From Xiphias gladius (lineage: Eukaryota; Chordata; Actinopteri; Istiophoriformes; Xiphiidae): a DNA stretch of 64,000 bases. A program made the translations under genes and the position numbers. Numbering within the stretch: the stretch's first letter is position 1; each line of letters opens with the position of its first letter. Of this stretch, positions 1 to 64,000 are shown piece after piece. Location: NCBI RefSeq assembly GCF_016859285.1, contig NC_053414.1:1802517-1866516 (forward strand), given 5' to 3'. The notes beneath the pieces were generated by a model. It did not search any database. It saw only the letters and a program-made list of their open reading frames with translations, and had not been told where the DNA came from.

Positions 1-250
1 TAGACCACTACAGTCCTTTTCAAAAACCAACATAGTCATTGTAAAATGTATTAACTCACACTGGGAGCTGCCCAGTATGACACTGGAAATCCTCAACAGG
101 TACAATATTTCCAAGTCTTCAAAACAGCAATACTGCAAACATCAGCAGTGGACGATCTAAAGTGTAATGTTTGATTATTGAAGAGTCTGAAATAAAATAT
201 TTTACTAAAATTTATATTTTAAACATTCACACTGAAGGCTAGATACACAA

Positions 251-259
251 TTATTATTA

Positions 260-333
<74 letters not shown>

Positions 334-334
334 T
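251..334. repeat. (ATT)n microsatellite
   Basis: An almost uninterrupted run of ATT/TTA triplets. It lies about 350 bases upstream of the first gene's promoter. The rest of 1-600 is AT-rich flank in which I see no gene. Confidence 0.95.
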
Positions 335-632
335 AATGATTTGTAATTTTAATTATATTTTTAAATTTTCTGCTTAATGTGAGGTGTTGTAATTCACCGC
401 AGTCTGAGACACTGTATTTAACACATTTTACTCGAGAGTTACAATAAATAAGGCAATATATAGTTTTCTCTACAATAACTCACTCCAAACATGTCATGTC
501 TTAAAATATCATGAAAGTTTGGCTTAGTACATTTCCCTGTTAAGACTGTAGCATCTTGGTGAAAATGTAAAGTGGTGTTATTGTGTTGTTGCTTCCTGTT
601 TGTTCACATGGAACTGGTTGTTTGGCAGTGAG

Positions 633-640
633 TATATAAA
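633..640 (+). promoter_or_regulatory. TATA box of the small secreted peptide gene
   Basis: TATATAAA lies 47 bases upstream of the ATG at 687. That spacing would place transcription start near 665 and give a very short 5' leader. Canonical TATA boxes of this kind are common in inducible or tissue-specific secreted peptide genes. The function is inferred from position only. Confidence 0.6.
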
Positions 641-686
641 GCTCTGTGCTTTTCACAGCTGTATCGAACTCTTCAGTTCATCAGCC

Positions 687-1441
687 ATGGACAAACGTTT
701 TCTGCTGGTCGTGATGTGTCTGCAGGTTTTCCTGCTCATCACAGCCTTCACTTCGACTGATGCAGCTGCTCTGGAGAAAGATGCTCATCAACAGTCACTT
801 GGTCAGGTAAGAGGATGCACTGCTGCTCAGGTACTGTGAGGAGCTTTTCTTGTGTTGTCAGAAGGTTCCTGATTCACATGGTCTTTTCCCATTGGACTGT
901 TAAAGTGTAAATGTCAAACATGTTGCTGGGAGAGAGCTGCAGCACAAACGTTGTTAGTTCTGTTTAAAATTGCAGTAACTTTTTTATTAATTCAGAGATT
1001 ACCAATTCAACAAGTGTGGTTAAACAGTAGAAGAAGGTAGTTTTCTGTGTATATTAATTTGTTTTTGGTTTTTTGTAACATTTTGTTACAGGAAGGAACT
1101 GCAGAAAAAGGAGAAGAAAAAGGAGTGAGGTCAAGAATTCGGATCAGGAGAGACTGTTCGAAATATCTAGGAGCATGTCGCTCTTTTCACCCAGTAAGCT
1201 TGCACTGTGTTGGGTTTTTTTTCTCTTCTGTACATTTTGCAATATATTCATATGCTACATTTTGAAAAATGTTGGAAAAAAAATAGCCTAAACATTTGAC
1301 ATCTCAATGTGCTCGTCTCTGAAAAGGTTGATGACAACTGTTGCAGTGGTTTGTTATTAAATAGATTACACTGCATCTCTCTCTCCTACTGTTTAGCCAT
1401 CATACAATCCCAGACCTCAACCTACACCCAAGACCACATAA
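687..1441 (+). CDS. Unrecognised small secreted peptide precursor, three exons
   Basis: The exons are 687-806, 1092-1193 and 1397-1441. All junctions are in phase 0 with GT-AG borders, and together they encode 88 residues. The ATG sits in a strong context (gccATGg). Residues 1-25 form a classical signal peptide: MDKRF, then a leucine/valine-rich core ending near TDAA. A Glu/Lys-rich spacer follows, then an Arg-rich stretch ending in a dibasic RR. Immediately after it comes the segment DCSKYLGACRSF, with two cysteines in a CX6C arrangement, and then a Pro-rich tail ending PKTT. Exon 3 encodes only the last 14 residues. The layout fits a precursor cut after RR to release a disulphide-looped peptide, which would be a hormone, cytokine-like or antimicrobial molecule. 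I could not match it to calcitonin, urotensin, MCH, hepcidin, LEAP2 or chemokine patterns. The 3' UTR probably runs into the assembly gap. Confidence 0.6.
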
Positions 1442-1500
1442 CATCTTGAGGAAACATAACCACATCAGCATGATGGAAACAGACGATTTCACCTTCTCAC

Positions 1501-2000
1501 NNNNNNNNNNNNNNNNNNNNNNNNNNNNNNNNNNNNNNNNNNNNNNNNNNNNNNNNNNNNNNNNNNNNNNNNNNNNNNNNNNNNNNNNNNNNNNNNNNNN
1601 NNNNNNNNNNNNNNNNNNNNNNNNNNNNNNNNNNNNNNNNNNNNNNNNNNNNNNNNNNNNNNNNNNNNNNNNNNNNNNNNNNNNNNNNNNNNNNNNNNNN
1701 NNNNNNNNNNNNNNNNNNNNNNNNNNNNNNNNNNNNNNNNNNNNNNNNNNNNNNNNNNNNNNNNNNNNNNNNNNNNNNNNNNNNNNNNNNNNNNNNNNNN
1801 NNNNNNNNNNNNNNNNNNNNNNNNNNNNNNNNNNNNNNNNNNNNNNNNNNNNNNNNNNNNNNNNNNNNNNNNNNNNNNNNNNNNNNNNNNNNNNNNNNNN
1901 NNNNNNNNNNNNNNNNNNNNNNNNNNNNNNNNNNNNNNNNNNNNNNNNNNNNNNNNNNNNNNNNNNNNNNNNNNNNNNNNNNNNNNNNNNNNNNNNNNNN
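1501..2000. other. Assembly gap (500 N)
   Basis: Exactly 500 undetermined bases, a conventional placeholder length for a gap of unknown size. Any reading frame drawn across it is an artefact. Confidence 1.
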
Positions 2001-3829
2001 AATACAACAAAGTATTTATCTGTAAACTTTGTTTTTATTCATTTATTTAATTTTATAGATTTTCTGTTAATTTTCTTTCAATTTAAGGAAATTGCTTTTT
2101 CATCCATTTATTAATGTATTCATGTTGAGAGACATTTAATATTTTCCATGAATATAATCTTTTATAATTATGAATATGATTAAACATTTTTTAAAAGTCA
2201 GTTCAGTTTCTTCTCTGTAACTAAACTGTGGTGTTACTCAGATCTGTTATCACTTTATCAACATTTACACAGAAACAAAGTCCACTGAGCTGACTGATAG
2301 GGGTTAAAAGTCACTGAGGAGGATTTTTAAAAATGTGTCAGACAGAGGAAGAAAGATTTCACAACAAGCTATAGACTTTAAAAAACTGACTGAAGACAGA
2401 GAAAAAAACTAAAACTAAAACTAAAACTAAAACTGATTAACTGACAGAAAAGGAAACTAAAGATTCAGGAAAAATGATTCACCAAAGAACTGACTGATGA
2501 CAGAGACCAAACCATTACTGAGTAACTGACATAACATCTAACAAACTGACTCCCGAGTCACTAAAACAAATAACTGAGAATATAATAAACTGTGTTGTCG
2601 AGGTTTAACCAGCAGGAAGAAATAGTAACTGAGGAGTGAATCATCTGGAAGCGGAGTCTGCTGTTGACCTACAGAACCACTGACGGTAAAAACCTGAAGT
2701 TAGTTTCTTTACTGGAAAAGTTCATTTTGTTGATTTTTCTACATCTTTTTATTTTAATCACCGATAAATATTTATGTCTTTAACATTTTAATATTGTATA
2801 CTTGGCTGTTTTACCATCAGTGTGATCAGCGCCAGGACAAACAGTTTTTATTTATTGTTGGTTTGATTAAATCTGAGATTGGCCGCTTTAAAAATTTAAA
2901 TAAAAAAAAAAAACTCAAGGTGACATTCTCGAAGTTTCACTTCCTCCATGTGGAACGACACGTGACAGCACAAACCTAAAGCACACGACAGAGAGGTCGA
3001 CATGAACTAGCTTGTTTTCTGGTTTGAAATCATCAGGCTTCAGATTTCAGACTGTCCCTTAACACCTAACAGTGTGCAGAGCCTGTCAAAGGTTTGGTTG
3101 TTATTTTGGCATCATGTACAAGTTCTGGAGAATGACGCTGTGGTAATGGGGCAGTCTATGGTGCAGTTTTTGGTTTTCTGAAGTAAAAATCTGTCTGATG
3201 TCTTTTATTTTCAAGTGTTAATTTCTGGTTTGAATAGTTTCAGTTAAGGTTTTTTTTTTTTTTAATGACAACAGGTAGTGCTAGTAGTAGTATAGTATTG
3301 CTAGTATATACTATAATAGTAGTATAATAATAGTGTAGTAGTAGTATAGTAATAGTAGTAGTAGTATAGTAATAGTGGTAGTAGTAGTAGTAGTACTAGT
3401 TTAATAATGCTGTAGTCTGTCATGGGCAGTGCAAGTTGTGTTACTATGACACCCAATACCTCTAAGCTAGGATGTCACTGATCTGAGCTGCAACATGACC
3501 AAATATTTAGGTTTTCATGTTATTTTAATCATTCTGATCATTTTAATATGATTTAATGATTTTGATGATTTCAATATGTAGTTGTTGCAGCAGTAGTTTT
3601 AAGAAACACGGATCCATGGTCATCAAAACATCTGATCATGAAATTAATTGATTAATGTACTGGTTAATTAATTATCTGATTAGTCTGGTTTGTTTCAGCT
3701 CTTCCACTTCTCTTTACCTCGTTCTCTGTCACACTGAGCTGCTTTAAACCCCTTCAGTGTCTGACAGGACCTCACTCCATCAGTCCATCAATCCATCACT
3801 TCTTCAGTCCATTAGTTCTTCAGAGGAAA
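2001..3829. other. 5' flank of slc29a1, no coding exon seen
   Basis: AT-rich non-coding sequence. It contains a short ACTAAA repeat at about 2408-2435 and a degenerate TAG/GTA repeat at about 3280-3400. Non-coding first exons of slc29a1 may lie here; one possible donor follows the text near 2683. Nothing in the sequence proves them. Confidence 0.5.
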
Positions 3830-6800
3830 ATGGCTGTCACCTCACCGAAAGACAAGTGAGATTATTCATTATATATTTACTCTGTTTTATTTGTGCTTTT
3901 CAAACACTATGTAGAATTGCAGATCATCAATGAGCTATCAATAATTGATATTTCAGGATGTTACAGATGTTTAGATTTTCTCTGAAGTTTTTAGTTGCGA
4001 GTTAAAATTTTTACATTAAAGACAAAATCTGTGCTCAAACACAGTGATTGGTTGATTGATTTACTAATAAATAAGTTAATTTTGTTCTCTGAGGCTTTTA
4101 AATGTCTGGTTCTGTCAGCAGGTTATATAAGCTGCAGTAAAAAGATTTTTATAGTTCATATATTTATGACTTTACATCTACACCGTGTCTCCTCACACCA
4201 AACTACATTTATTAAAATCATGTTTTTCCATCTTTGAGTCAAAATGAGTGATAATGCTGAATGTCGATATTCAATAAAAAGTTTGCGTGAAGATAAACTG
4301 CAGCGCAAAGATAAATTGATTGTAAAAACACAACATACAGTAAAACACACAACAGTAAACACAACATACAGTAAACAAAAAACTAAACACACAACATACA
4401 GTAAAATGCATAACAATAAACAAAGAACATACAGTGAAACACAACAATAAAAATACAAGATACAGTCAAACACACAATAAACACACAACAGTAAAACACA
4501 CAAACTACAGTCTGCTACTCAGTGTTCCTGTTTCACAATAAAATGTTGACTTTTTATTTGGAAAGGTATTTTGGCGTGTGGTTGATCTTCTTCCTGCTCG
4601 GTTTGGGGACTCTGCTGCCCTGGAACTTCTTCATGACTGCTACCATGGTATGACATCGGTTTCTGCCTGTTTCCATCCACACACCGTGTGAACCAGTTTA
4701 TATTTTCAACGAGAGAGAATTTAAATTTTTGTTCACACATCAAGTAAAAAAAAGAAAACCGAAGTAAAAGAAACCAAAAGAATTTTTAAAAAGATGATGT
4801 ATAATTAGCTGAAAAGACAATGAGTAACTACATCAAAGCTCCTTATTAGCATAATTATTAGTTATTATTATTTTTATTATTGATATTAAAAACAGTTAGG
4901 CAATAATACTATGTGTTTAAAAAAATGCCAACACGTGCTCATTAGGCAGTCTTAGCCTGATGACTGATAGAAATGTGACTTTAAGATTCAGTTATTGCAT
5001 TTTAATATTCACATTGTCATTTGAAGACATGACATGTTAGGGTTTTACTGAGGAAGAATTATAGGGGACAGGTACTGGTTATTAGGTTTTATCATTCACC
5101 CTCTGCACATGCGGGTGCGATAGATCTTTTATTTGATGTGCTTTCCTGTTATGAAAATTCTGAACTTGATATCCTGGGTGACATCAGCATCAATTGGTGA
5201 AGTAACACCTTTGATCATCTAAAAAATATCTACAATTAATTCAGTCTCACACATCTTATTTCTTACCCTACTCAACTGGATCCAAAGAAATCAGGAAAGT
5301 CCACACTACTAGATATTATTTTGACCAACAGACCCCAGTATTATACAGTTAGGTACGTAAGTATTTGGACAGTGACACAAAAATTGTAATTTTGCCTCTG
5401 TACAACAACACAATGGAGCTGAATCGAAGCCATCAAGATGTGAATGAAGTGTAGACTTTGATCTTCAATTCAAGCGTTTTAACAAAAATATCACGTGAAC
5501 CATTCAGGGTTAACAGCCATTTTTATACACAGTCGCTAATTTTCAGAGGGTCGAAGGTAATTGGACAATGACTGACAGTTAGTTTCATAGCCAGGTGTGG
5601 CCTGTTCCTGGATTATTTCATGATAAATTGAGCATGTAAAATGTCTGGAGTTGATTCCAAGTATTGAATTTGCATTTGGTAGCTGTTCAAGGGTACTTTC
5701 AATATGCAGGCCAAAGAGGTGTTCATGCAAATAAAGAAGGCTATAATTACCTTGATAAAACAAAACAAACCTATCAGACAGATGGCAGAAAATGTAGAAG
5801 TGGCAGAATCAACAATTTGGTTCTTTCTTAAAACGAAGGAATGCACTGGCGAGCTGAGCAACACCAAAAGGCCTGGAAGACCCCGAAAGACAACTAAAGT
5901 GGATGATCACAGAATTCTCTCTTTGTTGAACAAAAACAACATCTAGCCAGGTCAAGAATATTCTGGAGGAGGCAGGCGTATCATTGTCAAAGTCTACAAT
6001 CAAGAGATGCCCTCATGACGTAATGTTACAGAGGGTTTACCAGTAGGTGCAAACCATTGGTAACACCAAAGAACAGAAAGGCCAGATTAGACTTTGCCAG
6101 GAAACATCTTAAAAAGCCTGCCAGGTCCTGGAAAAATATTCCTTGGACAGATGAAGCCAAGATTAATTTGTACCAGAATGATAGGAGACAAGAGTATGGA
6201 GATAGAAAGGAACGGCTCATGATCCAAAGCATACCACATCAGATGATGGGGTATGGTATGGCAGTGTTGTGGTATGGGCTTGTATGGCTGCCAGTGGAAC
6301 TGGGTCACTGGTGTTTATTGATGATGTGACTGCTGATAGAAGTAGCAGGATCAATTCTGAAGTGTATAGGGTTATATTATCTGCTCAGATTCAGCCAAAT
6401 GCTTTAAAACCGATAGGACGGCGCTTAACAGTACAGATTGATAATGACCCAAAACACTGCAAAAGCAAGAGCCTCTCAAGTTGGTCTTGTTAGTTTGTCC
6501 AATTACCTTTGAACCTCTGAAAATGAGTGACTGTATGTAGACATGGCTGTAATTCCTAAAAGGTTAATGCAATATCTTTGTTAAACCCCTTGAATTAAAT
6601 CTGAAAGTCTACACTTCAATCACATCTTGATGCCTTTATTTCAGATCCATTGTGGGGATGTACAAAGGCAAAATTGTGAAAATTGTGTCACTGTCCAAAT
6701 ACTTACGTACCTAACTGTAGATCTATTCGTGTTTTTCCTCTTGACTTCACTGACCGCTGCCCAACAGCATGTATCCATGACATAAAATTACAAAGATCCA

Positions 6801-9800
6801 AACCACGCATCACCATCAAAAGGAATTGTAAACACTTTTTTGAACAAGCATTTTTGCCTGATTTGTATTACAGTAATATTGTGTTTACCATGGAAATTCC
6901 TGATCCACACTTGACTGTGGAATTATTTCATAAAAACATTTAATTCCGTCACAGTCAACAATCCTTGGTTATGTCCAGAAATAGCTGAGATGTTACATGA
7001 AAGTGACTTTGCCTGGCACAAAGTGCGAACAACTAAATCATCCCCTGACTAGCAATATTTTCAACAACGTAATATGTGTCTTACTGTTATTGGAAAAGCC
7101 AAATCATCTGCAGTATCTGAAAGTAAAGGAAGTCTGGGAAATTTTTGGAAGACAGTTAAATCATTTTTACATAATCCTACTGCATACTTACCCAGTGAAA
7201 TAGTTTGAGGGTTTTCCATTATCTTGGTTGGAAAAGAAATATGTGATACATTTAATGAACATTTTATTTCATCAGGTTATTTATTTGATAATGCTGGATT
7301 TCCTCCATCTGTCTCTTATCTTGGTACCAATAACTGGACAAACTAAGTGGACACTCAGATCTTTTCATTGAAGCCCTTTACGAAACATGAGGTGGTTCAT
7401 GCTCTTTGTTTTGATGACACAAAAACGTCCACTGGGACTGATCAGTTAGAACTGAGACTTTTATTATTAGCAGCTCGATGTTTAGTTGATTACTTAACAT
7501 ATATTTTTAATCGGACTTACATAATGGGGTTAGTCCTAAAGTATTAGAGAAACTGGTAAATGATCAGGTGAGAACATTCTTAGATCAAAACTCCATTTTA
7601 AAATCTTATCAATCAGGATTTAGAGCTGGGCATAGTACTGTCACGGCAGCTACAAAGGTCTTGTATGATGTTGCTAGTACACTAGACAACAGGCAGGATT
7701 ATGTCGCACTTTGTATTGAAAGCCTTAGATAAAACACCTGGAATTCATTTGATTTGATGAAAAGTCTTGCAATTGGTTTGCAAATTATCTAAGTGGTAGA
7801 ACTCAAGCTGTTGTGCCTGATGGCTATATGTTAAGCTTTAGGACTGTTAAAGTTAACCACGGTTCAATGTTAGGTCCACTTTTATTCACTATTTTTATGA
7901 ATGATTTAGGTGAAAAAGTGATGAACAGCACAATTCATCTGTACGCAGATGATGCTATTATCTATGCATTGCGCCCTCTACTGCCCAGGCTGTTCAAAAT
8001 TTAAATGCTGATTTCTGTGCGGTACAGCAAACATTAATTGACCTTAAATTACTGCTAAATTCAGATAAAACAAGATCTATTCTGTTTTCTAGAAAATTGT
8101 CTAATAGTACCATAGAGGTCAATAGTACTACACCAAATGTAACACAGATTGAAAGAGTGTCCTTTCATAAATACCTTGGATTTTGGATAGATGACAAGTT
8201 GTGCTTAAAGGAACATATTAATGAAATGACTAAGTCTTTAAAAGCATAACTGACAGTCTTTAATAGAAATAAGACATGTTTTACCCAGAGTTACAGAAAG
8301 CAAATTGTTAAGTCAATTTTTTTTTATCAGTTATGGATTATGATGATGTAATTTATATGCACTCTCCTGTTTCCCCTCTTAAACCTCTAGATGCAGTTCA
8401 TCATTCTGCCCTTTGATTCATAACTCAGGATAGCTTTAGAACTCATTACATTCTGTATCAGAAAATGAGCTGGTTGTCATTGGCAGAGAAAAGAGAATAA
8501 CACTGCATTATTTTTATCTACAAAACACTTATTGACAAACTCCCTGAGTACCTGACATGTCTTATTAAGTATAGCTCAACTTCATACTGCACTAGGTCCC
8601 AAGACTAATTGGTCCCTGAGAATCAACATGTCAGCACTGAGATTGGGAAATTGGCTTTTAAATGTTATGCTCCATACAAGCTGAACAATATGCATAAAAA
8701 AGTAAAATTAGATAAAATGATCCCTTTTAATCTTTTTAAATCTCTTTTAGCTGACTCAGGGCACTGCGAATGTGTGTATTTTAATTGAGCTTTAACTTTT
8801 ATATGCAAATATTGCTTTCATAGACTTAATATTGCCTAAATTATGTGTTTTATTGCTTTTATATAGTGCTTTTATTGTTTCTTATAATCTATATTGGTTA
8901 TTTCTTATCTGTTCATAATTGTTTTTATATTTGTGGATGACTGTTTCTCCTTGTCCTTTGTCCTTGAAAAAGAGAGCTTGTTCTCAATGGCCTTCCATAT
9001 ATAAACAAAGGTTTAAATCACTGAATATTTAATCCAAGGATCAGACTCAAAGTAATGATGAAGTTCTGTGTATGTATTAATATAAACTAACACGTATTGT
9101 GGGTGTATTCATATAAACCAAACATTGTTATGTGTGTATCAGAGTCTTAATTTATCTTATTCCTCTTGTTTCTGCATTACCATGAACACACACACTGTAG
9201 TTTATTTTGACTAGTCCCACAGACACTGTCCTGCTGTCCCAAATACTCACTAGAGCTCCAAATGTGGATTAATCCACCACTGAAAGTTATTCCCAACAAA
9301 TACACTGTTAACACTTTTTTTTGTTTGATAAAAAAATACAGTGAACAGCTGTTTTAAGAAATTACTGAGCCTTTGCTAAAAATTAAACTATATATTTGTG
9401 AGGTGTTTTTAAAGATTTACATCTTCAATAGAAATCAATGAGCTTGGCGCTGAGAGTCATGGACAGGAAGTCAGGACGAGTCTGAACAATAAAGATTTAC
9501 TGACCATACGATATATATATAGATTTACAGCAGATTTTTAGTTTAAAGAAGAATCTGAACAACATTATTCATAAACTCACACTGATTCACAAATGTACCT
9601 GAGGTCTTCTCAGTTCCACTCTCTCTCTCCAGTACTTCACCAGCCGTCTGAAGGACTCCTCACTGGTCAATTCTTCAGCCAATCAGACAGAGGCAGAAGG
9701 TGAACATCGCAGCATTCTGGAAGCCAAATTCAACAATGTGATGACGCTGTGTGCCATGCTGCCGTTGCTGCTCTGCACCTGCCTCAACTCCTTCCTGCAC

Positions 9801-12800
9801 ACACTGTGAGTACTATTAAAACAACAGAGAGGTGTCACACATCCTTGAATCATTGAAATGTGTAACATTGCTTTTTAAATTGTTTTCAGATGTTCTTCAG
9901 GATGTTCAGAGGTCTTTTAGGGGGTTCAAGAGTTCTTGGAGGTATTAGACCCTGAATCAAAAGGCATGCCTTTAAAAGCGTACTAGCCATTTTTCAGGGT
10001 GTTCAAGGGGCTCCTGATGGGGTTCCAGTGGACTTTGATTGGGTTTTGTCAATTCAGGAGTGTCAGGATTTCTGAAGTCATGCAAGGTCTTTGAATGAGT
10101 TCAACATTTAGGGGGTTCCAGATGCTTTTCACTGTGTTCCAGATTTTACTAACAGGGTTCATAAGTCCTTGTGAGGTTTTATGGTGGTCTTTGGGGGCTT
10201 TTGAGAGGATCTTTGAGATTGTTACATTGGTTCCAGAAGTTCCTCAGGACAAAACAGTGTTGCATCATCTAGAATGGCGTTTTAGATTATTGTTCAGTTA
10301 TTCGAGAACCTCAGGAACCCTTCATAAGTCATTAAGAGGATTCAGGTTTTTTGGGAGGGTTTTGCTGATTATTCAGGAAGTTCCAGAGTTCTTAGAGAAC
10401 CTAGATATTCTAGGGTCTTAGAACATCCCTATATTTTCTGACTCTACAACATTCTAGGGTCAGAAAATACAAAATCATTCTGTTTAAGGGTTAGGGTTAG
10501 GGTTGGCCAGGGCATGTGACATCCATTAGCTATACCATTTATCCTTTTGAGGGTCGCAGGGGAGCTGGAGCCAGTCCCAGCTGACTTTGGACAAGAGGCA
10601 AAGTACACTTGGCCAGTACGTCTGAAGATTCTCGGTCATCCAGGTCATGGTATTCCTAAGAGCTTTAGGAAGGCAACTGGACTTGCTTGAAGTTTTTGAA
10701 GAGAACCTTCAACCTTTCAGGAACCTCAAGTCCAGTTGCCTTCGTGTAGAAATTAGATATGCCTGGACAGGTCGCCAGTCTATCACAGAGCTTACACATC
10801 GAGATAAACAACCATTCCTGCTCATATTTACACCCACAGGCAATTTTAGGTCACCACTTCACATAATCTGCATGTTTTTGGATTCTGGGCGGAAACCAGA
10901 GTACCCAGAGGAAACCCATGCAGGCACAGGGAGAATATGCAAAAATTCTACACAGCAGGGCCCCGGCCAGCTGGCACGTTCCAACCCAGAACCTTCTCAC
11001 TATGAGGAAACAGTGCTAACCACTACACCACATTTAATAATATTTATTTTTTTCTTCTCCTTATTTATTTTAATTGCTTTGCTTAAGACTTTTATTGATT
11101 ATCAGTCAACATGTTATAAAAGAGGGGAAATATATTTGCTCAGTAAATTCATCTTGTAATCACAGATGTTTTATTAATATCAGTGCTGTCGGTTTTTGTT
11201 TATTTTATGTTGTCTGAACTGTTTGGTATTTAGAGTCTCCTTCTCTGTGTTTGATGTCTCAGCTCTGAATTTATTAAATCAGAATCTGATCTCTGATTAT
11301 CTCTGACTTTATGAAACAGTTTAAGCTTTTAAAATCCACCAGCCCACCTGTGGGATTCTTTGGCCTTGGCATTTGTACTTTAGGTGTGTTTTGGTCTGTA
11401 CCAGCATCAGTCTTCACACATCCTTGACAAGTTATACAACATTTGAAAGGTTTAAGTCTCCTGACTTTTTAGGATTTCAATATCCCTGCAGCAGCTGTTG
11501 ACACAGAATTGGTTCAGGCTTGTGGGTATGGTTCCAAAGTGTTTTCGACACTGAAGGTTCTACTACAAACATTATATTCTCTTTTTTTATCCGATAAAAA
11601 AAAAGGCCAGGAAACAAAACTTATATTTCTACCGTGTTTGTGCCTCTGTAACTTTGGTTCAGTATCTCTTATCCTCATTCTAACCTTTTGGTTGTAAAAT
11701 GTAAAGAGTTACCTTTCAAAGGATACAAGGGTTATGACCATGATCAAAAGGGTTGAAGAACAGTAACCTTTTTATTTTGGGTACATTATTATTATTTGGG
11801 GGAATGTTGGTCAAACATAATTATAAAGAGTATGGTCTAGACCTGCTATATATGAAAAGTGCCATGAGATAACTTCTGCTATGATTTGGCACTATTTCAA
11901 TATACTATACTATACTATACTATAATATAATATATAATTTAATTGAAATGAACTGAATTGAATTGAATTGAACTGAATTTTCAGGCTTGTGCAAAAAAAT
12001 TAGGGTGTCTGATAAGGGGATAATCCTCATTCAGTAAAGAGCTTATTTTTTTCATGTAGAAACACCCTGAGCTCTCAGCTGATTCTTGAAACCCTTCCTC
12101 TCTTTGTTCTGTAAGTATTTCTCAGCATCTGCGCGTAGTGGGCAGTCTACTCGTCATCCTGTTTGTCTTCATCATCACTTCAGTCCTTGTCAAAGTTCCT
12201 CTGGAGCCGCTGCCATTCTTCTACATTACCATGGTGAAGATTGTCATCATTAACTGTGAGTTTGTTTGTTTGTTTATGGCCTTCGGGGTGGTGCTGCAGG
12301 GCAGTCTGTTGGTTGATCAGCTTGTTTGTTTGTCTCCAGCTTTTGGGGCAGTGCTACAGGGCAGTTTGTTTGGGATGGCCGGTTTTCTGCCAGCTTCTTA
12401 TACGACTCCCATCATGAGCGGTCAGGGACTTGCTGGAACCTTCGCTGCCTTTGCCATGATCTGCGCCATCACAAGTGTGTTCAATAACTTACTAATAACT
12501 CATCAATATATCACCAGTATCATCTCTGATGTTGTGTTGTTGATGTAAAGTTATTCTCTTTGGTTGAAAAATGTGACATCATAAGAATTATAAATAATAC
12601 TCTGTTTATTTTCTCTCTTCTTTCCTTGCTCTCCTCTCCTGTAGGTGGGTCTGAACTTCATAATGCAGCATTCGGTTATTTCATCACAGCCTGTTTTGTT
12701 ATTTTTCTGTCCCTCCTCTCCTACATCCTGCTACCTAAACTGGTAACTCTTACCTTTACATCACACATACCTGACACGCACATACACACTCACACAACTG

Positions 12801-15800
12801 ACACACACACCTTTGAATTGAGATTATTTTGTCACAGTCAGTCAGTTACAGATGAATCCAACTGATGTAGTCATCAGAGCTCTGAAAGGTCTGCTGACCA
12901 TGCCCAAAGGAAGTGACACAACACCTCGTAGCATCCCTGAACTACAGAATCAGACAAACAGGAAGCAAGGTTCATTAAATTAGAAATCAATAAAGGTTCT
13001 GCTCAGGTTTGACTAGATCACTCTGACCATTTACAGCTACCTGTACACACCTGTGTAACTTGACAAACAACAAACTTAGTTTCTAGGATGGGAATCAAGA
13101 ACCAGTTCCTGTCAACAACTGGTTCCAAGGTGTCCAAACCATCAAAACCATATGCCTCCAAGCTTATCAATTCCTTTTATCAATGCCGGCATTTTTTCTG
13201 ACAGTTGCACATTACAACATAATAACGTCAAATAACGTCAAACTTACAACAAGAAGGAGTCATGGCGGAAAGGAAGAAACGGTCCAAAGCGTGGCTTCAT
13301 TTCATAAAGAAAGATGACAATAGTGCTAGTTGCAATGCAACGTTTCCATACAGAGGCTCTACGTGGGTAGCCCACCCAGGTAGATTAAGAGCTGCCCAGG
13401 TAGATAAAATCACTCTGTTTCAACCTAATGCCTCATTTCACTCTTTTCAAACTAAATAATTTTTGGCCATACACCTGTCTGAGTTGCATGCGTTTGAGTA
13501 ACTGATTGGGGACTAGAGGCTTGTCTGTGCGCAGCCGCTTAGATAGCGTCTAATTATACCCTGTATGAGAGGCATTTAGGGAACATCGGTAAATTGCAGC
13601 ATCTATAGATAGTCTGACTGTGAGGTGTTTAGAGGACACCTGTAAATTGTGGCTACAGAAAATGACCTTGGTAACATTCTCCCCCTCTGAACTGCATGAA
13701 TCTCTGCAGGCACATCTGTCACATACTGTACCACCCGACAACACAAGTAAATTCTCAACCTGTGGGAAACACTGTAATATCTGTAAAATGGTAATTTCAA
13801 GTAAGTGTGGAAACACCAGCAATATGCTGAAACATCTTTCTATGCAACATCAGCTTAAATTCCAGGAATGCCATGTATTTGACACTCTTCGCATGAGTGC
13901 CACTGCCTCCCAACGGAGCGGCAGGTCCATTACTGAGGGTAAATATCCTGTGTTATAATAACATTAGTGCCACACAGGTAGGTTTAACAGATTTTTTTCT
14001 TTGACAATCCATTTTAGATGATGACAGACAGACTCTTGCTACAGCTAACTCCTAGGCTACAGCCTGTGTTCAGACTCAGAGATAATAGCACAGTTGCGCT
14101 AATGCAGAAAACCAGTGTAGACCTCCTTTTTTTTCCCACACAGAAAATTAATCTCAAATCATTAAGGGAATCAATAAATAATTGGAACGATAAGCAGAAT
14201 AGATAATGGCATTGGTATCAATAAATTCTAATCGATTCCCATAACTATTTATTTCCTGTGAAAACTGAGGTGTGACTGGCCGACAGACAGCAGTGATATT
14301 AATTATATCAATAATACAACAATAAATAAAAGTAATAATAATAATATATGAGCTGTGCTGCCTCCTGCAGCCGCAAACAGGAACTTTTATTTCTTCTGTC
14401 AGCGACCTTTTATTTCACATTTCTTCTGAACACATTCAAACATGTTGAGATGTTTTCTGTTGTCAGTCACAGACTGATGTTCATATTTTAATATCCAGTT
14501 AGATGACGTTTTGTCTTGATGGTTCATTGTGTGAGACTGTCAGAAGCATATTTCGTGTGCTTGTGTTTTCAGGAGTTTTTCCGGTTTTATCAGGACAGAA
14601 ACAGGAAACAGAGACCAGATGAGCAGAACTCAGTGAATCTGATGAACACAGGTAAAGAATAAACTCATCGACACTCTGATTTACCAGAGCTGCTGCACTA
14701 AAACATTATGTTTTCCTGTACCTATAACTGTACCTGTACATGCAAAGGTATGTGTAAAGGTGCCTGTACCTGTGCCTGTGCCTGTTCCATCCATCCGTCC
14801 ATTACTTATACCACTTATCCTTTGAGAGTCACAGGGGGGCGGGAGCCAATCCCAACTGACATTGGGCAAGAGGTGAGGTACATCTTAGACAGGGTGCCAG
14901 TCTATCACAGGGCTGAAACTTAGAGACACCAACCAGTCACACTCACATTCACATCTACACCTGGTGTGATTGTAACTGTGTCGCCGTCACAGAGGTGCAC
15001 CACCGTGCCGCCCTCAAGCCGTACCTGTACAAGTACCTGTAACTGTGCCTGTAAATTTACCTGTTCCTGTTCCTGTTCCTGTACCTGCAATCCTAACCTT
15101 TCTTCTTCTCCTTCAGAGAGAAAAGAGGAACCAGCTGGTCAAGCTAGACAGCAGAACATCTCCATGGTGAAAATATTTAAAAAGGTCAGAGACACAACAG
15201 TCAGTTTTTTTACTAATTCATTAATAAAATCATTGATTATTTAGGTTACTGATTGATCAGCTTAAATTCAGTATTGATGATCCTTGTTCAGGAAAAAACT
15301 CAAACCAGAAAATAATCAATAATCAGTCAGGGATGCTGTAAAATGGATGAGTCAGTTACCTCCACCAAGGAGGTTATGTAATCCCCATCTCTGTTTGTTG
15401 GTTTATGTTTTGTTTTTGTTTGTTTGTTTGTTTGTTGGATTATTTGTCAACAGGATTATGCAAGAACTGCTGAACAAAATTGCACTGAACTTTGTGGAGG
15501 GGTGGGGTATTGGCCAGGGAAGAACCCATTAAATTTTGGGGCAGATCTGGGTCCTTTACTATGAATTTGAAATTTTTTTTCTCTGAAGTCTGGTATATGT
15601 TCTTTGACATTGGCCTCAGCAGAGGTATGCGCTCTACTGAGCGCATTTTCTAGTTTTAGTTTTTGACCTGTTTAAGTCTCCAGTTGAAATGTTCCATGAG
15701 TTTTACTTGTTGTTGTTAGCTCATGAGTTAGAACATAAATCAAAACTTTGTTCCATTAAAGACGCAGGTGACAGTTCAGGTGGGGATGCATTAACGTGTA

Positions 15801-18395
15801 ACATTTTATTGTCATTAATAGCGTGTGTTATCAACCTTTAATCTCTTCCTGCCTGCTGACCTTTGACCTTTAGATCTGGCTGTTGGCTCTCTCCGTCTGT
15901 TTTACCTTCACTGTCACCATTGGCACATTTCCCGCAATCACCGCCGACACCAAATCAACCATCGATGACAGAGACTCGTGGGGTCAGTCTACAACTTATC
16001 TTGTTGTTGATGTTGATGGTGTTGTTGTTTGTTCTTCTTCCCCTTCTTCTCCGTCTTCGTCTTCCCTTTATTGTTGATCTTGTTGTCGTTGTTGGTCTCC
16101 TTTTATTGTTCTTGTTGTTCTTGTGGTTTAACTTGTTATGTTGTTCTTGTTTTTGTTGTTTGTTCTTGTTAGTTGTTTTTGTTGTTGTTGATGTTACTTG
16201 TCTGCACAGCTATGAATGCTGCCGCATTTACAATTCTGATTCATCTTCTACATCATCCTCAGAGGAAAACTCATTCAAGTTTATTTTTCAGCTCAGGAAA
16301 TGTATTTGGTGAAGAACACACTGCCGTTTTTCTTATTGTGGTTGTGTTTCTCACTTGTTTAAACATGTTGTTTATATCAGTTTTAGAGTTTTTTTAACCT
16401 TGACCCTGACCTCGCCTGCTGTATATGAACCTGAGATCAAGTCTGAAATGTTTTTGCTCACCTTCCGCCTCTTTCTGCTTATCCGGTTGATTTGATGTCA
16501 TTTTATGTGACTTTAGGATTTTTCTTGTTCTGCTCTCTCAGATTTTGCCCCCATGTACTGTTGAGTTAGAGTGGTTATTCACATAAGGTCTTTAATCCAT
16601 CAGTAATCACCTCTGGAGTGGGATTTTTGACCTTTGACCTCTTTGTGGAGCTTCTCCTCTCATTGATCACATGACCACTGTCAGAATGTGCAGGTGGAGG
16701 TCATACAGGTGGAGTCACTAATTTCACTTCATGGATGATTTTATGTTCAAAAAGGAGAAAACACACAAAATGTATTATTATGACCCTCCCACACTTCTCT
16801 TCATAAACCTCTTTAATTTCAGAGTTTTCTTGTTTGTTTTACAGACCTGTACTTCATTCCAGTCAGCTGTTTTCTGCTCTTTAACCTGTGTGACTGGGGC
16901 GGACGGAGCTTAACGGCTGTCTGTATGTGGGTGAGTTTTATATCAATCATCCAACAGCTCCTGATCAGTTTTAATAATCCACAGAGACAGGGAAAGCACC
17001 AACACGTCTTCTCTCTAAACCTGGTTCATATAGTCATTCCTCTTTCTTCACTCAGTTCATACAGTCTGTCCTCTGTCTTCATCCAGCTGGAAGACATAAA
17101 GCAGATACATTGCTTATTGGTCGGTTATTGTCTGTGTTTCCAGCCACAGAAAGAGAGCCTGTTACTTCCTGTGTTCATCTTGTGTCGCCTGGTTTTCATC
17201 CCTCTCTTCATGCTGTGTAACGTCCAGCCTCGTCTCCACCTACCTGTCTTCTTCCACCATGATGGCTTCTTCATCGTCTTTATGATCTTCTTCGCCTTCA
17301 GTAATGGATACCTGGCCAGTCTCTGCATGTGCTATGGACCAAAGTAAGAAACTGATCAAACATGATCAATAATCAATAAACCTTCATGTCTGTTTTTACA
17401 TCGTGTACAGCTGATCACTGTGCAGATACTTCAATAATAATCAAATCGATGTCAGATCAGTATGATCATCAACATGTATTAATAACACTATTGATAGTGG
17501 TTAGTGGATGGTGATAGTATTTAGGTACCAGAAACACTTGCAAAAACTGATCCTTTATTTCTGAGGTTGCCAAGATCACAACAAACCAAAGACATGGACT
17601 AAATCATCTAATGCTGGTACTTCCCACTATCAGCCTTTGATGACAGACTCAAGCACTTCCCTGAAAGTGGAACAAATTACTCAATGACAATTTTTTGCAG
17701 CCATCAAACAATGAACAGGAGAAGGAGCTCTTTCAACATTCAGCTTCACTTCACTGAACGTCCTAACTAAAACACTTTACACTTCATCATTGCTGGATTC
17801 TGACAAGTATTACCTTCACATCAAACCTTTTATTAAAAATGTATTATGGTTTTACAAAACATAAATTTAACATGAAATGTTAGTGTAGTTTATTTGATGG
17901 TGTTGATGATGTGAAGAGGATGAAGGAGACTCCGCTGACACTGTCTTGATTGCATATAAAGGTTTATTACAAAGAAGAACAGCGTCAAGTCAAGCATCTG
18001 CAGATCTGCTCGTGAGAGGGTGTGCAGCCAATGAACCACTCTGAAAATCAGTCTTGACTACCGACTCTTAAATAAGGCAGTTGTTTTCCTAAAAACTGTC
18101 ACTAACGTATGGTTTCGATCACAAAGCATAAACTTCCTTTCCCAAACTGTGAGGCACCCTCTGAGGACCTTTGACCTAGGGCCTCTATAAACACAGCTCT
18201 ACATATATAAACATAGACCTCATTAGTAATAAACTTGACATTATGAAATAAAATATTAATATCAGATCTCTCTTGTTCCACAGGAACGTTCTTCCTCATG
18301 AAGCAGAAACAGCCGGAGCCATCATGGCTTTCTTTCTGTCTCTGGGTTTGGCTTTAGGAGCTGCTCTGTCCTTCCTCATCAGAGCACTGGTCTAA
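3830..18395 (+). CDS. slc29a1: Equilibrative nucleoside transporter 1 (SLC29 family)
   Basis: A plasma-membrane facilitator of nucleoside uptake. Coding exons: 3830-3855, 4566-4647, 9633-9805, 12116-12255, 12340-12474, 12645-12742, 14573-14651, 15117-15184, 15874-15982, 16845-16930, 17144-17343 and 18284-18395. Phases agree throughout and give 435 residues, against 456 in human ENT1. TM1 carries the family motif LGTLLPWNFFMTA; the Met in FFMTA is the ENT1-type residue, where ENT2 has Ile. NSS and NQT in the first extracellular loop are possible N-glycosylation sites. TM4-5 carry VLQGSLFG, PASYTTPIMSGQGLAG and AFGYFITAC. The hydrophilic TM6-7 loop is coded by exons 7-8. The C-terminus is GAIMAFFLSLGLALGAALSFL. 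Exon 4 must use the acceptor ending at 12115, because the AG at 12124-12125 breaks the frame. AATAAA lies at 18922. ENT2 is less likely, given the MSGQGLAG region. Confidence 0.93.
4325..4508. repeat. Minisatellite in slc29a1 intron 1
   Basis: Degenerate tandem units of the form ACACAACATACAGTAAAAC, each about 15-20 bases. The array ends about 60 bases before exon 2 of slc29a1. Confidence 0.8.
5060..9010 (+). mobile_element. Decayed non-LTR retrotransposon (LINE), split by a Tc1 element
   Basis: Sequence on both sides of the Tc1 insertion reads as one LINE. Endonuclease-side text at about 5100-5343 (leading to LLDIILTNRP) continues at 6718 with IRVFPLDFTDRCPTACI. Reverse transcriptase follows: YQSGFRAGHSTVTAA near 7610, GSMLGPLLFTIFMNDLG near 7870 and the catalytic LYADDAIIY near 7940. 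The 3' tail near 8960-9010 has the GTTCTCAAT text seen in many fish LINEs. Numerous stops and frameshifts show it is dead. It lies in slc29a1 intron 2. I do not assign the clade with confidence. Confidence 0.85.
5346..6717 (+). mobile_element. Tc1/mariner element with intact inverted repeats and broken transposase
   Basis: Terminal inverted repeats begin CAGTTAGGTACGTAAG at 5346 and end with the complement at 6717. TA target duplications lie at 5344-5345 and 6718-6719. The transposase is in pieces. The N-terminal helix-turn-helix part is at 5704-5946 (KRPGRPRKTTK), and the catalytic core is at 6057-6493 (WTDEAKINLYQND, then VFIDDVTADR, then DNDPKH). The text after DNDPKH jumps to the 3' end, so the third catalytic acid (E of DD34E) is missing. 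The copy is non-autonomous. It is inserted in the surrounding LINE and is therefore younger than it. Confidence 0.95.
9890..10440. repeat. Degenerate minisatellite in slc29a1 intron 3
   Basis: Repeated variants of a roughly 20-30 base unit built from GTTCCAGAGTTCTT, GGGGGTTC and CTTTGAGG-like text. Units diverge strongly, so the array looks old. The reading frame across it is incidental. Confidence 0.65.
10505..11035 (+). repeat. Fish interspersed repeat with a second repeat inserted
   Basis: This matches the same dispersed sequence found at about 14790-14975 and 36148-36335: GAGGGTCGCAGGGG, then CCCAGCTGAC, then GCCAGTCTATCACAG. The copy continues through GAAACCAGAGTACCCAGAG to CTAACCACTACACCAC. 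It is interrupted at about 10616-10760 by a segment with a perfect 17-bp inverted repeat (10669-10685 and 10727-10743, GAAGGCAACTGGACTTG and its complement). Exact element boundaries cannot be set by eye. Confidence 0.75.
11860..11975 (+). repeat. LINE 3' tail ending in microsatellites
   Basis: The text TGAGATAACTTCTGCTATGATTTGGC is followed by ATACT repeats and then GAATT repeats. The same tail type recurs near 23650, 42540 and 50715, in each case running into a different short repeat. This is typical of the 3' ends of fish LINEs of the L2/Rex type. Confidence 0.6.
12256..12339 (+). other. 84-nt open intron carrying a decayed duplicate of the next exon's start
   Basis: Intron 4 of slc29a1 is 84 bases, a multiple of three, and has no in-frame stop. 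Bases 12258-12310 align with 12318-12370 at an offset of exactly 60, with about 42 of 54 positions identical. The upstream copy has lost the splice acceptor (CCAG has become TGGC) but still reads AFGVVLQGSLL, against AFGAVLQGSLF in the real exon. Confidence 0.75.
13085..14245 (+). mobile_element. hAT-type transposon remnant with a BED zinc finger
   Basis: The N-terminal text MAERKKRSKAWLHFIKKDD (13262) and CNICKMVISSKCGNTSNMLKHL (from about 13770, in a second frame) together resemble the ZBED/hAT transposase BED finger (KVWxHF, CxxC, NTSNMLKHL). The ends carry GATGGGAATCAAGAACC on the left and its near complement ATCGATTCCCAT on the right, as expected of inverted termini. The catalytic and dimerisation regions are missing. 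It lies in slc29a1 intron 6. Confidence 0.7.
14715..15100. repeat. (CCTGTR)n hexamer array split by an interspersed repeat
   Basis: CCTGTA/CCTGTG hexamers occupy about 14715-14788 and resume at about 15018-15098. Between them sits a copy of the fish repeat also present at 10505 and 36148. The simplest reading is insertion of the dispersed repeat into a pre-existing hexamer array. The array ends just before exon 8 of slc29a1 (15117) and supplies part of its pyrimidine tract. Confidence 0.8.
15346..15655 (+). repeat. Interspersed element in slc29a1 intron 8
   Basis: It starts with ACCTCCACCAAGGAGGTTATG and ends with CAGCAGAGGTATGCGCTCT. In the middle are AGGATTATGCAAGAACTGCTG and GGCCAGGGAAGAACCCATT. 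The text is familiar from a widely dispersed fish repeat with partly complementary ends, a non-autonomous element. It has no coding content. Confidence 0.6.
15998..16200. repeat. TTG/TTC-rich simple sequence in slc29a1 intron 9
   Basis: Low-complexity TTG, TTC and CTT triplets. The reading frames over it are artefacts of composition. Confidence 0.75.
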
Positions 18396-19403
18396 CTGGG
18401 AATATATCTGGTTGTTACTGGTCTGACTGGAAAACCACCTGGTTGCTACTGGTCTAACTGGGAGAGAACTTTTAATTAAAGCATTTCTGTTCAGCATTAA
18501 GGTTGACCTTACAGCTGACTGTCAAACCTTCACATATTTCAGTCTCACTGAAGCAGTTTTTAAACAGTTTCTGTTTGAAGATGAAACTCTGTGGAACAAG
18601 TCGAGCAACTCAACAGATCTTTATATTATTTTTGATTTAGTCCTGATGGTGGTGCTACAGGAAACATCCACAGGAACATAAATATTCACAGTGAAGTTCA
18701 TATTTATCTGTTAAAGAAAGACACCATGAAACTTCTGATATTTATAGACACATACAGTATCAGCCATATACATAAAACAAATGTTTTTCAGTGATATAGT
18801 TTTCTTCATGTCTGACAGTGACATTTCTACAAACATGAAATATATTTAAGGTTTGTTTTTGTTTTTTTTAAACATTTTGAATGTTTTTTTCTACAACAAC
18901 ATCTGAAACAGAAACCTGTTAAATAAATATCAGCAGATACATGACTCTCTGGAACACAATCAGCTTTATTACATTATCAAAATACATCAGGCTCTTTCAA
19001 AGAAACTGGGGTATTCTAAGATTGATGAAAAGTGATACAGGATTTTATTAGTCAGGTACAATATAAACGTTTTCTTCTCAGCTGCTCAGCTCTGACATAT
19101 TTGTGGGTGTGTGTTTTCGGTCGTATTAAAATAGCTGCTGCAATTTATGTCATGTCATGTTTTGCAGAAGTTGTGTAAAGGTTCAACAGAAAAAACAAAC
19201 TAAGAGTTTTCCATTTCTGTTCAGAGCAACAGCAGTGCTTTTAATTTGACAGACATTACAGGAAGCTGCTCTTATTTTGAAAGTGGTGTCAGCTGTGTTT
19301 ATTTTTATGTCTGATATTTAAAACCCCTCTGAGTTCAGTGCTAAATTCAAGGTGGACTGACATGTTTCTGTCTGGGCTTTTATTTTGTCTCATTAACGTT
19401 GTC
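18396..19403. other. slc29a1 3' UTR and short intergenic spacer
   Basis: The first 530 bases are the probable slc29a1 3' UTR, ending near AATAAA at 18922-18927. The remainder is the acyp2 5' flank. I see no other gene. Confidence 0.6.
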
Positions 19404-22400
19404 ATGTCTGAAAACAAACTGACTTCAGTGGATTTTGAGATTTTTGGGAATGTGCAGGGTAGGTTACATGTTACATTGCATGTTACATGGCACATATATG
19501 TTAATGTATATGTACACACTCCCTAATGTCTAATGTTGCTGTGTTTGTGTGTAGATTCTCTAATATTTCTACAGTATTCATGTTTCTCTCTTTGATGTCT
19601 AAAAATATTCAGTTATATTCATAGTAAGTATACACAGTCAATATACACAGTCAATATACAAAGTACATATTCCTGCAGTAAATATTTACAGTACATACAT
19701 ACAATATATAAATAAGCTAAATATTAACAGTGAATATTCCTTGAGAAACTGAAAATTCTACTGTAAAATTTTTTAATAAATTATATGACTGATAATGACT
19801 ACAGCTGACTAATTTTAAGTGTAACATCACTGCAGTGTAATTTTTTGTAACTGGGAAAAGGTGAGATTTATATATTATACATATAACCTTATATAAACTG
19901 GATGTTATGTTTATAATGAGAGCATAATGAGGTTTTTGTTCTGTCTGTTTTCAGGTGTTTGCTTCAGAATGGTGAGATTCATGTTAGACCTCTATCAGTT
20001 CACATTAATATAATCATGCTACTGTTAGAATGATTTTATTAGATTGTTAGAATTTTAAAATGATATAATTATATAATAATGATATAATAATAACATGCTA
20101 TAATATATTAATTTTTTTTTAATTATTTTAATGGTAAAATACTGTTTTAACGTTCTACTGAGTGCTGAAAGTCATGGAGCTGTTTATTAATACAACACTG
20201 GATCACTTTGAATGAACGAATGATTCTCTCTCCGATATGATTGGCTGTTTCCATCTAAACGTTCAGATATAATAAAATCAAAATCTTTGAGAAAAAAAAA
20301 ACGATGAGTCACATTATGTCAGCAAATAATACAACTACTACCACTGCTATTGTTACTTTCAATACTAATGCTCCTCCTCCACCTGGTCAAGGGGATCCTT
20401 CCAATAAATAAATAAAGTTACAATGTCAGGTGTTCATATAAAGTATGGCCAAAGTTTAAAATAATGGCGTAAACATACATAAAAGTAATCCCTGAGAGAC
20501 AAAAGCTCATTCATCAGACTGCTCAGAACACTAGGTTCTACAGTTCTTTCTACTCATTTCTTTGTATGGTCATCCACTCCAAGCACAGCTCGTTCTCCCA
20601 AAACTTTCTACATTAGTATTATAGACTTTTAATATACTCCAGCATACAAATAACCGATGGTGCAGGTTTACTGTCGTTATTCTGCCGTCGTTTGGCGACA
20701 GCAGAATGACATTTTCCTTGCAACGTTAGCTGTTGTATTTCCAGACAACAGACATTTTCCACTCAGTCGGCATTTTAGCACTTTTCCCACATGTACACCT
20801 ATTAACAGGGGCATATAGAGAAAAAAAAAATGTTCATACGGATTTTGATTGAAAGACTAAATCTACAGTTATGACATACAATAAGCAGGAAATGGGCATG
20901 ATATGTGCCGAACAGAGACGTCCTGCTATAATATTTGTGCTGTCCACTCTAATATACTGGATCCAATTTAGGCTCAAACATGTACGGATGGATTTGAAAA
21001 GTTGCCATTTCCAATCAGTTATGTTCTGTTACTTAATTTTACTTCCTAGTTACTTAGTTTTACAATTTCCCTTCAGAACCTCAACACTGGTAGGAGGATG
21101 AGGCAGTGCTCACAAGCACTGTGTGCATTCCCCCTTGGCAGAATTCTGGATGTTTGGCCAATGAGAACAAAGTGTACTTTTAAGGAGGCCTGGCCTAATA
21201 TTGGCTGTTTCAGTCAGAGGCTCAACTGAGGGGCTGCATAACAGGCAGTTAGAGAATTTTAAAAAAGGACTTTTTTGAACTGATCATGCAAAGCTACTCT
21301 AGTGGAGTCCCAGAATAAAACCACAGCTGGAAATGATCATTATAGGTCCCCTTTAAGCAAGGTACCCCAGACGTCCCTCTCCCCAGCAATGTTTTGGAGC
21401 TCCTCTTGGGGGATGCTAAGGCATTGCCAAGCAAGATATATAGTCTCTCCATCTGATTATGGATCTACACCGGCATCTCCTGCCAATTGGACATGCCCAG
21501 AAAACCTCTAAAGGAAAAATCTTGATCAGATGCATCTCAACTGGCTCCTTTCAACACAAAAAAGGAGCAGTGGATCTAATTCTAGCCCAGAATCCGCATT
21601 GCTCCTTCTAGGTCTGACGTTCGACAATCAGTCAAATCTTCCTTTCTAGCACCTTAGCATAAGCTCTCCCGGGAGGCTGAGCAGCGTGAGACCCCGACAT
21701 TTGGAGCACAACCTCCCCTTTTTAAATATGGGAACCACCACCCCAGTCTGCTAGTCCACAGGCACTGTCCCCATCTCCATGCGACACGGAAAAGGCATGT
21801 CAGCAAAGACAGCCCAACAATGTCCAGAGCCTACAGGGCTGAGGCATTCCCAGGCCACCCTCACTACGCGTTTGGGTTTACCAGGTCTGTCTGTCAGGCT
21901 CCCCCGTCATCTAATCCAACTCACCTCCAGGTGGTGATCAGTTGACAGTCCTGCTCCTTTCTTCACCCGAGTGTCCAAGACATACAGCAGCACATCTGAT
22001 GATATCACCACAAAGTGGCTCATCGATCTTAGTCCAAGTACACCTATGAACCACCCTGTGCTCAGACATGGTGTCTGTTATGGCCAATCCATGATGAGCA
22101 CAGATCCATTGACAGAGCACCACTCCAGTTCAGATCAGGCGGGCCATTCCTCTCAATCACCCCCCAAGAGGACTATAGAGTCCCTAGGTGGTGCCCTTTC
22201 CAACTCCCCCCAGAGACTCCAAGAAGGCCTGCTACTCCTAACTGCTTTTCGGTGCATAAGCAAAAAAGTCAGAGCCTTCCTCTCAATAACTTACAGTCGC
22301 ACAGAGGCAACCGTCTCTTTCTCTGGGGTGAACTCAAACACAGCAGCTCTCAGCCGTGGGCCGGTGAGTATCCCCACACCCACCCAGTGCCTCACACCCT

Positions 22401-24428
22401 GTGCATCTCTGGAAAAGGATAGAGTCTTTCCTTGCCAGAATCCCTAGAAACAGTCTACATTGGCAGGGATCAGCATGCCTATATCCCCACTCCTCCCTGC
22501 CTTCTAGCTTACATATCACCCGACCCCAATTTCTGACTCTGCAGGTGGTGGGCCCACGGAGTGACGGTCCCATGTAATTCTTTCGGGCTGTGCCCTACCC
22601 GGCCTCATGGGTCTAGGCCCAGCCACCAGACACTCACCAGCAAGCTCCCCTCCCCAGTCAGGCTCCAAAAGGGGGCCAAAGTCTACTATTGCTTTCACTA
22701 TTAATACTTCGGACATTAAAATTGCCACTAATACGTTTACTACTAATACTGTAACTATTAAATTTACTAATACTACTAATTATAGTTTCAACTACTAATG
22801 CTGCTACAAATACTTTAATAACACTACTAACACTTTTGCTACCAACTAACACTTTTATCAATAATACTACTATTAATACTTTACCTCTAATACTATTAAT
22901 AACACCACCAATTATATATTTGCTAATATTACTAATATCTTTATTACTTATGCTACTAATACCAGATTACCCTGAGGGGTCATCATTGTTTGAGTAAGAA
23001 TCAAACTTGTATTCATTTTTTAGTGTTTGGACTGAATCTGCTTTTTTGGAAAATGTTGTAGAATTTGACTCATTGGGCCTCAAACAGTTAGTGAAATGAA
23101 ACCATTTGAGAAGTTCAGACCGGAAGTGTCTGTGGTGGAACTGAAACAAGTAGACATAAGAAAAAAACTACAGCTTTAATCTTTAACAGCGTTTATATTT
23201 AAAATCTGAATTTGAAAGTAACTAGTAACTACAGCTGTTACGTAAATGTAGTGCAGTAGAAGTATAAAGTAGCATAAAATGGATATACTCAGGTAATGTA
23301 CAAGCACCTCCAACTGTCCTCCAGTACTTGAGTAAAAGTACTTACTTACCTTCCACTGTGTGTCAGTACACAGAGGATCAGGGCCAGAGACTGGGCCTGA
23401 GCGGCTGGGTGAAGAACACCAGACAGGGCACGGTGATTGGTCAAATCCAGGGACATCTGGACAAAGTCAACGACATGTAGGTTATTTTTCACCATTTTTA
23501 TTTCTTGTGTACATTATTTTCAAAATATTTAACATATCTGAACTGGCTTATTATCAGCTTGTCAGTCATCTGACAAGCTGATAATAAGACCGCTGGAGCG
23601 GAAAATCCATTGAATTCTTGAATTCTTGTAACTGGTACAAAAGGTGTAACTGGTACAAAAGGTGCTCTATAAATACAGATTGATTTGATTGATTGAAGTC
23701 TGACACACAGTCTGACACATGTAAATTGTACAGTTAATTTTAGAAATGTAAAAACATACTTAAAGTTCAACATGAAAACAATATTAATGGATTTTGTCCC
23801 TCGTTATTCTGTCTTACTTCTTTTGGGGGATAGTTATAGAACTACAGTTTTCATAATGCTTTGGGTTACGTAAACAGGAACAGTGACTTAGGACTAAGTG
23901 AGTTAGCTGAGTTCCAACCTGAGCTTCATATTTTTAGCCTATATTTGTTTCCATTCAGTCAAACTGTCTCCATTAACAGTTGCTGAATCAGCTTTGATAA
24001 GTTCTTGTTTGCAGTGTAACCATGTACAGACAACGGTCACTGGATCACTATGATACTGAAGAACACTTCAAAATATCATGATTCTGAGCCAAGTTCTACA
24101 GCCTATTTTTTCCTCTGATTTCTAAGAGGATTTCTGGAGGTTTATTGTGGATGGACATCAGAGATAATGATATCCTCAGGAAGTAAAGGGGCACTGAATA
24201 TTAACATGTCTTTCATGCCTGTGTGTTCAGATCTGACTCAGGACTTTGAGAAGAAAAGCCAATTCAGCAGAAAAACTACAAAAACAAACTTCCTGTCTTC
24301 TTGTATTTTTCAGGAAGTTCTGGCTCAAGAGCGTCGGCAGTCCAAGTTCTCGTATTGATCGAGCCATTTTCTCCAACCAAAGAGACATTTCTAAACTGGA
24401 GATCCATGGCTTCTCTACTCGCTACTGA
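19404..24428 (+). CDS. acyp2: Acylphosphatase 2 (muscle type)
   Basis: A small cytosolic enzyme that hydrolyses acyl phosphates to carboxylate and phosphate. Exons: 19404-19458, 19955-19971 (only 17 nt), 23367-23476 and 24314-24428. Phases agree and give 98 residues, against 99 in human ACYP2. The substrate-binding loop GVCFRM supplies the catalytic Arg23, and WVKNT supplies the catalytic Asn41. The C-terminal half reads [10 protein letters not shown], then FSTRY. GVCFRMYTED and SSRIDR are ACYP2-like; ACYP1 has GVFFRK. The chosen start, [15 protein letters not shown], aligns with the human N-terminus. An in-frame ATG at 19338 would add 22 residues and cannot be excluded. AATAAA lies at 24676. 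Intron 2 (3.4 kb) holds a minus-strand LINE and other repeats. Confidence 0.93.
20290..21335. other. acyp2 intron 2, left part: probable old repeats
   Basis: No exon is seen. Short text such as CATTATAGGTCCCCTTTAA near 21335 resembles the end of dispersed fish repeats, but I cannot set boundaries or a class. Confidence 0.35.
21340..22680 (-). mobile_element. Fish non-LTR retrotransposon fragment, minus orientation
   Basis: Long GC-rich stretch, unlike the AT-rich surroundings. It contains phrases well known from a fish LINE in reverse: CCAGTCTGCTAGTCCACAGGC, CTTCACCCGAGTGTCCAA, CAGGTGGTGATCAGTTGACAG, GGGCCATTCCTCTCAATCA, and a GTGGGCCCACGGAG end. This corresponds to the endonuclease region and 5' part of the reverse transcriptase. 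Many stops show it is dead. It lies in acyp2 intron 2. A second, more diverged fragment of the same type is at 28380-29160. Confidence 0.75.
22680..22965. repeat. Degenerate (ACTAAT)n-type simple repeat
   Basis: Runs of ACTAATACT, ATTAATACT and TACTATTAA. It directly adjoins the minus-strand LINE fragment. Confidence 0.7.
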
Positions 24429-26046
24429 GCGTGTTCAGACACTTCTGAAGTCACATCATTAATAACTTCACATTCGAGATAATATGCTGTTTACTATCAG
24501 TGAAAGTTCATTAATCCATATTTCAGCTCTATAACATGAATCATCAGCTGTGTTGATTGATTATTTCTGATATTTATCAGTAAATCCTCCTCTCTCTCTT
24601 CCTACGGTGTGGGTTTCTTCAGTGTGTTTATAATTTTCTGATTTATTAAACCAATTTTCAATAATTTCTTTCAATAATAAAATATTTTTTGTTGTAACCC
24701 CATGACAGTTATCAATACACAGTTAAATGTGTTAAAAGTTGGGTGAGCATTCCTGTAGAAGTCTAGTATTCATGTTAAATGATGTTTTGACCTATTACTG
24801 GGCCCTGCAGTGGGTATCAGGCTTTGCCTACATATATCTGCTGGGCCCTATTACAGGTGACACCATTCTCTGACATAACACAACTCTAAACTCATGGAAC
24901 GCACCTTTAAACTGACCTAACACACCATAAACTGACCTCATGTATATTTTTTATTTCACTGTAGTTCACTTTTTTGTTGTTGTTCAATAACTTTGGACAT
25001 TTCATTGAATATTCTGTTTATACAAAATTGGTTAATGTGCATTTATTTCTGGAGTACTTAAAATCCAGGGGTGCTGATATTTTCAACCAGGTTTGTAGGG
25101 CAGAGAAAAGAGAGAACAGTAACCAATGAACAAAGGACAGAGAGAACAGTGAACATAGAACACAGAGAACAGAGAGCAGTGAGAACAGAGAACATGGAAC
25201 AGAGAGAACAGTGAACAGAGAATGATGAACAGTGAACAGAAAGAACAGACAAGAGAGAAAACAGAACAGAGAGAACAGCGAACAAAATAAAGAGTGAGTT
25301 CAGCTGCTCAGAGACAAAAACATTGAGAGGGAAAGTTTCATTAAAGAGAGGTGAAGTCATACTGTGTCATCATTGGGCGGAGATCCGAAAACATTCTAAA
25401 CCAGCTGCAACAGCTGGAAGAAAGTTTCTCCTCCTCTCCTCTACTATCCCTCCTTCTCTACCTCCTTCTCTTCTTCTCTACCTTTTCCTCTCTTACAGTA
25501 AATGTAATAATAAAAACTTTCCGTTAGGAGGAGCTGTTTAATAGTTAGATCAGATATATATTAAATTTACTTTTTAGTTCAGAAGGTTCATTATTGACCA
25601 TAAAAAAAGCAGTTTGACACAAATTCTTAGATCAATGTCCTCTTATTTGCTTTTTCAAGCGCTTTCAACTGCCTCTCACAGTCTGCTGCATGTACCTCAG
25701 ACTGATGATAATATTAATTTATTGTGGACTTTATAACTCAGACAATGGATTTTAATCATCCCTCTCTCACAGTGCAGTTGAGTCATGAAATTTACACACA
25801 CCAGCTGGACATGAGCGGTTTGGATTAAAACATGTGAACTTGTCCTTTAATGCGCAGAACCACAAACACACTTCAGAGACCAGACAAAAAAAAACATCGG
25901 TCAGCTTCAGTGTTGTTTTTTTATCAGTCTGGATTTTATTAAAAGACTTTCAGAATAAATTCAGCAGGGGGAGTCACTGAAAAATGGACCAATCAGAGGA
26001 AACGGCAGCGCCATAGTGTGCACAAGCGTGTTTGAAGGTCAGGTGG
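24429..26046. other. Tail-to-tail spacer between acyp2 and the reticulon gene
   Basis: It holds the acyp2 3' UTR (AATAAA at 24676) and, on the other strand, the reticulon 3' UTR (complement of AATAAA at 25935-25940). A GAGAACAGTGAAC minisatellite lies at about 25095-25290. No other gene is seen. Confidence 0.6.
25095..25290. repeat. GAGAACAGWGAAC minisatellite
   Basis: Tandem variants of AGAGAACAGTGAAC and AGAGAACAGAGAGCAGTG, about 10-16 bases per unit, purine-rich on the plus strand. The CTGTTCTCT-type reading frame on the other strand is a by-product. Confidence 0.85.
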
Positions 26047-26661
26047 TCACTCAGCTTTGGTCCTTTTCACAGCTCCTGGTAACCTGTTCTGCAGCCTGAA
26101 AACACACAGAAATAATCGATCAGAGTGTTTTGTACTTCCTGCCTGTCATATCTGCAAAGGTTTGGACAGAATAACATGAACATCTGCCCAACTAACCCTA
26201 TCAAAATCCTCACAAAATTTAAAAGTCCAATCAGCTACATCTCACTCTAGACTTCACAGGTGTATCCACGGGTCTAACTGAAAAGAAATCCTAGAGATGA
26301 AAATATAAACTCTTTTTACCTGCTGTGTAAACAAACACAACAGATGTAAACAGACACAACAGGTTTAAACAAACATGATGTAAACAAACATGAAAGATGT
26401 CAACAAAGATACTCACCAATGTCACAATTAACTGTGATACAAAATGATCTAAATATGTTAAATTCAACATATTAAACTGGATTATAATGTTTATCCTACT
26501 TCAGTAATAACTCCATTCTATAAGCAGATCTGAGCAAGTTCTCAGTTAAAAAAATAAAATTCTGTTGTGAAGCTGCAGCAGATCCTGATGTGAACCCACT
26601 TCTGCAGTGTCTCTTCCAATCTGCACCGAACCAAGTCGATGCTCTGATCAATCTGTGTCTG

Positions 26662-26742
<81 letters not shown>

Positions 26743-29700
26743 GTCAGTAAAAAGCGGGATTAGAATCTGAGTGTCTGGTCTATTTCTCTAATTCCAGCAC
26801 AGAGTACAAAACATTTGATTCACAGAATCAAACCTCTTCCTTGTGTCAGAGTTTGATGTCTGAACATAGGCATGAATTTTGCCTCAGAGGATATAAAATA
26901 AAGAGTAAAAGGAATTAAATCACTTAAATCCTGAAACACCCTACTTTACACCAGTTACACCAGAGACATCAGTTTATTAGGAAAACCTGAACAGTCCAAA
27001 CCAGCAAACAGCTCTGCAAGAAGTTCATACTGTTCAGTGGTAGTTGACTCTGTGCTCATTACTGAGGCGGCTGTCTGTGCCAATGTGGTATTAGACTGTA
27101 CAGCTCTTTCTCATAATTTGTCCATACGGTTAATGTAAATGTGTTTGTTGTCTGGTGGAGCCTCATGCCTGCTGGAACTTGTTTGTCTGACGCAGGTTCT
27201 GTTAATGATCAGAGTCATCATAGTATTCTTCAGTGTCAGTACCTTTTTCTTCTGGTAGATCAGCGGAGTGGTGAAGAAAATGATGTCAGCTAGATAGAGA
27301 GAGAGTTAGCATCAGTTTGTTACGGTCTATCTGAAGCAAACTCTCAGACCAGTAAACTGAATCAGAATCAGAATCAGAGAATCAGCCTCACCAAGGATCA
27401 GGATGGTGACTCCATTAAACAAAGCTCCGACATACGTCATTACCCACATTACAGCGGCCAACTGAAACGATCAGAGAATATACATTTAGAAAATACACAG
27501 AGTACACACATTCAGAGAACACACACTCAGAGAGCACATAGCTTAGAGAACACACAGAGAATGCACAGTGAGAGAAAACACACGTAGAGAACAAACATTC
27601 AGAGAAGACCCAACTTGGAGAACAAAAATTCAGGGTACACACAACTTAGAGAACACACACTTAGAGAACAAAGATTCAGAGACCACTCAGAGATCATACA
27701 TTCAGAGAACACACAGTAAAAGAACATTCAAAAAACACAGCTTTGAGAACATAAATTTATAGATTAAACATTCAGAGAACACGCAGTTTAGAGAACACAT
27801 TCAGAGAGCACATGCTTAGAGAACATACATTCACAGAACACACAGCTTGGAGAACAAACATCTACAGAAAAAACAACTGAAAACGTTTAGAGAACAAACA
27901 GCTTAAATATTTGGAGAACAAACATTTAAAGAACAAACATTTAGAGAACAAACAGCTAAAACCTTGGCAGGACAAAGTGCTGAAATGTTTAGAGAACAAG
28001 CAGCTGAGACAGACAGAGGATAAACAAGACAGAGTTGCAGTTAGAGCTGCCAATAATCACAGTTAGTTTTTCAGTGGGTTGTTCGCTGAGTGGTGATTAT
28101 CTGTTTGAAACGTGAACTGGTTGGTGTTGAACCGTGGGGTTCTGCTTCTTTCAGACAGTCACCCAGCCACCCTGGCCTCTCAGCAGCTCCCAAGTAGCCG
28201 GGGGGAAAGTAGGAGCTATCCTGGGTCGGCTCTGCATAGCTGTACCCAATGTACAGTGGGTAATTATCCAATGTAAGGAAGAAAAAAGCAAATATAACCG
28301 GGTTGAGATAGAGCAGCAAACAATGACACAGCTGAAGACTGGACCAAAGATTCACTAGTGAATCGACAGCTTCACCTTCAGGATCAGGTCCCTATGAACC
28401 AACACAGTCTGGTCACCACCAATCCACCTGTTGATCTCCCCTCCATCTGACCCTCACTGCTGAACCATGGAGAACAAGTCTGTCTGGTTTGGGAGTTCCT
28501 CTAAGTGTTCCTTCCAGAAAGGACCAGAAGTTCTTCTCCATGGTCTCCGTGAGCTCCTCCCACAGAGTTTTCACTTCAGTGACCACGGAAGTTTTAGTCT
28601 TTCTTATTTCCAGATAATTGTCTGCTGCTTCAGGAGTCTCCTGGTCAAACAAAACGTGAAAGGACTCCTCCAGCTTCAGTACACCAACAGATTCTCAAGT
28701 TGTCACCACGATAGGCTCCAACAATCTTCTGACCATAACTCTGACTGGCAACCTCAGCAATTGATGCTGGTGTTCAATGAATCCCCACGAACAACAGTCT
28801 GTGACTTCCTATCACTGACCTTTAGACTCAAAGAGACGTTCCTCTCTTTGTCAGGGAAAACTCCAGCACAGCAGCTATCAACTGGGGGTTCATGAGTATC
28901 ATCACACCTGCCTGACACCTTTCACCCCAGGGGATTCGGGAATAGGAAAGTGCAGCACCATACAAGAGTTTGGTTATAGAGCCAGAGCTAAATCCAGATA
29001 ATGCTCCACCTCCTTCACCAACAGCTTCGTTTCAATCAGACAGCTGATGTCCCACGTACTTAGAACCATTTTTCATAGCCCGGGGACAGCTCGCAGCTTG
29101 CCACCCACCTGGCAGCATCTCTGACCATTACCTCCAGCCATGTAAGTGGTGGGACCACACGGTTTGAAAGAAAATATAATTGGATAAAAGTTCTAGACAC
29201 TGTGATTTTGGTTCATCACATGGATACCTTGTTTATCTAAGTACGAGCTAGCATTAGCCACCGTTCTAACTCATTCTGTATGAATCTGACCTTCAGAGAG
29301 TCGACCAGGTCCTCGACCAGCAGCAGCCTCCTGGTCTGACTGCTGAACCAGTTCAGGTGGATCAGAGACTGATCAGCCAGCTGTCGGACTGACTCTGAGG
29401 ACACCGAGATGTCCCTCTCCAACAGAGACCTGACAGAGGAGAACAGAGGAGGTCAAAGGAGGTCAGAGGAGCTCAGTGTAGGTCAGAGAAGATGAGAGGA
29501 GGTCAGAGGAGGTCAGAGGAGGAGAGAGGAGGTCAGAGGAGGACAGAGGTGGTCAGGACTTTATCTGGTAGTTTATAGACACACTTGTGTTGTCTTACAT
29601 ATGTACCCATTATTATTACACTGACTTTTGTTATTGGCTAACTGTTTTAGAAACAGTCGCATACACAAATCTCACAGCAATCTGACATACACTCACCAGG

Positions 29701-32700
29701 CACTTTATTTGGAACAATTGCGTACATGCTTATTCATGCAATTATCCAATCAGCCAATCATGTGGCAGCAGTGCATTGTATAAAATCATGCAGATACAGG
29801 TCAGGAGCTTCAGTTAATGTTCACATCAGAATGGGATAAAATGTGATCCCAGTGACTTTGACCGTAGCACGATTGTTGGTCCAAGACAGGTGGGTTTGAG
29901 TATTTCTGAAACTGCTGATCTCCTGTGATTTTAACACAAAACAGTCTCTAGAGTTCTTACTCAGAAATGAGCCAAAAACAAAAAAACATCCATTGAGCAG
30001 CAGTTCTCTGGATGGAAACACCTTGCTGATAAGAGCGATCAAAGGAGAATGGCCAGACTGGTTGGAGCTGACAAAAAGGCTACGGTAACTCAGATAACCA
30101 CTCTTTACAGCTGTGGTGAGTAGAAAGGCATCTCAGAATGGACAACACATCCAATCTTGAGGTGGATGGGCAACAACAGCAAAAGACCACGTCAGGTTCG
30201 ACTCCTGTAAGTCAAGAAAAGAAACCTGAGGCTGCAATGGGCACAGGCTCACCAAAACTCAGCAGTTGAATACCAGAAAAACGTAGCCTGGGCTGGTGAA
30301 TCTGGATTTATGCTGAGGCAGCAGATGGTAGGGTCAGAATTTGAATCAAACCATGAATACATGTACCCAACCTGCCTTGCGTCAACAGTCCAGGCTGGTG
30401 GTGGTGGTGTAATGCTGTGAGAAATGTATTCCTCACAGACTTTGGGCCCCTTAATACCAAACATTCATGGTTTAAATGTCACAGCCTCAGAGTATTGTTG
30501 CTGACCACGTACATCCCAATTTACAATCTTCTAATGACTACTTCCAGCATGATAATGGTCCATGTCACAGAGCAAAAGTCGTCAAACTGGTTTCATGAAC
30601 ATGACAGTAAGTTCAGTGTGCTTCAGTGGCCGCCCCAGTCACCAGATCTGAATCCAGTAGAACACCTTTGGGATGTGGTAGAACAGGAGACTGGCAGCAT
30701 GAATATGCAGCTGAAAAATCTGCAGCAATGATGTGATTAGTCATGTGAACATGGACCAGAATCTCAAAGGAAAGTTTCCAACATCTGGTGGAATCCAGGC
30801 CACAAAGAACTGAAGCTGTTTGGGAGCAAAGGGCGGCCCTACCCAGTATTAGTATGGTGTTCCTAATAAGGTGCTTGGTGAGTGTAATTTCTTCAAGATA
30901 TACGAAGCTGGTTTTTATCCTTATTATTAATTCTGATTCCTTTTGGAGTGTGTATATGTTTGAGTGTGTGTTTATGTTTATGTGTGTGGGGGGGCTTATA
31001 TTACTATCTTTCAGTTTTAAACCACTGTAGTGAGGACATTTCTGCATTGTGAGGACATTTTGGCTGGTCCTCACTACATTTGAAGGGTCAGACTTGGTCT
31101 AGGTTCAAGTCAGAATCGGGTTTAAGTTCAGGGTTAGGGTCTGGGGAATGTTTTATGTAAGTGAGGGTCCTCGGAAGTATAGAAAGACAAACGTGTGTGT
31201 GTGTCTGTTACCTGAATGGATGACCTTCGTCTGATTTCTGGACAGCCTGAATCACTGATTTATAAACCCTACAAACAGGAAGTAGACAACTATTAGGATG
31301 AAATAATTTCCTGTGAATGAACTCATTCTTCACTCTGAAATGATTTCATTATTTATCTCAATATTTAATGAATTTATCTCAATATTTAAGAATTTATCTC
31401 ATTTAAAGATCAGAGTAGCAGTGTGCCGGATCATCATCGTTTTCATGTCTAACAGCAGGACCTGTTGTTATTCACTGCAGACACTGAGTGTTGTGATTGG
31501 TTATTACCTGAAGGTGATGGTGACACAAAGGAAGGCCAGCAACAGGTAGGACACCACACTGATGATGGACAGCGTTGCCACGGAGATGAGAACCAGTAGT
31601 GACAGACCAAACGCCGCCCCCGACTTCTTTGGTTGTTTCCAGTGGACGAGTTTTAAGGCTGCAGGGTGGGGTTAGATTTACACAGAAAACACAGTGAGAG
31701 AGGACACACACATTATGTCCTCACAGGCAGAGACAAAAACATATTCATCAGACAGACATAAAGGGTAAAATACATTCATGTGGGTAACTTCAGTGCTGTG
31801 TCCATAAAGGAGTATAAGTTCAAATATGGACACAACAATTCGGATATGTACCCAGGGGCTTCACCATAGAGCCTGATGGGTATCAGAATCAGGTTTTCAC
31901 ATATGGTAACAGTCAACTGAATTAACAAACAAAACAAACAGTGCGCACTAGCACAGTGAGGCAGTTATCCATAGTTCAATCTTGAAATAAATTTAAAATA
32001 ATAAAAACTCAAATGTGATACTAAATCCTGAACTCCAGGCTGATGCTGGAGTAATGAGCCTCCTGCTGCAGCCTGTGTCGAGCTGAACTGACTGAACGTC
32101 GTGTCAGTCTCAATTATTAATTAATAATAATACATATATATAAATAATAATGAATATAAGAAGAGGAGGGTCTCATTTATTGGAAGACAGTCAAACATCC
32201 CAGATGGTATAAAAAGTCTCCCAAACGATCAGAACCTGCCCAAAACTGTTTTTTACAAGTCCAAGTAAATAAAAAGTCACCCAGACAGTTGAAAAACCGT
32301 CGAGTCTGACAACATTGAATCCAGTTGTACAAATACACCAGCATGGATCAAGCTCTTTCAAAAGATAAAATATGTGAAATGTGACCTACAGGTCACAGAG
32401 AGTGTTGCAGGGTCAAAGTGGAGGAGACTGGAAATCATCAATCAGATCAGTACTAGTGTTAACAGAAAGGCAGAGCAGGGCCTTTATTTGTTCCTCCTGT
32501 TAATTTTATCCAAGTATATTATTTAAATACTGTTTTTAGATTCTGTAAAATTTACAACAGTCTGGCTCTGGTGATTCCTTGTGCTGTCTTCAAAGAAAAT
32601 ATTGTTCACACTCAAACACTCAGCTCTGACACCAGCACAGTGAGAATGATTCAGTTTCATTTATCAGACCCGCCACCCCCACCACCCATGTCACAGCCGC

Positions 32701-33802
32701 AGTATAATCCAGATTACTACTCGCAGATCAGAAATCATGTGGAGTTTATTAACGACGTGGAGCCACATACCAAACACTGTCTTAATGAGGATTTCTGTGA
32801 AATGTTGAGCAATTGACACCGGGACAGTTTGTTTATGTCAGAAAGGCTGCAAAGAAACATACTCATAAGAGAGTTTTTACGTTATCTCTGGGCTCTGATC
32901 CCTGTTTTAAACATACAATACTCTTCATCTGTGGTGGAAAATAACATGCGTAGGTGAATATTTTCATTTTGTGATTCTTTATGCTTCTACTGCACTACAT
33001 GTGTCTGACAACTGCACTTACTGGTGATGAAACTTAAGCTGAATCAGGATCAGCTGCAGAGGTTTCCACCACAACTCAGGTAAAACAAGTATTTGTGATA
33101 ATGAGTTTATCTGTATATTTGTATTCAGTCAGTATTCACAGTGAAATACACAGAATGTCACTTTGTTTATCTCTGAATCGCACCAGTATTTCACCCTCTG
33201 TTCTTTCTTAATGACAAAGCTTTTATTTTACTTTTCTTAAGGTAAAAGCCCCTCACCTCCCAACAGTAAGCAGCTTGTTTCAGAGAAACTATGGTCAGCT
33301 GGTCAGTCAGCTGACAGCAGAACAATACAGCTTTGTCCGTGAACACAGCTTCATTAACACGCTAACTAACCTGCAGACCAGCTAGTTAACACGTCAGGGG
33401 GTGCTTAACTAGCAGATCTTTCGCTACCAGAGGGGGTTAGATGAGCTAACATCACTGTCTGTAGGCAGAACATCTCCACAAATAATACAAATAGAATAAA
33501 AGGTTCCAAATAAAATCAGGTTGAAAACACTAGAAAAGATAGTAAGTAGACCTTAAGTTCAGATCATAGTTGTGTTTCTTTAGAGTGAAAAACTGAAACT
33601 CTCTGAGTCTCCACCAGGTCCATTTAGGAGCTGCTCTGGAGCTTTTCACTGTATCGCATGAGCTTCCTACTTTAAACTGAATGTAAAAGCTGACTCAGGA
33701 ACAGTTACCTGAGTGTGTGAGGTCTCTGAGTGAGGAGGAGTTGTTGAATGATGATGATGATGATGATGAAGAGTCAGAGCGGCTGCTGGTTGAGTCGGCC
33801 AT
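26047..33802 (-). CDS. Reticulon family protein, short isoform, RTN3-like
   Basis: An ER membrane-shaping protein. Exons in transcript order: 33802-33709, 31658-31508, 31268-31212, 29429-29291, 27461-27392, 27289-27243, 26658-26600 and 26095-26047. Phases agree and give 221 residues. The short Ser-rich N-terminus (MADSTSSRSD, then a serine run) leads into a reticulon homology domain. Hairpin 1 runs from LVHWKQPKKSGAAFG to CVTITFR. The loop contains VYKSVIQAVQKSDEGHPFR. Hairpin 2 follows LLLVEDLVDSLK and contains MWVMTYVGALFNGVTILILA. The C-terminus is LPGAVKRTKAE, the usual basic -KAE ending. SVVSYL, YKSVIQAVQKS, MTYVGA and KTQID favour RTN3, whereas EGHPFR favours RTN4. A divergent teleost paralogue is possible, so no symbol is given. 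The exon 7 donor is inside CAGAA/GTGGGT, and exon 8 starts at 26095. Confidence 0.9.
26663..26739. repeat. (AC)38 microsatellite at a splice acceptor
   Basis: Pure AC dinucleotides. On the gene strand this is (TG)n, and it ends 4 bases before the acceptor of reticulon exon 7 (exon starts at 26658, acceptor TTCAG). Confidence 0.98.
27470..28015. repeat. Minisatellite of TTAGAGAACACACATTCAG-type units
   Basis: About 25-30 tandem variants, roughly 16-22 bases each, with the core AGAGAACA. It starts a few bases upstream of the reticulon exon 5 acceptor and fills much of intron 4. Units are variable and contiguous with no unique spacers, so it is not a CRISPR-like array. Confidence 0.9.
28380..29160 (-). 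mobile_element. Diverged LINE fragment, minus orientation
   Basis: It shares text order with the fragment at 21340-22680: opened-up English-like blocks such as CTGAACCATGGAGAACAAG, GTCTCCGTGAGCTCCTCCCA, AGCTGATGTCCCACGTACTTAG and AAGTGGTGGGACCACAC. Frames are shattered. It lies in reticulon intron 4. Confidence 0.6.
29430..29556. repeat. GGTCAGAGGA minisatellite at a splice acceptor
   Basis: Ten- to twelve-base units GGTCAGAGGA and GGAGAGAGGA abut the acceptor of reticulon exon 4 (exon begins at 29429). On the gene strand the array is pyrimidine-rich and forms the polypyrimidine tract. Confidence 0.9.
29690..30884 (+). mobile_element. Tc1-like element with broken transposase
   Basis: It begins CACTCACCAGGCACTTTATT and ends CTAATAAGGTGCTTGGTGAGTG, with TA at 29688-29689 and 30885-30886. 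Recognisable transposase text includes WPPQSPDLNPVEHLWDVV at about 30629-30680, which holds the third catalytic acid. Earlier frames are interrupted by stops. It is inserted in reticulon intron 3, opposite to the host gene. Confidence 0.92.
31018..31190. repeat. TGAGGACATT-type dispersed repeat
   Basis: Contains GTGAGGACATTT, GGCTGGTCCTCACTACATTTGAAGGG and AGGGTTAGGGT. A related short copy (GTGAGGACACTCATTGACATAATGCATTCCC) is at about 34065-34145 in the opposite order. It is a common fish non-autonomous repeat with GAGGAC ends. Confidence 0.5.
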
Positions 33803-34859
33803 TTTCTTCTCCTTCTTCTTCTTCTGTCTCTGTGAGGTTGTGAAGTTTCTCTGCAGGTTTAAACCTCAGTCTGAGCTGCTGATGTGGTGACGTCATCGCG
33901 GGGCAGGGCTCGTGGAGAGGGGGCGTATCCACAGGTCAGCTGTCAGAGCCCTGATGGTTTTATCTTTAAACATCAACTTCATTTAATTTAAAGAGCAAAT
34001 CACCTCAGCACAGATTAAAACATGAACACACACACACACACACACACTCTTCTACTTCTGTCTTTGTGAGGACACTCATTGACATAATGCATTCCCTAGC
34101 CCCCTACCCTAACTATGGCTAAAACCTGATTCTAACCTGCTTTGCTGACTGTTGATTCCACAGAAGAAGAAGCTGGGTGGACAAAGTTGGCAAAGGTTTC
34201 TTACCTGTAGGAAGAGTTAAACAGACAGCATGAAGACAGCGTAGAGGACATGATGGAGAAATAAAACAAAAAGCTGACAAACTCTGCAGCATCACAATTA
34301 ATGAAACAAATTCATGAAAAGTGGTCAGTCTCTAATTCACATTGTTTTACAGATTTTCATGTTTTGCTGAATGACAAATAAGAATTTGTAGATTCCTGAA
34401 AATACTGTGAAAGTTATCCACATCAGGATATGTGTTTTGGATTTTTACAGTCTGTGGCCATAAAATTACATTAATTTTTCCATATTTAAATGAGTCAAAG
34501 ATATCATTATTTTACAGGTGTTTGTCATTATTCTATAGTAAGGTTAAAAAATACAGTAAATGATGTTTCAGTTTTTCATTTTAGTTATTAACAACATAAT
34601 TACATTTAAACAATATTTACACATTTATAAAAATGTTAATATAAGTCAGTATTCTTAATGCAACAGACTAAACATTTAAAGAGCTACTGCACACTTAACT
34701 GTTTTTTGTGAGCTGGAAATTAAATGATGTGCTTGTACTGTGATGAAACACGTCAGTGCTTTGTTTGATGTTGATATTTCTCACTAAAGTTATAAAAATC
34801 CACATTTCATGGGTTGAAAATGGCTCAACACGCCATCCACTGTTTTAAATCATCCTGAA
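33803..34859. other. Reticulon promoter side and AT-rich spacer
   Basis: The 5' UTR and promoter of the reticulon gene lie at 33803 to about 33960, where GC content is locally higher. A short CA repeat is at 34030-34050. Beyond that I see only AT-rich sequence. Confidence 0.45.
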
Positions 34860-36147
34860 CCTTTTCAAGGCCAGTGCGGACATACGGTCAACCGTTTGGG
34901 ACATATTCACGTCATGAAATGTATAGGGAAAAAAAAAATCTTAACGCCTTCCAGTCAGAAGGGGGCGGCCCACCTCCCCCAGCACCTGTCCTTGAGTGGG
35001 AGTCTGTCAAACGGTGCTCTTTTTCAAATATACACTGATGGAGACTTATCATTCTTAGACGTTGTGCATTTTTCAGAGAGAGCTATTCTAACTACATGGA
35101 GGTTGAGTTGGGATTTGTCTGAACCCGCCATCTTCGCTTCACTCCTTCTGGGGTTCGAAACCCTGCAAACCTTCAACCCGTTCCTACCAGCGGTCCCTGC
35201 CAACAACAGTATTTGTTCATAATTCTGTTCATCCTTACCCTAGAATGAGCGTTATGCAAGCCAACACTGATGTGACTTTAGCTAATGTCAGTATAACGAA
35301 TATACACTCAGAATGCTGTTACTGTTCCCATTTAATAAACGGTGTAATAACGACACATGCTTGTTTCCAGACCTGCGTTTTTAGAGAGGCTGCATGTCAG
35401 ACTGTCTGTGAGAGAGACCTTGGAGTGAAAGAAACTGCGTGTCAGACTTGTCCAGTGGGTCTGCAACATGCCACTGTACAAGCTGTCCCGAAGCCCCCTT
35501 GGAGAAGTAAGGGTGAGTGTCTACCTTGCTGTTTTGATTACATTTATTGGTAGGATTGTCTCTGTTGCAAATTAGTAAGTGGTATATGTGTCACTGTACT
35601 GGTCATTTCCATTAATTTCCCTGATGCTGCTGCACATGTGTGAATAAAGGGATGTTTATAGCTTTAGTTACATGTTGGTTGAACCCTCCACACCTGATGT
35701 ATACAATTGAGTTGCTGTGTGCATCTGTGTTGCCTATGTGCCTCAGCAATTGTTGTTTTGACACATATATTGTGTTAATATAATTTATGTATTGTTTGTC
35801 TAAGAGCCACTCAGTCCGGAATCCAAAACAAAAGTGTTGATGTGACACCAGCTCTCAGGATGCTGCTCCATGCCAGCCTCTGGTAAAATAAACCACACCG
35901 AGAAGGCCCACAAATGAAGTGTGTGCAGATGCCTCAAGCTTCCATCCTGAGGTGGCTGAAAGTACCACTGATGGTGAAAGCTATTGCTGTTTTATTGTAT
36001 TATAGATATTAACTAAATGTAGTGATGTATGGCTTTGTCAGAGGTGGGTCGAGTAGCCAAAAAGTAAAAGGCTAAAGGTAAAAGTGCAGTTACTTTGCAA
36101 AAACAAGTACTCAAGTGGAAGTAAAAATACACGTCCAAATAAGTATC

Positions 36148-36335
36148 CACCCATCCATCAGGTATACGGCTCATCCTTTTGAGGGTCGCAGGGGGCTGGA
36201 GCCATTCCCAGCTGGCGTCGGGCGAGAGGCAGGCTACACCCTGGACAGGTCGCCAGTCTATCACAGGGCTGACACTAAGAGAGAAACAACCGTTCACACT
36301 CACATTCACAGCCATGGGCAACTTTTAGAGTCACC
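36148..36335 (+). repeat. Third copy of the fish GCCAGTCTATCACAG repeat
   Basis: Contains GAGGGTCGCAGGGGGCTGG, GGCGAGAGGCAGGCTACACC and CGCCAGTCTATCACAGGGC. It is the least diverged of the three copies and is inserted in the decayed transposase-like region. Confidence 0.8.
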
Positions 36336-39192
36336 AGTTAACCTAAGCTACATGTCATTAGCATTAAACCAACGCACTTACTGCTCTCTATCAGCTCAGT
36401 GTCAGCACTGTTCTCTGATGTACTGACTTCAGACTAGTGTTCACAACCGGAGCCTGCCCAGACCTGGGACCAGCTCACCACCTGCCCCTCAACAGAATGT
36501 GAATAAATGCAAAAAATAATAAATAAGTAAAGGTAGTGCAATGAATGTAGGCAAAGGTAACAGAGTAAAAGTAATGATTTTTCTTTCAAAATCTACTGAA
36601 GTAGGAGTTAAAAGTATGTTGCATTAAAACTATTCGACAAGTGCAATTTACTCAAAAAAGTGACTTAAGTACATGTAATAGAGTAAATGTAATTTGTTAC
36701 TACCACCTCTGGGCTTTGTCGTATTTAAATTTAAGATTAATGGCACACCTCTTGCGTCATATTGGTTTGATTTGTTTTAAACAATTTTTTCATCTTTTTT
36801 TCTTATCATTCAAGTGAGATGAAAAAGTTCATAATGTATGAAGACAACCTATTGCAACTTTTTCAGCATCGTGCTGTATGCACCAGAAGTTGCACTGTCA
36901 GCACAAGGACTGTTGGTTCCCCGCTGCATGTGTGACCAGAGCTGCCTCAACTGTGGGTATTAAGTGCAGTGAGATAGCCGACCCTCAGTGAATCGGATCC
37001 CAGCCGGAAACCTTCAGCTTGCAGCAGGTGTGATGTTCACAAGATCCTCTTTTCTGAAGGTCTCAGGTGAGTAATGGGTATGGATACAAAAGATTATTTT
37101 ATTGACAGTCTCATAATTTACTTCAGATATTAATTTCGGCTCAGCCCATCAGACTTAAAAAAGTTGGCTTAGCGAATGCGGAAGTGTTTTGGGAATGAAA
37201 TGAGACAATTCCATGCTTCATGATTGAAACTGCAAACTGATCAGGCTACTGTCAAAAAAAAAAAAAAAGCACTTTTACTGGAAAGCAAACCGTAATCTGT
37301 TTAAAAAATACTGTGTAGTACATTGCTCACATCTTATAATATTCACCATACTAATAAAAGTTAAAAACAATAATTGATTCATTGTTACAGCACCTAGTGA
37401 AGGAATTAATACAGTAAGCAAAAATTCTGAATATCCCTGATATTTTAGATATGTGTGCAAACTTACTGTTGTGATCCATTGCATAATTTATCTTCTCTTT
37501 AGTTCATGAAGGCATTCAGCATTCAAGGAGTCGGTCAGTCTTCTTATCATAAGCATCAGAGAAACCTGCTCCTCCCTACCGTCAACTGGCAGTGGAGGAA
37601 AGACCAAACGACCTGACCCAAGCCCCTATTAACAGCGGGGACTTGGTTCTTGGTGATATGAGAGCAGACATACCAGGTAATTAAGGTTTATGTGATCGTG
37701 TGTCGTGTTATAGGAAATTATTATCAAACTCATTCAGTGCAAACAGTTGCAAAGAAATGTAATGTACATTTCTGCCTTTAATATTCAGGATATTTGGTTA
37801 AAATGGGCGGTCACACCATGTTGGACCTCAAGGCTAACAAAGTACAGGACATCTGGTGCAGGTAAGGCCAAAAGTTATTTTTGTAACAATGCTCATAATT
37901 GGCCAGTCCAGGGCATCAGATGTGCAGCTATATTTGTTTAATGCCTTTAACTACATTTTAATACCTTATAATGTAATGAGATTATATATTTTGCATATGC
38001 AGAGCAATGAGGTCAATGAGTGTACAAAAAGGAAAGGGAAGGCTTTGAACACAGCCTACAGTTCCTTGAACGCAACAATGTGGCAATCAAAACCTGGTAT
38101 GTCTGGGTACAAAGGTTTTTGAGACAGACCAGACCTCGCAATGCTCACCGTTACGACCCATGGCACATGGGGAAGGGTAACTGTAACAGAAAATTTGAAA
38201 TGAGGTCGGCCCCTGGAAGAAGAGTGTGGTCAAGCATTTTTACTGGTCTGCTTCATCATTATCCTCAGGAGAGGAGACTGTGGCCAAATGGAAATCTGAG
38301 GCGGAAACCATTTTCAGGATTTCCATACACACGACACTGAAATCTTTCCCCACTAATTGCACTAGCCTCCTGTCGGTGACCAAGCCAGGCAGTGGCTACA
38401 GCCAAGTATGTTTATATTAAAAATAATTTTGTCTTTTTTTTTACAATATTGTATAACCTATAGATTCTGTTAGAAAATTTGAAAATAATTTAAATTATGG
38501 GGCATTGGGATTTGCCACTGTAAGTGAGGCATTTCTCATTATGAGGCATAGGGAGACCTTGCTTATTGATAATGAGGAATATGCAGGTCATGGAATTCGT
38601 GGGCATAACACTGATGTTTTTTTGAGCAGGTACACTTGCATCTGAGAAGTTGGTGGCATTACTCCCGGCTCCAAGGTTGGTTAAATACATGAGGAAGATT
38701 AGCTGCACATACCAGACCTCATCCATTAAGGCACTCCACAGCCCCATCCTAAAGTTTACCCAAAAAATGTGGCCTTCTCCTTCTTGGGAATGTTGTGCAG
38801 GTATGAATATATGAGTTTGTTGTTTGTTTGTTTTTTGTTTTTGTAAAAGTCATGACTTCTTAGAGATATTTTGACTAATTAGAAGTTCTGAAGGAATGTG
38901 TGTAACAAATATGAGAATCTTGTTTGCGTCAGACTCTAGTTGTCGGCGATGCAGTACAATGAAAACAGCAAACTGCTGCATGCATGCACTTGAGATGGAA
39001 ATCTTAGGTATCCCATCTTGCATCCAAAGTACAAGCATGGAGATTACACCGTGCGACCTCTCAAGAACAGTCCCACTTCTGGTGAGTTATTTTTGATAAA
39101 TATCAGTGCTGCATGAATTTTATGGGTGTGTTCGTTTTTTAGTATTTTGATATGTCCATGTTTTGATATTTAACTACCGTAGACATCCTCCT

Positions 39193-39237
39193 TGATCTGT
39201 TATTTGAACACATTGTGGGTGTTCAAATAACAGATCA
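39193..39237. other. Perfect 19-bp inverted repeat with 7-base loop
   Basis: The arms TGATCTGTTATTTGAACAC (39193-39211) and its exact complement (39219-39237) are separated by ATTGTGG. It would form a stable hairpin. It sits in the intergenic region within decayed transposon sequence. Confidence 0.9.
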
Positions 39238-39359
39238 CATTCCAGTGGGGTATTCCAGAATGCGTGGTTAAACTAGCCTGGGATAAACTCTGGGCTTGGG
39301 GTTAAGTGAACCTATTTTAACTTGAAGTGAACGGACAATGATGAGGGTGCATAAACGCC

Positions 39360-39950
39360 ACATTCGACAATTCAAGCAGACTGGACTTCAACCTGAGTGC
39401 AAAAAAGTAGGTTTTGCATATTTTTCAACTTTGTGTAAGAGCACCACTTAGTGACCAATATGCACAAAATTTTGTATAGAACCTCAGTGTTACAAAGCAA
39501 ACTATTGGACCGAGTTTTGTGTTAATCGGACAGACCAATGTAAAAATATGACATCACTTCCTTTGTACAACTTTATAACTTTTGCATTTCTTAGAGAATA
39601 AAAACTCTTAATAACTTGTGATCATGAGAGTACATAGATGATACGTGGAAAGTGTCATGCCGATCACACCTACAGGGTAAGAGTATTTTGGAAAAATAAT
39701 TTTAGCATATTTCAGGATTTTGCTACAAAAGTCTAACCTAGAGGCTGATTGGCGCCAAATTTTGCACAGATCTTCACCGGAGCATGGGAAACTCATGACC
39801 CGAGTTTCATGTTAATAGTAACTGAGAGTAAGTAAGTTAAGAGTAACTGTGGCCAAGATATGTAACGCTTCCTATTTTGTCTGCAACTTGTAGGAAGTTG
39901 TTCCTTTATAACTTGTGCATTTTTTGCAAAATTCTTTAATTACGTTCTCA
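39360..39950. repeat. Probable dispersed repeat, unclassified
   Basis: Text such as TTTTGCACAGATCTTCACCGG, ACCGAGTTTTGTGTTAATCGG and CCGAGTTTCATGTTAATAG recurs as internal near-repeats about 270 bases apart. This suggests a duplicated or dispersed element. No coding content is seen. Confidence 0.35.
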
Positions 39951-41106
39951 CCTTTATTTCATCTCAGTACCTGCAGTACCCAACGCAGTGCCAGACTCCG
40001 AATCAATTAAATCCACAGCTACTGTTGATGTTACTGGATACACAGTTTGCACCTCTGCTCTTGATGAAACCCGATTGGGCCATGTTTATAATCTCATCTG
40101 AAACAATTATGATTCTTCTTGCTAACACATGATCTCATTATAATTTATACAACAGGAAGACCGTCAGTTAATAGAACATCTTTGTTTGGGTGATTATCAT
40201 AACTTTAGTCTTTCAGGACTTTCAGAGAAACCTTTTATTAAAATGGGACCAGAAAGGATTTGAAAATATCTTCTGATTTTGTTAGTGGTGAAATCTTTCA
40301 ATCTTATATGTCAGCGTGGATTAATACGTGTGTATTGCATGAGTCTACTGTTAACCTTTGTATTCTGATTAAAATGTATTTGTGTTAAGCTCCTGAACAC
40401 TGAGTAACAGAAAAAAGATGATAATGTTGTGATGCCTGAACAGTACAGAATTGATTCTAACTTTGATAAATGACTAATATTTCTATGAACTCAAGTTATC
40501 CTCTAGCTGCATGTCACTGGGACAGAATTAAGTTATTTTCTCTTGCCTTGATTTTTTATGTGTTTACATGTTTATTTATTGCAATAAAAAGAATAAAAGC
40601 AAGTGTTATCAGTAGATCTCATATCAACGTGTTATGATGTGATCAAAACTTAAGTGATTAATTTCAGGAATGTTTTTTTTTTTAAAGAATTATAACTGTA
40701 AATCATGTGAATAAAAATAAATAAATCTGATGTTATCAACTCAAATCAGATGCTGCATTAATCAAAACCACAGGATCATAACCTTCAGACCTGATAAAAA
40801 GATCCTATCAATAACATGCTTGTATACAGGGAAGTCCCGCCCACTCCAGCCCCACAGCCAATCAGAAAGGTGTATCCTTGTTTAAATCTTTATTGAGTCT
40901 TCAAATAATTAATGCAGTGACACTGTGTGAACTAACAGGAAGTGTCCTCACTCAGCACAGACTGGAAGAACAATAATCAATAATCTGAAGGTACTGCAGC
41001 TACAGGAGAACAGTCGGCTCAGAGAAGAACTCATAAAACACATCAACTATAAGAGTTCAAAAATGAAAGTTAGAGAGAAGAACAGAAAATAACCTTCAGC
41101 TGATCG

Positions 41107-42588
41107 TCAGTCTGCAGCAGGACTCCCCGATGTCGAGCAGCTATCAGTTTCGGGGGGGGGGGGGTATATAAACATATATAAGGGGGTTACAATTGAAAAT
41201 CTGTTGTTTTTTGTTTATTTGAGCTGAAAATAGACTTAAGATGAGTGAAACCTGAAGAGACTGAAAAAACTGTCAACAGGTTTTATTTTACGCTGAAGTA
41301 AAGTAGTTTTAATTAATCAGTGTGCAGTGACTTCTGTGGATTATTAAAGAATCACAGAATTTAATAACAATGAACAGTTACAGAGTTTTTCCAAAAACAT
41401 CTACAGAGTGTATATACTGTTACAAGTCTGGCTGTGAGTTCTGGATCTGAAGGAAACAGATGAACCTGAACTAAACAAGAACTACACTAGAACCTGCTTA
41501 CTCACCTTCTAGCTGGAGAGCCAGAGTGAGACCGACCCATCGATCCGGACCTTAGAAACACAGGAGTCCACAATTTATAAAGATGGAGACAGTTTAAAAC
41601 TGAATTACTACTGAACACCTGAACACTGGGACACTGAGCACCTGGACACAAACATCTTTAACCAAGACAAAAACCCCTAGTTTTGATCTGAACTAAAAAC
41701 GACACAGAGCATCTCTGCCTAATTTTAGCTCAGATCCTCAACTAAACAACAGCACATTTAATTTTTGAAATGTTAACAGTAAATATAGAGCTAATAATAA
41801 CAGACAAGAGAGCTTTAGCAGACCCAGTCTTTATTATTATTATCTGAATTCTATAGCTGTTCTGTAAAAATGAGCCTTAAAGTCATTAAGTTTGTCCAGA
41901 AAACATTAAACCCTTTTCTTCCTCTTTCTGAGTCACAGCAGGTACATGATCAAACATAGTGATCACTTCTTAATCAACAAACGGATGTTAGATATGAGCA
42001 CCACTAAGGTTTCTAAAAAAACATGAGAGTTCAAGTCTTTATGTTTCGTGGATTAAACATTTATTCTCATCATCAAAAGCTCATTCATAGCACGACTCTG
42101 AGAGTCCCCCCTCAGGGATCATAACAGGACTCTTATTGTGAAAAAGAGAGGTCTGAGGATTTTCCGTGAATGTTCAGTCAGTTTTAGACAGGAAACAACT
42201 GATATGACCCACCTGCTCTGGCCTCGAGACCCTGACCTGGACCTGGACCTGGACCTGAACCTGGAGAACATAAACCGAACCAGACACATGCAAATATTAG
42301 AGCTGGTTTACTCTGACTACAGCTGTAGTTTCCTGAGAGTCCTGACAGTGACGACAACATCAGTGTTACTAATGACATCAGAGTCTGACCTGGACCGCCT
42401 TGGTGTGGCAGATCTGGATCTTCTGGTAGAGACTGAGCGGGAGTGATGAGGAGAGAAAGACCTGGACCTAGACCTGGACATGATGATATCAACAGGTGAA
42501 AACTATCCACACTACCAAATTAAGAGCCTAGCTTTTGTGAAGCACATTGTAACTTTGTTACGAAAAGTGCTATATAACTAAAGTATTT

Positions 42589-42636
<48 letters not shown>

Positions 42637-45600
42637 TTGTGTGTGTTCAGAGTCTCTTCAGTGACTTTTCTTCTTCAGATGGTTTTAAACCCTGCTGGTC
42701 CAGAGTCCTGACTCAGATCCCTGATGGACTCCTGATCAGTAGGCGACTCACCTCCTCCCTCGGCACCTGCTGCGACTCCTGCTCCGGGAGTAACGCCTCC
42801 CATTGGACCTGGAGCGAGACCTGGACCCAAACCAGAACCAGGAGAGCAGCAGTGAGAAGAGGACCAGGACCAGAGAGAGTCCACATAACAAAGTGATGCA
42901 GTGTGACTGTAAACTACAGCTGATAGATTAACATTACTCATGCAGAGGTAGAACAAGTCTACTACAGACTCAAACACAGTAACACTGGACTTATTCAGTA
43001 AAAACATTAATGGGTGATGAAATAAACCTTTTGCAGGTTGGTCCTCTTTGGACCAGGTCTAGCAGCTCTAGACGATCTAGAAGATTTCTAACGATGATCG
43101 TACTGACACCAAATCGCTTGATTGAGACTTGATAGAAGCGAGGCAGGTTTTTCTAGTAGGGACCGCGGTCCAGCGGGTCTTTTCCTCGTTACATTACTGT
43201 TGGCCAAATTAACAGGGCAGGGTGCTGGTCTGTCTCTGAGCCCTCTAAATCTTTAAGCAGATCAGTTCAGCCTCAGCTTGGCAGAAAAACTTTAGTCAAG
43301 ACGCTCTCGTGAAATCTTTTAGGATCTGAATCAAACGATGAAACCTGAAAGGTTTTGACCAGGGCAGCAGTTAAAAATATCTCACAACATTTCAGATACA
43401 ACAGCAGTTAGAGTCACACAGAGTACAACAAACAGACTGTCAAACGGCTGTAGACCTGGATCCTACAAGACACAGGGTCTGAACACAGGCCAGACCTGAG
43501 CAGAGAGCAGGTCTTCTAAGAAACCAAATCTGATCACAGACCTGGTTTACTCAGAGACCTGGACCAGGAGGAGGACAGGGTTTATCTACAGCTGGGTGTC
43601 TGACAGTACTTAAGATTAATGAAGACAAATGACTGAGAGTTTCTCTGTAAACCTGAACGTATGAGAAGCACACATGAATCAAAATTAAAAACTCTCTTTG
43701 TGCTGGTTTATTTATTGTTGCGCAATGTTTCAGTATGAACCAGTGGATCCCAACCTAAAAGTCAGGACCCCACAAATGTTCACAAAATAAATCTAAGCGT
43801 CGTTGAATCATTAACAGGATCAGAAAACAGAAAAACAATTTTCAGCTACACTAACCTCTGTTAAGAGTTGAGACCAGGAGGCAGAGTTGCAGTCCTCCAC
43901 TCTTCTCTGTGCTTCCATTACAGCAGTCACCCACCCAAAACCCCATAGAGACTGTGTCTGCCCCACAACCACCAAAATTAATTAACTCAGAAATAAACAG
44001 AAGAGGAGTTGTACACAAAACCTAATAACAATTAAGACCACCACTGAAAAAGTACAAGTAGGAGAATTAAATGTGGACTCAAAGATTAGATCTCTGCTAT
44101 CTAAAGTTTTATTATGTAAAAATGTCTACGAGATGTCTATCTGACAGTGCTGTAGCTAAACTTAAAGAAGTGATTCCATCAGCACTTAATTCACTGCCAT
44201 GTTTCAATATAACAGAGGACTCCTATGCTAACTTTAGTCCCTCCCAAACTGACCATCTTGTTGATAGTGGTGCAGGCTCAACGAGAATGACACTCGACTC
44301 TATTGCCCCTCTAAAAAAGAAGATAATGAAACAAAACAGGTTAACTCCACGGTTTAACTCCCAAACCAGCATATTAAAGCAAACTACGTGAAAAATTTAC
44401 AGGATATGACGTTTTACCCAACTGGAAGAATCCTGCTCAGCCTGGCATGATAGTGTTAAAACATATAGGAAGGCCCGTCTGTAATGCAGAGCAGCCTATT
44501 ACTCATCTCTAAAAGAGGAAAATAAAAACAACCCTGGGTTTCTTTTCAGCTCTGTAGCCAGGCTGACAGAGAGTCATAGCTCTCTGTAGTGACGATTTCA
44601 TGAGCTTCTTTAATGATAAAATTCTATTTAATTCTATCTAACTATTAGAGACAAAATTCACCACCTCCTGCCCTCAACAGGTGCTGATTTATCTCCAAAC
44701 ACAGGAACCTTAGAAACAGCTGTAAAACCTGATATATACTTATAAAGTTTTTCTCGTGTTGACCTTCCCCAACTAACTTCAATGATTTCTTCATCTAAAC
44801 CATCAACCTGTCTCTTAGACCCCGTCCCAACCAGGCTGCTTAAGGAAGCTTTTTACCCTTAGTTAGCACTTCTTTACTAGATATAATCAATCTGTCTATT
44901 AACAGGCTGTGTACCACAGTCCTTTAAAGTAGCTGTAATTAAACCTCTTCTTAAAAAGCCTACTCTTGATCCAGATGTTTTAGCCGACTATAGAACCATA
45001 TCTAACCTCCCCTTTCTCTCTAAGATCCTTGAGAAAGCTGTCACCAACTAGTTGTGTGACTTTCAACACAACAATAGTTTATCTGAGGATTCTAAACTGG
45101 TTTAAGTCCTATTTATTGAGATCGATTTCAGTTTTTGCAGATTAACGATGAATCCTCCATATACTCAGAGTTTACTGGAACAGAAAACTGAGTTTCTATC
45201 TCAGGTTTAGTCTACTCAGAGTTGAGGGTCAGAGTCAGACTTTGTTAAACCTGCTTTCAGGAGCAGATCTCAGATCTGTGGATGTGATGTGAATCTGCAG
45301 CTGCAAAGCTTTTTGTCTCCTCAAATGTTCACTAACACATACAGTGGGGTCGATTCAAGTGAATGGGAAAGTGGTCTAAGACTTTTGGAGCCCAATGTAG
45401 ATGCAGAGAAATGAGACAAAGGCTGCAATGTTTGATAATAAACTCAAAGACCAATGAAAGTGCATAGAGGAGTGTGCTCGTCCAATCAGGTTACAGGATG
45501 TGTGTAGTTGATGTGAGTGAAGGAGGAATAACATTAGATTCACATTAAACATTCACCTGCAGTGATGTGATGTGAAGTGAAGTGATAAACCCCGCTCAGC

Positions 45601-48600
45601 TGGCACAACCTGTGTTTTAAATCAAACCCTCCTGTTGGACTCAGGTCTGGCAGCTGCAGCGTTTTATTCAGAGAAAACATTTCTGTAACATCTGAGATAA
45701 AAATATGATAACATCACCACAGCTGAGCCCCAGTCAGTTTAAATTCACAACAAACTCCAAGTTAAAGTCATTTAAACTCATCACAGCAGTGGTTTCAAAT
45801 GTTTTAACGCATTAACTGTAACCTTGTAAACTTTCTACTCCTGCTGATCATTTTCTAATAATCAGGGTTCAATTCATTTGTATGAAAATAGGAGTGCTAC
45901 AGAGATGATCCATCACAGAGTTATCACTCTATCAGTTATAATATCATCATGTGTTGACGCAGCTGACAGCAGAGTCTGTTTTACGAACTCTCCCTGCAGT
46001 GCATTCAGGGACGCTTTAACATCAGATATATCACAGTCAAATGCTGAACAGAAATGTTTTCACTTTGACAAAATAAACATCACATACTCCTGTTTGGTTA
46101 AAAGTCATGAATACTTTAGAGCAGCCTGATATAAAGTCTCATACATCAGATTGTCCTTCAGTGAAACACAGATTCATGGGAATGATCTCTGCTATCCGCT
46201 GCATCAGCTCACTATGATAGTCTAACTAAAACTAAAAGTGTCTCAACTTCTGACGTTATGTTCCAAGACTCAAAGACTTCTTCCTGTGATCAGTTTTTAT
46301 AGAATTACCTTTCTTGACCTTGGAGGAACAAAGTCATTGAGTAGAGCTACATTTCAGTAAGGTGCTGACCAGAAGATGTCTGTATTTAGGCTATATAAAT
46401 GCTGGGAAACAATGAACCATTTTCAGCACAAGAGCTTCCGATAGCAGCATCCAACCAAACACTTACAGTAAAGGTATGGGAAAAAAACAAACAAAACTAA
46501 AGTCAGGAACTGAAACTTTTGTTTCCACCTCAGCTGAAGAATAATAATCAGACAAGTCAGACTAATGATGGATTAAAAACAACAGGAGACTGAAACCTCA
46601 GTGATCATCTGCTGAGAGTTTGATGGTTATTTCTTTGTAAATTAGAAACCAAGAAACCATCAGAATATACAGTTTGGTTTGGTTCTGTCATTTACTCACT
46701 GACTGGGATTCCTCTCACTTACTTAATGTCTCACTCTTTTTAGACTCCTACTGAATAATAATAATAAACTTTATTTGTATAACACTTTTCCTAACAAAGT
46801 TACAAAGTGCTTCACGATAGGATAAAACAACAATAAAACAAATAAATTAAATGAAATAAATTAAAATTCACACAGAAATTAAAGCCTTCTTGAAAGAGAA
46901 TGTTTTAAGAAGTAATTTAAAAGCAGTGGTAGATCTAGCAAACCTAATCTCAGCAGTTGAGTCATTCCAGAGTATGGGGGACCCCACCGCAAAAGCACGA
47001 TTGCCCTTACTCATAAATTGGGCTCTGGGAACGACCAGAAGGCCACTATCAGCTGATCTAAAATGACGCCTAGGTTCATATAGGGTTAGTAGATCCCTGA
47101 TATACCTAGGGGCCTGGTGGGACTGTTGTAAATCCTTGAAAGTCAACAATAAAATTTTAAAATCAATCCGAAAAGGAAGAGGAAGCCAATGCAGGGGAGG
47201 CCAGAATTAGAGTTATATAGTCTTGTTTTCTTGAACCGGTGATAATCCTAGCAGCAGCGTTTTGAACCAACTGAAAGCGATGGAGGGAAGCCTGCATAAT
47301 ACAAAGGTCAGACTACCTTTGACTCATAATATAAAATGATCAAAACTACATGTTATAAAACATAATAGTAATAATATGAAATAAAAATATAAAAAATCCA
47401 GATACCAAAAATCTGTTGGGGCACAGGTGGAATGGGCATGGCACGTCTACGTCCTCATGTTGACTCTGGAGTCACTCTAGTGTCCAGACCTCCTGAAACA
47501 AAGCCACTGGGCCTCGCCTCCTTCATCTATCTTTCTCTGGTGACACTACTCCTCTGGTTTCTGGTCCTCCGCTGCCTCACCTGGACTGCAGGAGCAGGTG
47601 AGTCATCAGATCAGTTGTGGTTGTAGAGTTATTTTAACATCTTCAATGAAGAACCCAGAGCATTCCACACTCTGCTTCTGAGAGACTTCAGAGTCTTGAT
47701 TATCTGATCAACACTGTCCTCCTCCATTTTTATTGATTAGCTCAGTTTGCCAATAGATCGATAGGTCAAGCTGACCTAACCCGGCTGGACCACAAGGTGA
47801 ACTACACTGCTCAAAAAAATTGAAGGAACACTTTGAAAAACATCAGATCTCAATGGAAAAGATCATGCTGGATATCTATACTAATATGGACTGGGTACTG
47901 TGCGAAAGGATGTCACATCGTTTGGTGGCAAAGAAAATTATCAACCTACAGAGGGCTGAATTCAAAGACACCCGAAAATTAAAGTGAAAAAATGATGCAG
48001 CAGGCCAGTCCATTTTGCTGAAACTCCATTTTGCTGAAACTCCATTGCAGCAACTCAAAATGGTACTCATTACTGTGTATTGCCCCCACGTGCTTGTATG
48101 CATGCCTGACAACGTTGGAGCATGCTCCTAATGAGACGACGGATGATGTCCTTGGGTGTCTCCTCTCAGATCTGGACCAGGGCATCACTGAGCTTCTGGA
48201 CAGTCTGAGGTGCAACCTGGCGGCGTCGGATGGACAGAAACATAATTTCCCAGAGGTGTTCTATTAGATTTAGGTCAGGCGAGCATGGGGGCCAGTCAAC
48301 ATTATCAATCCCTTCATCCTCCAGGAACTGCCTGCATACTCTCGCCCCATGAGGCGGGGCATTGTTGTGCACCAGGAAGAACCCAAGACCCACTGCACCA
48401 GCGTAGGGTCTGACAATGGGTCCAAGGATTTCATCCCGATACCTAATGGTAGTCAGGGTGCCCTTGTCTAGCCTGTAGAGGTCTGTGCGTCCCTCTATTG
48501 ATATGCCTCCCCAGACCATCACTGACCCACCACCAAACCGGTCATTCTGAACGATGTTACAGGCAGCATAACGTTCTCCACGGCCTCTCCAGACCCTTTC

Positions 48601-51600
48601 ACATCTGTCACAAGTGCTCAGGGTGAACCTGCTCTCTGTGAAAAGCACAGGGCACCAGTGGCGGACCTGCCAATTCTGGTTTTCTAAAATGCCAATTGAG
48701 CTCCACGGTGCCAGGCAGTGAGCACAGGGCCCACTAGAGGAATCGGGCCCTCAGGGTCCCCTCATGAAGTCTGTTTCTGATTGTTTGTTCAGAGACATTC
48801 ACACCAGTGGCCTGATGGAGGTCATTTTGTAGGGCTCTGGCAGTGCTCATCCTGTTCCTCCTTGGACAAAAGGAGCAGATACCCGTCCTGCTGATGGGAT
48901 ATGGACCTTCTTCGGCCCTTTCCAGCTCTCCTCGATTAACCGCCTGTCTCCTGGAATCTCCTGCATGCTCTTGAGACTGTGCTGGGAGACACAGCAAACC
49001 TTCTGGCAATGGCACATATTGATGTGCCATCCTGGAGGAGTTTGACTGCCTTTGCAACCTCTGTAGGGTCCAGGTATTGCCTCATGCTACCAGTAGTGAC
49101 ACTGACCCTAGCCAAAAGCAAAACTAGTGAAAAACAGTCAGAAAAGATTATGAGGGAAAAAATGTCAGTGGCCCCCACCTGGGTCGTCTTGTTGTTGCCC
49201 ATCTAGTGCACCTGTTGTTAATTTCATTAAAACCAAAGCAGCTGAAACTGATTAACAACCCCCTCTGCTACTTAACTGACCAGATCAATATCCCAGAAGT
49301 TTAACTGACTTGGTGCAATACTCTGATTAAAAAGTGTTCCTTTAATTTTTTTTGAGCAGTGTACTTGAACAAACACCCTGATGAGAATACAGACTGTAAA
49401 AAACAAGTCATTACAGTTCAAATATTTCACTTCACACAAAATTTAAAATTTCAAATAAAACTCCTGTAAACTCCGCCCCAATAGCTCCTGAACTATCAGA
49501 AGTAATAAATAATAATGAATATTACATTCAGTACCTTGTTTCTCTGAGTTGTTTAAAGGTTCTGAGGTGGAAACATTCTGTAAACTGGTTCAGAGCTTCC
49601 TTTACCTCCATCACTGCTCTGAACACTGACTATGATAGATCATCAGTGCAGGTTGATTTTTATAGACAAGACAAATCTAAAAACTGATGGGGGATTTGGA
49701 CAATGATCAGCAGCAATGTTCAATAATGTCTGAATGAACATTAAAGGTCTACAAATCCACCAGTACAGACCCGTTAGATAAGACTGATAGAAATCAGTCA
49801 AACGTGTCTGTTTAACATCAGAGTAAATATTCTAGTTACAGTCTGAAAGTTAAATTTCCTCTGACTATATATCACATTCAATTTCTCTCTGTGCATCTCA
49901 GTGACTGAGGCTCAGGTGCAGAGGAAACTGGATTCAAACAGTAGATCAGTGTCATGTGATGTCAGATGTCAGCAGGGGTGGTGTTCGGCATGGTTACCTG
50001 CTCCTCCGGCTCCGGCGGCTGTAGCGGTGACAGTCATAGGCGTAGTGACCTCTCTCTCCACACTCGTAACACTTATCGTTGGGGTCAAAAGGTCGACGTG
50101 TTGGAGGTCGGTTGTACCGAGATCGACGAGGCATCCCGTTCGAGAGCTCAACCCGGACGCGACTCCCACAGACCACCCTGAAATAATAAATAAAATACTG
50201 AGGACTGGATTACAGCTGAAACAATGAATGAAGAATTGATAAGTTTATCTACAGAAAATTAATCAACAACTATTTTGATAATCAATTAACTGTTTCAGTC
50301 ATTTTTTAAACTGAAGTACCAAAAACTAATTTGTTCGTGCCAATTCAACTAGTGGAGAAAATAATCTGCAGATTACCTGTTAATGAAAATAATCTAATAA
50401 TAAAGTAGTATTACTATGTTTTCAGTTCAGAAGATCAGGTATTGTATCAGCGAAGATATTAAAACTAAACTCCAGGATAAATCAGTCTTTTCCAGAACAT
50501 CTAAGGCTATTTTCTTATTTTCCAGAAATTGCTTCATGACTGCAAATCTATGTTAAAAATTCCAGGTTTTCAAGCATGCCTCGAAACCCTAAATATGAAG
50601 GACTTATTGTTTCATGTGGATGGTATGGGGTGACTAATGTCACATGTAAGAGTCACTGTTCATGGTGGGAACTATTGGGTTTCTCTCTATAATGCTGTCA
50701 GGTCTCAACCTTACTCTGTAAAGTTCCTTGAGATAACATGTGTTATGATTTGTTGCTATATAAATAAAAGTGAATTGTGTTAAGGTAGACATGTTGTGTT
50801 TGATGAGTTTGATGTGTGTGAGGACTGACTTTCCGTCTAACCCCCGAACAGCATCATCAGCGTCTCGGGGGTCTTCAAACTCCACGAAGGCGAAGCCTGG
50901 AGGGTTTCTGGCGATCCAAACAGTCCTGAGTGGCCCATAGTACCCGAAGGCCCGCTCCAGCTCACCTTTCCCTGCCCCCATCCCCAGGTTCCCCACGTAC
51001 ACCTTTGTCTCTGTGGAAGACACAGACGAGGACAGGTCAGGAGTGATGGGTCGGGACCAGGGGTCAGGACCAATAGGGCAGGACAGACAGGGAAAATACA
51101 GATAATACAATACACAAACAGATTCAATTGTAAGAACCAATCAAGTCAGATTAAAACTGCAAAGCAGAGGCTTGCTCTGCTGATTGATTAAGGGCTCATA
51201 TGTAAATGTGGTGAAAAATGAATAAATGTTTTAAACATTATTCAAATGTTGCCTATTTCATTTTAACAAACTGAACTGTCTGCTTTGACTCATGTCCCTC
51301 TCTCTGGAGTCTGCAAAAAACTTGTTTTTAAACCCTCTTACATATAGGTAACCACTGGGTAACGGCAGAATACTAAACTGAGACAGCTTTATACTTATCT
51401 TCTTCTTAAACATTCAGCAAATAAATTATCCTCCACATGATTAAAAAAAATATACATAATAATATAAATATAAAGTTATCATATCAACCACACAGTAGCT
51501 GTAGAAGATCTCTAACTCAGACTAAAACTCCACATTAATTTCAGATAAAGTTTACAATACACAGATGGGCGACAAATTAAAAAGGAAAAACCAACTTAAA

Positions 51601-52987
51601 GTGTCTTCGTAAGATGTTGGGCCACCACGAGCCACCAGAAGCAGCATCAATGCTACTCAGCATTGATTCAGAACCCTCCAAATCTGGAACACGAACTGAC
51701 GGAAAAAACACTGTTAGGGGTTTTACTCAGCACAAGTTTGGACGCTAACTCAGCCAGCTTCGCGGTACACAGGTGAATTTACTAGGATAGAATTCTTTAT
51801 GTTCTCATACACACACTAGGAAACCATTATGTTCTTTAATAGCAACTGGACAAGTTTCTCAAAGAGTACTGCTTTCTTAGAAATGCAAAGGTCAAATGAA
51901 GGACGAGTGTTTGATAAATTGCTGACATTAATCATTCTGTCCAGAAAAATACTGAGCAAAAGCCAGTCTCACAACAAGTGGTTGTTTCTTTCAGCTATTG
52001 GAATGTCAGGTGCATTACCTTCTGCATGCTCCTGTGTCCTGCAACCAAGCATCCAAAAAGTAATCTCCTTGCAATGCAGACAAATTGTGCAGGACACAGA
52101 ACAATATGTGCGCATTGCACACAAATACCTGGGGCCTTTGAGAAGTAGACTTCCAATTTCTTTAATAAACCCCTCCATCTCCCCTTCAACCGTCCAAAGG
52201 CACATCCTACTGTTATTCCTGCATGGCTCAGTCTGCAGTTCAAGTGCCTCTCTTCTCTGTTGAAATGTCTATTGTCTGGGTACCCCTTTATCAGCAAGCT
52301 GAATATAGATTATGCAGGTCACCAAGAAGCTTAAGGGGCACCTGTTAGGATTCAATTTCCTGTGTATTCTACATGGAAACACACAGAATTTTAGAGGTAT
52401 AGACTTTGTGCACAATAATAGGGTCTTAGTATTTTTCAGGAGTTAGGGTTAGGGTTGAAGGCAGTAGTAGTCATCGTCCTGTTCATGTAATTTTTATCTA
52501 CATGTGGTAACCAGTGGCCAATAAATATTTTGAAAGGCCAGCCAAAAATGTTATTTGTGATTTGTTATGTTATTTTATGTAAAACAGACTACACCACTCA
52601 AACAAGGTAGAGTATCTAAGTATCCAACCAACGTTGATGTTTGTAAATATGTAAATGAAAAATACTTCAACAGACAGACAGTCTAATTACTGGGACATGG
52701 CTGGATGAGAGAATAACAAACATTGTAGGATTATTGATATACAGCAGGGGGGGTTGGGTTGTGTGGGAATCAGACTTATATTACTCACCAAGAGAGATGA
52801 TCCAATACAGCTTGCAAAAAAATTGAGTGGTACCCTTTACGGTTGTAATAGTCCTAGGAATTATTGCTAGGAGGAGTAATTGGGATATGGGACCCATCCA
52901 CAGTACAGACGGAAGCCCCATCTCTCTTCAAAGCCGTCCACGATCCCCTGCAATTTTTCCTCTCTTAGGCAGTAATGTCCATATAGG

Positions 52988-53064
<77 letters not shown>

Positions 53065-55280
53065 CCCAAACACAGAAATATACAGTTGCTTTACCTCTTC
53101 CAATCAACTCAGACAGGATTCTGAAGTCAGTGCCAGTCGCTAGGTTCCAAATGAAAACAGCAACCCTCTTCTTCAACTGCATGGTTTGGGGAAAATGTGT
53201 TTGCTCTTTGTCTAAAAGCAATCGAAGTGTACTACAAAGGATTTCAAAAGTGTCATCTCGCATATGAAAATGTGCAAGCCACTGGTCATCTGTGAATGTC
53301 TCAAGCACTATTGTCTCCCACCAATGTTGAGATCAAGGTCTAAGCGATATTGCTCTTTGGGGTATTGTGGCTATCACAGCAGTGGCAAAAGCAACTGCTT
53401 TTCTAACATTCTTCCTTTTTTTGTCTTGTCCTGTACTCTTTTGCAAGTTGCAATTGATGTTATCCTGCAAATCTCAATCACTGTAATAGCCCATACATGT
53501 ATATTAGTTCTTGAAACATTTTTGTTTTCTTCGCTAACCTGTGCAAAACAAATCTGGTGGTTGTCTTGCAATAGACTCAAGTAATAACCTTGGGTGGGGT
53601 CCTTTGACCTTCGAGCAGAAGTGACGTAAGCAGTAACGAAATATGAACATAAGTCAGCTGGGCACTTTGGGCACGCATGATAGACACAGGTGTAAACAGC
53701 GATGTTTCTCGGCTGTCCACTAGTGTTCGGATCACCCAAGATGCATGTTTGTGCCTGGTGTAAACAGGGTCACAGAAATAGAGCTGTATGCATCGGTCAC
53801 TGAAGCTCCTGCCAATAATGAACCCTCTTGCAAAGTCGCTTAGATCTCTTTCTCTTGCCATCTTGATACAAAATAAGAATCAACTGGACCTGCTCTGCAA
53901 TTTTATACATTCCACTATGCAGTGCACCTCTGTGGAAGCATCTGCATTCATTATGTTTCTTAACTCCTTTATTCAGGTTTTTCCTTTCATTTGTCACCCA
54001 TCTGTATTTCACACAGAATGAGGACTGTGGACTTTGTATCCCTGACTTCCATCACAAACATGTTGTGCAGAGACCTGTTCATATATATGTTCATATGGAC
54101 ACATGACTGTTGGTTGATACAGATGGGAATAAATCTGTGACAGGAGCCTGATGTCAACAAACTTCCACAACTTCTGTGAACTTTAGCTGCTGGTAACGAA
54201 GCTAACTGCCACTAACGTAGTAATGCTGATAACGAAGCTAACTGCAGTTAGCAAGCTAACTTTTGCTAAAGAAGCTAACTGTGGCAAATAAAGCTGACTG
54301 CTGCTAACAAACTAATACTGCTAACAAAGCTCACTGCAGCTAACAAAGCTAACTAACAATGCTAACTTGATACAGGAATTCCTCTGAGCTTTAAGTCGGT
54401 TTGTTAAAAATATTAACGAAAAAAAAAAATATATAAAAATATATAATATTTTATTGTATAAAATATTATTATTATATTCATATTATTACTGTTGCGTTAA
54501 TGTGTGAACAGTATGGTGCTGCTGAGATGGAGTTGATTTTAATTATAATTATTATTTAATACACGAGAATAAATAACGATCCTTTTCATTATTGATTCAT
54601 CTGCCGATTATATCCTCAGTTAATCAACTGATTGTTTGGTTTGTAAAACTTTTTGGTCAAACCCTTATATTATTAAAAAAAATATGTAAGGAAAAGCAGC
54701 AAATCCTCAAAGCTGAGAAGCTGGAGACATGAAATGTTTTTACATGAAAGAGACTTCAAATGAATCCATTCAGTCCCGAACAAATTTTAATAAATTGCTG
54801 TGCTTGTATACTGCTGCTTGTATGTTTCTTATATATATATATATATATTATATATTATAAAACATCACATTTTATAAACTATTAATATGTTTTCTGTGCA
54901 AAACCTTACTTTGTCAAGTCAAAGTAACTACGAACTGTCAGATTCATGCAGTGCAGTAACAGTGCAAAGTAGTAAGAAATGCTAACTGCAATATAAACTA
55001 ACTTAATATAAATTAAATATTTATATAAACCTGGAGCGATCAGAATTCAGACTGAATGATTAAATATTAAGATATTATTATTTGTTTAAAAAAAACAAAA
55101 ACAAAAACTTGTCAGTTAATGAATGTTAAAATCAAAATCCCACTCGCATAAGCTAGTGAAGCTAACTGCTGCTAACCGGACACACCCGACACTGTCGCGT
55201 ACCAGAGAGGAAGAGCTCCAATAACGACACATGAGAACACAGAGCAGGTTACCTCCTCCGTACCGACCGTATCTGGACAT
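41107..55280 (-). CDS. srsf7: Serine/arginine-rich splicing factor 7
   Basis: A nuclear SR protein in splicing and mRNA export. Exons in transcript order: 55280-55253, 51010-50830, 50177-49998, 42820-42752, 42467-42390, 42260-42213, 41550-41506 and 41140-41107. Phases agree and give 220 residues, against 238 in human. Residues 1-9 are MSRYGRYGG. The RRM follows, with RNP2 KVYVGNL and RNP1-like GFAFVEFED. The linker [11 protein letters not shown] leads to a CCHC knuckle, [14 protein letters not shown], which among SR proteins marks SRSF7 (SRSF3 lacks it). The RS domain is spread over exons 4-7 ([53 protein letters not shown]). The last exon is the least certain; if the exon 7 donor is unused, a stop follows at once. 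The poly(A) signal (complement of AATAAA) is at 40889-40894. Confidence 0.93.
42540..42640 (+). repeat. LINE 3' tail plus (AAT)n
   Basis: The text GCACATTGTAACTTTGTTACGAAAAGTGCTATATAA is followed by about 14 AAT triplets (about 42595-42635). This is the same tail class as at 11860 and 50715. It sits between RS-domain exons of srsf7. Confidence 0.6.
43030..43215 (-). other. Conserved-looking block in srsf7 intron 3
   Basis: On the gene strand this block has repeated CTAGA motifs (CTTCTAGATCGTCTAGAGCTGCTAGA), a hairpin TGGTCC-AAAGA-GGACCA, and a 12-base palindrome GGACCGCGGTCC. Base composition is balanced and it lacks the LINE and microsatellite features of the surroundings. In one frame it reads [15 protein letters not shown], which is RS-like. 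SRSF7 genes are known for an autoregulatory poison-exon region in this intron; assigning this block to it is inference. Confidence 0.4.
44050..45170 (+). mobile_element. L2-type LINE remnant
   Basis: The linker between endonuclease and reverse transcriptase is recognisable: [14 protein letters not shown] and [10 protein letters not shown], then [17 protein letters not shown], and after a frameshift the text for a proline- and leucine-rich start of the RT (CTAACCTCCCCTTTCTCTC, AAGATCCTTGAGAAAGC). Many stops are present. It lies in srsf7 intron 3, opposite to the gene. Confidence 0.75.
45171..46391. other. srsf7 intron 3, unassigned stretch
   Basis: Near 45340 there is text ACAGTGGGGTCGATTCAAG resembling the end of a DNA-transposon repeat. 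An 83-codon frame at 45878-46129 has no splice or family support. I see nothing else. Confidence 0.35.
46392..46399 (+). promoter_or_regulatory. Possible TATA box of a nested transcription unit
   Basis: TATATAAA lies on the plus strand inside the intron of the minus-strand gene srsf7. It is followed by a leader-like stretch ending in a possible donor (AAAG/GTATGG) at 46474/46475. It could drive the candidate exon at 47427-47597. This is inference. Confidence 0.3.
46745..47330 (-). mobile_element. LINE 3' part (RT C-terminal tail)
   Basis: The minus strand reads [20 protein letters not shown], then [24 protein letters not shown] and [10 protein letters not shown]. This is the standard C-terminus of L2/Rex-type reverse transcriptase proteins. 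It ends with TTATTATTATTCAGTAGG-like tail text near 46745-46765. To the right (47180-47330) it adjoins another dispersed repeat whose ACTTTCAGTTGG-type text is also common in fish. Confidence 0.75.
47427..47597 (+). CDS. Candidate exon of a nested small membrane protein
   Basis: Bounded by a plausible acceptor (GGGGCACAG before 47427) and a perfect donor (AGCAG/GTGAGT at 47597/47598). The ATG at 47432 is followed three codons in by a second, [11 protein letters not shown]. The predicted segment has one strong hydrophobic helix, [19 protein letters not shown], followed by RCLTW. Juxtaposition of a single helix and RC recalls cortexin-type or other small integral membrane proteins, but I cannot assign a family. 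The exon lies antisense inside srsf7 intron 3, between a LINE and a Tc1 element. A possible next exon starts at 49902 (phase-compatible, VTEAQVQRK), but it overlaps srsf7 exon 3 and is doubtful. This may instead be a chance open stretch. Confidence 0.3.
47805..49361 (-). mobile_element. Tc1-like element, transposase on minus strand, catalytically dead
   Basis: Ends begin CACTGCTCAAAAAAATTGAAGG and are inverted at 49361, with TA at 47803-47804 and 49362-49363. The transposase is nearly full length on the minus strand but in three frames: [20 protein letters not shown] (from about 49085), [16 protein letters not shown] (from about 48870) and the catalytic part at 48166-48648. The family DE motif of the first catalytic site has lost its Asp (LFTESRF), and the second site reads LVHNNAPPH with Asn where Asp is expected. 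The third Glu (NLIEHLW) is kept. It lies in srsf7 intron 3, in the same orientation as the gene. Confidence 0.95.
50700..50790 (+). repeat. LINE 3' tail in srsf7 intron 2
   Basis: The text TGAGATAACATGTGTTATGATTTG, then TGCTATATAAATAAAAG, belongs to the same 3' tail class as at 11860. It stops about 40 bases before the donor of exon 2. Confidence 0.6.
51562..51700. repeat. Dispersed repeat fragment
   Basis: The text GGGCGACAAATTAAAAAGG, then AAAGTGTCTTCGTAAGATG, then TTGGGCCACCACGAGCC matches a dispersed fish repeat I recognise by these phrases. No coding content. It is in srsf7 intron 1. Confidence 0.5.
51995..53865 (-). mobile_element. PIF/Harbinger transposon remnant
   Basis: Transposase segments on the minus strand. 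At 53310-53060: [20 protein letters not shown], then [18 protein letters not shown] and GRGKATVYF. From about 52990: [14 protein letters not shown]. At 52297-51995: [28 protein letters not shown], the diagnostic C-terminal [15 protein letters not shown] block of Harbinger. An (AC)n microsatellite has expanded within the coding part. Text at about 53860-53800 ([17 protein letters not shown]) may be part of the same element. The frame is broken. It lies in srsf7 intron 1. Ends could not be fixed. Confidence 0.8.
52989..53062. repeat. (AC)37 microsatellite inside the Harbinger transposase
   Basis: Pure AC dinucleotides sit between the codons for [10 protein letters not shown] and the segment leading to VDGFEERW. 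On the transposase strand the repeat encodes Val-Cys and replaces what is normally a short stretch around EVC. Confidence 0.98.
54190..54366. repeat. AAGCTAACTGC minisatellite
   Basis: Degenerate tandem units AAGCTAACTGCWGCTAACA, about 18 bases each, in srsf7 intron 1. Confidence 0.8.
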
Positions 55281-55940
55281 CTTCACGGCGGCTCCGCGGC
55301 TCCGCAGCGCCGCAGAGTCCGCTTTCTGTGCGGATCGATGCGTGTTAGCTTAGCTGCGTTATGGTGACTGCGACGGAAGTTAAGTTGACGAAGTTTTTTT
55401 TCAAAATTAAAGCTTTGCTGCTGCTGTTTTATGATTTGTTTGGGACGAATGTAAACGTGTTAATGCGCTTTTATATTTTGGGAGTATTTTTCATTTATTT
55501 TATCGCATTTATATTTTCTGTGTAAGTAATTAAATTTTCCTTTTAGTTTTGTTTTTAAACCATTATACTGTATTTATCTGCCTTATGTGTTCCTTGCTAA
55601 CTTGACGTTATGATTCTGATGCGTTATCTTTCGTATTCTGCGGCTAAGATTTGAGTTAAAATAAATATTTTTCTGTTTACCGGTATATATGTTATTTTTC
55701 AGGTATTTTATGCATTTTGTATTAATTATATCATGAGATAAAGTCATAAGCTGTAAACCCTTTTATCCTTCCCTCCCAGAAGAGGGCAGCAGCGGCTATC
55801 CTTTGACATAAATCGGAGGCGGAAACAAGTCGGTCTGATGATTCCTCCGGAGGATTTTGAAGCTCGTGCAGCAAGCAGAGATCCGTTTCCGCTGGGGTGT
55901 ATTGATTATTGTTTTTATATTTCTAACCGTGTGGATCGCG
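55281..55940. promoter_or_regulatory. Shared head-to-head promoter region of srsf7 and gemin6
   Basis: The srsf7 start codon (55280, minus) and the gemin6 start codon (55941, plus) are 660 bases apart and diverge. The srsf7 side (about 55255-55375) is GC- and CpG-rich (GGCTCCGCGGCTCCGCAGCG). The middle is AT-rich. No TATA box is evident for either. The same arrangement is known in human. Confidence 0.65.
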
Positions 55941-57274
55941 ATGCAGTGCGGTTGGCCTCTGCTAGGGCCGCTGCAGTGGATCCGTTACGTCAACAAGCAG
56001 GTGAAGGTGACGGTGGGAAAAGATGAAGAGCACCGCGGCTGGCTGCTCACCGTGGACCCGGTGTCCGCCAGGTAACCGATAACACTCATACACTTAGATA
56101 ACATAGGTAAAACTTGCACAGGTGTGACAGGTAACTGAGCAGGTGAAGCAGAAAAACAGTTTGTGATAAATGATTCATTTACCTGCGGAGGTTTGGTTCT
56201 ATTATTCGTGTTTTCTTTTTTCCTTTAAATTTACCTGACAGCTCGTTTACCGGATTCACATCAAATCTCCTCAGTGGACTCATCCATAGACTGATTCATA
56301 ACCAATAAACTGATTCATAATCAATAAATTTATCAGGTGGTTGATATGAAATCTGTATCAGTGGCTGCAGCTAGAATAAATGTATAAATGAGAAGAAATT
56401 GAAAACACTCAAGTAAAGCACAGGTATCTTAACAGTGAAGTACTGAGTCACTGAAAGGAGCTTTTATTGTGAAGGCACTTCATTCTGTACAGCCAGTCTG
56501 CTGTTTCCTGTGTAACTTTACTCTGGTAAAACTTTGACTGCACTACTTTTACTTCCAGCTGAGTATTTGTACTCAGTGGTACTGCTGTGGGTGTAGTTAG
56601 AGATGTGAAAAGTGAATCTGCTTCAGTTCAGTCTGAAAACCGATCCGCTCCTGGATCAGATTAAGAGTTAGACTGGGTCAGACCAGATCCAGATCAGTTC
56701 TGGAACCGTCTCAGAGCTCTGCTCAGTCAGACCTGATCTTGAAACATGAGTTTAACATGACTGATCCAGGACTGATCCGGATTTGGTTTTCCCCTCTCTG
56801 ACTCTGTGGTCCTTTCCGCGCTGCAGTCTCGTCCTGGTGGACTTCAGGGAGGATGGGGGGACGTCTGTGCTGGTGGTGATGGGTCACGCTGTAGAGGAGG
56901 TGCAGGTCCTGCAGGAGGCTGACGAGGAGACCGCAGACCGTCTCCGGACCTCCTTCCTCCCCCCGAGGACCTGCAGCCTGGACCCCGAGGAGCTGAGGAA
57001 GAGGAGGGGGGGTATCCGGAGCTGGCTCGAGAAGAACCAGGTCCCTGTGGAGGAGGAGGGAGATGAGCTGAGGGTGGCGGGGGTCCTGACCATCAGGGCC
57101 CCGTACAGACCTGAAGACTGCTACAGCTCCAACCAGATCATCCTGGACCGCATCCAGAAACTGATCCAGAATGTGATCAAGCTCCAAACAGATCATCCTG
57201 AACCGCATCCAGAAACTGAACCAGAACCTGATCGAGCTCCAACCAGTTCATCCTGGACCACACCCAGAGACTGA
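55941..57274 (+). CDS. gemin6: Gem-associated protein 6 (SMN complex)
   Basis: A component of the SMN complex that assembles Sm rings on snRNAs; GEMIN6 has an Sm-like fold and pairs with GEMIN7. Exons 55941-56071 and 56827-57274 join in phase 2 and give 192 residues, against 167 in human. The start MQCGWPLLGPLQW aligns with the human N-terminus at GPLxW. An in-frame ATG at 55857 would add a hydrophobic 28 residues and is less likely. Matches include RGWLLTVDPVSA, LVLVDFREDG, VMGHAVEEVQVL, SWLEKNQVPV, VAGVLTIRAPY and SSNQIILDRIQ. After that point the C-terminus is an unusual Pro/Glu/Thr-rich extension produced by a 55-bp minisatellite. AATAAA lies at 57494-57499. Confidence 0.93.
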
Positions 57275-57289
57275 TCCAGAATCTGATCC
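57125..57289 (+). repeat. 55-bp minisatellite (three units) spanning the gemin6 stop codon
   Basis: Units at 57125-57179, 57180-57234 and 57235-57289, each 55 bases, are about 85-90% alike. Unit 1 encodes the conserved SSNQIILDRIQKLIQ. Because 55 is not a multiple of 3, units 2 and 3 are read in the other two frames (LQTDHPEPHPETEPEPD and APTSSSWTTPRD), and the stop (57272-57274) lies inside unit 3. Confidence 0.97.
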
Positions 57290-59342
57290 AGACTGATATC
57301 TGAACCCAAACCGGGTCTGTTAAATCCACCAATCAGATTCCTGCTGTCAAATCAGAGTGCAGCAGCAGCTGTGACTGACAGCTGGTCTGGAACCAGTCTG
57401 ACTCTTTTTGTCCAATTTAAAAATCACTCAAGGTTGAAGCCCCGCCCCTCACCTGCAGATGTCATCAGTCTCGTGAAAATGAGACACTCACAAAATAAAA
57501 GTCTCTTTTGACGCGATGTCTGAGATTCAGTTCCGACAGAAAAGTAATTTACTCCAATTATAATGAATTTTTTTTTTTATCGCACAGAATAAAACTGACA
57601 TTGTTAAATGTACAAACGCAAACAATAAGTTTAAATAAAATTCAATTGATTAAAACCAGAAGCTTTCTGATCAGATGTTTGATACAACAGAGCTGCCACT
57701 AATGAATATCTTCACTACCAATTAATCTTCCAGGTATTTTCTCAATTAGTCGATTATTTGGTCTAAAATAAACTTAAAAAACAGAGACGTCCTTTAATGT
57801 TTCTTTTTGTCCAAAGATTAGTTACTGGGATGAAAAACTTGAACTAGTGAATATTTATTGACTTAAGCGATTAATCAGTGATCAGTCGCTGATTATTATT
57901 CTGTCAGCGGACTGACTGGTTAGTGAAGTGATGGATTAGTGGATTGTATCTGACAGTTATTGATTCCTAGACGCACTGGTGTCAGTGGTTTGATCAGAAC
58001 ATTAACAGAGAATAAACTAAAAATTAAGATTTGTTTTTGTGTAAATGACAAAAATACAGATCGAGTGTTTGAAGTCTCAACATGTACAGAGGCGTGTGTG
58101 AACTGTGTTTCAAGATTAATATTCTGAGATGTAGTCCTTATGGGATGCTGCAAGACGAGGGTTGGATGTGGAGGAAAGACCTGTCGGATTCAAACCCGAG
58201 ACATTTGTGTCACACGTTGTTCATCTGAACCTCTCCACCACCAGGACGTCCAGTTTCTGTCAATCTTAATTTTGTTTAGAGGCTCACAGCTTTAAAAACT
58301 CTGTGAAATGTTCCTTTATCTCAGACTTCCCGTTTGATCACTGTTATTTAAAAAATAAAAGTTGGATTTGCTGAACACAGACTTAAATATTCACCTGTTT
58401 CTACATTTTAATCACCAAAATCCCATCACTCATAGGATATTTAACAATCAGTTTCCTCCCCTGTTGTCTTCAGAAGTCAGATTAGGAAGCATGTTCCACA
58501 AAGCAGGTAGGCCCGTTTACCCAGTTTAACCTGGTTTACTTTCAGTAAATTCAGTTTCATAAAGGGGGTTTAAATCAGTCCGACCTCAGTTACAATGGAA
58601 GCAGATCCTGCTCAGTTTCATCTATAATCATTATATAGCGTTATCAACTAAAGTGAAGCGAATTGAACTGAGTCAGATAAAGTGAAGCGGACCGAAGTGG
58701 ACCAAGCAGACATTCAGCAGATAAAATAAAAAGACAATGAAGCGTGTGTTCTGTCGTCCATCCAGCTCAGTGGTAGAAACACCTTTATTCCCTTGTTTCA
58801 AAGAAGGCAATCATCACGTTTGTTTACATCTTCAACAATCCGAGACAAACAGGTGCACCAGAACCACTACAGTACCTCTGTGGTTCTGGTCCAGTACCCG
58901 AAGGCTCCTAACACACCAACACCTTAGACCCAGAGTCCACTTCAGTCTGTGGAGGACTAAATTATCCACAATCCTCTCTGCAAAAGTCTCTGTTCAACAC
59001 AAGGAGGTCCAATCAGGTCTCATCAGGTCCGATCAGGTCTCAGCTCACAGATGAGAAACAAATGAAAATCTGACCACAGACAGTCGGATGTTCTCCCAAC
59101 GTTCTTGACATTCTGCTGGAGGCCACAATCAATTAGTTTTTCAGAATAAGGGCACATGATCTGTATTTTATTTTGTCTCAGTCTGGATCAGATCAGAACG
59201 TCCTGATTGGTCGATCAGATGTTTTTAAATCCGTCGTCTGTTCTGATCCAATCAGCTGTAGTGTTAGCTTGTCTAGCTCTGCCCCTCCACAAGCTGTCCA
59301 ATCAGCTGCGCTCCCCCCTTCAAGAGTGTCCAGGCAGTCCAG
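57275..59342. other. Tail-to-tail spacer between gemin6 and sos1
   Basis: Holds the gemin6 3' UTR (signal at 57494) and the sos1 3' UTR on the other strand (complement of AATAAA at 59167-59172 is one candidate signal). I see no other gene. Confidence 0.6.
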
Positions 59343-62247
59343 TCACAGTGCAGGGGGGGTGTCCAGCAGGGGGGCGTGGCTCAGAGACTCCCTCTTGTAG
59401 GTCTTGGGGGGGAGTTTGGGGACACCGTGTCGGGGGGGAACAGGGGGGCCGTCCAAGGGGAGGAGGGGGAGGGGAGGGGAGGGGAGAGGCATCTTCCTGG
59501 AGGCAGGGGTAGGGCTGGGGGTGACAGGGGTAGGCGGATGGAGGGGGGGCGAGGAGGTGGTGGGGGCGGAGCTGATGGAGGGTGAGGAGGAGGTGGTGGA
59601 GGGGAAGAAGGCCTGAGGCAGCAGGTCACAGCGGGGGCGACCCTGAGGGGGCGGGAGGAGGTGCAGAGGAGAACTGAGGGGCTCCCGAGGAGGCAGCGAG
59701 GGCGGGCTGTCAGGGGGAGAGGACGATGACAATGACGAGGAGTAACGAGGGGGGAGCAGTTTACAGGTGGGCTGACGAGGGGGGACCGCAGGGGGGCTGT
59801 CCAACTTCGACATCATCTGGGTGGGTCGGGAGAGAGAAAGAGAGAGAGAGAGAGAGTCAGTGTGGAGGACAGAGATGGGAGACAACACAACACCGCTGTC
59901 AACTTAGTTCATTAATTCAATCTGATCAGAGACCAGTGTACCACCGAGTGTCCACAGGATCTGGCTCGGCTCCAGCCGAGACTCACAATAAGTCCATTGA
60001 AACCTCGCAGGAGGAAGAGCTGGACGTCCTCCAGCAGCCGGAGAGTTTCCTTCAAACTCAACAACTAAAATCACAGTCAGAGCTGCAGCAGAGGAGCTGA
60101 GACGTGTTCGGCTGTTAAAGAAACCAGGCGTCCGTCAATGCCTGCAGGAGGGGTCCTGCAGCTGAAGACGGTCGGAGACTCTGCTGTCCTGACTTCAGGT
60201 CAGTCCTCCGCTGGGGATCCGGAACAGACAAGAGTCCGTCCCAGATGAGGAGCCACCGGGTCCTCTGAGTGACGGGACGGCTAAATGTCCAGAGGCAGAG
60301 GCGGCGGTGGTCGGGTCGGGGGGGTAGAGTTTGCCAGTGGACTAGAGGTAGGAGGGATCGGTTCCCTTCACTGCCTCTGCGTCATGGTTTCACTGTCTGT
60401 TCAGATACGATTATCATTTACTTTAATGATCTTCTAAAGGCGTCAATTTTTTAGAAGCAGCTCATTTAGACACTGTCACCTCTAACTTCAAGTGTCATCA
60501 CAGCTGATCTCAGAGCTGCTGCCATCAACCAGGATTTACGTTGATTTGGTCGTAAAAGGATTTTATCTGCAGCTCAGCAGCTTGGAAACGACTGCTGGTT
60601 AACGTGCCTTTACGCGATTAAATCCGTTTCATCCTCAGTCAGAAACAGAAATCTGACTTGCATCATGACTTGCCCCATTTTTGTCCTTTAACACTGCCTT
60701 TGTCCCGTCTTTAACACTGTTTTTCTGTCTTGGAACTTTATGTTGTCTTGTTTTTTTAAATGTTAAACACCGCTGAACCCACAGAATCAACATTTAATCC
60801 GTCCAGTGTACTTGTGTGTGGATGGTTCTCTTGAGTCTTGGGTGAGTTGTAAATAATCACAGGCATTATTCACAGTGGATTTCAGTCTTGGGAGGTGCAA
60901 GCTGCTCCAACAGAAACAGAGCCGACAGGTAAAGATAACAGATCGTCTCCGGCAGCCGACGCAGAGCCGGACCCTGTGGACACTGGTCTTAAGAGTTCAG
61001 GATCTAAACAGAACCCCCTGCTGGGACACTTATCGGGTACCTTGGAGGGGGAGGACTCAGCAGGAGCTGACTCTGGTCGTCTGCGGGGAGGAATGGGAGG
61101 AGGAACAGGAGCCTCCTCTGAACCCCGACTGAAACTAACCATGGAGGAGACAGATGACGACCCTGAGACCAGAGAGGACACACAGAGACACGCGATGTTA
61201 AAACAGCACTGGCACTCTAATAGTCAACTTAAACTTCACAGTCACCCGGAGGCAGCCGTTAACACACAGAGGTCGCAGGAACACACTGATGACATTGAAC
61301 AGCAACGACCTGCAGTCACAGACATAACAGCTATGTGAAAGACACGCTCAGTGTCCACAATATCAGGTACACCTGTACAGTCCAATCCACCTGTTCTGAT
61401 GTCTAAAATCTTCAGTTCAGTGTTTTATCAGAGAGCTCAGAGTCACTGACGGTCTGGTAGTGGACTGTGCTATATCCAGGTTTTTCTCCTCGGCTATGTG
61501 AATTTTGGAAACCGCAGCGGTACAACGGGAGCTTGAACTCTGAGCGCAGTCACAAACACAGAAGTGAAGTTACACTTTTCTGACAGGCGAGGACTGGACG
61601 GCATCGCACTGCACAGGTGTACCTGATAAAGTGACATCTGTAAAACCTGATAGGACAGGTTCACCCTGCCTGCAGCTGATTGGTTCAAAGACTCAGGTGT
61701 CACAGAACACTTTAGCACGTGGCGGCCTGAGAGCTGATGGTTTCTTCCATGGAGGTGAACTGTTACTATGGAAACTACACTGCAGGATGTGATACACCCA
61801 CAGGTGAGCATTGTTAGGACGGGTGAGTTTGATGGTGTGAGATGCAACGATCAGATATGCCTGATCAATAATCGGCTCTGATACTCAGCTGATTAAACTA
61901 ATCAGCAATCATTCGTGATGTCGCCGATCCACATTTCCAACTCCGCAACATAACGGACGCATGAGCCCAGATCAGTTCCCACAGAGGGGTTTACTGAGTT
62001 TAAATCAGATAATAACGGAGTACTGATCCCAGACCTGCAGGTACTCTGAGGTCAGACAAACAGATCAGTGCATCTCTGCTGTGACAGGCACGGTTGCGTC
62101 ACTACACAGGTGAGCGAACAGACAGGCGAGTCCTCGGGTGACTGCGAGGCAGGATGGGAGTGATGGAGCGGATGTACGGAGAGTCGGGAGGGTCATACTA
62201 ACGTGGACCGCGAGGCAGAGAGACCACAGCAAAGATGCTGTCGCAGG
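59343..62247 (-). CDS. sos1: Son of sevenless homolog 1, 3' part only
   Basis: The C-terminal tail of the Ras guanine-nucleotide exchange factor that binds GRB2. Exons seen, in transcript order: 62247-62203 (45 nt), 61162-61041 (122 nt) and 59816-59343 (stop at 59345-59343). The 45-nt exon reads [14 protein letters not shown] and corresponds to the cassette that distinguishes human SOS1 isoforms. The next gives [13 protein letters not shown], then [19 protein letters not shown]. The last gives [36 protein letters not shown] and [11 protein letters not shown]. All four PxxPxR SH3-binding motifs of human SOS1 are present. The catalytic DH, PH, REM and CDC25 domains must lie beyond 64000. The last exon is very GC-rich and antisense-purine, which creates long false frames on the other strand. 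Confidence 0.93.
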
Positions 62248-62259
62248 CTGCAGAGTGAA

Positions 62260-64000
62260 GAGGAGAAACACTGTGAGAGGAGGAGCGGGAGAGGTTATAC
62301 TGTGAGGAGGAGGAAGAGGAGGAGCAGGAGAAGTGATAGCGGGAGGAGAAACACTGGGAAGAGAAGGAGGAGGAGGAGGAGCGGGAGGAGGAGAAACACT
62401 GGGAAGAGGAGGAGGAGGAGGAGAAGAAACACTGTGAAAGGAGGAGGAGGAGAAACACTGTGAAAAGGAGGAGCAGGAGAAGTAATACTGTGAGGAGGAG
62501 GAGCGGGAGGAGGAAAAGGAGGAGCAGGAGAACTAATACTGTGAGGAGGAGGAGCGGGAGGAGAAACAGTGGGAAGAGAAGGAGGAGGAGGAGGAGGAAA
62601 AGGAGGAGCAGGAGAAGTAATACTGTGAGGAGGAGGAGCAGGAGGAGAAACACTGGGAAGAGAAGGAGGAGGAGGAGGAGCGGGAGGAGGAGGAGAAACA
62701 CTGGGAAGAGAAGGAGGAGGAGGAGGAGGAGGAGGAGGAGGAGAAACACTGGGAAGAGAAGGAGGAGGAGGAGGAGGAGGAGGAGGAGAAACACTGGGAA
62801 GAGGAGGAGGAGGAGGAGAAGAAACACTGTGAAAGGAGGAGCAGGAGAAGTAATACTGTGAGGAGGAGGAGCGGGAGGAGGAAAAGGAGGAGCAGGAGAA
62901 CTAATACTGTGAGGAGGAGGAGCGGGAGGAGAAACAGTGGGAAGAGAAGGAGGAGGAGGAAAAGGAGGAGCAGGAGAAGTTATACTGTGAGGAGGAGGAG
63001 CGGGAGGAGGAGGAGGAAAAGGAGGAGCAGGAGAAGTAATACTGTGAGGAGGAGGAGCAGGAGGAGGAACACTGGGAAGAGAAGGAGGAGGAGGAGGAGC
63101 GGGAGGAGGAGGAGGAGAAACACTGAAGAGAAGGAGGAGGAGGAGGAGCGGGAGGAGGAGGAGGAGAAACACTGTGAAGAGAAGGAGGAGGAGCGGGAGG
63201 AGGAGGAGAAACACTGTGAAGAGAAGGAGGAGGAGGAGGAGGAGAAGAAACACTGTGAAAGGAGGAAAAGGAGGAGGTGGAGAAACACTGTGAAAAGGAG
63301 GAGCAGGAGAAGTAATACTGTGAGGAGGAGAAACAGGAGCGGGAGGAGGAGGAGAAACACTGTGAAAAGGAGGAGCAGGAGAAGTAATACTGTGAGGAGG
63401 AGGAGCGGGAGGAGGAGGAGAAACACTGGGAAGAGGAGGAGGAGGAAGAGGAGGAGGAGGAGGAGGAGAAACACTGGGAAGAGAAGGAGCAGGAGGAGGA
63501 GGAGGAGAAACAAGAGGAGGAGCAAGAGGAGAAAAAACTGTGAAAGGAGGAAAAGGAGGAGGTGGAGAAACACTGTGAAAAGGAGGAGCAGGAGAAGTAA
63601 TACTGTGAGGAGGAGAAGCGGGAGGAGGAGGAGAAACACTGAAAGGAGGAAAAGGAGGAGGTGGAGAAACACTGAAAAGGAGGAGCAGGAGAAGTAATAC
63701 TGTGAGGAGGAGGAGCGGGAGGAGGAGGAGAAACACTGGGAAGAGGAGGAGGAGCGGGAGGAGGAGGAGAAACACTGGGAAGAGGAGGAGGAGCGGGAGG
63801 AGGAGGAGAAAAGCTGGGAAGAGAAGGAGCAGGAGGAGGAGAAACACTGAAGAAGAGGAGTAGAAGGAGAAGAAACTGTGAAAGGAGGAAAAGGAGGAGG
63901 TGAACAAACACTGTGAAAGGAGGAACAGGAGGAGATACACTGAGAGGAGGAGGAGGAGGAGGAGAAACACTGGGAAGAGAAGGAGCAGGAGGAGGTGGTG
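62260..64000. repeat. Polypurine/polypyrimidine minisatellite in a sos1 intron
   Basis: At least 1.7 kb of GGA/GAG-rich sequence on the plus strand, broken at regular intervals by GAAACACTGKGAAGAG, GTAATACTGTGAG and GAGCGGGAG. Higher-order units are about 30-45 bases. It continues past the right edge of the window. On the sos1 strand it is CCT/CTC-rich and abuts the acceptor of the 45-nt exon. Very long proline-, leucine- or arginine-rich reading frames over it are products of composition. Confidence 0.97.

Follow-up and report, generated by a model that had tools for sequence, protein, structure and literature searches.

A candidate gene of three exons predicted to encode a small secreted precursor with a furin-type site and a two-cysteine loop in Xiphias gladius

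The cysteine array of beta-defensins begins with C-X6-C, and allatostatin-C also has C-X6-C. In Agouti/AgRP and in venom knottins a basic cleavage site is followed by C-X6-C. Among the cationic peptides of invertebrate families, a C-X6-C loop is found in the thanatin type and a P/R-bearing tail in the proline-rich antimicrobial peptides of the apidaecin type. Teleost beta-defensins are described as small, secreted and encoded by three exons and two introns, with six cysteines that are divided between exon 2 (four) and exon 3 (two) (PMC11541337). Somatostatin and allatostatin-C have one disulfide, an active peptide located towards the C-terminus of its precursor and an FWK/IWK or FXP motif, FXP being present in some members only (PMC8851493).

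We analyzed a window of 64,000 nucleotides from Xiphias gladius, which is the whole stretch of DNA considered here and contains neighboring genes of vertebrate type. On its plus strand, a three-exon model is found at 687–1441. Exon 1 (687–806, 120 bases, 40 residues, MDKRFLLVVMCLQVFLLITAFTSTDAAALEKDAHQQSLGQ) holds the predicted signal peptide and the start of the propiece, exon 2 (1092–1193, 102 bases, 34 residues, EGTAEKGEEKGVRSRIRIRRDCSKYLGACRSFHP) contains propiece, the putative cleavage site RSRIRIRR and the Cys62-X6-Cys69 loop, and the preferred exon 3 (1397–1441) reads PSYNPRPQPTPKTT followed by the stop codon TAA, behind an acceptor with a long pyrimidine tract. Introns 1 (807–1091, GTAAGA...TTACAG) and 2 (1194–1396, GTAAGC...GTTTAG) are both in phase 0. 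The join of 687–806, 1092–1193 and 1397–1441 comprises 267 bases including the stop codon and translates into 88 residues. A TATA box, TATATAAAG, is located at 633–641 with TATAAA at 635–640, ending 46 bases before the ATG at 687, and the start context is CAGCCATGG. With coordinates and frame verified, the structure claimed in an earlier note, phase 0 throughout with GT-AG borders and a TATA box upstream of the ATG, was confirmed. Searched with simple patterns, the promoter stretch 301–687 revealed only TTCCT at 593 and, at 597, a FOX-like TGTTTGT; no pattern for NF-kB, ISRE or GAS sites occurs there, which does not favor an immune-inducible promoter. An ATT microsatellite of 28 copies occupies 250–332, about 350 bases 5' of the exon 1 start codon.

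The product reads as a hydrophobic leader, a charged propiece, RIRR60 and a basic C-terminal peptide. The leader core of 12 residues has a mean hydropathy of 3.0, and according to the (-3,-1) rule, cleavage is possible after residue 19, 20, 22, 24, 26 or 28. The dibasic RR forms the end of RSRIRIRR, which includes the furin-type RIRR at residues 57–60. The 28 residues behind it, DCSKYLGACRSFHPPSYNPRPQPTPKTT, have a charge of +3, a pI of 9.3 and a calculated mass of 3149.5 Da when reduced (2 Da lower with the disulfide closed) and contain Cys62, Cys69 and a proline-rich tail; the loop between the cysteines is SKYLGA and 19 residues follow the second cysteine. The leader, basic cleavage site, two-cysteine loop and proline-rich tail that had been proposed earlier are supported. 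Agreement with the general pattern of furin-processed secreted peptides (a leader and R-X-[KR]-R before the mature part) is given by hydropathy and motif only. If processed accordingly, the leader would be removed in the secretory pathway near residues 19–28, furin or a related convertase would cut after RIRR60, and the 28-residue peptide would close one disulfide loop between Cys62 and Cys69 and then be released. AlphaFold2, run on exon 2 alone as a single sequence of 34 residues, returned one helix over exon residues 5–32 and no loop (mean pLDDT 82.2, pTM 0.44, five-model means 57.1 to 82.2); a helix predicted from one sequence of this length neither shows nor excludes the loop.

With teleost beta-defensins, the candidate shares small size, secretion (here predicted) and three exons with two introns, but its exon 2 has two cysteines instead of four and its exon 3 none instead of two (PMC11541337). 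Identity as a teleost beta-defensin is ruled out by the cysteine count of 2 + 0, and there is no Pfam match at cut-off. The likeness to somatostatin and allatostatin-C consists in one disulfide, predicted here, and a C-terminal peptide; the identity was rejected since the loop SKYLGA is without FWK/IWK or FXP and 19 residues stand behind the second cysteine (PMC8851493). The candidate also resembles the thanatin and apidaecin types by a C-X6-C loop or a P/R-bearing tail and by its cationic nature; those are invertebrate families, however, and no search gave a sequence match between them and the candidate. The Agouti/AgRP and venom knottin pattern is completed only by an alternative exon 3 considered below, whereas the preferred mature part has two cysteines, and no Agouti match is listed in Pfam for either version.

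The searches for a family agree with the earlier note, which could not place the product in any known one: no match at cut-off was obtained in Pfam or NCBIfam, and in the PDB nothing below E 3.6 was found for the preferred product. In Pfam the 88 residues hit UPF0542 (E 0.077) and Slu7 (E 0.16) and nothing else, each sub-threshold, and in NCBIfam, which covers families of bacteria and archaea, no match. No PDB sequence matched the whole product at E 10 or exon 2 alone; the last 36 residues matched muscleblind-like 1 (E 3.6), which was dismissed as a zinc-finger look-alike. Pattern searches gave 19 hits in viral contigs and 81 in prokaryote contigs, among which no relative was confirmed, as expected for an animal gene. 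Five short peptide strings were not found in literature text. None of the papers listed for CX6C together with teleost concerned a peptide hormone, their topics being immunoglobulin-like proteins, channels, probiotic feeding and retroviral envelopes or endogenous retroviruses, and the papers listed in other literature searches yielded no candidate. A tblastn search of the window gave no convincing paralogue, the best match elsewhere (E 0.026) falling at 11190 in sequence that resembles a leader. Rfam at gathering score gave 0 matches for the whole window.

Judged with splice weight matrices, donor 1 is equaled or exceeded by 23 of 7740 sites, acceptor 1 by 294 of 8742 and donor 2, which is only moderate, by 328 of 7740. 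Acceptor 2 at 1397 is equaled or exceeded by 661 of 8742 sites and by 114 once the longer pyrimidine tract is counted; over this longer tract it is strong. From ATG 687, 231 splice paths were enumerated. Among the 25 listed of these, the preferred model scores 14.5, one further path ties with it at 14.5 and another reaches 14.4, and the best path listed (17.3) ends at GEEKG and stops before the cysteine loop. Because the preferred path is equaled or surpassed by others, its splice score is not enough to fix exon 3, and the final form of the mature peptide depends on this choice.

The frequency of such structures by chance was estimated in third-order Markov windows, 40 at the candidate's own thresholds and 30 per looser setting. 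The thresholds were fixed after the candidate was seen, which makes the test post hoc, and splice weight matrices, codon table and leader cleavage rule were drawn up by hand. At the candidate's own thresholds (TATA box, hydrophobic leader, two phase 0 introns), ATG 687 is the sole locus on both strands of the window. With splice 0, hydropathy 2.2 and a TATA box, there is one real locus, and any model occurred in three of 30 simulated windows, a dibasic site with paired cysteines in one and the candidate's splice total of 14.46 in none. Dropping the TATA box gives five real start codons, three of them with dibasic site and cysteines, and the splice total was reached in 1/30; at hydropathy 3.0 without TATA box, one real start codon compares with 1/30 for a model, 1/30 for dibasic site and paired cysteines and 0/30 for the splice total. 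The loosest setting (splice -1, hydropathy 1.8, TATA box) leaves two real start codons, 687 and 714, both of the same gene, with simulated values of 10/30, 5/30 and 1/30, respectively. In all looser settings no simulated window combined the candidate's splice total with a dibasic site and cysteines. That the gene-like structure of the model exceeds chance models is supported by these counts. A mere assembly of signals by chance, with no gene at the locus, is encouraged by the looser thresholds, under which without TATA box (splice 0, hydropathy 2.2) 13 of 30 simulated windows held a model and six a dibasic site with paired cysteines; it appears distinctly unlikely, as the candidate's own thresholds were reached in none of 40. 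Codon usage supports exon 1 with 12.6 bits but gives no signal for exon 2 (-0.6 bits) or exon 3 (-0.4 bits), and segment 684–785 is the only one in the first 9.6 kb among the best 90 of 118 coding-score segments. A real leader exon could belong to a gene that is disrupted or organized otherwise than modeled, with exons 2 and 3 being chance or decayed sequence or the transcript ending at GEEKG. The missing codon signal of both exons, the higher-scoring path stopping before the loop and the lack of a paralogue in the window speak for this. Exons 2 and 3 are, however, open and in phase, and a furin-type site followed by two cysteines occurs only twice in 1229 stop-free stretches, exon 2 being one of the two; we consider such a gene unlikely.

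At 1327–1449 (plus strand, stop at 1447–1449) a weak in-phase acceptor opens a frame with four further cysteines (CC-C-C) that reads VDDNCCSGLLLNRLHCISLSYC up to the stop, with a path score of 12.0. With its third exon there, or with an equivalent exon within the assembly gap, a real gene would encode a six-cysteine, knottin-like C-C-CC-C-C peptide, an array that the preferred model does not contain and that arises only via the weak acceptor at 1327. A CC-C-C frame lies downstream of only three of 1749 acceptor-like sites (score >= -0.5, both strands), 1327 included; with three such sites located 70–300 bases past donor 2, the post hoc chance is about 3 x 3/1749 = 0.005. A yTnAy branch-point-like site 14–47 bases before the exon is present for 1327, as TTGAC 28 bases upstream, and absent for 1397. 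Among PDB sequences this version matches a single entry, the tarantula knottin omega-Avsp1a, over C1 to C4, with E 0.35. Against this stands the weakness of the acceptor (AAAAG), which with the longer tract is equaled or exceeded by 1780 sites compared to 114 for 1397. In addition, CC-X8-C is longer than usual in knottins. In Pfam this version gave Conotoxin (20.5 bits, cut-off 25.1) and MDFI (20.1 bits, cut-off 27), both below cut-off. The former was compared with control tails from the window, two other CC-C-C tails and eight random ones, of which nine were scanned behind the same leader: four of nine unrelated four-cysteine tails matched Conotoxin as well, at 23.6, 21.2, 17.0 and 16.6 bits, and one of nine shuffled tails did at 15.1 bits, while for the mature part scanned alone the match was gone. 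Conotoxin homology was therefore rejected as an artefact, two unrelated tails exceeding 20.5 bits; because CC arrays behind this leader produce the match, it is uninformative on homology. Taken together, we regard an exon 3 starting at 1327 as rather unlikely. Use of both acceptors, 1327 and 1397, with a six-cysteine knottin or a one-loop, proline-tailed peptide made from one precursor and the array split by a phase 0 intron, is highly improbable. For the preferred model as a whole, namely that a real TATA-driven gene of three exons encodes a small secreted precursor which would be cleaved by a furin-type protease and release a one-loop peptide, we see about even prospects.

Beyond exon 3, an assembly gap of 500 N (1501–2000) begins 59 bases after the stop codon, probably within the 3' portion of the gene, and this gap could hide an exon. 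Behind it, 2001–2200 contains six ATTTA motifs and ATTAAA at 2179 on the plus strand. The dinucleotide-shuffle mean for ATTTA is 2.3 (P 0.018), and none of the four window stretches of like A+T content, the only such stretches, had as many. It is possible that 2001–2200 is the 3' UTR of this gene, an assignment made by inference.

The most probable role of the product would be that of a lineage-specific host-defense or signaling peptide. Host defense is slightly favored over a hormone because the predicted mature peptide is cationic and has a proline/arginine-bearing tail and because AU-rich elements occur in the possible 3' UTR; none of these three points carries much weight, and the scan of the promoter lends host defense no support. 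If the locus is transcribed, it would provide a secreted peptide without family in the searched libraries, of a sort that may escape genome annotation. Released by furin as a single loop, such a peptide might act as a new ligand or as a host-defense effector, and the choice of exon 3 decides between a simple loop and a vertebrate knottin.

The surroundings were characterized by Pfam scans of two sets of ten window segments, which gave matches at cut-off for five and four of ten, respectively. Nucleoside transporter exons (PF01733) are found on the plus strand at 12129–12470 (E 1.1e-13) and 17066–17344 (E 5.8e-23). Further matches at cut-off are a BED finger at 13.6 kb and Gemin6 at 56.8–57.2 kb on the plus strand, and an RRM at 50.8–51.1 kb and a CCHC knuckle at 50.0–50.2 kb on the minus strand, the latter two of which we take to be SRSF7. 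A reticulon exon (PF02453) at 31510–31671 is at cut-off, with a second segment at 29288–29452 just under it, both on the minus strand. DDE_3 at 48166–48747 (minus) and 30357–30728 (plus), both at cut-off, presumably represent Tc1-like transposase remnants. The ORF at 52931–53332 (minus) in our view resembles a Harbinger-type transposase, with no match in Pfam at E 0.1. At 59.3–59.9 kb (minus) we assume SOS1; this segment gave no Pfam match and only an unrelated one in the PDB (E 0.62). A long low-complexity stretch of GAG/CTC type at 62065–63697 leaves several reading frames uninterrupted on either strand.

Two other positions of the window show comparable exon arrangements. From the minus-strand ATG at 42886, three exons join in phase 0 into a model that has a hydrophobic leader and exceeds the candidate in splice total (25.1), without TATA box and without a dibasic, paired-cysteine mature part. 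The plus-strand ATGs at 20892 and 20898 open a model of three exons that combines a hydrophobic leader, a dibasic site and paired cysteines; it is without TATA box, and its splice total of 11.2 is lower than that of the candidate.
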